Assembly: GCF_009936045.1 (NCBI RefSeq)
Contig: NZ_QWEQ01000029.1
Location: 1 to 37,487, forward strand
From: Emergencia sp. 1XD21-10
Lineage (GTDB): Bacteria > Bacillota > Clostridia > Peptostreptococcales > Anaerovoracaceae
DNA length: 37,487 bases
Direction: 5' to 3'
The position numbers and the translations under genes are program-made. Shown here in pieces: positions 1 to 37,487 of this stretch (position 1 is its first letter; every line of letters begins with the position of its first letter). The notes beneath the pieces are model-generated. The model made no database searches, was not told the DNA's origin, and saw only the letters and a list, made by a program, of their open reading frames with translations.

Positions 1-270
1 GCATTTGAGTTTAAATTAAACGATGTGAAAAAAGTCATTTTACAGGCAAAAGCCAATGTGGAGTTTTGCCACAAAAGTTGGATTGTCATGCCTCAAGAAA
101 AAGCACAGATTATCCTGAATCGGTATCGGAGAATGATAGAGGATGCCAAGCATGTGGGGGTTATAACAGTGGAGGAAGGCGGACGCTGGAATGTAATCCT
201 ACGTCCTCAATTTCAAAAGGAGATTGTATTAACGCAGCAGCTTTTGGATTTTTTGATGAGGGGGTGCTAA
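1..270 (+). CDS. Partial hypothetical protein of a mobile element (5' end outside window)
   Basis: The reading frame is open from base 1, so the gene probably begins before the window; a GTG at 25 is the first possible internal start but has no clear ribosome site. The visible 89 residues end in TAA at 268-270. The protein is basic to neutral, contains no membrane segment or motif I recognise, and ends in a helical-looking tail rich in Leu and Gln. It lies just upstream of relaxosome and relaxase genes, so it is probably an accessory gene of the same integrative/conjugative element. I cannot assign a function. Confidence 0.5.
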   Translation, partial: AFEFKLNDVKKVILQAKANVEFCHKSWIVMPQEKAQIILNRYRRMIEDAKHVGVITVEEGGRWNVILRPQFQKEIVLTQQLLDFLMRGC

Positions 271-363
271 CATGAACCTGAAGAGTCGTCAGTCCTTCGG
301 ACATTCCTCATCGGTGGAAACTCGTCCTCTCGTTTCTTCTTTTATACTGGAAAAGAGCATAAG

Positions 364-414
364 GGAAAACCGCTTGCACATTCTGTGCAACTCTGGCAGT
401 GCCAGAGGTTTTCC
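364..414. other. Three-way-junction-like inverted repeat in non-coding DNA (possible oriT or RNA regulator)
   Basis: An outer stem GGAAAACC (364-371) / GGTTTTCC (407-414) encloses two perfect hairpins standing next to each other: TTGCACA (374-380) / TGTGCAA (384-390) and CTCTGGCA (391-398) / TGCCAGAG (400-407). In addition the nonamer CGCTTGCAC occurs at 371-379 and again at 416-424 on the same strand, which would allow an alternative fold. The element lies in the roughly 210-base gap between the first gene and the TTG-started gene at 482, just ahead of relaxosome genes. Origins of transfer typically sit here and carry such inverted repeats, but a structured leader RNA is equally possible. 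Confidence 0.5.
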
Positions 415-481
415 TCGCTTGCACTTTTTCCTCATTATACAGAAATCATCTGTATGCAATAATCGGAAAGGAGTCCTTAAC

Positions 482-889
482 TTGGTACGCAAAAATTACA
501 TTTTATCAGAAAAGTCCTTAGAAATCATCCATCAAGTCATGGAAGAAAGGCATTTAAAATCAGAAACAGCGGCTTTGGAATATATCCTCCTGCAGCATAA
601 TGTGAGACAATCCATGGAAGAGCGTTTTGCCCAGATTATTTATGAGAGATATGCAGAAGTCCTGGAAAGCACCAGAGCTGCAGCAAGACAAACAGAGCAG
701 GTTGTGCAGCTTACCCTTGACGCAGTGAATACAATCCTGATTGAAAGAGGATATACTGCATGCTATTCTGCAGATCGGGAACCATCGCCAGTGATAGAAG
801 AATCCCAGCGTCAGTGGAAGCGCAAGCTAGAGCGTGAGAAGCAACTAAAAGATGACCGCAGACAAAAGCAAGGAGGCGTTAAGAAGTGA
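482..889 (+). CDS. Small charged relaxosome-associated hypothetical protein
   Basis: The start is TTG at 482, chosen because a GGAAAGGAG ribosome site (465-473) sits 8 bases ahead. An ATG at 272 in the same frame would run through a region full of inverted repeats and has no ribosome site. The resulting protein has about 135 residues. Its N-terminal part reads like a short helical DNA-binding domain, the middle is a long helix with many Glu, Arg and Gln, and the C-terminal third is strongly charged and Lys/Arg-rich. The stop (887-889) overlaps the next gene, suggesting translational coupling. Position ahead of a ribbon-helix-helix protein and a relaxase suggests a role in DNA processing for transfer. 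This is inferred from context only. Confidence 0.6.
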   Translation: MVRKNYILSEKSLEIIHQVMEERHLKSETAALEYILLQHNVRQSMEERFAQIIYERYAEVLESTRAAARQTEQVVQLTLDAVNTILIERGYTACYSADREPSPVIEESQRQWKRKLEREKQLKDDRRQKQGGVKK

Positions 890-1173
890 AAACGATTTAT
901 GTAAGAAACGTGGATGAACGTACGCATACCATGTTGAAAAAGGCAGCAAAGGAAAGAGATATCAGTATGTCAGAACTTGTGCGCCAGCTCATGGACGGTT
1001 ATGCAATGCGTACAGAAGTGGAAACCCTTGACCAGAAATATAGGGCATTTGCAACCGATTTACTTGCGCTGCAGCGTGCAGAACAGGAGAATCTCCAAAG
1101 ACTTGTTACACGCTGCGAACGTATTTTTGCAAAGCTAGAAGGATTGATAGATGAAGGGAGTGAGCAGTATTGA
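886..1173 (+). CDS. Ribbon-helix-helix (Arc/MobC-like) relaxosome accessory protein
   Basis: The gene starts with GTG at 886 behind AAGGAGG (870-876) and overlaps the preceding stop by four bases; its own end overlaps the relaxase start. The 95-residue product begins with a beta strand (KTIYVRNVDE) followed by two helices containing the typical MLKKAAKERDISMSELVRQL pattern of ribbon-helix-helix DNA-binding proteins. A coiled-coil-like second half follows (residues ~50-90). Such proteins bind oriT and recruit the relaxase. The tight coupling to a relaxase gene supports that role. It might also repress its own operon. Confidence 0.75.
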   Translation: MKTIYVRNVDERTHTMLKKAAKERDISMSELVRQLMDGYAMRTEVETLDQKYRAFATDLLALQRAEQENLQRLVTRCERIFAKLEGLIDEGSEQY

Positions 1174-4100
1174 GTAATAAATCACCGGGCGTTGTTGTGG
1201 TGACGACATTTTGCGGACCGGATCAGAAATACTTTGCAGGTTTTATTTCTTATATTGATAGACCGGAAGCGGTGCGGAGGAAATACATTGAGGAGTATGA
1301 CATCTTTGCCGGATATATGGACTACATGGGAAATCCTGATAAGTCCTTGGGCATGGATTTTGAAAAACCAGAAAAAATATCAGGTCTTTTTACGGCACAA
1401 AAGGATAATTTGAGCAAGGATGAGATACAGAGTCTAAAAACAGTATATACAGATGCACAGGACAAAGGCAGCCTGATGTGGCAAACAGTGCTGTCTTTTG
1501 ATAATGACTGGCTTGCACAGATGGGCGTATATGACAGCACTCTGCAGATTTTGGATGAGAAAAGGATGCGGAATGTGGCCAGAAGCGCAATCAATAAAAT
1601 GCTGGAGAAAGAGGGATTGCAGAACGGTATTTGGTCAGCATCGTTTCACTACAATACTGACAATATTCATGTGCATATCAGTACCGTAGAGCCAGTACCG
1701 ATGCGCCCGAAAAAGCGGTATGAGCAGTACGAAGTCGTACAGGTGGATGGGAAATGGCAGTATAAGAAAGAATTGAATCCAGAAACAGGAAAGATGGAGC
1801 GGATACCTATCTTGGATGAAAAAGGAAATATTGTAGAAAAGGAAGAATACGTAGGTCGGTTTCGGGAAAGCAGTCTAAAAACGGCAAAAAGTACAATCGT
1901 TAGTGAGCTGGTCAATGACAAGGAATTGAATATCGAGATTAATAATTTAATCCGTCAGAGGTTGGTACAAAGTATGAAAGAGTATGTACTGTATGATGAT
2001 AAAGAATTTCGCAGCCGTTTTCTTGCGCTTTATGAAAAGCTGCCGGAAAACAAGGGTGTATGCAATTACAGAAACAGTGCAATGTCACATCTAAGGACAG
2101 AAATTGACGATTTGACAGAGCTATATATAAAGAAATACCATGAGGGCGATTTTGAAATCCTACAGGCTAAATTAAGGCTGCAAGAGAATCGATACCAGGC
2201 AGCATATGGCGAGAATAATGATCCATACATGCTGAATAAACTGGATGACCTATATTACCGAATGGGAAATGCAATTTTACGGCAACTGAAAGATTATGAT
2301 AAGTCTGTGAAGCAGACGGAAGAGACTATTCTGATGCCAGAGCCGGAGCCGGAGGCATTAGAACCTGACTGGCAAGAGGACGCACGGGAAAATGAAGAAC
2401 AGGAAAAAGCACCGGAACCGGATTTGCAGGAAGAAATTTTGGGTGATTGTGATGATGTAGCAGCTGAGTTGTTGTTTGAACCAGAAAAGTTAAAGGAATA
2501 TTATCTTAACTGGAAAGACGGATACAGTGAAACACGAGATTTGATATACGTTGACCATAATTATGCTGATGCGATGGAGACACTGCAGCAATTATCTCAA
2601 AATGGTAATGTCTTAGCTATAGGCGAACTGGGAAATATCTATCATTTTGGACGTGGTGTGGATCCTGATGAAGAGCTGGCCCAGTCATATTATGAAGAAG
2701 CGTTGAAAGGATTCATGGCTTGCTATGAAAGTAATCCTAGATATTGTGCCTACCGGATAGGAAAACAACATTTATATGGACAGGGAACTGAAAAAGATGC
2801 AAAAAAGGCGGCAATCTATTTGCAGGAAGCTGCAGATGAAGAACACAGTTATGCCATGTATTTGTTAGGAGGACTATACCTGCAAGGCAATGGAGTGGAG
2901 CGGAATGTGGATATAGCGCTGAATTATTACATAGATGCTGCAGAATTGAATAATCCGTATGCACAGTACAAATTAGGACAAATTTATGAACAGGGAGAAG
3001 TGGCTGATAAAAACGTAGAAAAAGCATATTTCTATTATGCAGATGCACTCTATGCATTTTTAAAACAGGATGGAAAAGATGATAATATGCTGTACCGAAT
3101 CGGAACCATGTATCTAAATGGCCGTGGAACTGCGGTTGATTATAGATCTGCAGAAGCATTTTTACATGAAGCTGCAGAGTTAAATCATCAGCTTGCTATT
3201 TATCAGCTTGGAAGACTGCATCTTATGGATGAGAATCCAGAGAAAAATGTAGAAAAAGGAATTGAATATTTGAAGCAGGCTGTGGAGAATGAGAACATGT
3301 ATGCGATGTATCAGTTAGGGCAGATTTATGAGAAAGGGAAAATTGTACAGCCTGATTCGGACGCATCCTATGCATTTTACGAAAAAGCCTTGCAGCAGTA
3401 TTTGAAAGTAGAAGAAAAAGATGAAACATTATATTACCGAATTGGCATGATGTATCTTCATGGGAAAGGAACACCTATTGACTATGAAAAGGCTGTTGAA
3501 CATCTCCAAGCATCTGCAGATTTGGATAATGCCTTGGCGATGTACCAGCTGGGGAAACTGTATCTTTCAGGTGAGGGTGTAGTAGGAGATGAGGAAAAAG
3601 CATTGGGCTATTTTATTAGCGCAGCTGATCATGATAATGCGTTTGCAGCATTCAAGGCAGGAGCCCTTTATGAAAACGGAATTGGAACAAGAGTAAATGA
3701 AGAGAAGGCATACCAATACTATCAGAGTGCGTTGCACGAATTTTTGCAGATGGAACCTAAGGATGATATGTTAAACTATCGAGTTGGCATGATGTATCTT
3801 CGAGGTCAGGGAACAGCTATTAACTATGAAAAGGCTGTTGAATATCTTCGATCATCTGCAGATTTGGATAATACTTTGGCGATGTACCAGTTGGGGACAT
3901 TGGCAAAGCAGAGTGGAGATATTAACAGCGCAAGAGAATGGTATGCGAAATCAGCAGCTAAGGGCAACGAATATGCAGCTGCAGCTTTATATCGAATCGA
4001 AACGCCACAGCAAAGACATCGTATTTTACCTTATTGCCGTACGGATAATTATCAGTTACGTGAAGCATTGGCATGGCTGCGCAGGAGTCTGGATGACACA

Positions 4101-4184
4101 TTGGAACATTGGCTGAATAAAGAGGATTATGAACAGCTGCAAAAGGAGATTACAGCTAAAAAGGAATCACAATTTGAAGTGTAG
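1170..4184 (+). CDS. MobL/MOBP-type relaxase with C-terminal Sel1-like repeats
   Basis: The protein has 1004 residues and starts at TTG 1170 (AAGGGAG at 1154-1160). Residues ~1-250 match the MobL group of relaxases, which nick oriT and lead the transferred strand. The pattern SLMWQTVLSFDNDWL (101-115) and the metal-binding histidine motif at H160, H167 and H169 (within SFHYNTDNIHVHIS) are visible. A Glu/Pro-rich acidic linker (~385-430) leads into about ten Sel1/TPR-like repeats (~440-960), with units such as YRIGMMYLHGKGT and LAMYQLGKLYLSGEGV, which probably form a protein-binding solenoid. Two ~115-base repeat segments (3441 and 3783 onward, 342 bases apart) are nearly identical in DNA, suggesting recent unit duplication. 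The Sel1 tail is unusual for this family. The gene follows the relaxosome genes in one operon. Confidence 0.85.
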   Translation: MSNKSPGVVVVTTFCGPDQKYFAGFISYIDRPEAVRRKYIEEYDIFAGYMDYMGNPDKSLGMDFEKPEKISGLFTAQKDNLSKDEIQSLKTVYTDAQDKGSLMWQTVLSFDNDWLAQMGVYDSTLQILDEKRMRNVARSAINKMLEKEGLQNGIWSASFHYNTDNIHVHISTVEPVPMRPKKRYEQYEVVQVDGKWQYKKELNPETGKMERIPILDEKGNIVEKEEYVGRFRESSLKTAKSTIVSELVNDKELNIEINNLIRQRLVQSMKEYVLYDDKEFRSRFLALYEKLPENKGVCNYRNSAMSHLRTEIDDLTELYIKKYHEGDFEILQAKLRLQENRYQAAYGENNDPYMLNKLDDLYYRMGNAILRQLKDYDKSVKQTEETILMPEPEPEALEPDWQEDARENEEQEKAPEPDLQEEILGDCDDVAAELLFEPEKLKEYYLNWKDGYSETRDLIYVDHNYADAMETLQQLSQNGNVLAIGELGNIYHFGRGVDPDEELAQSYYEEALKGFMACYESNPRYCAYRIGKQHLYGQGTEKDAKKAAIYLQEAADEEHSYAMYLLGGLYLQGNGVERNVDIALNYYIDAAELNNPYAQYKLGQIYEQGEVADKNVEKAYFYYADALYAFLKQDGKDDNMLYRIGTMYLNGRGTAVDYRSAEAFLHEAAELNHQLAIYQLGRLHLMDENPEKNVEKGIEYLKQAVENENMYAMYQLGQIYEKGKIVQPDSDASYAFYEKALQQYLKVEEKDETLYYRIGMMYLHGKGTPIDYEKAVEHLQASADLDNALAMYQLGKLYLSGEGVVGDEEKALGYFISAADHDNAFAAFKAGALYENGIGTRVNEEKAYQYYQSALHEFLQMEPKDDMLNYRVGMMYLRGQGTAINYEKAVEYLRSSADLDNTLAMYQLGTLAKQSGDINSAREWYAKSAAKGNEYAAAALYRIETPQQRHRILPYCRTDNYQLREALAWLRRSLDDTLEHWLNKEDYEQLQKEITAKKESQFEV

Positions 4185-4231
4185 TTTTGTCTGCAGAGTA
4201 AATCTGGAAATGAATGGTAATGATTTTCTGT

Positions 4232-5560
4232 TATACTTAGTATAAAATACTTTTGAACCGAAGAGACAGTCGGTCAGATATAATTGGATATAGGATAAAT
4301 TAATTGGCATGAAACATGAAGGGAAAGGTACAGGAAAATATGGGTATAAAGAAACCAGAACCAGGAAGTACAGAATACTACCAGGCCATGCGGAGTAGAA
4401 ACAAAAGTGAAAAGAAAAAAAGTGGAGATCATTTAACCTGGGATGAAAGACAGACTATAGAACGGATGTTGAATAAAGGGATACATAAGCAGGTTATCGC
4501 GGATGCGGTTGGTTGCTGCTTAGCGACAATTTATAATGAAATACACCGAGGGGAATACGAGTATACTAGAACGGATTTAACCATTGAAATGAGGTATAGT
4601 GCAGAGATTGCAGAGCGGAAATATTGTGAACATTTGGGAAAGACCGGACCGCTGCCTAAAATTCTAAAGGATCCGGAAATGCGGGACTATATTGAGAACT
4701 CGATTTTGAAGAAGGATCGCTCACCAGAGGCAGTGCTGATTTCTAACGAATATAAAGAAAAGGGGTTTGCGGATCCGGTTCTGTCACCTAATACTATATA
4801 TAAAGGTATTGATCAGGGATTTTTTAGGAAACTAAAACGGTTGGATTTGCCGGAAGGTGGATATCACCGCATGAGGCATGATGCCGAAAGAAAAAAGAAT
4901 CGGGAATGTTCTGCGAGAAAAAAGGAAGAGGAAAGAACTATTGAACATCGACCGCAAGAGGTTGAGGAACGAGGAATTTTTGGACATTGGGAAGGGGACT
5001 GTGTTCTGGGAAAGCAAATTAATAGAAAATGTTTACTGGTTCTGATTGAACGTGTTACACGTATGACTATTATAGAAGAACTATCATATCATACTGCGGA
5101 TGAAGTAAGGAAAGCGATCAACCGAATTGAGAAACGCACGGGGAGAGCGTTTTATCAGATATTTAAGACGATTACAGTAGATAATGGCAGTGAATTTTCT
5201 GATTGGAATAGCATGGAACAGGCATTGTATCGTAAAGGAAAGAGGACGGATATTTACTTCTGCCATCCAAATTCTCCACATGAACGCGGAAGTAATGAAT
5301 GTAACAACAAAATGGTTCGACGACGATTTCCGAAGGGTTCAGATTTTGACCGGACGGTGAATTGCCATTCTGTTAAAGAAGCCGAACGATGGGTTAATGA
5401 TTATCCAAGGAAGATTTTTGACGGAATTACGGCTTCGGAACGATTTGCTGAAGAACTTAAAAAACAAGGGATTGTTCTGAAGGCAGTTTAGTCGCCGTAG
5501 GATAAGTGGATAAGCAGAATGCGTTTGAAGTGGCTTAAAATGTGACTTCTATTTAGTATA
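4232..5560 (+). mobile_element. IS30-family insertion sequence (candidate ends)
   Basis: One transposase gene (4316-5491) is flanked by imperfect inverted repeats. The left one begins TATACTTAGTATAAAATAC at 4232 and runs to 4259. The right one (5532-5560) reads, on the other strand, TATACTAAATAGAAGTCAC. Both end in similar TTTT(G/A)A(A/G)CC blocks. About two thirds of positions agree, as is common for this family. The predicted length of about 1.33 kb is within the IS30 range. I see no convincing target-site duplication, so the exact ends may be off by a few bases. Confidence 0.5.
4316..5491 (+). CDS. IS30-family transposase
   Basis: The product has 391 residues. Near the N-terminus (~40-75) is the IS30 helix-turn-helix (LTWDERQTIERML, then HKQVIADAVGCCLATIYNEI). 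The catalytic DDE triad is visible: D in GHWEGDCVLG (~227), D in TITVDNGSEF (~288) and E in PHERGSNECNNKMVRRRFPKG (~325). The last motif followed by FPKGSDF is diagnostic for the family. The ATG at 4316 gives the longest frame. An ATG at 4340 has a somewhat better ribosome site (AGGA at 4332-4335) and may be the true start. No frameshift or stop interrupts the frame, so the element may be active. It separates the relaxase operon from the surface-protein gene. Confidence 0.92.
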   Translation: MKGKVQENMGIKKPEPGSTEYYQAMRSRNKSEKKKSGDHLTWDERQTIERMLNKGIHKQVIADAVGCCLATIYNEIHRGEYEYTRTDLTIEMRYSAEIAERKYCEHLGKTGPLPKILKDPEMRDYIENSILKKDRSPEAVLISNEYKEKGFADPVLSPNTIYKGIDQGFFRKLKRLDLPEGGYHRMRHDAERKKNRECSARKKEEERTIEHRPQEVEERGIFGHWEGDCVLGKQINRKCLLVLIERVTRMTIIEELSYHTADEVRKAINRIEKRTGRAFYQIFKTITVDNGSEFSDWNSMEQALYRKGKRTDIYFCHPNSPHERGSNECNNKMVRRRFPKGSDFDRTVNCHSVKEAERWVNDYPRKIFDGITASERFAEELKKQGIVLKAV

Positions 5561-5724
5561 CATTTTTATGGAATCTGTAAAATCTCTTTAAATAAAGTTA
5601 GTTATCATTTTACGTGTTATGAATTATTTTTTTGAATTCCTATACATAAATTCATTTTTTTAAACGAAATTTTAATGAATTTAAACCCGTTTTTACTTGC
5701 TGTAAAATATTTTCTAAAAAAACC

Positions 5725-5753
5725 TTGACATCTGCGCGACTTCTCTCTATAGC
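5725..5753 (+). promoter_or_regulatory. Sigma-A-type promoter P1 upstream of the surface protein
   Basis: A consensus -35 TTGACA (5725-5730) is followed after 17 bases by TATAGC (5748-5753). It lies 49 bases upstream of a second, similar promoter and reads towards the surface-protein gene. Confidence 0.55.
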
Positions 5754-5773
5754 GTTAGCACATGGAATAAAGC

Positions 5774-5802
5774 TTGACAAAATGCAGGGGGGGGGTTACA
5801 AT
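5774..5802 (+). promoter_or_regulatory. Sigma-A-type promoter P2 with a nine-G tract in the spacer (candidate phase-variable promoter)
   Basis: The -35 box TTGACA (5774-5779) and the -10 box TACAAT (5797-5802) are separated by exactly 17 bases, and nine of those are an uninterrupted run of G (5787-5795). Gain or loss of one G by slipped-strand pairing would change the spacer to 18 or 16 and so alter promoter strength. The same arrangement controls the porA promoter of Neisseria. The promoter lies about 180 bases upstream of the surface-protein start. Confidence 0.7.
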
Positions 5803-5892
5803 TTATTATGAGATAAAGAGCGATTTTTCTGTAATAAGACAGAAAGAGAAAGCAAAGTCAATACATGCTTTCCCTAATGAATGGTAAAAGTG

Positions 5893-5926
5893 ACGCTGCG
5901 TAAAAAGTAATAATTTTGTGTAGCGT
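5893..5926 (+). other. Long hairpin in the 5' untranslated region
   Basis: Thirteen-base arms ACGCTGCGTAAAA (5893-5905) and TTTTGTGTAGCGT (5914-5926) pair in RNA with three G-U pairs and an eight-base loop. There is no T-run behind it, so it is not a standard terminator. It lies in the leader of the surface-protein mRNA and may affect stability or translation. Confidence 0.4.
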
Positions 5927-5985
5927 ATATTGTCTTGCTGCTTTTTATTGATATTTTAGTATACTTTATTAAGAAAGGAGAAATG

Positions 5986-8900
5986 ATGAAAAGTAAATCA
6001 TTAAAAAAGAAAGCAATTAGTATGTTGCTATGCTTTATGGTTGTTTTTGCTTATTCGGCTGGATTCAATGATTTATTCCTAGTCAATGCAGAAGGAAACA
6101 CTGTAAGTGATAGTGAGAACGGAGTTACTGTGACTCCAGACCATACCAGTGGTGAACCATCAGAAGAGAACAAGCCGGGCATGGAACTCTCAGGCGATGA
6201 TACTGAGAACAGAGAACCTATTGTAATTTCTTCTTGGAAATGGGTAGATGATTCTGAGATATTGACCTATGACAAGAAGGCTAAAATATGGTGGGTGAGC
6301 CCTACGGCAGATGAAGAGAATCCTGTTACAGCAGAACTTCTGAAGGAGTATTTACCGAAGTCTATCGAAGCAGTACTTGCGGATGGTACAGAAAAGAGTG
6401 TTGAAATCACTTGGGATTTCGGCGAAATCGGTGATGGCGTAACCGCGGGAGAGTACACCTTTACGGCTTCTTTGCCGGAAGGATATGCTTTGACAGACGA
6501 TGTGGAAGCGCTTGTAGCAGTTGTCAGAATAGACAGTTCGGCATTACTGGATGCAAGCTATAGCGCTGGTGGCTTAACCATTACAGCAGATGATGGTCAG
6601 GAACTGACTTCTGGTACGACCAACGACAGCGAAGTTTACCTGAGCGGCAATGCGATTGTTATAAATACCAATAGAGCACTGACTCTGTCAGGAACCAGTA
6701 ATACCCATACGATTGCAATTGCGCAGGGCGTGAAGGCAAATCTGACATTGGACGGTGTATCTATTAAAAATACAGCAGCATCTCCGATTAATTTGATTCC
6801 TAACACTGTGGCGGATCAGACCACTTTATATTTAACACTGAAGGATGGGAGCAAAAATACACTGAATCCATCAACTGGCGCGTCTAATGCAGGTATTCAT
6901 GTATCTTATGGATCGGCGCTTACCATTGATGACAGTCTCAAAAACCCAGTTGCGGTCTATGGCGGCAGACTGACGAAGGATTGTACCATAAACGGAGAGG
7001 CGGCAAAGAAAGATGATCCTGCATGGCTGATGGACAGCAAAAATCCTGGCTCCCTCACTGTGTACAGCGGACAAAATGCGGCATGTATTGGAGGTAATGT
7101 AGCCGAAAATAGCGGTCAAATTACTGTAAACGGTGGTAATATCACAGTAAATGCATATACCAATGGCACAAGCAGCAGCGCGGGCGCAGGTATCGGCGGT
7201 GGTTACCCTGGCGGTGCCGGTTGTTCTAAAGATGGCGGCGGTGTTGTTATCAACGGCGGCATCATCGATGCCACTGCCAGCTATCACGGCGCAGGCATTG
7301 GCGCTGGTTGGGGTGCAAGTGCTGCAGGTGTCGGTCATATTGGGAAAATTCCTGGAGATATTACTATCAACGGCGGATACATTACAGCAACAGGAAAGGA
7401 TCACGGAAACGCCTTTGGCGGCGCTTGCGGTAGCGGCGATAACTTAGGTCATGGATCTGCAAGCACGCCGCATGAGATCGTGATTACCGGCGGTACCCTG
7501 CTGCCGCATTCAAATAACAATGGCACCCAGTTCGATGTTGGCGCAAAAGGCGGTAAAGTTATCGTCACCGGTGGCTCTTTCTGCCCGGCTGCGAATTCAG
7601 GAACTGCAACTAAATATAGTATTCAAGGGGCGTCGGTTATCAGTTCCGACGGTACTTCCCTTACTATGGTAAAGGTAGACCTTTCCAGCTATGCATATGA
7701 AGATAAGGACGGCGTAAGTCATACTTTACAGCCTGGCGATTATCTGCAAAGCTATTCTGTTGCAGTTGATGGCGTGCCTGTAAGCCCAGAATACGGTCTT
7801 GCTATGAAGCTGGACAGCACGAAGCAATTGTATTTCTGGCTTCCTGCGTCTGCTGTAGGAAAAACTGTAGCAATTTCCAATCTAAAGCTTTTGGCAGCTG
7901 ACGGCACACTGATAGATACAGAATATCCGTTTACGAACCTAGTTCCTAAACCAGGAAATCCAAGTGAAACCAAGCGTTACGTTACATTTACCGTAGATAC
8001 GGACGAGTTTAGTGCGGAGCTGAAAAAACAGCTGAACAAGCGTTATGACGGACTGACCTTTAACTGGGATCAGCTCAAAGAGGAGATTGCGAAGCAGGAG
8101 ATTACAGTACCGCAGCCGCACGGTGGTAAAATTTCTAAGGTTGAAGAGATGAAGCCTTCCGCAGTGCGTTTAACCGGCGCTGACGGAAAACCGACAGGAG
8201 AAGGTAGCAGTGATGCCGGAATTAAAAATGCCGGAGGATATTCAATTACAGTAAACTACATGGAATATGCGAAGGATGCAGATTTTAGCAAAACTTTCTG
8301 GGGACATCAGACTAGCCTGTCAGCATCCATTACACCAGCAGATACTCGTCTTGTAGATGTGACTTACAAACCTACGATGGAAGAAGTTACAGACGCTGAT
8401 GGAAAGAAAGCGATGAAACTGACACAGATGGACTTTACAGCAACTGTTCTACCGAAAAAGGGAGAAGCAACAACTTGTGAAGCGCCGGATGGATTTATTC
8501 AGTTCTATATCAATGGCGTAAAGGTGGGAAATCTGGTCAGCCTCAATGACAGCAAAACCAGAAGCGCGGGTACAGTAGAAACCGGAACCACAGATGGCTA
8601 TAACTCAAAGACAGTTACGAAGAGTGTTTCATTCAGAACAACTACGCCGCCGGTTCCGGAGGCAGGAGAGTTTGTTGTTGAAGCGAAGTATTACGGAGGA
8701 ACAAACTATACTGGCTCAGAGGCGCAGGCAACAAAGGTAGAGGATGATACAACAAAATTTGATCCAGATAAGGATTTTCCATATATTGCACCGCCAACAC
8801 CTGTTTTGAAGCCTGCGGGATCAGATGGTGAGATAAATCCGGACGATCCAGATCAGGTAATTCCGGGTCAAAAATTACCGCCGGTAGAAGTAGAACGAAT

Positions 8901-10215
8901 TGATCCACCAGGCGGTGCGACAGCGGATGAAAACAATTATAGACTTCACGGAATCTATAGAGACAGCGTATCACAAAAAACAGAAAAGGGTGTGGCAGAT
9001 GTATCTTACTTTGAGACGCTGCTTAATACAAGATATGCCTTTGTTGATAAGGCAGGGCATCCTTTGCTTGGTGCAGATAAACAACCGTTGAAGATTAAAA
9101 CAGATGATATTGTGATTACCGATGCTACGGGCGAGCCGATTGATGAGATAGATCTTTCTGAAAAGGGCAAGTATCTTATCACTGCGGAGGTAGAAGATGC
9201 CAATGGGAATAAAACAACGATAGAACTGACTTTCAACCTTCGTTCACCAGTGCTGATTGACCCGGATATCAACAAAGATACCAACGGAGACGGTATTCCG
9301 GATATCAATATCGACACAGATGACGACGGTATCCCAGACATCAACATCGACACCGATGGAGATGATAAGCCAGACATCAACATCGACACTGATGGGGACG
9401 ATAAACCGGATGTAGACATCGACACAGACGGAGACGGTAAACCAGATATCAACAAAGATACCGATGGAGATGGTAAGCCGGATGTGGACATCGATACAGA
9501 CGGAGACGGCAAACCGGATGTGAATGTAGATACCAACGGAGATGGTAAACCAGACATCAACAAGGATACAGATGGAGACGGCAAACCGGATGTGGACATC
9601 GACACAGACGGAGACGGAAAGCCAGACATCAACAAGGATACAGATGGAGATGGCAAACCAGATTTAGATATTGACACTAACGGAGATGGCAAACCGGATG
9701 TAAATGTAGATACCAATGGAGATGGCAAGCCGGATATCAACAAGGATACAGATGGAGATGGCAAACCAGACGTGGATATCGACACTAACGGAGACGGCAA
9801 ACCGGATGTAAATGTAGATACCAATGGAGACGGTAAACCGGATATCAATGTAGATACCAATGGGGACGGCAAACCGGATATCAATATCGATACAGATGGA
9901 GACGGTAAACCGGATATCAATATCGACACCGATGGCGATGGTATTCCGGATCTGAATGTAGATACGGACGGAGACGGCAAGCCAGATACCAATATCGATA
10001 CAGATGGAGACGGGAAACCAGATAAGAATATCAAAGACCCGAGCGAAATCAAGGATATTTTGAACGAGAATGAACCGGCAGATACAGATGAACTGCCTTG
10101 GTGGATTCCAAAAACAGGCGATACAGCAAATATGCTGACATGGCTTGTAGTGCTTGGCGCAGCAGTCCTTGGACTTTGCGGCACAGTATATGGAATTAGG
10201 AAAAAGAGATCCTAG
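5986..10215 (+). CDS. Sortase-anchored surface protein with beta-helix-like domain and 21 Ca-binding-type repeats
   Basis: The start is ATG 5986 (about 1409 residues), 5 bases after AAAGGAG; ATG 5983 is an alternative. A signal peptide follows (KSLKKK, then hydrophobic AISMLLCFMVVFAYSAG). Next come an Ig-like region (~55-180), a Gly/Asn-rich region of beta-helix or carbohydrate-binding appearance (~190-560; repeated GG-hydrophobic-TINGG turns) and further Ig-like segments (~660-1090). Then 21 copies of a 12-residue unit D-x-N/D-x-D-T-D/N-G-D-G-K-P (~1094-1345) resemble thrombospondin type-3 or dockerin Ca loops. The C-terminus has a sorting signal IPKTGD (codons from 10105), a hydrophobic span and RKKRS; the first residue is Ile where Leu is usual. 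It is probably a cell-wall adhesin or stalk. Two promoters and a hairpin lie upstream and a terminator follows. The ligand is unknown. Confidence 0.88.
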   Translation: MKSKSLKKKAISMLLCFMVVFAYSAGFNDLFLVNAEGNTVSDSENGVTVTPDHTSGEPSEENKPGMELSGDDTENREPIVISSWKWVDDSEILTYDKKAKIWWVSPTADEENPVTAELLKEYLPKSIEAVLADGTEKSVEITWDFGEIGDGVTAGEYTFTASLPEGYALTDDVEALVAVVRIDSSALLDASYSAGGLTITADDGQELTSGTTNDSEVYLSGNAIVINTNRALTLSGTSNTHTIAIAQGVKANLTLDGVSIKNTAASPINLIPNTVADQTTLYLTLKDGSKNTLNPSTGASNAGIHVSYGSALTIDDSLKNPVAVYGGRLTKDCTINGEAAKKDDPAWLMDSKNPGSLTVYSGQNAACIGGNVAENSGQITVNGGNITVNAYTNGTSSSAGAGIGGGYPGGAGCSKDGGGVVINGGIIDATASYHGAGIGAGWGASAAGVGHIGKIPGDITINGGYITATGKDHGNAFGGACGSGDNLGHGSASTPHEIVITGGTLLPHSNNNGTQFDVGAKGGKVIVTGGSFCPAANSGTATKYSIQGASVISSDGTSLTMVKVDLSSYAYEDKDGVSHTLQPGDYLQSYSVAVDGVPVSPEYGLAMKLDSTKQLYFWLPASAVGKTVAISNLKLLAADGTLIDTEYPFTNLVPKPGNPSETKRYVTFTVDTDEFSAELKKQLNKRYDGLTFNWDQLKEEIAKQEITVPQPHGGKISKVEEMKPSAVRLTGADGKPTGEGSSDAGIKNAGGYSITVNYMEYAKDADFSKTFWGHQTSLSASITPADTRLVDVTYKPTMEEVTDADGKKAMKLTQMDFTATVLPKKGEATTCEAPDGFIQFYINGVKVGNLVSLNDSKTRSAGTVETGTTDGYNSKTVTKSVSFRTTTPPVPEAGEFVVEAKYYGGTNYTGSEAQATKVEDDTTKFDPDKDFPYIAPPTPVLKPAGSDGEINPDDPDQVIPGQKLPPVEVERIDPPGGATADENNYRLHGIYRDSVSQKTEKGVADVSYFETLLNTRYAFVDKAGHPLLGADKQPLKIKTDDIVITDATGEPIDEIDLSEKGKYLITAEVEDANGNKTTIELTFNLRSPVLIDPDINKDTNGDGIPDINIDTDDDGIPDINIDTDGDDKPDINIDTDGDDKPDVDIDTDGDGKPDINKDTDGDGKPDVDIDTDGDGKPDVNVDTNGDGKPDINKDTDGDGKPDVDIDTDGDGKPDINKDTDGDGKPDLDIDTNGDGKPDVNVDTNGDGKPDINKDTDGDGKPDVDIDTNGDGKPDVNVDTNGDGKPDINVDTNGDGKPDINIDTDGDGKPDINIDTDGDGIPDLNVDTDGDGKPDTNIDTDGDGKPDKNIKDPSEIKDILNENEPADTDELPWWIPKTGDTANMLTWLVVLGAAVLGLCGTVYGIRKKRS
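9265..10020 (+). repeat. 21 tandem 36-bp repeats encoding 12-residue DTDGDGKP-type units
   Basis: Exactly 21 units of 36 bases fill this interval without any frame change. Three unit types (DINK-, DVDI- and DVNV-starting) recur in the order DINK-DVDI-DVNV at units 6-8, 11-13 and 14-16, with DINK-DVDI at units 9-10. This gives a higher-order 108-base period that suggests expansion by block duplication. The Asp positions of each unit match a DxDxDG calcium loop. Confidence 0.92.
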
Positions 10216-10247
10216 AAGAAAACAGCTGTAGATTAATAGCATAAATA

Positions 10248-10280
10248 AAATGGGTGGTTTGTGTAAACCATCCATTTTTT
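10248..10280 (+). terminator. Rho-independent terminator of the surface-protein gene
   Basis: The arms AAATGGGTGGTTT (10248-10260) and AAACCATCCATTT (10265-10277) pair with one G-U and a four-base loop, and are followed by further T residues. It lies 33 bases after the stop codon. Confidence 0.85.
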
Positions 10281-10329
10281 ACGTCTGTTCAGCAGTTATA
10301 TTTGTTGAAAGTTTACATGTTTTGTAAAG

Positions 10330-10386
10330 AAAAACCTCAAAAAATGCACACCTTTCGAGAAAAATATGCATATTTTTGAGGTTTTT
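10330..10386 (-). terminator. Large terminator hairpin between converging genes
   Basis: The arms AAAAACCTCAAAAAATGCA (10330-10348) and TGCATATTTTTGAGGTTTTT (10367-10386) pair with a single bulged base. With A-runs on one side and T-runs on the other it can act in both directions. It is the only candidate terminator for the leftward sigma-54 activator gene. Confidence 0.75.
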
Positions 10387-10475
10387 TATTGCAATATATA
10401 TGATTATGGGGATGATGTTGCCACGCACTACAGTTTAAAGGTCTGGAACTTTATCTTTTGTCAATGTGTCTTCGG

Positions 10476-12269
10476 TTATTGATCCGGAGAACCCTCTTCC
10501 AGCTTTTTCAGCTTTCGGTAGAGGGTGGTTCTGCTGATTCCCATCTTTTTTGCCAGTTCTTCACGAGTGATGACTCCGCTTTCTAAGTCTTGCAGATGTT
10601 TATACAGAACCAGATTTTCATATTTTTCTACATTGGATTTCAGAGTTTCTCTTTCGTCTGCTTTTATTTTGGAGTGGGTTAGGGACTGGAAGAGCGGCGG
10701 AAAGTCTGCCGGCAAAACCAATGTGCCTTGGGCAACATTGGAAATGTATTCTACAACATTTTCGATTTCACGTACATTGCCGGGCCAACGGTGGAGAAGT
10801 AGCAAATCTGCGGCCTCAGGCGAAAAATCCAGATGCTCTTTGCCTAACATTTGTGCATATTTTTCCAAGAAGTATTTGGCTAGAGGGAGTATATCGTCTG
10901 TTCGCTTGCGAAGAGGCGGTATTGTGATAGGGATTACATTGAGACGATAATACAAATCCTCGCGGAATTCCTTTGTTTTACACATTTCTGCTAGATTTCT
11001 GTTGGTCGCAGCGATGATACGTACATCAATATCGATGAGCTTGTTACTGCCGATTCGTTCAATCTGCCTGTTTTGGATGACGTGAAGAAGTTTGACCTGC
11101 ATAGCAAGAGGAAGCTCTCCGATTTCGTCGATGAATATGGTGCCGCCGTTTGCGGCTTCAAATTTACCGATGTGTCCGCCTTTCGAAGCTCCCGTAAATG
11201 CACCGTCAGCATAGCCAAAAAGCTCACTTTCGATAAGGTTTTCCGGAATAGCGCCACAGTTAATTGTGACAAATGGTGCGCTAAATCTAGGACTTTCTGC
11301 ATAAATGGCACGAGCAAACATTTCTTTGCCTACGCCGCTTTCGCCGGTAATCAGTACGGTTGAGGTGCTTTTTGCAATATTACGGGCAAATTCTTTTACC
11401 TTTGCGATTTCATCGCTGCAGCTGATAATAGAATCGAAATTCATAGTGTTTGAGCCTAACACTTTGTAGGCAGTTTTCTTGACTTCAGCAATATCGTCAA
11501 AGAAAATAATAACCCGTTGCAGCGCATTTTCATCATAAACAGGCTTGCATGAAGCCATGATTTTAATATTCTCTTCTTTGAAATGAAGCTCTCTGTTCTG
11601 AAATCCTGTCTTTGTATTTAAAAAGATAGCGGTGGCAGCAGGCCAGAATGCATCAAGATGAAGTCCGATAAGACCCCAGCTGAGATTAGCATTTGTTAAA
11701 ATGTGGTATTCTGCTTTTTTGTTTGCATTAGTGATATAGCCATCACGATCGATGACAACAATACCTTGTGGGGAACCGTTGACAATTTCAGTCAGCAGGT
11801 TAGACTGCACGTTTAAGTCCCGCACATGGTCGATATTTTCTAAATAGGAGGAAAGGAGCGTTGCCATATTTTTTAAGTAGTTGCAAATTGAAAACTGGTT
11901 ATCAATCAGATGATTGTATTGTTCTTCTGTAAAAGCAACCAGTGAAATGATGCCAATATGTTTCTCGTGATAGGAGATCGTGCAGCAGATTTCGGCTTTT
12001 TCCCCACTGATCCATTCTGTAGGACCATACAGGGGATCCTTGATATCGTCTACCACATAGGTGCCGCCTACACGCAGGAGGTATTTGTACAGAAATTCTT
12101 CGACGTAACGGCTTTCTGCTTCATAGGTGCCGATGCGTTCCTGATACTGGCCTGTACCGGCAATAATCTTTAAATTCTCATCGAGAATCAAGGTTTCGAT
12201 GTTTAGAACCGTGGATATGGCATTGGCAACTTGCTGGACGGTAGGCTGAATTTTAACTAATCTGCTCAT
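10476..12269 (-). CDS. Sigma-54-dependent enhancer-binding transcriptional activator
   Basis: The start is ATG at 12269 (597 residues), 8 bases behind GGAGG (12278-12282); an ATG at 12284 overlaps that ribosome site and is unlikely. Residues ~1-150 form a GAF/PAS-type sensor region and ~160-265 a PAS domain (QGIVVIDRDGYITNANKKAE). The AAA+ domain (~280-510) has Walker A GESGVGKE (~309), the sigma-54 contact loop GAFTGA (~356) and Walker B GGTIFIDEIGE (~375). A Fis-type helix-turn-helix ends the protein (REELAKKMGISRTTLYRKLKKL). It has no response-regulator receiver domain, so it probably senses a small molecule directly. It is divergent from a transporter gene that has a sigma-54 promoter, and two more such promoters follow downstream. 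It is very likely the regulator of this island. Confidence 0.93.
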   Translation of the reverse strand: MSRLVKIQPTVQQVANAISTVLNIETLILDENLKIIAGTGQYQERIGTYEAESRYVEEFLYKYLLRVGGTYVVDDIKDPLYGPTEWISGEKAEICCTISYHEKHIGIISLVAFTEEQYNHLIDNQFSICNYLKNMATLLSSYLENIDHVRDLNVQSNLLTEIVNGSPQGIVVIDRDGYITNANKKAEYHILTNANLSWGLIGLHLDAFWPAATAIFLNTKTGFQNRELHFKEENIKIMASCKPVYDENALQRVIIFFDDIAEVKKTAYKVLGSNTMNFDSIISCSDEIAKVKEFARNIAKSTSTVLITGESGVGKEMFARAIYAESPRFSAPFVTINCGAIPENLIESELFGYADGAFTGASKGGHIGKFEAANGGTIFIDEIGELPLAMQVKLLHVIQNRQIERIGSNKLIDIDVRIIAATNRNLAEMCKTKEFREDLYYRLNVIPITIPPLRKRTDDILPLAKYFLEKYAQMLGKEHLDFSPEAADLLLLHRWPGNVREIENVVEYISNVAQGTLVLPADFPPLFQSLTHSKIKADERETLKSNVEKYENLVLYKHLQDLESGVITREELAKKMGISRTTLYRKLKKLEEGSPDQ

Positions 12270-12299
12270 GTATTTTTCCTCCATTTATGATATGGTAGA

Positions 12300-12328
12300 A
12301 TTATAAAACTGGTACGGCGACCTGTCAA
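12300..12328 (-). promoter_or_regulatory. Consensus sigma-A promoter of the activator gene
   Basis: Read on the minus strand, TTGACA (12323-12328) and TATAAT (12300-12305) are both perfect and separated by 17 bases. The predicted start of transcription is only a dozen bases ahead of the ribosome site, so the activator is probably made constitutively. Confidence 0.85.
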
Positions 12329-12364
12329 GGAAATGTTACTTTTTTAGGACTAAAAAAATGCAAT

Positions 12365-12380
12365 GTTTCAAACATGAAAC
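12365..12380. promoter_or_regulatory. Upstream activator site 1 (GTTTCA-N4-TGAAAC)
   Basis: A perfect palindrome GTTTCA-AACA-TGAAAC centred 117 bases upstream of the -12 GC of the sigma-54 promoter at 12475. A weaker match (GTTACT-TTTT-TAGGAC, 12335-12350) lies exactly 30 bases further away. The same pattern recurs at the other two sigma-54 promoters, so this is probably the binding site of the adjacent activator. Confidence 0.75.
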
Positions 12381-12474
12381 GCAGTTCTTGGAGAAAATTA
12401 GGCACATGCCGAAAGTTTTTTTCAAAATCATTGAAAAATTAAGGGATTCAAGCGGCTGATTTGAAAAAAACGCA

Positions 12475-12491
12475 TTGGCATACTCCTTGCT
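12475..12491 (+). promoter_or_regulatory. Sigma-54 promoter 1 (transporter operon)
   Basis: TTGGCATACTCCTTGCT matches the -24/-12 consensus: GG at 12477-12478 and GC at 12489-12490, 12 bases apart. It reads into the transporter gene at 12555. Confidence 0.88.
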
Positions 12492-12554
12492 TTATATATG
12501 AAAGAAGACAGCACAAGGCTGTTCACAGTGCCATAATGGAAAAGGAGGATACAT

Positions 12555-13955
12555 ATGGACAAGAAATTACCTTTGAGAGCCAAGATCGCCTATAGTATGG
12601 GCGGATTTGGTGAAGCGATGCCACTGAACTTATTTAATGTTTACTTCGTATATTTTATGACCGACGTGGCTGGAGCTCCTGCAGCGTTAGCGGGTACGAT
12701 TGCTTTAATCGGCGTGCTGTGGGATGCAATTACAGACCCAATTGTGGGAAAATTGTCGGATAACTGTACGTCCCCAATGGGTAGAAGAAGGGCGTATATG
12801 TGCAGAGCGATTATTCCGTTGGCATTATTTGTAATTATGCTTTTTACACCGGTAAACTTTACAGGAATTGCACAAATGGCATACTATGTTGTGGCAGCAC
12901 TGGGTTTTTGGCTGACTCTCACAATGTGGGTAATTCCATTCTTTGCTTTTGGAGCAGAGATTACTACCGATTATAACGAAAGAAATACCCTTAGAACTGT
13001 AGTTATGATTTTAGAAAATGCGATTCTAATTTTGTGTACGTCAGGTCCGATGTGGGTACTCAGCTGGACCCTGAACCATGGAGGAGAAGAAGCTGACGCT
13101 TGGAAATATACTGCATGGATTACTGGGGCAATTCTTTTAATCACTTGTGCGGTATGCGTTTATTTCACAAAAGGATGGGATCAGCCTTATCAGAAGTCCG
13201 AAAATGTGAAAACAGAAAACCTGCTGGCAACCTTTAAAGAACTGTTTAAGATTCGCACTTTTAAAATTTTGACAATTTCTATGATGCTTGCTTTGTTTGG
13301 ACTGCTTCTAATTTCTACCAATTTAGTCTATGTTATGAATAATCTGGCAAGATTGACTCCTGAGGAGCAGAGTCTGTTCTGGATAGTATTCAGTGTAGCG
13401 ATTATGGTAATGCTCCCATTTGCCAATAAGCTTTGTAACAGTATAGGCAAGAGAGAAGTTTTGATGGGTGTAGCCATAATTCAGGTTATTGTAGGTATTA
13501 TCTGTTTCTTTATGAGTTTGGAAAATAGAATTGCCTTCTACATTTATATCGTTGGGCTGGTACTCTGCAACGGATGTTTTGTTGCACACTATGTTACCTT
13601 GTCCTATGACAGCTGTGAAGTAGATGAGTTTGTCAATGGAAAACGCCGTGAAGGAAGTATTGTGGCCTTAATGTCCTTTATCCAAAAAGCTGGCGGAGCC
13701 CTTGCAATGTGGGTTGCAGGTCTTTCTCTTACCTTTATCGGCTATGACGGTATGGCGGCAGAACAGACTCCGGAAGTACTGTCCGGACTTAACACAGTGA
13801 TTACTGTGATTCCGACGATATTCTTTATCTTAGCAACCATAGCACTTTATAAGTATCCAGTAACGAAGAAGAACTTCGCGGCGTTGCAGGATGCCCTTGA
13901 AAAGAAAAAGGCCGGACTTGCGTATTCAACAGAAGAATTTAAGGAACTGCTGTAA
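12555..13955 (+). CDS. GPH-family (MelB-like) MFS cation symporter
   Basis: The product has 466 residues, starting at ATG 12555 six bases after GGAGG. It is hydrophobic with about twelve predicted membrane helices. The N-terminal part shows the family pattern of glycoside-pentoside-hexuronide:cation symporters: KIAYSMGGFGEAM, then DAITDPIVGKLSDNCTSPMGRRR (~57-79) with the conserved Asp and the GRRR loop. These carriers import sugars, glycosides and sometimes other organic compounds with Na+ or H+. It is the first gene of the operon behind sigma-54 promoter 1 and so probably imports the substrate of the downstream enzymes. Substrate type cannot be deduced. Confidence 0.85.
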   Translation: MDKKLPLRAKIAYSMGGFGEAMPLNLFNVYFVYFMTDVAGAPAALAGTIALIGVLWDAITDPIVGKLSDNCTSPMGRRRAYMCRAIIPLALFVIMLFTPVNFTGIAQMAYYVVAALGFWLTLTMWVIPFFAFGAEITTDYNERNTLRTVVMILENAILILCTSGPMWVLSWTLNHGGEEADAWKYTAWITGAILLITCAVCVYFTKGWDQPYQKSENVKTENLLATFKELFKIRTFKILTISMMLALFGLLLISTNLVYVMNNLARLTPEEQSLFWIVFSVAIMVMLPFANKLCNSIGKREVLMGVAIIQVIVGIICFFMSLENRIAFYIYIVGLVLCNGCFVAHYVTLSYDSCEVDEFVNGKRREGSIVALMSFIQKAGGALAMWVAGLSLTFIGYDGMAAEQTPEVLSGLNTVITVIPTIFFILATIALYKYPVTKKNFAALQDALEKKKAGLAYSTEEFKELL

Positions 13956-13971
13956 TTGAAAAGGGGAAATT

Positions 13972-15159
13972 ATGATGGAGAATAAGATTTTACTTGAAAA
14001 TGCAAATGTGATAGACGTATATGAAGGAGAGAGCCGTAAAGGTTACGATGTCTATATCGAAGGTGATATGATAAAGGAAGTCTGCCCCCACGGGCAGCTT
14101 TCCTTTGGAGAAGACACAGAGCGGGTGAATTGTACTGAAAAGACCATTATGCCGGGGCTGATAGATTGTCATGTACATCTCTGTATGGATCCTTTCTGTC
14201 CTGATCCCGGTGTTATAGCGGCAAGAAGCGATGCAGCACTGACAATAGATGCAATCAACCATATGGATGCGCTGCTAAAAAATGGAATCACCTATGTAAG
14301 AGGCATGGGAGATCCACGGAATATCGATATTGACCTTGCAAGAGCAAAGAAAGCAGACCAGATTGCAGGACCTGATATTTTGCCGTGTGGTAAGCTGATT
14401 TGCATGACCGGCGGTCACGGGTGGCAGCTTGGCGTAGAGGTAGATAGTCCTGATGAGATGAGAAAGGCCGTCAGACAGCTTTTAAAGGATGGTGCAGGTC
14501 ATCTGAAAATGATGGCAACTGGCGGCGTGATGACGAAAGGCGTGAAAACTACATCAACGCAGCTGACCTATGAAGAGCTGAGAGCAGGTATCGAAGAAGC
14601 AGAACATGCAGGCGTTCGGACTGCGACTCACGCTCAGGGCAATGCAGGAATTAAAAATGCAGTGCGTGCAGGTATTCATTCTGTAGAGCATGGATTTTAT
14701 CTGGACGAGGAAGTCATTGGCTGGATGCTGGAAAAGGGAACTTTCTATGTGCCGACCTTGGTAGCGGTCTATGAGATTTTAAAACAAAAGGACAGTCTGC
14801 CGGCCTATTTAGTAGAAAAGGCACAAACGGCAAAGGAGGCGCACAGGGCAAGTTTTCAGCTTGCTTTAAAGTCCGGTGTAAAGATTGCACTGGGAACAGA
14901 CGCAGGTACGCCGTTTAACCAGTTTGGCAGCGCAAGAGATGAATTTCTCTATATGATTGAAGCGGGTATGAGTCCGGTGCAGGCGGTGAAAAGTGCAACT
15001 TGCGTTGCGGCGCAGCTCATTGGCGTAGAAGACAGCCACGGGAGCGTAGAGCCTGGAAAAGCTGCTGATTTGTTGATTTTGCAAAAATGTATTTACGATG
15101 AACCCAGCGTAATCAAAGAGCCGTTTACTGTTTATAAAGGGGGAAAACGCTATGTATAA
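13972..15159 (+). CDS. Metal-dependent amidohydrolase (imidazolonepropionase/Xaa-Pro dipeptidase-like)
   Basis: The product has 395 residues (ATG 13972, or 13975; GGGG ribosome site at 13963-13966). All elements of the amidohydrolase TIM barrel are present: HVH (H67, H69) after MPGLIDC, the probable carboxylated lysine K179 in HLKMMATGG, H220 in THAQG, H240 in VEHGF and D310 in ALGTDAGT, with the typical GSVEPGKAADLLIL near the end. The closest subgroup by eye is the one containing imidazolonepropionase-like and Xaa-Pro dipeptidase amidohydrolases, which cut cyclic amides or acyl-proline bonds. It overlaps the next gene by eight bases. It probably hydrolyses an amide or lactam of the imported or hydroxylated substrate (inference). 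Confidence 0.88.
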   Translation: MMENKILLENANVIDVYEGESRKGYDVYIEGDMIKEVCPHGQLSFGEDTERVNCTEKTIMPGLIDCHVHLCMDPFCPDPGVIAARSDAALTIDAINHMDALLKNGITYVRGMGDPRNIDIDLARAKKADQIAGPDILPCGKLICMTGGHGWQLGVEVDSPDEMRKAVRQLLKDGAGHLKMMATGGVMTKGVKTTSTQLTYEELRAGIEEAEHAGVRTATHAQGNAGIKNAVRAGIHSVEHGFYLDEEVIGWMLEKGTFYVPTLVAVYEILKQKDSLPAYLVEKAQTAKEAHRASFQLALKSGVKIALGTDAGTPFNQFGSARDEFLYMIEAGMSPVQAVKSATCVAAQLIGVEDSHGSVEPGKAADLLILQKCIYDEPSVIKEPFTVYKGGKRYV

Positions 15160-16492
15160 GTTTCCGGAAAACCTGTATACGGATATTAGAATTGACAATT
15201 ACAGTGAAACCCAGCTGACTTATGACGTAGAAGTTTTGGCAGAAATAAAAGAGAAAGATGTTGAAGGTATATTCCTTCGCATTTACGACGGTCATCGCTG
15301 GTACTACAGTTCCTTTACCGGAAAAGAGAACATTCAGACGGAAATTGATGTGCTGGCGGAAAAGGCTACGCCAAATCCCAATGTATACGATTGCCCGATT
15401 ATAAAGAAGCTGGAGGCAAATCAGTATCGAAAGCTTTCTTATGAGGACGGATTTCAAAGCCTGTCTTTGGATGAGAAAATTGCAGTGGTTTCAAAATATC
15501 CAAAGCAGTACGTATCTCAGTGTTCTTTGATGACCGATTTAACAACGCAGCTGCTTCTAATTCACAATGTGAGAGAGTTTTATTCCAGCAAAGGTGCAAA
15601 TCTTTATTACGATGAAGAGGTTTTATCGCTGGTACTGTCCGGAACTTTTGCTTGCGGAGAGAATGTGCTTGTAGAAAATTATGAAAAGTTTGGACATCGG
15701 TTATCTGACCTTGATGAAAGTGTGGACAGAGAGATTACGGAGCACATTCAGAAGGCAGAAGAGTTTGTGCGCGAGTGTGTCAGTGTAGAGCCAGGCGCCT
15801 ACCCTGTAGTATTTTCTCCAGAGAATACCGGACTTCTCTGCCACGAAAGTGTGGGGCATAAAAGTGAAGGCGATTTCTTCGTAGATTCACCAGGTATGGA
15901 AAAGATTTGGAATATGGGCGAGGAGTTTTGTGATAGGGGTATTTCCATTGTGGATGATGGAGAAATTGAGTCATCTATTTATTTGCCTTTTGATGATGAG
16001 GGAACTAGGTCGAGACCAACTGCTATTGTAAAAGAAGGCTGTGTCGGTGATAGAATGACAAATGCTGCTGCAGCAGCTGAACTAAATCTTCCGATGACGG
16101 GAAATGCCAGAGCGATTGATTATACATGGGAGCCTATGGTGAGAATGACCACGGTTTACCTTAATCCGGGCACTATGCCTATGGAAGATTTATTCAAAGG
16201 AATCGAAAAGGGCATTTTTGCTGATACCTATATCGCAGGTGGAGGCATGGATGTGTTCAGTATTGCGCCCGGTAGATGTTACCTGATTGAAAATGGAAAG
16301 ATTACAAAACCAGTTGCTGTATCACTAATTTTTTCAAGATGTAAAGATGCGCTGGCAGCCATCGAGGGCAGAACGGCTGAGGTTATTTTGAAGCCGGCAT
16401 ACTATATTCGCTGCGGTAAGCCGCCACAGCTAGGACTTGCAACTTCTGACGGCGGACCGTATGTCAGATTTAAGTCTATGAGTGTCGTATAA
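15152..16492 (+). CDS. TldD-like metallopeptidase
   Basis: The product has 446 residues and begins inside the end of the preceding gene, so translation is probably coupled. The central motif HESVGH (H231, E232, H236, followed by KSEGD) is the HExxxH zinc site of TldD; E. coli TldD has HEAIGH in the same place. TldD works as a heterodimer with TldE/PmbA on unfolded or modified peptides, for example in microcin B17 maturation and CcdA degradation. The partner is the next gene. The N-terminal 200 residues are divergent from housekeeping TldD, and the pair is embedded in a catabolic operon, so a specialised small-peptide or amide substrate is likely. Confidence 0.85.
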   Translation: MYKFPENLYTDIRIDNYSETQLTYDVEVLAEIKEKDVEGIFLRIYDGHRWYYSSFTGKENIQTEIDVLAEKATPNPNVYDCPIIKKLEANQYRKLSYEDGFQSLSLDEKIAVVSKYPKQYVSQCSLMTDLTTQLLLIHNVREFYSSKGANLYYDEEVLSLVLSGTFACGENVLVENYEKFGHRLSDLDESVDREITEHIQKAEEFVRECVSVEPGAYPVVFSPENTGLLCHESVGHKSEGDFFVDSPGMEKIWNMGEEFCDRGISIVDDGEIESSIYLPFDDEGTRSRPTAIVKEGCVGDRMTNAAAAAELNLPMTGNARAIDYTWEPMVRMTTVYLNPGTMPMEDLFKGIEKGIFADTYIAGGGMDVFSIAPGRCYLIENGKITKPVAVSLIFSRCKDALAAIEGRTAEVILKPAYYIRCGKPPQLGLATSDGGPYVRFKSMSVV

Positions 16493-16504
16493 GGAGGAAT
16501 GGCA

Positions 16505-17800
16505 ATGATCAGAGAAAAATATGAAATTAACAGCACTGAGTATGCAGCTGTATTCCTCAATTCGAGATTGGACGCAACTCGCAAGCGCCGGAGCAAGAAG
16601 AAAGGCTTTCGCGTTTATGACAACGGTTTAATTGGGCTGAAATACACTGAAAGTGACTGCGACGAAGAGAAGATGTTTCGCGGGGCGGAGGAAATGCTCC
16701 GCTATCAAGTGCCGTATGAGCCGGCTCCGGAAGAAGAAAAAGTTTGTCACATGGATATGACAGAAGGAGAAAAAGAGCCGGATTATAAGGCGTTCGAGAA
16801 TCAGTGTGAGGATTTGGTAATTCGCTTAAAAAAGAGATTTCCGGGCATTATTTTCAGCAATTCTATTCGGATTGTAGAAGAAGAGCATAAGCTTGAAAAT
16901 ACCCAAGGATTGGATTTGTCTTTCAAAGACCGGTATTATTTAGGGGAAATCAATCTAAAAATGCGTGATGGAATCAACATCAGCGATGGCGCAATTCCGT
17001 ATAAAAGCAGAACCTTCGAGCCTGATGAGATATTTGCCCATGCAGAGCGGGTTCTTGCAAATTATGAGAATGTAATCACCGTCGAAGAGGGAAAAACTTA
17101 TCCGATTATTATATCGACAACGGATTGCTTCAACGTTTATTATGGATTCATCAACACCTGTTTTGAACGGGAACTCAACGGGCAGCATTATGGTGCCGGC
17201 GGCTCGCTGCTTTGCGGGCAGCAGGGCAAGCAGGTGTTCAACAAGGATTTTAACTTGATACAGTATAGTGATCCTGCAAAGTATATTGGAAGACCTTTCT
17301 TTGATGCGGAGGGCACCATCATCGACGGCGGCGTGGTAGAGTTTGTCAAAGACGGTACTTTTTTAAGACCGTACACCGATAAAAGCGTCAGTCTGAAATA
17401 CGGGCTTGAAAATACGGGAAGTGCAGAGGCCAAGCCAGAGAATGTGCCTTGTCTGGGCGGCATTGGAGGCACAGGAATTCCTGAAATCCGTCCTGTGGGT
17501 CTGACAATTACTGGTCAGCACCAAGCACTGGATACCCTGGTAGGAGAGGAGCGGGCAATCTATGTATTCTTCTCTTTGGCGGGTTCCTACAACAACATAG
17601 GAGGCTACGCCCTTCCGATACAATTTGGCATGGTGTATGAAAATGGTGAGTTTATAGGCAGAACCCAGGAACTGATGTGCAATACCAATATTTGGGATAT
17701 GTACGGTAAGGATTATCGAGGCCTTGCAAAGAATACCTTGATGCCGGCATCGGCCCACGACTACATGGTAATTGACATGAAAGCAAATTCAAACGGCTAA
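16505..17800 (+). CDS. TldE/PmbA-like partner of the TldD-like protein
   Basis: The start ATG 16505 is preferred over ATG 16499 because AAGGAGG (16491-16497) is then 7 bases away. The product has 431 residues. It shares the fold signature of the TldD/PmbA family (C-terminal region with LGGIGGTGIPEIRP and IGGYALPIQFGMVYENGEF) but lacks the HExxxH motif, as TldE does. It follows the TldD-like gene by a dozen bases. The two proteins probably form a heterodimer. It is the last gene of the first operon; a hairpin with a T-containing tail follows. Confidence 0.75.
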   Translation: MIREKYEINSTEYAAVFLNSRLDATRKRRSKKKGFRVYDNGLIGLKYTESDCDEEKMFRGAEEMLRYQVPYEPAPEEEKVCHMDMTEGEKEPDYKAFENQCEDLVIRLKKRFPGIIFSNSIRIVEEEHKLENTQGLDLSFKDRYYLGEINLKMRDGINISDGAIPYKSRTFEPDEIFAHAERVLANYENVITVEEGKTYPIIISTTDCFNVYYGFINTCFERELNGQHYGAGGSLLCGQQGKQVFNKDFNLIQYSDPAKYIGRPFFDAEGTIIDGGVVEFVKDGTFLRPYTDKSVSLKYGLENTGSAEAKPENVPCLGGIGGTGIPEIRPVGLTITGQHQALDTLVGEERAIYVFFSLAGSYNNIGGYALPIQFGMVYENGEFIGRTQELMCNTNIWDMYGKDYRGLAKNTLMPASAHDYMVIDMKANSNG

Positions 17801-17803
17801 ATA

Positions 17804-17850
17804 AAATAACAGGTGGCATGATTTTAAGTTGTGCTCCCTGTTATTTCTTT
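17804..17850 (+). terminator. Probable terminator after the TldD/E operon
   Basis: The arms AAATAACAGG (17804-17813) and CCTGTTATTT (17837-17846) are perfectly complementary, with a 23-base loop, followed by CTTT. The large loop makes it less typical than other terminators here. Confidence 0.55.
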
Positions 17851-17871
17851 AGATACATGTTTCAAGAAAAG

Positions 17872-17887
17872 GTTGCAATGATGAAAC
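17872..17887. promoter_or_regulatory. Upstream activator site 2 (GTTGCA-N4-TGAAAC)
   Basis: GTTGCA-ATGA-TGAAAC differs from the perfect palindrome at 12365 by one base. It is centred 129 bases upstream of the -12 GC of sigma-54 promoter 2. Extra half sites occur at 17859 (GTTTCA) and 17901 (TGAAAC). Confidence 0.65.
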
Positions 17888-17994
17888 TGTATATCGAAAT
17901 TGAAACAATAAAAGGAACGTTGGAGAGAACATGATTTAGTTGAAAGGATTGAAATTTACAGCAGGACAGAGAGTTATGCTGCGCAGAAGAGTAC

Positions 17995-18010
17995 TGGCAT
18001 ATATTTTGCT
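17995..18010 (+). promoter_or_regulatory. Sigma-54 promoter 2 (first hydroxylase large subunit)
   Basis: TGGCATATATTTTGCT has GG at 17996-17997 and GC at 18008-18009, 12 bases apart. It lies 37 bases ahead of the ATG at 18047. Confidence 0.87.
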
Positions 18011-18046
18011 TTATATAAAGATATATGGAGGAAGGAGTAGAAAGTC

Positions 18047-20434
18047 ATGGAGAAAGTAAAAACCCATTATGTACCAAGGGAACAGAAACGCTATATGGGT
18101 ACATACAGGCCAAAGATTGATGCTAAGGAGAAAACTTTGGGGAAAACCCAATATCTCGACGATATTACCTTGAAGGGAAAACTGCCGGGAATGCTCTATG
18201 CAAAGATTTTAGAGTGTCCTTATCCACATGCGAAGGTTCTTAAGATGAATACGGAAAAAGCAGAGGCCTTGCCTGGTGTGTGGGCAGTGCTTCGATGTGA
18301 CGATCCGGAAATTCGCGCATTAGGAAGAACTACCCATTGCTGGACAGATATTGCGATTACACCGAAGGATGTCGACACCGTCATGCGATATTGGGATCGG
18401 GAGTTTTTGCCGGAAACAGGACTTTGGGTTGGCGACCATATGGGCGTAGCAGTTGCAGCGGAGTCACCGGAGATTGCTGAAGAGGCGCTAAAACTGGTGG
18501 AGATCAAGTGGGAAATTTTGCCCGCTATTTATGAGATGGAGGAAGCCAAACAAGCAGATGCGGTTATCATTCATCCGGAATTAGATGAGACGACAAACCA
18601 GCTGCGCCACAGTGAAGATGGCATTGAAAACGATCTTTACTACAGTCGCGGAGATGTGGACAAAAATATGGAAGCTGCAGACTTTATTTTAGAAGTGGAC
18701 AAGACCTATGGTGGGGTATCGACTCACGGCTGCTTGGAGTACCGTGGCTGTGTCATCGACTGGAGAGAGGACAAGATGGATGTATGGACCAACCACTATA
18801 TGTCCGATCAGACGAGAATGTTTCTCCATGATTACACCCACGTGCCTCTTAACAAAATCCGCGTCAGAAACGGAAACAGCGGCGCACATATGGGAAAATG
18901 GAATACAGGAGAAGATATCTTTTTCATCATTACAGCTTACTTATCTAAGCGGGCAGGAAAACCGGTGCGCTACAAGATGACCAACCATGAGGAATTCCAT
19001 GAGACAAGAAATCTAAATCGGTACAGAGTAAAGGCCGGATGCACCAAGGAAGGAAAGGTGCTGGCGCTGGATATGATTTGCGAGGGTAATACGGGGGCAT
19101 ATATTGGAGCCTGCGACCATAATGTGGAGTTTCTGGTACGGGAAGTGCTGGACAGAGACTTTGCGCCGGTAAACCATATCCGAATGCATTCCTATACCTG
19201 GTTCACCAACAGAATTCCGGGCGGCGTGGTACGCGGCATTGGTAATGTGCAGCTATGTTGGACCTTCATGGCGTTGCTTGATGAACTGGCAGAAAAAACG
19301 GGCATTGATGTGCTGGAAATTTTAAAAATGAATTGTGGTAACGATGTCAACTGGCAGGGAGAAGCCAATCACAGCATTTGCAAGGTGTTAGACCTCGGCG
19401 CAGAGGCAATCGGCTGGGGTAATCGCCACAAGGCGGGCAAGGGTCCTTTCATTGATGGGTACAAGAAAAGAGGCAAGGGAGTAGCTATCTGGAATCAATG
19501 GCACGCAGAATTAAACGAGCTGACACGAGGGTTTTACGAAGTCAGCATTCGATTAAATCCCGATATGTCTGTAATCATTCAAGCGCCAACCTCAGAGACT
19601 GGTGCAGGAGGCAACAGCGCCGCAGTTTTTGCCTGTGCGGAAAATCTTGCCTATCTGGATGTAAAACCGGAGGATATTTTGTGGACGCCTCTTGGCGATA
19701 CAGAACTGGGATTAAGAGATAATGCGCCAACCGACAGTGTAATTTCTTTCCTTTATGCCGAGGCAATGGTAGAGGCTGCAGAGAAATTGAAAGCTGAGAT
19801 TTTGCGCAGAGTCGGCGAATATATGGAGAAAGAACCTTCTCTTTTAGACATTGAACACGGGGAAGTCTATGAGCGAGCTAATCCGGAGAACAGAGTCGGT
19901 GTAGAGTGGTTTATGCTACATACAGATTGTGTGCCGATTCATATTCATCATGCAAGACACAACGTGAGAGAACAGGCGGGGCTTCCTTTCGGAGCCTGGT
20001 TTGTGGAAGTTGAAGTGGATACAGAGCTGGGCAATGTAGAAGTTGTCGATATGGTCGTTGTCAACGATGTGGGGTGTGTTATGCACGCTTCCGGCGCAGA
20101 AAGTCATCAGATCAGCGGACAGGCTATGGGCGTAGGCGAGGTGCTGATGGAGCAGCTGCACTATGACTTTGAAACAGGAACAATACTCAATAACAACTAC
20201 ATCGATTACAAGATGATGACCATGGCGGATTTTCCAAAGCAGATTACACCGATTTTGGTAGAAGAATGGCAAGGACTTGGCAGATATGGTGCAGCTGGCA
20301 TGGCAGAAGGCGCTTTTACGGGAACGGGAGCAGCCATTGCAAACGCCATATATAATGCGGTGGGGATAAGGGTTGACGAGCAGTCCATTACGCCGGAGGC
20401 TGTACTTGATAAAATTGTGAAGTTACAAAAATGA
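18047..20434 (+). CDS. Xanthine-dehydrogenase-family molybdopterin-binding large subunit, copy 1
   Basis: The product has 795 residues, the usual length for the molybdenum subunit of three-subunit hydroxylases, which oxidise N-heterocycles, aldehydes or CO with water as oxygen donor. The family layout is clear (LGKTQYLDDI near the start, KMTNHEEFHETR ~310, PGGVVRGIGNVQ with R396, AAIANAI at the end with a probable catalytic E754 in AAGMAEGAFTG). The usual GGGFGGK motif is replaced by GNSGAHMGKW (~276-285) and the usual GVGE by GMAE. This marks a divergent subgroup, so the substrate should not be assumed to be xanthine. It has its own sigma-54 promoter but no 2Fe-2S or FAD partner next to it; it probably uses those encoded downstream. 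About four of five residues match the copy at 21132 by eye. Confidence 0.88.
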   Translation: MEKVKTHYVPREQKRYMGTYRPKIDAKEKTLGKTQYLDDITLKGKLPGMLYAKILECPYPHAKVLKMNTEKAEALPGVWAVLRCDDPEIRALGRTTHCWTDIAITPKDVDTVMRYWDREFLPETGLWVGDHMGVAVAAESPEIAEEALKLVEIKWEILPAIYEMEEAKQADAVIIHPELDETTNQLRHSEDGIENDLYYSRGDVDKNMEAADFILEVDKTYGGVSTHGCLEYRGCVIDWREDKMDVWTNHYMSDQTRMFLHDYTHVPLNKIRVRNGNSGAHMGKWNTGEDIFFIITAYLSKRAGKPVRYKMTNHEEFHETRNLNRYRVKAGCTKEGKVLALDMICEGNTGAYIGACDHNVEFLVREVLDRDFAPVNHIRMHSYTWFTNRIPGGVVRGIGNVQLCWTFMALLDELAEKTGIDVLEILKMNCGNDVNWQGEANHSICKVLDLGAEAIGWGNRHKAGKGPFIDGYKKRGKGVAIWNQWHAELNELTRGFYEVSIRLNPDMSVIIQAPTSETGAGGNSAAVFACAENLAYLDVKPEDILWTPLGDTELGLRDNAPTDSVISFLYAEAMVEAAEKLKAEILRRVGEYMEKEPSLLDIEHGEVYERANPENRVGVEWFMLHTDCVPIHIHHARHNVREQAGLPFGAWFVEVEVDTELGNVEVVDMVVVNDVGCVMHASGAESHQISGQAMGVGEVLMEQLHYDFETGTILNNNYIDYKMMTMADFPKQITPILVEEWQGLGRYGAAGMAEGAFTGTGAAIANAIYNAVGIRVDEQSITPEAVLDKIVKLQK

Positions 20435-20467
20435 AACCAAAATCGATAAATGTTTCAATTTAGAAAC
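20422..20467. promoter_or_regulatory. Paired upstream activator sites 3a and 3b
   Basis: Two palindromes of the same family lie 30 bases apart centre to centre: GTTACA-AAAA-TGAAAC (20422-20437, one mismatch, overlapping the preceding stop codon) and GTTTCA-ATTT-AGAAAC (20452-20467, one mismatch). The nearer is centred 95 bases upstream of the -12 GC of promoter 3. Three helical turns between sites would place two activator units on one face of the DNA. Confidence 0.68.
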
Positions 20468-20539
20468 TATCGCCGACAAAAGAAAAAGATGGGGACCCGA
20501 AAAGGGTTGAAAAACAACAGAAAATCATGAAAACAGCCT

Positions 20540-20556
20540 TTGGCATATTTTTTGCT
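20540..20556 (+). promoter_or_regulatory. Sigma-54 promoter 3 (2Fe-2S subunit operon)
   Basis: TTGGCATATTTTTTGCT has GG at 20542-20543 and GC at 20554-20555, 12 bases apart, 57 bases ahead of the ATG at 20612. Confidence 0.88.
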
Positions 20557-20611
20557 GTATTTATAGGTATAAGTAAAAAGTGATTGCCATGGAGAGAAAG
20601 GGGCAAACAAA

Positions 20612-21139
20612 ATGAACAAAGATGTAATTCAAATGAATGTAAATGGACGTGCCTATGCCTTGAAAAAGGGAAGGGATTATGAAGAGGCGGATACACTGTC
20701 AAAGGTGCTGAGAGAACACTTCGGTTTGACAGGCGTACGCGTATCCTGCGAGCAGGGTGCTTGTGGTGCGTGTACGGTTTTAATAAATGGTAAATCAGCA
20801 CTTTCGTGTATGATGCTGGTAACCGATGCAGATGGATGTGATATTTTGACTATAGAGGGCTTAGATGGAAGTGATCCTGTGGTTGATGCTTTTGTCAATA
20901 CATACGGACCCGGAGAAGGGACTGCCATGCAGTGTGGTTTTTGTACGCCGGGCTTTGTTATGGAAACGCATTCTTTACTCAATGAAAATCCAAACCCCAC
21001 AGACGAAGAAATTACGGAAGCATTGTCAGGTCATATTTGCCGCTGCGGTTGCTATCACGGAATCCACAAAGCGGTAGAAAAAGCCGCAGACCATATTTGC
21101 AAGTGCAGGGAAGAGGCAAAGGAGGCTTCAAATGAGTAA
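20612..21139 (+). CDS. 2Fe-2S subunit of molybdenum hydroxylase
   Basis: The product has 175 residues. The plant-type 2Fe-2S cluster ligands are C46, C51, C54 and C66 (CEQGACGAC ... C). The second cluster has C108, C111, C143 and C145 (QCGFCTPG ... CRCG). This is the standard small subunit (CoxS/XdhC-type) that passes electrons from the molybdenum centre to the FAD subunit. A short Cys-containing charged tail extends beyond the usual end. It overlaps the next gene by eight bases, so it is probably translationally coupled. Confidence 0.95.
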   Translation: MNKDVIQMNVNGRAYALKKGRDYEEADTLSKVLREHFGLTGVRVSCEQGACGACTVLINGKSALSCMMLVTDADGCDILTIEGLDGSDPVVDAFVNTYGPGEGTAMQCGFCTPGFVMETHSLLNENPNPTDEEITEALSGHICRCGCYHGIHKAVEKAADHICKCREEAKEASNE

Positions 21140-23531
21140 AGATAGGATTGCCTATGTGCCGAGAGAGCAAAAACGTTATATGGGTACATATCGTCCGAAG
21201 ATTGATGCCAAGGAGAAGACCCTCGGGAAAACCCAGTATTTGGATGATATCACCTTGAAGGGAAAACTGCCGGGCATGCTCTATGCAAAGATTTTGCAGT
21301 GCCCGTATCCCCATGCAAGAATTTTAAAGATGAATACGACGAAAGCCGAGGAACTGCCGGGCGTTTTTGCAGTGCTTCGCTATGACGATGAAGAAATCCG
21401 GGCGCTTGGCAGAACCACCCATGCGTGGACAGATATTGCCATTACGCCAAAAGAGTCGGATACGATTACGCGTTATTGGGACAGGGATTTCTTACCGCAG
21501 ACAGGTCTTTGGGTCGGAGATCATATGGGAGTTGCAGTTGCGGCTGAAACCCCTGAAATTGCAGATGAAGCTTTAAAACTAATCGACATTAAGTGGGAAA
21601 TTCTTCCGGCTGTATATGAAATGGATGAGGCGAAAAAGCCGGATGCACCGATTTTGCATCCGGAACTGAACCCTTCTACAAACCAGCTTAGACACAGTGA
21701 AGATGGAATTGAGAACCATCTCTTCTATAAGAGAGGAGATGTAGAAAAATCTTTGCGGGAAGCTGACTTTGTACTGGAGGTAGAAAAAACCTATGGCGGG
21801 GTCAGCACCCATGGCTGTTTGGAGTACAGAGGCTGCGTGATACGCTGGGATGAGGACAAAATGGACGTTTGGACCAACCATTATATGAGTGACCAAACCA
21901 GAATGTATCTTCACGATTATACCCACGTTCCGTTAAATAAAATCCGTGTCAGAAACGGAAACAGCGGCGCACATATGGGTAAATGGAACACTGGGGAAGA
22001 TATCTTCTTTATGATTACTGCGTATCTGTCAAAAAGAGCGGGAGGCCGGCCTGTCAGATATAAGATGACAAACCATGAAGAGTTTCACGAAACCCGAAGT
22101 GAAAATCGATATAAAATTAAAGCAGCCTGCACAAATAGCGGAAAGATTACCGGTATGGAAATGATCGCAGAGGGAAACAGCGGCGCATATATCGGCGGCT
22201 GTGACCATAATGTAGAGTTCATTGTCAGTGAAACCATGAACAGAGCCTTTGCTCCTGTTGAACATGTCAGCCTGTATTCCTATACTTGGTTTACAAATAA
22301 AGTTCCGGGTGGTGTCGTACGCGGTATCGGGAATGTGCAGCTTTGCTGGTGCTTTATGTCGCTGTTAGATGAACTGGCGGAAAGAACCGGCATTGATGTG
22401 ATAGATATTATTAAGCTGAACTGCACCAATGACTTTAATTGGCCGGGGGAAAAGAATCGGAGTATTTGCAGAGTGCTGGACGAAGGTGCAAAAATAATCG
22501 GCTGGAAAAATCGCCATAAGGCCGGTGAAGGGCAGTTGATTGAAGGATGTAAAAAACGTGGCATGGGTGTAGCTGTATGGAATCAGTGGCATGCGGAGCT
22601 TAATGAATTAACGCGCGGCTTCTATGAAGTGAGCATCAGACTGAATCCGGATATGTCGGTAATTATTCAAGCGCCGACCTCAGAAACAGGGGCTGGCGGC
22701 AACAGTGCGGCAGTCTTTGCCTGTGCAGAAAATCTGCATTATCTCAATATTAAACCGGAAGATATTCTGTGGACACCACTTGGCGATACGGAATTGGGAC
22801 TGCGGGATAATGCACCGACAGACAGTGTCGTTTCTTTCCTTTACGCAGAGGCGATGGCAGAAGGTGCGCAGAAGCTAAAGAGTGAAATCCTGCGCAGAGT
22901 CGGCGAATATATGGAAAAAAGTCCGGAAGAATTGGAAATCGAAGATGGGTATGTCTTTGAAAAGGTAAAGCCGGAAAACCGTATTGGTGTTGAATGGTTC
23001 ATGCTGCATACCGACTGTGTACCAATTCATATTCATCATGCGCGCCATAATGTGAGAGAGGAAGCAGGATTGCCATTTGGCGCATGGTTTGCAGATGTAG
23101 AGGTAGATATTGAAACAGGCCAGGTTGAGGTAACCGATATGGTAGTCCTCAATGATGTGGGCTGCGTTATGCACGCCTCCGGAGCAGAAAGTCATCAGAT
23201 CAGCGGACAGGCCATGGGAATCGGAGAAGTCCTCTTTGAAGAACTTCACTACGATAAAGAGACTGGAACTGTTTTAAACAATAACTATATCGACTATAAA
23301 ATGATGACCATGGCAGATTTTCCAAAACAGATTATCCCTGTTTTGATAGAGGAATGGAAAGGTCTTGGAAAATATGGCGCTGCAGGCATGGCAGAAGGGG
23401 CATTTACAGGCGCCGGTGCAGCCATTGCCAACGCAATTTATAATGCTGTGGGAATCAGAATTGACGATCAGTCCATTACACCTGCGAAAGTTTTAAACAA
23501 ACTGATGGAAAAGGGAGGAAACAGAGCATGA
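21132..23531 (+). CDS. Xanthine-dehydrogenase-family molybdopterin-binding large subunit, copy 2
   Basis: The product has 799 residues and is a close paralogue of the protein at 18047. The first ~60 residues are almost identical, and the same unusual motifs occur (GNSGAHMGKW, PGGVVRGIGNVQ, AAGMAEGAFTGAGAAIANAI). Differences cluster in surface stretches and around residues 320-380. The gene sits between the 2Fe-2S gene (8-base overlap) and the FAD gene (4-base ATGA overlap), so it is the large subunit of a complete enzyme. The paralogue upstream may be an alternative large subunit for a second substrate that shares the same electron-transfer subunits. Confidence 0.9.
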   Translation: MSKDRIAYVPREQKRYMGTYRPKIDAKEKTLGKTQYLDDITLKGKLPGMLYAKILQCPYPHARILKMNTTKAEELPGVFAVLRYDDEEIRALGRTTHAWTDIAITPKESDTITRYWDRDFLPQTGLWVGDHMGVAVAAETPEIADEALKLIDIKWEILPAVYEMDEAKKPDAPILHPELNPSTNQLRHSEDGIENHLFYKRGDVEKSLREADFVLEVEKTYGGVSTHGCLEYRGCVIRWDEDKMDVWTNHYMSDQTRMYLHDYTHVPLNKIRVRNGNSGAHMGKWNTGEDIFFMITAYLSKRAGGRPVRYKMTNHEEFHETRSENRYKIKAACTNSGKITGMEMIAEGNSGAYIGGCDHNVEFIVSETMNRAFAPVEHVSLYSYTWFTNKVPGGVVRGIGNVQLCWCFMSLLDELAERTGIDVIDIIKLNCTNDFNWPGEKNRSICRVLDEGAKIIGWKNRHKAGEGQLIEGCKKRGMGVAVWNQWHAELNELTRGFYEVSIRLNPDMSVIIQAPTSETGAGGNSAAVFACAENLHYLNIKPEDILWTPLGDTELGLRDNAPTDSVVSFLYAEAMAEGAQKLKSEILRRVGEYMEKSPEELEIEDGYVFEKVKPENRIGVEWFMLHTDCVPIHIHHARHNVREEAGLPFGAWFADVEVDIETGQVEVTDMVVLNDVGCVMHASGAESHQISGQAMGIGEVLFEELHYDKETGTVLNNNYIDYKMMTMADFPKQIIPVLIEEWKGLGKYGAAGMAEGAFTGAGAAIANAIYNAVGIRIDDQSITPAKVLNKLMEKGGNRA

Positions 23532-25891
23532 AAGATTTAGAAGTATATTATGCAGGAAGCGCAAAGGAAGCTTCCGCGCTGCTGAAGGAAAAAGGTGATT
23601 CCTCCTGGCCTATGGGAGGCGGCACAGACCTGATCGGCGTCATTAGGGAAGGCATTTTGCCACAGCAAATTAATGAAATAGTATCTTTGAAAAAGGCGGA
23701 GGATTTACAAGGTATTACCAACGATGAAAACTATTTAACGCTGGGCGCGGCAACAACACTTTCTGAAATTGAGAAAAATGCGGAAATCAACCAAATTTTT
23801 CCGGCATTGGCAGAGGCGGCAAGAACAGTTGCATCGCCACAAATCAGACACGTTGCGACAGTCGGCGGCAACATCTGCCAACAGGTACGCTGCTGGTATT
23901 ATCGCTATCAGGGCGATAAGTTTAACTGTCTTAGAAAAGGCGGAGAACGCTGCAACGCAGTGGTAGGAAACAATCTATATCATTCAGTTTTCGGAGCTTT
24001 CAAAGTCTGCGATCCGCCGTGCCAAGTGGAGTGTCCAAACTCTACCAACATACCGGCTTATATGGAGCGGCTGCGCAGCGGCGATATTGCAGGTGCTGCA
24101 AAGATTCTCTTTGAAGTCAATCCATTGGCAGCGGTAACGGGCAGAATCTGTCCTCATACCTGTGAGCAGACCTGCAACAGAAAGAAATTTGATGAAAGTG
24201 TCTCCGTTAGGGAAGCAGAACGTTTTCTCGGCGATTATGTGCTGGAACATCCGGAAGATTTCATTACCCCGCCTAAGAAAGAAAGCGGCAAAAAGGTTAC
24301 CGTTATCGGCAGTGGTCCTGCCGGATTATCAGCGGCATTTTATCTGCGGCAGGCGGGACATACAGTGACGATACTGGATCAGAATCCGGAAATCGGCGGT
24401 ATGCTGTATTACGGAATTCCGTCCTACAGACTGCCAAAGGAAATCTTGGCAAGATATAAGGAAATCTTGCTGGGTCTGGGTGTGAACTTCAGGATGAATA
24501 CCAAGGTAGGAGAAACTGTTACACTGGAGGATTTATACAAGGAATGTGATATTGTTCTTGTAGGAATTGGTGCATGGGTTTCACTGGGTCTTGAATTTGA
24601 GGGAAAAGATGCAGAAGGCGTACTCAATGCCCTTGAATTTCTGCAAAAAGCAGCGGACAGAGTACCGCAGAAGCTGGGAGAAAAAGTAGTCGTTATCGGC
24701 GGCGGTAATACTTCCTTCGACGTTTGTCGAAGTGCAAGAAAGATGGGAGCAAAGGAAGTTACTCTGCTGAGTATTCTGCCATATGACGAAATGCCGGCAG
24801 AAGAGGAGGAAATTACAGAAGCGCTGGAAGAGGGCGTACAAATTCTGGATTTGACCACCTTGCAGAAGGTCATCAAAGGAGAAAACGGAGAAGTTAAAAC
24901 GCTGGTACTACAGCAAATGGAAAAAATCGATGAGGATGAAACGGGGCTTGGGAATATTGCGCCGGTTCAGGATGTAACCAGAGAGCTTGAGGCAGATAAT
25001 GTCATAGTTGCAATCGGACAGACCATTGATTTAGAAGGCTTTGAGTCCTTAAGCAGCGGCGGCAGACTGATTGCGCTTTCTGAAAAAGAAAGCGGAAAGA
25101 CCTTTGAAGAAGCAATCTTTGCAGCAGGAGATGCAGCCTATGGCCCGGCAACTGCAGTCAAGGCAATTTTCCAAGGAAGAAACTGTGCAAAGTCCATCTG
25201 CGAAACCATCGGCGGAATGGAGGAAGTGGTACAGACTGAAAGAGGCGAAAAAATCTCCTTCAGCTCATATGCGCTGCAGAAAACGGAAAAAGCAAAGACT
25301 GCCAATGCACCTTTAGAGGAGCGGGAACTGTATAAAGAAATTTCTACGACCCTCAACATAGAAGAAATTTTGCAGGAGGCAGAGCGCTGCTTAAACTGCG
25401 GATGTGTAGCTGTCAGTCCTACGGATGTAGGCACAGCCCTAATTGCACTTGATGCGATGATCGTAACAAATGAACGGGAGATTTTGGCAGAGCATTTCTT
25501 TAAGGCGGCTGTTATGGGCTCTACCGTGCTGGAAAAAGGCGAAATCGTTACGAAAATTCGTGTGCCGCAAGCGGCAGCCGGAAACAAGCAGATTTACTAC
25601 AAGCATAGAACCAGAAAGTCCATCGATTTCCCAATCCTAAGCATCGCGTTAAATGCGGATATGGACGGACAGAAGGTCAAGGACATCAGAGTCGTATTTG
25701 GAGCGGCAGCGCCGGTTCCAAAGCGGATGCACCAAGTAGAAGAGTTTCTTCGCGGAAAAGATCTGACTCGCCAAGTAGCAGAGGAAGCAGCAGCCCTTGC
25801 TGTTGAAGATTGTGTACCCCTTGCAGAAAATGCCTATAAGGTACATCTGCTAGAAGTACTAACCCGCAGAACTTTGGAAAAGCTGATATAA
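23528..25891 (+). CDS. CoxM-type FAD subunit with an inserted GltD-like NAD(P)H/Fe-S oxidoreductase module
   Basis: The product has 787 residues; stand-alone FAD subunits have about 280-330. Residues 1-156 are the N-terminal FAD domain (MGGGTDLIG ~29-37; TVGGNICQQVRCWYYR ~111-126, with C122, C134 and C142 of an extra Fe-S site like that of PaoB). At YHSVFG (151-156) it breaks off and a GltD-like module begins: Cys ligands C161, C165, C169, C208, C212 and C216, an FAD fold VIGSGPAGLSAA (259-270), a second Rossmann fold VIGGGNTSFD (389-398), FAAGDAAYGP (531-540) and a last Cys group C621/C624. The FAD subunit then resumes at CVAVSPTDVGTALIALDA (626-643) and continues to the end. One chain thus probably carries two FADs and several 4Fe-4S clusters, wiring the hydroxylase to NAD(P). 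Confidence 0.88.
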   Translation: MKDLEVYYAGSAKEASALLKEKGDSSWPMGGGTDLIGVIREGILPQQINEIVSLKKAEDLQGITNDENYLTLGAATTLSEIEKNAEINQIFPALAEAARTVASPQIRHVATVGGNICQQVRCWYYRYQGDKFNCLRKGGERCNAVVGNNLYHSVFGAFKVCDPPCQVECPNSTNIPAYMERLRSGDIAGAAKILFEVNPLAAVTGRICPHTCEQTCNRKKFDESVSVREAERFLGDYVLEHPEDFITPPKKESGKKVTVIGSGPAGLSAAFYLRQAGHTVTILDQNPEIGGMLYYGIPSYRLPKEILARYKEILLGLGVNFRMNTKVGETVTLEDLYKECDIVLVGIGAWVSLGLEFEGKDAEGVLNALEFLQKAADRVPQKLGEKVVVIGGGNTSFDVCRSARKMGAKEVTLLSILPYDEMPAEEEEITEALEEGVQILDLTTLQKVIKGENGEVKTLVLQQMEKIDEDETGLGNIAPVQDVTRELEADNVIVAIGQTIDLEGFESLSSGGRLIALSEKESGKTFEEAIFAAGDAAYGPATAVKAIFQGRNCAKSICETIGGMEEVVQTERGEKISFSSYALQKTEKAKTANAPLEERELYKEISTTLNIEEILQEAERCLNCGCVAVSPTDVGTALIALDAMIVTNEREILAEHFFKAAVMGSTVLEKGEIVTKIRVPQAAAGNKQIYYKHRTRKSIDFPILSIALNADMDGQKVKDIRVVFGAAAPVPKRMHQVEEFLRGKDLTRQVAEEAAALAVEDCVPLAENAYKVHLLEVLTRRTLEKLI

Positions 25892-25906
25892 CCAATATGG
25901 AAAAGT

Positions 25907-25934
25907 AAGGCAGGAATGAAAGAATTCCTGCTTT
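25907..25934 (+). terminator. Possible terminator between the hydroxylase and molybdenum operons
   Basis: The arms AAGGCAGGAAT (25907-25917) and ATTCCTGCTTT (25924-25934) pair with one G-U and a six-base loop. The T-run is only three long, so termination may be partial. Confidence 0.5.
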
Positions 25935-25943
25935 GCTGGAAGC

Positions 25944-25971
25944 ACCGTTATTCTTGTAGGAATATAACGGT
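25944..25971. promoter_or_regulatory. ModE-like molybdate operator
   Basis: A perfect palindrome ACCGTTAT (25944-25951) / ATAACGGT (25964-25971) with a 12-base centre. The half sites and the spacing resemble the ModE box of Enterobacteria, as I remember it (CGTTAT-N12-ATAACG). It lies immediately ahead of modA, and a ModE-type DNA-binding domain is encoded in the same operon at 29589. Confidence 0.75.
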
Positions 25972-25989
25972 ATGATGAGGAGGCAAGCG

Positions 25990-26778
25990 ATGAAAAAAAC
26001 ATGTAAACAGGCAGCAATATTGCTGACAATGATACTTCTGCTTTTACTCGGGAGCTGCGGAGAAAGGGAGAAAGAAACAGAGCCTGCAGAGCTGCACGTA
26101 TTTGCAGCAGCTTCTATGACTGAAGTCTTGACAGAACTTGGAAATACATATATGCAGGAGAATAAAGAAGTAAAGCTGGTATTTAATTTCGACTCTTCAG
26201 GAACGCTGCTGACCCAAATTGAAGAAGGTGGAGCGTGCGACATCTTTATATCCGCAGCCCAGCAGCAGATGGATGCTCTTTCTGACCGTGTAGAGGACAG
26301 CCGCTTTGATATTTTGGAGAACAAGGTGGTTCTAACAGTGCCGGAGGGAAATCCCGCAGAAATAGAATCCTTTGAGGATCTAAAAAAAGGGCTTGAAGAG
26401 GGAACGATTATTTTAGCCATGGGTAACAGCGATGTACCTGTAGGGCAGTATACCCAGAAGATTTTGGATTACCTGGGGCTTTCAGAACAGGCGCTGTCTA
26501 AGGCAGGACTGATTACCTACGGCAGCAATGTAAAAGAAGTTACAACCCAGTTGACAGAGGCAATGGTAGATTGCGGCATTATCTATGAGACAGATGCAAA
26601 GACTGCGGGATTAACCGTAGTGGATACTGCGGAGGAAAAGATGTGCGGACAGGTTATCTATCCGGCGGCTTTGCTGGATACATCAAAAAAACTTGAAGAG
26701 GCAAAAGCATTTTTAGACTTTTTGCAGGGCGAAGAAGCTGCTGCTGTATTTTTAAAGTATGGCTTTACACCCGTGTAG
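25990..26778 (+). CDS. modA: Molybdate-binding lipoprotein ModA
   Basis: The start ATG 25990 follows GAGGAGG (25977-25983); an ATG at 25972 overlaps the operator and ribosome site and is unlikely. The product has about 262 residues. A lipoprotein signal ends in LLLLLGSC, giving a lipid-anchored cysteine. The mature protein shows the ModA pattern: LHVFAAASMTEVL, FNFDSSGTLLTQIEEGGACDIFISA, and later VGQYTQKIL and CGIIYETDA. It captures molybdate (or tungstate) outside the membrane and passes it to ModBC. It is the first gene of the long molybdenum operon. Confidence 0.93.
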   Translation: MKKTCKQAAILLTMILLLLLGSCGEREKETEPAELHVFAAASMTEVLTELGNTYMQENKEVKLVFNFDSSGTLLTQIEEGGACDIFISAAQQQMDALSDRVEDSRFDILENKVVLTVPEGNPAEIESFEDLKKGLEEGTIILAMGNSDVPVGQYTQKILDYLGLSEQALSKAGLITYGSNVKEVTTQLTEAMVDCGIIYETDAKTAGLTVVDTAEEKMCGQVIYPAALLDTSKKLEEAKAFLDFLQGEEAAAVFLKYGFTPV

Positions 26779-26813
26779 CAGTGATAACTTGAAGTATAGA
26801 AGGAGAGAAAAGT

Positions 26814-27503
26814 ATGGATTGGTTTCCGCTGCTGAATTCGCTGCGTATTGCCTTAATCAGTACAGTTTTGGTATTTTTTTCAGGGATTGCTGCGGCATAC
26901 TACATTTCCAAATTACCGCGACTTGTCAAAGGCTGTTTAGACGTAGCTCTAACCCTGCCCCTTGTACTGCCGCCTACGGTGATAGGCTTTCTGCTGCTGA
27001 AAATACTGGGTCCAAGGCGAATGGTTGGAAGCTGGCTTCTTGAGATGTTCGATGTCAAACTGACTATGCAGTGGTGGTCTGCTATCTTTGCAACTGCAGT
27101 AGTCGTTTTTCCGCTGATGTATAGAACGGCGCGAGGTGCATTTGAATCCTTCGATGAAAATTTGGCATATGCGGGCAGAACCTTAGGGCTGACGGATACG
27201 TATGTTTTTTGGCATATTCGTATGGCGGAATGCAGACAGGGAATTCTTGCAGGAACGGTTTTGACTTTTGCAAGAGGTCTTGGCGAATATGGAGCAACCA
27301 GTATGGTGTCAGGGTACATGCCGGGAAAAACCGCTACAATTTCAACGACAGTTTACCAACTGTGGCAGACCGGACAGGACGGGCTAGCGGGCAGGTGGGT
27401 ACTTGTCAATTTGGGTATTTCCTTTATTGTACTTTTAGCTGTGAATCTGCTGGAAAGAAAGCAGGAAAGGGGAAAGAAAAGTGGCCGTAGAAGTAGATAT
27501 TGA
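26814..27503 (+). CDS. modB: Molybdate ABC transporter permease ModB
   Basis: The product has 229 residues and about five membrane helices. The conserved permease sequences LPLVLPPTVIGFLLL (~45-59) and the EAA-type loop AGRTLGLTDTYVFWHIRM, followed by GLGEYGATSMVSG, identify ModB. It starts at ATG 26814 behind AAGGAGAG and overlaps modC by 23 bases, as often seen in modBC. Confidence 0.93.
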   Translation: MDWFPLLNSLRIALISTVLVFFSGIAAAYYISKLPRLVKGCLDVALTLPLVLPPTVIGFLLLKILGPRRMVGSWLLEMFDVKLTMQWWSAIFATAVVVFPLMYRTARGAFESFDENLAYAGRTLGLTDTYVFWHIRMAECRQGILAGTVLTFARGLGEYGATSMVSGYMPGKTATISTTVYQLWQTGQDGLAGRWVLVNLGISFIVLLAVNLLERKQERGKKSGRRSRY

Positions 27504-28548
27504 AAAGAGACTTGGGAATTTTCAGCTGTCAGTACAGTTTCAGGCAGGTGAAGAAACGTTGGCAATATTAGGTTCTTCAGGGTGCGGGAAAACGATGACC
27601 CTCAAATGCATTGCAGGAATTGAAAAACCAGATTGCGGCCGGATTGTACTGAATCAAAAGGTGCTATTTGATTCAGCAAAGGGTATCGACTTGCCGCCGC
27701 AGCAGAGGCATACGGGGCTTTTGTTTCAGGATTATGCCCTGTTTTCCTCAATGACGGTACTGGAAAATATTATGGCAGGCGCTTATCGCAGAAAAAAATC
27801 CCTTCGGAAAAGCTTAGCTTTGGATATGATTGAACGAATGGGATTAAAGGATTTGATGAATCACTATCCTGCGCAGCTTTCCGGTGGACAAAGACAGCGA
27901 ACTTCCCTCGCTCGAATGTTGCTTTCAGCTCCGGAAATACTGCTTTTGGACGAGCCCTTTTCGGCGCTTGACTCTCATCTTCGTCAGAAGATGGAGCAGG
28001 AGATTAAGCTGTTGCTGAGAGACTTTGGAAAAACTGCTATTTTAGTTTCCCACGATATAGAGGAGAGCTATCGTATGGCAAGACGTATTGCAGTTATGGG
28101 TGAAGGCGTTATAGAGAACATCGGAGAAAAGACAGAACTTTATCGCAATCCCAAAACGAAAAAAGGCGCACAGCTTTTAGGCTGTAGAAATTTTTCTCGG
28201 GCAATATGTCAATCGGGCGGATGGGTATATGCGCAGGACTGGAATCTAAAGCTTTGGGCGAAGAAGGCGCAGGACAGAGCCGGCGCAGCCTGCTATGTTG
28301 GAATCAGAGAGGGGGATTTCAGGCTGGTAAGACCAGGGAATCCAAGGGAAAATCGTTGCAAATGTACAGTAGAAGGATATTTGGAAAATCCGGACTGCTT
28401 CATTCTTTTGCTCAGACCCCATGGAGCAAAAGCAGAAACGATTCTGCGCTGCCAGCTGCCTTTTGGACTAGATGAGATGCAGAAGAAGGACTGTACAGAG
28501 GTCGAGATTTATTTGCCGCCTGCTGCCGTCATGCTGCTGACAGAGTAA
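27481..28548 (+). CDS. modC: Molybdate ABC transporter ATPase ModC
   Basis: The start is GTG 27481 inside the end of modB. The product has 355 residues with Walker A GSSGCGKT (~32), Q-loop LFQDYALF, signature LSGGQRQR and Walker B LLLDEPFSALD, followed by the switch histidine in LVSHDIEE. The C-terminal 120 residues form an accessory domain in the place of the molybdate-binding TOBE domain, but this part is divergent. It powers import by ModAB. A C-terminal oxyanion sensor role is possible. Confidence 0.92.
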   Translation: MAVEVDIEKRLGNFQLSVQFQAGEETLAILGSSGCGKTMTLKCIAGIEKPDCGRIVLNQKVLFDSAKGIDLPPQQRHTGLLFQDYALFSSMTVLENIMAGAYRRKKSLRKSLALDMIERMGLKDLMNHYPAQLSGGQRQRTSLARMLLSAPEILLLDEPFSALDSHLRQKMEQEIKLLLRDFGKTAILVSHDIEESYRMARRIAVMGEGVIENIGEKTELYRNPKTKKGAQLLGCRNFSRAICQSGGWVYAQDWNLKLWAKKAQDRAGAACYVGIREGDFRLVRPGNPRENRCKCTVEGYLENPDCFILLLRPHGAKAETILRCQLPFGLDEMQKKDCTEVEIYLPPAAVMLLTE

Positions 28549-28568
28549 ATAAGGAAGGAAAATGGAAA

Positions 28569-29585
28569 ATGAGAAAAATCAGAGTAGAAGATGCCGTCGG
28601 ACAAAGATTATGTCACGATATTACCGCCATGAGAGACGGATTTAAAGGTGCGGCATTTCGCCGCGGACATGTGATTTCTAAGAAGGATATAGAAGCTTTA
28701 TTGGCAATTGGTAAGAAGCATATTTTCATTTGGGAAGATAAGGCTGGGGAAATACATGAAGAGGAGGCGGCACAGCGTCTTGCCACTATGGCGTCGTTGC
28801 AGGATGCACATTACGAGGGACCATCTGAAGGAAAAATGGTATTGAAAGCAGATACCTCCGGAATGTTTCGGGTAAATCGCAGACTCCTTTCGGAAATAAA
28901 TCGAATAGGTGACATTACTATAACGACTTTGCCGGATCATTATCCCGTTCAGAAAGGAGACAGAATGGCTTCTATGAGAATCATACCGCTGGTGACAACG
29001 GAAGAGCAAATTGAACAGGCAGAGAAACTATGTCAGAATGAAAAACTATTGTCTCTTTTGCCCTATAAAAAGAAAAAGGTCGGTATTATCATCACCGGGT
29101 CGGAAATATATGAGGGACGAATTGCCGATAAATTTGAAATGGTAGCGAAAAAGAAGCTGACAGCTTTTCCTTGCGAAGTGCTTGGCGCAACAATTTGCGA
29201 TGACAGACAGGAACAGATTGTCGAAGCGGCGCAGTCATATTTGGATCAGGGTGCAGAACTTTTACTTTTCTCAGGTGGTATGTCGGTGGATCCTGATGAT
29301 TTGACACCAGCGGCAATCAAAGCGTGTGGTGCTGAGATTATCACATATGGTGTGCCAAGTCAGCCGGGCAATATGACCTTGGTTTCTTATTTGGGCAAAG
29401 CTGCGCTGGTCGGCGTACCGGGAGCGGCTATCAGTCTGCCGGTTACAGTTTTAGACGTATTGCTGCCCCAGCTGTTTACTGATGTGAAAATAACAAAAGA
29501 AGATATGCTGGCCTTAGCAGAAGGGGGACTGTGTCAACTGTGCGAGGTTTGTCATTTTCCCAATTGTACATTTGGGAGGTACTGA
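28569..29585 (+). CDS. MoeA-like molybdopterin-binding protein with C-terminal Cys cluster
   Basis: The product has 338 residues, shorter than MoeA (~400). The C-terminal half has the MoCF/MogA-like fold (KKVGIIITGSEIYEGRI ~168, LLLFSGGMSVDPDDLTP ~232, LVGVPGAAISLPVTVLD). The first half lacks some MoeA domains. The last twenty residues contain C322, C325, C328 and C333, a possible Fe-S or zinc site. Proteins of this type occur next to XDH-family hydroxylases and probably handle molybdopterin during insertion of Mo or cofactor maturation. The next gene starts a few bases after the stop. It is a candidate dedicated maturation factor rather than housekeeping MoeA. Confidence 0.8.
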   Translation: MRKIRVEDAVGQRLCHDITAMRDGFKGAAFRRGHVISKKDIEALLAIGKKHIFIWEDKAGEIHEEEAAQRLATMASLQDAHYEGPSEGKMVLKADTSGMFRVNRRLLSEINRIGDITITTLPDHYPVQKGDRMASMRIIPLVTTEEQIEQAEKLCQNEKLLSLLPYKKKKVGIIITGSEIYEGRIADKFEMVAKKKLTAFPCEVLGATICDDRQEQIVEAAQSYLDQGAELLLFSGGMSVDPDDLTPAAIKACGAEIITYGVPSQPGNMTLVSYLGKAALVGVPGAAISLPVTVLDVLLPQLFTDVKITKEDMLALAEGGLCQLCEVCHFPNCTFGRY

Positions 29586-29588
29586 GCG

Positions 29589-30563
29589 ATGAAGAAAAAA
29601 ACCTTTGCTGCTGTGATACCGGCGGCAGGACTGTCTTCACGTATGGGCAATTTTAAGCCTTTGATGCCTTTTGGAGAAACTACAGTATTGCAATCTATTC
29701 TGCATCTGCTCAAAGCAAAGAAGGTGACGGAAATTGCAGTGGTAACAGGATATCGGGCTGAAGAGATGAACTATGTTTTGCAGCAGGAAGATATTACTAT
29801 TTTATATAACGGCGCATACAGGAAAAGTCATATGTTCGACTCCATCTGCATGGGATTTGACTATATGAAAGACAGGGCGGAGCACGTGATTCTGTGGCCG
29901 GTAGACATTCCCGCGGTGACAGAAGAAACCGTGGAGAAGCTCCTTTGCGCAGCGGAAAAAAGTGAAGGCGTTGTATATCCTGTGCATAACGGTATCAGCG
30001 GACATCCTGTGATTTTTTCGGAGGCTGCTTATGAGAAAATTCTCTCCCATGACGGACGGGAAGGGCTTTACGGGGTGTTGAAAAAAATCCAGGCTGTCAC
30101 AGAGATAGCGGTGGAGGATCCCTTTGTACTTATGGACATGGATACGAAGGAAGACTATCGTCTTTTAGTGGAGAAGAAACAGGCTTGGGAGAGGGAAACG
30201 CTTATGGGAAGCAGGGTGACACCTTTTACCTTTACATGTCAGGTGTCTTTGCAGTATGGAGAGATATTTTTTGACGAAAAATTGGTTTACTTGTTGAATT
30301 TTGTGGATCGCTTAGGTTCATTAAAAAAAGCATGTGAGGAAATGGGCATTGCCTATAGCTACGGGTGGAAGCTTATTAAAAATGCAGAGCGACGAGCCGG
30401 ATTTTCCATGCTTTGCAAAAATCCGGGCGGGATAGGAGGCGGAGGATCCACCTTAACGCCATCTTGCAGGCAGTTAATCGGTTCCTATGAGCTGTTTTGC
30501 AAACAGCTTAAAACTTGCGGTCAGGAAATATTTTTGGGCTGTTTTGACTGGTACAGACGTTAA
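29589..30563 (+). CDS. MocA/MobA-like nucleotidyltransferase fused to a ModE-type DNA-binding domain
   Basis: The product has 324 residues. Residues 1-~198 are an NTP transferase with the loop IPAAGLSSRMGNFKPLMPFG and the metal-binding segment WPVDIPAV (~103-110), as in MocA, which makes the cytosine dinucleotide form of the molybdenum cofactor used by XDH-family enzymes. Residues ~213-324 match the N-terminal winged helix of ModE (LLNFVDRLGSLKKACEEMGIAYSYGWKLI, then the glycine-rich GGIGGGGSTLTP). No molybdate-binding MOP domain follows. The chain may therefore couple cofactor synthesis with control of the operator at 25944. This coupling is inference. Confidence 0.87.
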   Translation: MKKKTFAAVIPAAGLSSRMGNFKPLMPFGETTVLQSILHLLKAKKVTEIAVVTGYRAEEMNYVLQQEDITILYNGAYRKSHMFDSICMGFDYMKDRAEHVILWPVDIPAVTEETVEKLLCAAEKSEGVVYPVHNGISGHPVIFSEAAYEKILSHDGREGLYGVLKKIQAVTEIAVEDPFVLMDMDTKEDYRLLVEKKQAWERETLMGSRVTPFTFTCQVSLQYGEIFFDEKLVYLLNFVDRLGSLKKACEEMGIAYSYGWKLIKNAERRAGFSMLCKNPGGIGGGGSTLTPSCRQLIGSYELFCKQLKTCGQEIFLGCFDWYRR

Positions 30564-30575
30564 CAGGAGGTAGAA

Positions 30576-31607
30576 ATGAAGCAGATTTGTCGATTTATTA
30601 AGGAAAACTTGGAGGAAGGAAAGGCGTGTACGCTGATTACGATTATCTCAAGCGAAGGCTCGGCGCCCAGAGGCGCAGGTACTAGTATGGCAGTCAGTCA
30701 AACTGGGCAGTGCTTTGGAACAATCGGCGGAGGAGCTGTGGAGCATAGGGTTTCCAAGATGGCGGCGGATGTGATGAAAAAAGGTCGCTCTAAAACGGAT
30801 TTTTTTATGCTGCACCCCAATGACGTACAGGATTTGGGAATGATTTGCGGCGGCGATATCAGAGTATATTTGCAGTATATCGCACCATCAGATGAAAACT
30901 GCGCTCTTTATGAAACTATCTGCAAGGAGGCAGAAAGCAACGAAAACCGCTGGATTGTATTTGAGGTGGATGAAAGGCAGCACAGCACTGTCAGCGTCCT
31001 TTCAGAGACGGAAGTGGTAGCAGGGGCAAAGTCTGCAATTCAGTATTTAAACTGTTTGAGCACGGCGGCTACAGCTTCTTGGAGGGAGACGGGAAGCTAC
31101 TACATTCAGCCGCTGGCAGTGAAAGGAAAGGTCTACATTTTCGGAGGAGGTCATATTGCCAGAAAATTGGTGCCGGTGCTGAGCGGAATAGATTTTTCTT
31201 GTGTCGTATATGACAGTTTGGAGGAATTTGCAGATCCGTCAGATTTTCCTTTGGCAAAAGAAGTTATTTGCGGATCCTTTGATTGTGTTAACGATCGTTT
31301 GCGGCTAGACGAAGCAGACTTTGCGGTGATTATGACCCGCGGTCATGCCTTTGATTATACGGTGCTGCGTCAAGTTTTGGTAAAGCACACAGCTTATACG
31401 GGGATGATCGGCAGTAGAAGCAAAGTGCAGACAACACGTACACGGCTTCTTGGTGATGGCTTTTCAGAAGCGGATATTGCAAGAATTCATTCGCCCATCG
31501 GTCTTTCCATCGGTGCACAGACACCGGCGGAAATTTCTGTCAGCATTGCAGCGGAGATGATTGCAGTGCGGGCTGCCCTAAGGAAAGGTGAAAAAACGGA
31601 GAATTAA
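30576..31607 (+). CDS. xdhC: XdhC/CoxI-family hydroxylase maturation factor
   Basis: The product has 343 residues, starting at ATG 30576 behind CAGGAGG. The N-terminal XdhC domain reads LITIISSEGSAPRGAGTSMAV and GTIGGGAVEH; the C-terminal Rossmann-type domain reads VYIFGGGHIARKLVPVL (~186) and continues to the family's typical IHSPIGLSIGAQTPAEISVSIAAEMI. XdhC binds the sulfurated or dinucleotide cofactor and inserts it into XDH-type large subunits. It lies in the molybdenum operon and probably serves the two large subunits encoded upstream. Confidence 0.93.
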   Translation: MKQICRFIKENLEEGKACTLITIISSEGSAPRGAGTSMAVSQTGQCFGTIGGGAVEHRVSKMAADVMKKGRSKTDFFMLHPNDVQDLGMICGGDIRVYLQYIAPSDENCALYETICKEAESNENRWIVFEVDERQHSTVSVLSETEVVAGAKSAIQYLNCLSTAATASWRETGSYYIQPLAVKGKVYIFGGGHIARKLVPVLSGIDFSCVVYDSLEEFADPSDFPLAKEVICGSFDCVNDRLRLDEADFAVIMTRGHAFDYTVLRQVLVKHTAYTGMIGSRSKVQTTRTRLLGDGFSEADIARIHSPIGLSIGAQTPAEISVSIAAEMIAVRAALRKGEKTEN

Positions 31608-31608
31608 A

Positions 31609-32205
31609 ATGAGTGACAGAACTTTTTATTTGGTGCGCCATGGAGTTTCAATTTTACAGGAAAACGGTAGAGTCTGTCTGGGAAAAGGCAGCGACCCACC
31701 CTTAGCGCCTTCCGGATTTGAACAGGTTGAGAAACTGATGGAAACCTCCTTTTTTCGCAGAGTCAAAAGTGTAAAAGCAGTTTATTGCAGCCCGCTTCTA
31801 AGAAGCAAACAGACAGCTGTGGTATTAGCTGAAGGCACGCGAGAAATTCGAGTGGAAAGCGGGCTTTCTGAAATGGACATGGGGCTGTGGGAAGGTATGT
31901 ATTTCAAACAGATTGAAAAGGAATTTCCGTTGCAGTATGCACTGCGGGGCTTGCACCTGTCAGTGCCACCGCCAGCAGGGGAAACCTTTGCAGAGGCAGC
32001 AAGCCGGATGGAGGAAACCCTTTTTCGAATGATGGAGGCACATCCCAAGGAGAAAAAATTCTTAGTTGTGGTACATACCGGCATTGCCAGCGCCTTTTTA
32101 TGCCACATTGCTAATAAAGATTTTGACGAAAACAGAGGGTGCAGATTGACTCACTGTGGTCATGCAGTGGTAAAGTACAGGGATGGAGGCTTTGAGAAAA
32201 AATGA
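31609..32205 (+). CDS. Histidine phosphatase (phosphoglycerate-mutase/CobC-like) in a molybdenum operon
   Basis: The start ATG 31609 is preferred to the upstream GTG 31588 because of CGGAG at 31598-31602. The product has 198 residues. The RHG motif (FYLVRHGVS), the second arginine in CSPLLRSKQTA, the E of LSEMDMGLWEG and the late histidine in VVVHTGIA define an active histidine phosphatase. Its stop overlaps the moaA start (ATGA), so it is cotranscribed and coupled. A role in cofactor or nucleotide metabolism is suggested by context only; the substrate is unknown. Confidence 0.82.
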   Translation: MSDRTFYLVRHGVSILQENGRVCLGKGSDPPLAPSGFEQVEKLMETSFFRRVKSVKAVYCSPLLRSKQTAVVLAEGTREIRVESGLSEMDMGLWEGMYFKQIEKEFPLQYALRGLHLSVPPPAGETFAEAASRMEETLFRMMEAHPKEKKFLVVVHTGIASAFLCHIANKDFDENRGCRLTHCGHAVVKYRDGGFEKK

Positions 32206-33179
32206 AAGATCAATTTGAACGAAATATAGACTATCTGCGCCTTTCAGTGACAGATCGATGTAATTTGCGGTGCAGATACTGTATGCCGCCTGAAGGAATC
32301 GACCCATGTGCGCATGGAGAGATTTTATCCCTTGAGGAAATTCTTCGTTTGGCCGGCTTGTTTGCAAAATGCGGCGTTCGCAAAATAAAGCTGACAGGCG
32401 GAGAACCTTTGGTGCGAAAAGATATCTCCCACCTCGTCAGAGGCCTTAAGGGGATTTCTGAAATCCAAGAAGTAACTCTGACAACCAACGGTCTGTTACT
32501 CAAGGAGCAGCTGCCGGGCTTGTTAGATGCAGGAATTGACGGTATTAACATCAGTATAGATACGCTGAAGGAGGATTGCTATCGAACTCTCACAAGAGGA
32601 GGAGAATTAAAGCAGGTCATTGAGGCTCTGGACGCCTGTTGTAAACAAGAAAATCTTGCGGTCAAGGTCAATACAGTGACTTTGGAAGAATATAACCTGA
32701 ATGAAATTGCAGCGTTGGCAGCCCTGGCAAAGGACTATCCTATGGATGTGCGTTTTATTGAAATGATGCCTATGGGACCTGGAAAGGAGTTTGCAGGATA
32801 TACGCAAGAGACGGTGCTGAAAGTATTGGAGGAGGTTTACGGCACCCCGCAGCTGACACTTGAGCAGCGGGGTAACGGTCCAGCAGTTTATTACAAGCTG
32901 GGCGGATTCTGTGGAAGAATCGGCATGATTAGTCCAATGTCCCATAGTTTTTGTAAAGAATGTAATCGGATTCGTTTGACTGCCGGAGGCTTCTTAAAAC
33001 CCTGTTTGCATCATAGTATGGGCATTGATTTGCGAAAGCTTTTGCGGTCAAAGGCGACGGATACAGAGATTTTGTCGGCAATTACAGATGGAATTTTCAG
33101 CAAGCCCAGCCGGCATATGTTTTGCACATCAGATACAGGCAACAGTGAAACGCGCAGTATGTACCAGATAGGAGGATGA
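32202..33179 (+). CDS. moaA: GTP 3',8-cyclase MoaA
   Basis: The product has 325 residues. The radical-SAM cluster ligands are C20, C24 and C27 (CNLRCRYCMPP), followed by KLTGGEPLVR. The C-terminal second cluster motif reads CKECNRIRLTAGGFLKPC. The final residues lack the GG at the very end except for YQIGG, which fits the MoaA C-terminal GG requirement. It converts GTP to 3',8-cyclo-7,8-dihydro-GTP in the first step of molybdopterin synthesis. Confidence 0.95.
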   Translation: MKDQFERNIDYLRLSVTDRCNLRCRYCMPPEGIDPCAHGEILSLEEILRLAGLFAKCGVRKIKLTGGEPLVRKDISHLVRGLKGISEIQEVTLTTNGLLLKEQLPGLLDAGIDGINISIDTLKEDCYRTLTRGGELKQVIEALDACCKQENLAVKVNTVTLEEYNLNEIAALAALAKDYPMDVRFIEMMPMGPGKEFAGYTQETVLKVLEEVYGTPQLTLEQRGNGPAVYYKLGGFCGRIGMISPMSHSFCKECNRIRLTAGGFLKPCLHHSMGIDLRKLLRSKATDTEILSAITDGIFSKPSRHMFCTSDTGNSETRSMYQIGG

Positions 33180-33181
33180 CA

Positions 33182-33643
33182 ATGATAGGAATTGTAAAAG
33201 CAGTGTGTACCAGTGAAAAAAAGGGGACTGTAAAGAAAAACGTGGGAAAGGCAGTTTTTTTAGAAAACCATGGTCTTGTAGGCGATGCTCATGCAGGAAC
33301 GTGGCATAGGCAGGTTTCCCTTCTTTCCTGGGAAAAGATAGAGGCTTTTAAGGCGCTGGGAGTTTCAGTGGATGATGGGGATTTTGGTGAAAATTTGGTG
33401 GTAAGCGGCGTGGATTTTGCACGGCTTCCCCTTGGCAGTATATTTCAGATTGGAGATGCGAAACTGGTCCTTACGCAAATCGGAAAAGAATGTCATCACG
33501 GATGCGCCATTGCACAGGCTGTCGGCAAATGTATTATGCCGACAGAAGGCGTATTTGCAAAGGTAATCAAGGGTGGAAAAGTAAAAGTCGGAGATAGGCT
33601 GGAAGTGATAACGGAGGATGAACATGAAGCTGACACACTTTGA
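33182..33643 (+). CDS. MOSC-domain protein
   Basis: The start ATG 33182 has GGAGG (33171-33175) at the right distance; ATG 33176 is too close. The product has 153 residues and is a single MOSC domain (GLVGDAHAGTWHRQVSLLSWEKI, then DGDFGENLVVSGVDF) with the conserved Cys in IGKECHHGCAI. Stand-alone MOSC proteins are thought to act as sulfur or cofactor carriers for molybdenum enzymes. It is embedded between moaA and moaC. Confidence 0.88.
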   Translation: MIGIVKAVCTSEKKGTVKKNVGKAVFLENHGLVGDAHAGTWHRQVSLLSWEKIEAFKALGVSVDDGDFGENLVVSGVDFARLPLGSIFQIGDAKLVLTQIGKECHHGCAIAQAVGKCIMPTEGVFAKVIKGGKVKVGDRLEVITEDEHEADTL

Positions 33644-34115
33644 TGAAAAGGGAAATGCGCGGATGGTAGATGTGGCGGAAAAGGATGTAACAGAGCGGCG
33701 CGCTGTAGCAAGAGGCTGTATCAAGATGTCACAGCAGGCTTATGCTGCGGTGATAGAGGGGCGCGTTGCAAAGGGCGATGTGCTGACAGTTGCAACCACA
33801 GCGGGGATTATGGCGGCTAAAAAGACGTGGGAACTGATTCCGATGTGTCATCTGCTGCCATTAGCAGGCCTTTCTGTGGACTGGATGCTGGATGATATCC
33901 ATTGCATTATTACCTGTATCTGTACTGCAAAGTCCAGCGGAAAAACCGGCGTGGAAATGGAGGCACTAACGGGAGTCAGCGTGGCGCTGTTAACCGTCTA
34001 TGACATGTGTAAAGCCATGGATAAATTCATGGAGATCGGAGAAATTCACCTTGAAGAAAAAGAAGGAGGCAAAAGCGGTCATGTCATTTTCAGAGAAAAA
34101 GAATCACATCAGTAA
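33624..34115 (+). CDS. moaC: Cyclic pyranopterin monophosphate synthase MoaC
   Basis: The start ATG 33624 lies 6 bases after GGAGG; ATG 33618 overlaps that site. The product has 163 residues. Family motifs are KKTWELIPMCHLLPL, SSGKTGVEMEALTGVSVALLTVYDMCKAMDK. The usual CHPL is CHLL here. It converts the MoaA product to cyclic pyranopterin monophosphate. It overlaps the MOSC gene at its start and the next gene at its end. Confidence 0.93.
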   Translation: MKLTHFDEKGNARMVDVAEKDVTERRAVARGCIKMSQQAYAAVIEGRVAKGDVLTVATTAGIMAAKKTWELIPMCHLLPLAGLSVDWMLDDIHCIITCICTAKSSGKTGVEMEALTGVSVALLTVYDMCKAMDKFMEIGEIHLEEKEGGKSGHVIFREKESHQ

Positions 34116-34620
34116 TCAGACGTATAGAACGGCAGTAATGATCCTTAGCGATAAAGGCGCTAAAGGCGAGAGAAAAGATGAAAGCGGGCCTCTCATCATA
34201 AAGCTGCTGGAGGACGTTGAAGAAGACAGTTATCAGGTTGTTTGCAGTGTATTACTTCCCGATGAGCAGTCTGTAATCGAACAGACCCTGCGTAATCTCT
34301 GCGATGTAGAGAAGCTGGATTTAATTTTGACGACCGGAGGCACAGGTCTTTCACCTAGAGATGTAACACCGGAAGCAACCCTTGCAGTGGCAGAGCGAAA
34401 TGTGCCGGGAATTGCAGAGTATATGCGCGCTAAATCTTTTGAAATTACGCCAAAAGCGATGCTTTCTCGCGGAGTCGCAGTCCTCCGTGGAAAGACGCTG
34501 ATTATCAATCTGCCGGGAAGCCCTAAGGCGGTAAAAGAGCAGCTGGAATTTATTCTGCCGGCACTGCCTCACGGTCTTGATATTCTCCTTGGTAGAGATG
34601 GGGAATGTGGCGGTAGATGA
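34081..34620 (+). CDS. Molybdopterin adenylyltransferase MogA/MoaB family
   Basis: ATG 34081 is chosen because GGAGG lies at 34065-34069, 11 bases upstream; longer versions would overlap moaC further. The product has 179 residues. Motifs are AVMILSDKGAKGERKDESG, LILTTGGTGLSPRDVTPEAT and INLPGSPKAVKEQLEFILPALPHGLDIL. It adenylates molybdopterin before Mo insertion. It is the last gene of the operon; moaD, moaE and full-length moeA are not in the window. Confidence 0.92.
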   Translation: MSFSEKKNHISNQTYRTAVMILSDKGAKGERKDESGPLIIKLLEDVEEDSYQVVCSVLLPDEQSVIEQTLRNLCDVEKLDLILTTGGTGLSPRDVTPEATLAVAERNVPGIAEYMRAKSFEITPKAMLSRGVAVLRGKTLIINLPGSPKAVKEQLEFILPALPHGLDILLGRDGECGGR

Positions 34621-34644
34621 ATGTAATACCGTTATCCACATATA

Positions 34645-34672
34645 TTGAAAAAGTAAAAAATAATGGTATAAT
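34645..34672 (+). promoter_or_regulatory. Sigma-A-type promoter ahead of the MerR-like pseudogene
   Basis: TTGAAA (34645-34650) and a perfect TATAAT (34667-34672) are separated by 16 bases. Confidence 0.6.
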
Positions 34673-34739
34673 AACCTTGGGACGAATAACTAGAAAAGGA
34701 ACTGGCATAAAAATACAGTAGCAGACAAGGAGGCAGGTC

Positions 34740-35263
34740 ATGTATCTGACCGTAGGAGAAATTTCAAAAGCCCTCGGTATATCTACAGAAGCGAACTGCT
34801 TCTTCTTGGAAAATTTCAGATTGGCTCTATGCCGGCGGAGTTCAGAAGACCGGGATGTTTTGAAGAAGCAAGCCATATGGTGTGGTATTTGCAGGAGTGT
34901 TTTGATTTTGATAAAGAGGACTGGGGCAGTGTATCTATGTCTTTTTACTATGATTTAAATGAGGAAGCGCCAAAGCTCAAGAGATATCTTTCCGTTGCTG
35001 GCGTATAGAAGTTGAATCCATCCAATTTAAGTGAAAGTGCAATTTTGGAGCAGGAGGACTACTGATTGATTACAGAGATGCATTACAGCAGTCAGCCACT
35101 TGAAATGATTCAGCCTATGTTGAATTATGCGGCTGACCAGGGCATAAAACTGACGGGAATATTTTATGGTCGTGAAGATACCAATTATTATGTTGGTGGC
35201 GTACGGCGTGGGCTATACAAGATTTATGCGCCGATTCACAGACAAAGAAAAGGAAAAAAATAA
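34740..35263 (+). pseudogene. MerR-type regulator pseudogene (deletion/frameshift plus two in-frame stops)
   Basis: A good ribosome site (AAGGAGG, 34728-34734) precedes MYLTVGEISKALGISTE, a typical MerR helix-turn-helix start. Around 34790 the frame shifts and much of the expected coiled coil is missing. The other frame then reads GKFQIGSMPAEFRRPGCFEE and onward to YYDLNEEAPKLKRYLSVAGV, interrupted by TAG (35006-35008). It continues in the same frame to a TGA (35063-35065) and then to LITEMHYSSQPLEM through GVRRGLYKIYAPI to 35263. The order fits a MerR regulator with a C-terminal effector domain. The gene is dead. Confidence 0.7.
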
Positions 35264-35275
35264 AAAAGTTTGCAG

Positions 35276-35319
35276 AAAATCATTGACCTCGGGGTTACCC
35301 CGAGGTTTATGATTTTTTT
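35276..35319 (+). terminator. Strong rho-independent terminator
   Basis: CCTCGGGG (35287-35294) / CCCCGAGG (35298-35305) with a TTA loop is extended outside by AAAATCAT (35276-35283) / ATGATTTT (35309-35316) and followed by more T. It closes the pseudogene region just ahead of the M20 fragment. Confidence 0.88.
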
Positions 35320-35335
35320 GTGAGGAGGTGAAACA

Positions 35336-35863
35336 ATGGAAATATCAGCAGTGAAGTCTTATATTGCAGGGCAAAGAGAATTCATGATAAGGGATTTAGC
35401 CGGATTTGTCGCCATTCCCAGTACCACAGAGAATCGAAAGGAAGTGAGGAAAGCGCTTCGATATATTTTGAAGCTGGCTCGCGATATGGGACTTTCCGCA
35501 AAAAGTGCCCTTGATGAGCAGGTAGGCGTGATTGAGCTGGGCGATGGTGACGAAACAGTGGGGATTTTAGCGCATGTAGATGTCGTTCCGGCGGGGAATC
35601 TAGCAGCTTGGCAGACGCCTCCTTTTGTTCTCGTACAAAAGGAAAGCAAACTGTACGGAAGAGGCACTTTGGACGATAAAGGCGCAATTATTGCTTCTCT
35701 TTACGCAATGAAAGCGATGAAAGACAGTGGAATGCCAGTGCATAAAAAAATTCAACTGATTTTGGGTACGCAGGAGGAAGGGGAGTGGTCGGACATAGAT
35801 GCTTACGTGAAACAGTATCCTCTGGAGGTCATATCTGTCTGTATTCGGACACAGTTATCTTGA
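35336..35863 (+). pseudogene. Truncated M20-family (PepV-like) peptidase
   Basis: A frame of 175 residues starts at ATG 35336 behind GAGGAGG. It carries the metal ligands of PepV-type dipeptidases: H80 in LAHVDVVP, D113/D114 in GTLDDKG and E147/E148 in GTQEEGEW. Normal members have 450 residues or more; the lid domain and the remaining ligands are missing. Homology stops at about DAYVKQYP (near 35820), where the DNA joins the tail of a transporter gene in another frame. It is probably non-functional. Confidence 0.75.
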
Positions 35864-35982
35864 CTTCTGCTTCCACACAAATTACCAATGCAGAGTATTT
35901 CCGTACTTCGGGACCGCTTGTAGCACTTCCCTTTGCTATTGCGACAGTTGGATTTATCGCGCTGGGCTTTGTGATGGCATAA
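35818..35982 (+). pseudogene. 3' remnant of a membrane transporter (NhaC-like C-terminus)
   Basis: In the frame ending at 35982, the sequence from about SGGHICLYSDTVILTSAS to the stop reads like the last membrane segment of a secondary transporter: SDTVILTSAS resembles the NhaC antiporter motif, and a hydrophobic helix ends in GFIALGFVMA. No 5' portion exists nearby. It abuts the truncated peptidase, implying a deletion that removed the end of one gene and the start of the other. Confidence 0.45.
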
Positions 35983-36040
35983 CAGAAACAATGAGAACCG
36001 ATCACGTAAAACGCACGAAAACGTTTAATGATTTTCTGGA

Positions 36041-36276
36041 ACTGACAAAGCTGACAGCTTTATAGATTTTTGTCAGTTTTGTCTGTGTTTTTATCAAAAA
36101 ACCTGACAGGACTGACAATTATTTTTGATTCTGTCAGTACTGTCAGGTTTTCAGGCGTATTAAGACGGGGTCTTTACGATTTGCTGACAAAATCCTACAC
36201 GCTGCTATCATTTTGTCAGTATTGATGGCTAATGATACTTTTTATAGAACAGGTTGGCAACTATTGTCAGCCTGTT
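36041..36276. repeat. Array of ten CTGACA/TGTCAG motifs forming four hairpins
   Basis: CTGACA occurs at 36042, 36051, 36103, 36112 and 36184, and its complement TGTCAG at 36071, 36132, 36141, 36214 and 36265. They pair as hairpins: 36041-36049/36069-36077; 36098-36117/36132-36151 (20-base arms, one mismatch); 36184-36193/36210-36219 (perfect 10-base arms); and 36248-36260/36264-36276 (13 pairs, two G-U). There is no gene in the surrounding 340 bases (35983-36324). The array could be an operator cluster or a structured leader for lysO. Confidence 0.8.
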
Positions 36277-36292
36277 GTTTTTATATTATAAT
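36264..36292 (+). promoter_or_regulatory. Sigma-A-type promoter of lysO
   Basis: TTGTCA (36264-36269), which lies inside the last TGTCAG motif, is followed after 17 bases by a perfect TATAAT (36287-36292). A protein bound to the repeated motif would cover the -35 box. Confidence 0.6.
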
Positions 36293-36324
36293 GAACCATA
36301 GCATGTTAAAAAAGGAGATATGGC

Positions 36325-37344
36325 ATGGCGGATTTAGCACTATACCTGTCGATGGCGGTAATTGGTTATTTCTTTGGGAGCAAACTGCGCAATCACGAGA
36401 CTTTGATTCGATGGACTGGAAGACTGCAGACCTTTGCGATTATCATATTGATTTTTTCCATGGGCATGCGAATGGGTGCTAACCGAGAGGTGGTGGAGAA
36501 TCTCAATTCAATTGGACTCTATGCACTGATTATGTCGATTTCCATCATTTTGTTTTCCATCATAACCATGACGGCAGTTCGTAAACTGATGAGGATTGAC
36601 CGGTTTGGAAATCTTCAAAGTAAGGAAGACCGCGGCGGGATGGTGCAAGAAATGACGTCGGAAACGGAAATAAAAACCGAAGGAGACGCAGACGAAGAAT
36701 CTTCGGACAACAAGATGAACTTCATGACTGCTATCATCGTTCTTTGTGTGGCGGGCGGACTGCTCTTTGGACATTTTTGTATACCACATATTTTTTCGGA
36801 TATGGAAGTTTTTTCAAATCTAATTAACGTGATGATAAATGCAGGACTCTGCGTACTGCTGTTTTTTGTCGGCTTTGATATGGGCGTGGACGGTACAGCG
36901 ATGCAGCATTTTAGACAGGTGGGCGTGCGTGTATTTCTCTTTCCAGTGGCAGTGATGGCAGGAACCCTGATTGGGGCGGTGGTCTGTGTGCCGATTCTTT
37001 CCGAAATCTCGCTGCAGGAAGCCCTTGCAGTGGGCGGCGGTTTTGGCTGGTATACCTTTGCACCGGGACTGATTATGGAAGCAGGACTTGTGACCGCAAG
37101 TGCTATTTGCTTTATGCACAACGTTATGCGGGAGTTTATATCAATTTTGATTGTACCGCTGGTGGCAAAAAAGATAGGATATCTGGAGGCAATGGCGGTG
37201 CCGGCATGTTCGTCTATGGATGTTTGCCTGCCGATTATCGAACGTTCCACGAGAAGCGACATTGCCATATATTCTTTTATCAGCGGGGTTGTGCAAAGCG
37301 CAGCAGTGCCGATTGTAGTGCCGCTGATTTTGAGACTAGGCTGA
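36325..37344 (+). CDS. lysO: LysO-family lysine exporter
   Basis: The product has 339 residues, starting at ATG 36325 behind AAGGAG. About eight membrane helices are visible, split by a hydrophilic, acidic loop (~100-130). The second half has the family pattern GLCVLLFFVGFDMGVDG, LAVGGGFGWYTFAPGLIMEAG and SSMDVCLPIIERSTRSD. LysO (YbjE) of E. coli exports lysine and its toxic analogue thialysine. The central loop is longer than I expect for the family. It is preceded by the CTGACA array and a promoter. No clear terminator is visible in the 140 bases after it. Confidence 0.9.
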   Translation: MADLALYLSMAVIGYFFGSKLRNHETLIRWTGRLQTFAIIILIFSMGMRMGANREVVENLNSIGLYALIMSISIILFSIITMTAVRKLMRIDRFGNLQSKEDRGGMVQEMTSETEIKTEGDADEESSDNKMNFMTAIIVLCVAGGLLFGHFCIPHIFSDMEVFSNLINVMINAGLCVLLFFVGFDMGVDGTAMQHFRQVGVRVFLFPVAVMAGTLIGAVVCVPILSEISLQEALAVGGGFGWYTFAPGLIMEAGLVTASAICFMHNVMREFISILIVPLVAKKIGYLEAMAVPACSSMDVCLPIIERSTRSDIAIYSFISGVVQSAAVPIVVPLILRLG

Positions 37345-37487
37345 AGGAAAGGGACCAGCACAGGCAGAATGTTTGTACTCGGGCAAAAAATGTAAAAAAA
37401 GATTTTTAATTTTTGTAGGTTTACAATAGATGTGTTACAACTGAATAAAAAAATTGCAAGATCTCATTTTTGTGTTAAAGTTAAGTT

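Follow-up and report, generated by a model that had tools for sequence, protein, structure and literature searches.

The window analysed here, a stretch of 37,487 nucleotides from Emergencia sp. 1XD21-10, encodes a protein in which a complete GltD-like module is nested within the FAD subunit of a molybdenum hydroxylase. We think it likely that the protein belongs to a three-subunit Mo hydroxylase, with a whole GltD-like NAD(P)H dehydrogenase lying in the [4Fe-4S] loop of its FAD subunit, and that the resulting linear relay replaces ferredoxin. Both modules are already known; their nesting inside the cluster loop is the new part, as far as the partial literature coverage shows. No description of the nested architecture was found in the literature searched, which was covered in part. 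The accessible excerpts of PMC6637259 and PMC9045290 contain at least three of the four Pfam names concerned, but on different proteins. The nested gene and its parts are as follows.

23528..25891, + strand: nested FAD subunit/GltD-like protein, 787 aa (ORF reading, Pfam)
23528..23998, + strand: N-terminal part of the four-Cys FAD subunit, residues 1-157, with GGGTDL and TVGGN motifs (Pfam, alignment)
23891..23953, + strand: C122, C134 and C142, putative ligands 1-3 of the host [4Fe-4S] cluster (alignment with 1rm6_B C122, C138, C146)
23999..25402, + strand: inserted GltD-like module, residues 158-625 (Pfam, NCBIfam, alignment, Foldseek)
24020..24034, + strand: C165 (putative distal cluster) and C169 (putative proximal cluster) (alignment with NfnB C47, C51)
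24149..24220, + strand: C208, C212, C216 and E231 (alignment with NfnB C90, C96, C100, E117)
24428..24430, + strand: R301, equivalent of StnC R239 and NfnB R201, invariant in 17 of 17 nested proteins (alignment)
24770..24778, + strand: S415-I416-L417, at the place of YRR in NADPH-type GltD modules (alignment)
25388..25405, + strand: RCLNCGC, with C621 and C624 as putative distal ligands and C626 as putative fourth host ligand (motif, 1rm6_B C155)
25403..25888, + strand: C-terminal part of the FAD subunit, residues 626-787, CO_deh_flav_C (Pfam, alignment)

The open reading frame at 23528-25891 (+) contains 787 codons without an internal stop, and its ATG overlaps the TGA of the preceding Mo-subunit gene (ATGA). 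Along the protein Pfam identified FAD_binding_5 (residues 4-119), Fer4_20 (161-240), Pyr_redox_2 (256-550) and CO_deh_flav_C (690-785). The domain search suggested in the initial annotation of this DNA therefore found Fer4_20 and Pyr_redox_2 between the two FAD-subunit domains, and together with the alignments it confirmed that a PaoB-like FAD subunit encloses a whole GltD-like module that has two Rossmann folds and cluster ligands. The split points given in that annotation, residues 156 and 626, were correct, as the flanks are adjacent in the solved FAD subunits 5y6q_B and 1rm6_B. Residue 154 of 5y6q_B corresponds to residue 157 of the window protein and its residue 157 to residue 625. For 1rm6_B, the beta subunit of 4-HBCR, one partial alignment runs through its residue 156 (window 152) and the other begins at its residue 155 (window 626), so that the two overlap by two residues. 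AlphaFold2 gave a mean pLDDT of 92.6 and a pTM of 0.88 with 68 alignment rows, and a poor model (pLDDT 62.6) with nine rows. When Foldseek was run against the PDB, the 50 listed of 1973 matches were all GltD-containing chains with a best query TM-score of 0.55, and therefore none among the matches listed covers the whole chain. Foldseek against viral models gave nothing useful.

The survey of genomes that had been proposed for the nested order was positive. Searches with the window protein or a nested-protein profile detected 17 nested genes in 14 genomes with five family codes, that is 16 genes in 13 other genomes besides the window gene, with two copies each in genomes G017, G635 and G1008. 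The architecture was found in 5 of the 148 genomes drawn from the family, in 6 of 393 from the order, in 4 of 341 from the class and in 4 of 398 from the phylum; these overlapping draws each include the window's own genome, and the counts are lower bounds, with 2 to 7 candidates scored per genome under strict E-value limits. In the phylum draw 10 further candidates passed the threshold with the GltD part alone (residues ~160-625). Beyond the phylum the scope was plasmid and viral collections and one weak scan of genome contigs. The plasmid and viral contig scans gave no nested gene. The genome contig scan gave a partial locus (L006), on a contig that begins within the insert, which was excluded from the 17. 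Two genomes (G522, G483) had ORFs resembling long fusions; these overlap with further long ORFs and were discarded on visual inspection.

All 17 nested proteins, which are 38-80% identical to the window protein, contain every one of the four Pfam domains, and by alignment the domain order was the same throughout. The draft genome is in 116 contigs, of which the window is one, as would suit an assembly or gene-calling artefact joining two genes, the error that had been named as a refutation of the nested reading. We regard such an artefact as practically excluded by the 17 genes in 14 genomes, by joints common to all of them and by invariant ligands on both sides; the nested gene of G904, which lies on a single 4.04-Mb contig, already refutes it. 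GC content was level across the joints (0.44 to 0.49).

The sequence places the host with the four-Cys FAD subunits of the xanthine oxidase family, of 4-HBCR/PaoB-like type. FAD_binding_5 and CO_deh_flav_C, which define membership, were found in 17 of 17 nested proteins. The host had at first been described as a CoxM/PaoB-type subunit. The PaoB likeness held, but plain CoxM was ruled out because the loop carries four Cys, and this [4Fe-4S] loop of the host itself had been missed. C122, C134, C142 and C626 are invariant in the 17 nested proteins, and C626 aligns with C155 of 1rm6_B. In 1rm6_B we take C122, C138, C146 and C155 to bind the [4Fe-4S] cluster of 4-HBCR, and all four positions are Cys in the aldehyde oxidase medium subunit 5y6q_B too. 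Un-nested FAD subunits of three genomes (G518, G687 and G485) also keep the four Cys, in an uninterrupted loop, and therefore the insertion opens the loop between the third and the fourth Cys of the host's own putative cluster. Those of G518 and G687 have the two plain FAD-subunit Pfam domains. The G518 protein shares 50-52% identity with the N parts and 44-48% with the C parts of the nested chains of G524 and G635, and 39% with the N part of the window protein. All four Cys were present in 6 of the 21 un-nested FAD rows of alignment A3, rows that we selected from the loci found.

4-HBCR beta is an FAD subunit by sequence with the four loop Cys at matching places, whereas the loop of the nested protein is opened by ~468 residues of GltD-like module. 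The 5y6q_B chain shares the four Cys and scores best with the FAD part, but it is uninterrupted and belongs to an oxidative enzyme. PaoB (5g5g_B), which presumably carries a cluster of its own, likewise matches the FAD part but is an uninterrupted chain of an oxidative enzyme. With NCBIfam models the FAD flanks scored 164.1 bits for XdhB (NF043083, cut-off 310) and 145.1 bits for 4-HBCR beta (TIGR03195, cut-off 404.55), and by the latter cut-off the protein falls outside 4-HBCR proper. Among solved chains the whole query scored 118 bits with 5y6q_B and 96 bits with 1rm6_B. Since 5y6q_B, from an aldehyde oxidase, shares the four Cys and scores better than 1rm6_B, a four-Cys loop does not mark the enzyme as reductive.

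The insert has the features of a GltD-like protein: Fer4_20, Pyr_redox_2 and two Rossmann fingerprints were found in 17 of 17 nested proteins, and the eight ligand residues for two [4Fe-4S] clusters are present by sequence as seven Cys and E231, with two of the Cys at the C-terminal instead of the N-terminal end. The invariant Cys of the nested proteins are 122, 134, 142, 165, 169, 208, 212, 216, 621, 624 and 626, to which Glu231 is added; C161 of the window protein is not conserved among them. In NfnB the distal cluster is bound by C39, C42, C47 and C100 and the proximal cluster by C51, C90, C96 and E117 (PMC7596348, excerpts). In the alignment with 4ylf_B, its C47, C51, C90, C96, C100 and E117 correspond to window residues 165, 169, 208, 212, 216 and 231, as counted along the printed alignment. 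C621 and C624 belong to the RCxNC motif at the opposite end of the module and probably stand in for C39 and C42 of NfnB. RCxxCxC was found near the matched end in 20 of 40 compared GltD modules, StnC-like ones included. The twelve ligands (11 Cys and Glu231) are enough for three [4Fe-4S] clusters, and we infer a distal cluster at C165/C216/C621/C624, a proximal one at C169/C208/C212/E231 and the host cluster at C122/C134/C142/C626. A single cluster should bring the two ends of the module together, which suggests why an insertion at this point could be tolerated.

The insert had been compared with YgfK of E. coli. GltD-like it is, but it is closest to the PRK12771/StnC type (450 bits, under the cut-off) and scored 274.6 bits with the YgfK model (TIGR03315, cut-off 835.3), so that a YgfK-type insert was rejected. 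In E. coli YgfK and YgfM are a GltD-like protein and a FAD_binding_5/CO_deh_flav_C protein, as here, but on separate chains. The closest solved GltD module is StnC, in Stn of Sporomusa ovata (8oh5) and in NfnABC (9bov, 9n5u), with RCLxCGC at its C-terminal end. In contrast to the nested proteins, StnC has Lys170 where they have Glu (17 of 17) and is fused to NuoG/FdhF-like domains, with no Mo-hydroxylase FAD subunit in the accessible excerpts. Two marks of the Stn/NfnABC StnC family, a NuoG/FdhF-like domain (by Pfam) and the Lys at the proximal cluster, are both missing from the window protein. Of the 30 other GltD modules compared at the proximal position, 28 have Lys, one His and one Glu. 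NfnB/NfnI-L shares the Glu(Cys)3 proximal cluster and the corresponding Arg; according to the excerpts it differs as a stand-alone chain with an N-terminal Cys39/Cys42 pair that works with NfnA and bifurcates. Dihydropyrimidine dehydrogenase also holds a GltD-like domain and a second flavin site in one chain, linked by [4Fe-4S] clusters, but as an end-to-end fusion in which the second flavin is FMN in a DHODH-like domain, and no Mo is present (PMC8097209, excerpts). One nested protein (L029:490-3204, G635:C117) has a Gly/Ala-rich stretch of ~110 extra residues close to the end of its GltD module. Another large GltD fusion was seen at L099, L100, L102-L104 and L107, where PRK12771-like modules lie in open frames of 1,486-1,505 aa.

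Quick trees were made from the FAD and the GltD columns separately, the latter, like A3, with 30 modules taken in out of 40 examined. In the FAD tree a branch (SH-aLRT 81) sets all 17 nested rows apart, with the un-nested G518, G687 and G485 proteins as neighbours; in the GltD tree the branch that sets them apart has support 100. The trees are compatible with one insertion event; they do not prove a single origin, and support in the FAD half is just 81.

The surroundings of the nested gene fit a molybdenum enzyme, with Mo and [2Fe-2S] subunits encoded beside it.

18047..20434, + strand: Mo-binding large subunit 1, 795 aa, 81% identical to subunit 2 (Pfam)
20612..21139, + strand: [2Fe-2S] small subunit, 175 aa (Pfam)
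21132..23531, + strand: Mo-binding large subunit 2, 799 aa (Pfam, NCBIfam, solved-chain comparison)
25972..28548, + strand: solute-binding protein, permease and ATPase in modABC order, putative molybdate transport (Pfam)
28569..34620, + strand: Moco-related genes, namely MoCF_biosynth, MobA-like, XdhC, histidine phosphatase, radical SAM/Mob_synth_C (MoaA), MOSC, MoaC and MoCF_biosynth (Pfam)

One [2Fe-2S] gene and one nested gene are common to the two Mo subunits, and the modABC-like transporter and the Moco genes follow. At 16 of the 17 loci, two of them cut by contig ends, the nested gene has a Mo-subunit gene next to it, and the [2Fe-2S] gene was seen at 15 of 17. A search of the window's genome with one Mo-subunit query found no further copy. 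Around the un-nested genes of G485 and G518 no GltD gene was found within 18-19 kb with the window protein as query; a ferredoxin-like ORF beside those of G485 had a Fer4 match of 20.8 bits, just under the cut-off of 21.1.

With a complete GltD-like module in the FAD subunit and the Mo and [2Fe-2S] subunits alongside, a built-in connection to NAD(P) would follow, in support of the initial annotation. In GltS, DPD, Nfn and AegA a GltD-like part makes electrons of NAD(P)H available to another protein, and the excerpts of the same source name no Mo-hydroxylase partner for such parts (PMC8097209). The cofactors would form a single line, NAD(P)H - FAD - proximal - distal - host [4Fe-4S] - FAD - two [2Fe-2S] - Mo. 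In the RCxNC-x-C motif the putative distal and host ligands are two residues apart, and these two clusters should therefore be within electron-transfer distance. 4-HBCR accepts reduced ferredoxin (PMC12771579, excerpts). Since the insert sits at the cluster presumed to take the ferredoxin electrons in 4-HBCR, it would work as a tethered port, in which the GltD module takes the place of the diffusing ferredoxin and gives ferredoxin-free access to the NAD(P) pool. The nested module probably swaps a loose electron carrier for a built-in wire. Mo hydroxylases differ largely in the route by which electrons enter or leave, and here one electron-entry protein has been put, possibly once, into the cluster loop of another, which offers a direct view of the step from a diffusible carrier to a wired one. 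The architecture also serves as a marker of NAD(P) linkage for a group of anaerobic Mo enzymes that are still uncharacterised.

A three-residue motif allows a guess at the preferred cofactor. In NfnB the YRR motif holds the phosphate of NADPH; DsrL-2, which has YRR, uses NADP(H) alone, whereas two DsrL-1 enzymes without it prefer or require NAD(H) (PMC7596348, excerpts). DsrL is thus a GltD-like relay in which YRR predicts NADP(H) versus NAD(H) and which runs both ways, but its partner is the sulfite reductase DsrAB and the excerpts describe no nesting. YRR was present in 28 of 30 compared GltD modules. The 17 nested proteins differ among themselves, with YRR in two, ARR in two, xLE in 11 and SIL in two, the window protein being one of the last. 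Because YRR is missing, and by the DsrL precedent, the window enzyme is predicted to lean to NAD(H); the acidic xLE replacement would be a signal of the NAD(H) type.

The direction of the relay is close to evenly balanced, because 4-HBCR beta matches the FAD part with a lower score than XdhB or the aldehyde oxidase subunit does. NAD(H)-driven reduction of the substrate holds about half of our expectation, and the same relay run oxidatively, in which the substrate is hydroxylated and electrons leave through the nested module to reduce NAD+, comes close to half as well. Oxidation would agree with the absence of YRR/ARR in 13 of 17 nested proteins, window included, as loss of YRR in DsrL accompanies NAD(H) use and oxidation (PMC7596348, excerpts). 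It would also agree with the large subunit, for which the best NCBIfam score was that of the XdhA model (below the cut-off), and with 5y6q_B as the closest solved FAD subunit over the whole query. However, the best solved relative of Mo subunit 2 is the alpha subunit of the reductive enzyme 4-HBCR (161 bits, next 129), and Ucdh, a 4-HBCR-like three-subunit urolithin C dehydroxylase, is driven by NADH (PMC12771579, excerpts). The finding bears on gut chemistry, since such an NADH-driven reductive enzyme of the family was recently reported, the second after 4-HBCR (same source, excerpts).

Two readings depart from a linear NAD(P)-linked relay altogether. The initial annotation had raised bifurcation between the two flavins, and in the corresponding model one of them would split electrons (or combine them, in confurcation) among NAD(P), ferredoxin and the Mo centre. 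The two flavin sites, the invariant R301 and Glu231 as an NfnB/GltS-type ligand (Glu in 17 of 17, as against Lys in nearly all compared modules) speak for it. But the same Glu ligand occurs in GltS (PMC8097209, excerpts), StnC keeps the Arg and yet its GltD FAD is non-bifurcating (PMC10482914, excerpts), and the putative cofactors fall in a single line. No NfnA/PyrK-like partner was seen by Pfam among the 26 scanned of the 56 window ORFs of at least 100 aa, and as the second electron branch that bifurcation needs was not seen, the proposal was not supported and we consider it very improbable. The same low probability goes to a two-flavin Mo enzyme that would couple NAD(P)H, ferredoxin and the Mo substrate, with ferredoxin docked at one of the three [4Fe-4S] clusters. 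Hardly more probable is a nested module that mainly docks ferredoxin or is structural, with NAD(P)H turnover gone. Loss of the YRR phosphate-binding motif in the window protein would suit such a role, but both glycine-rich Rossmann fingerprints are kept in 17 of 17 nested proteins, and the acidic xLE of 11 is of the kind that might be expected for NAD(H). The linear NAD(P)-linked relay remains our preferred reading.

Some further features were observed at the nested loci. A Mo subunit was looked for in one genome (G1078) and none was found. The divergent nested gene of that genome (L078:4338-9367, G1078:C22) adjoins a [2Fe-2S] gene and a FAD_binding_2/Succ_DH_flav_C flavoprotein, and its relay may serve a non-Mo enzyme. 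At L076:3628-5940 (G1008:C27) the Mo-subunit gene consists of two open frames with one TAA between them. In the window an amidohydrolase and two TldD/PmbA-like genes (13972-17800) precede the Mo genes, and the same TldD/PmbA pair lies beside the Mo gene of the G028 locus; these genes may hint at an amide or peptide-like substrate. Towards the end of the window, a short Peptidase_M20 ORF of 175 aa (35336-35863) matches positions 2-74 of the 206-position model and is perhaps a remnant. Upstream of the cluster, at 1170-5491, lie a transposase-like gene (HTH_38, rve) and a MobL relaxase with Sel1 repeats, which may belong to a mobile element.
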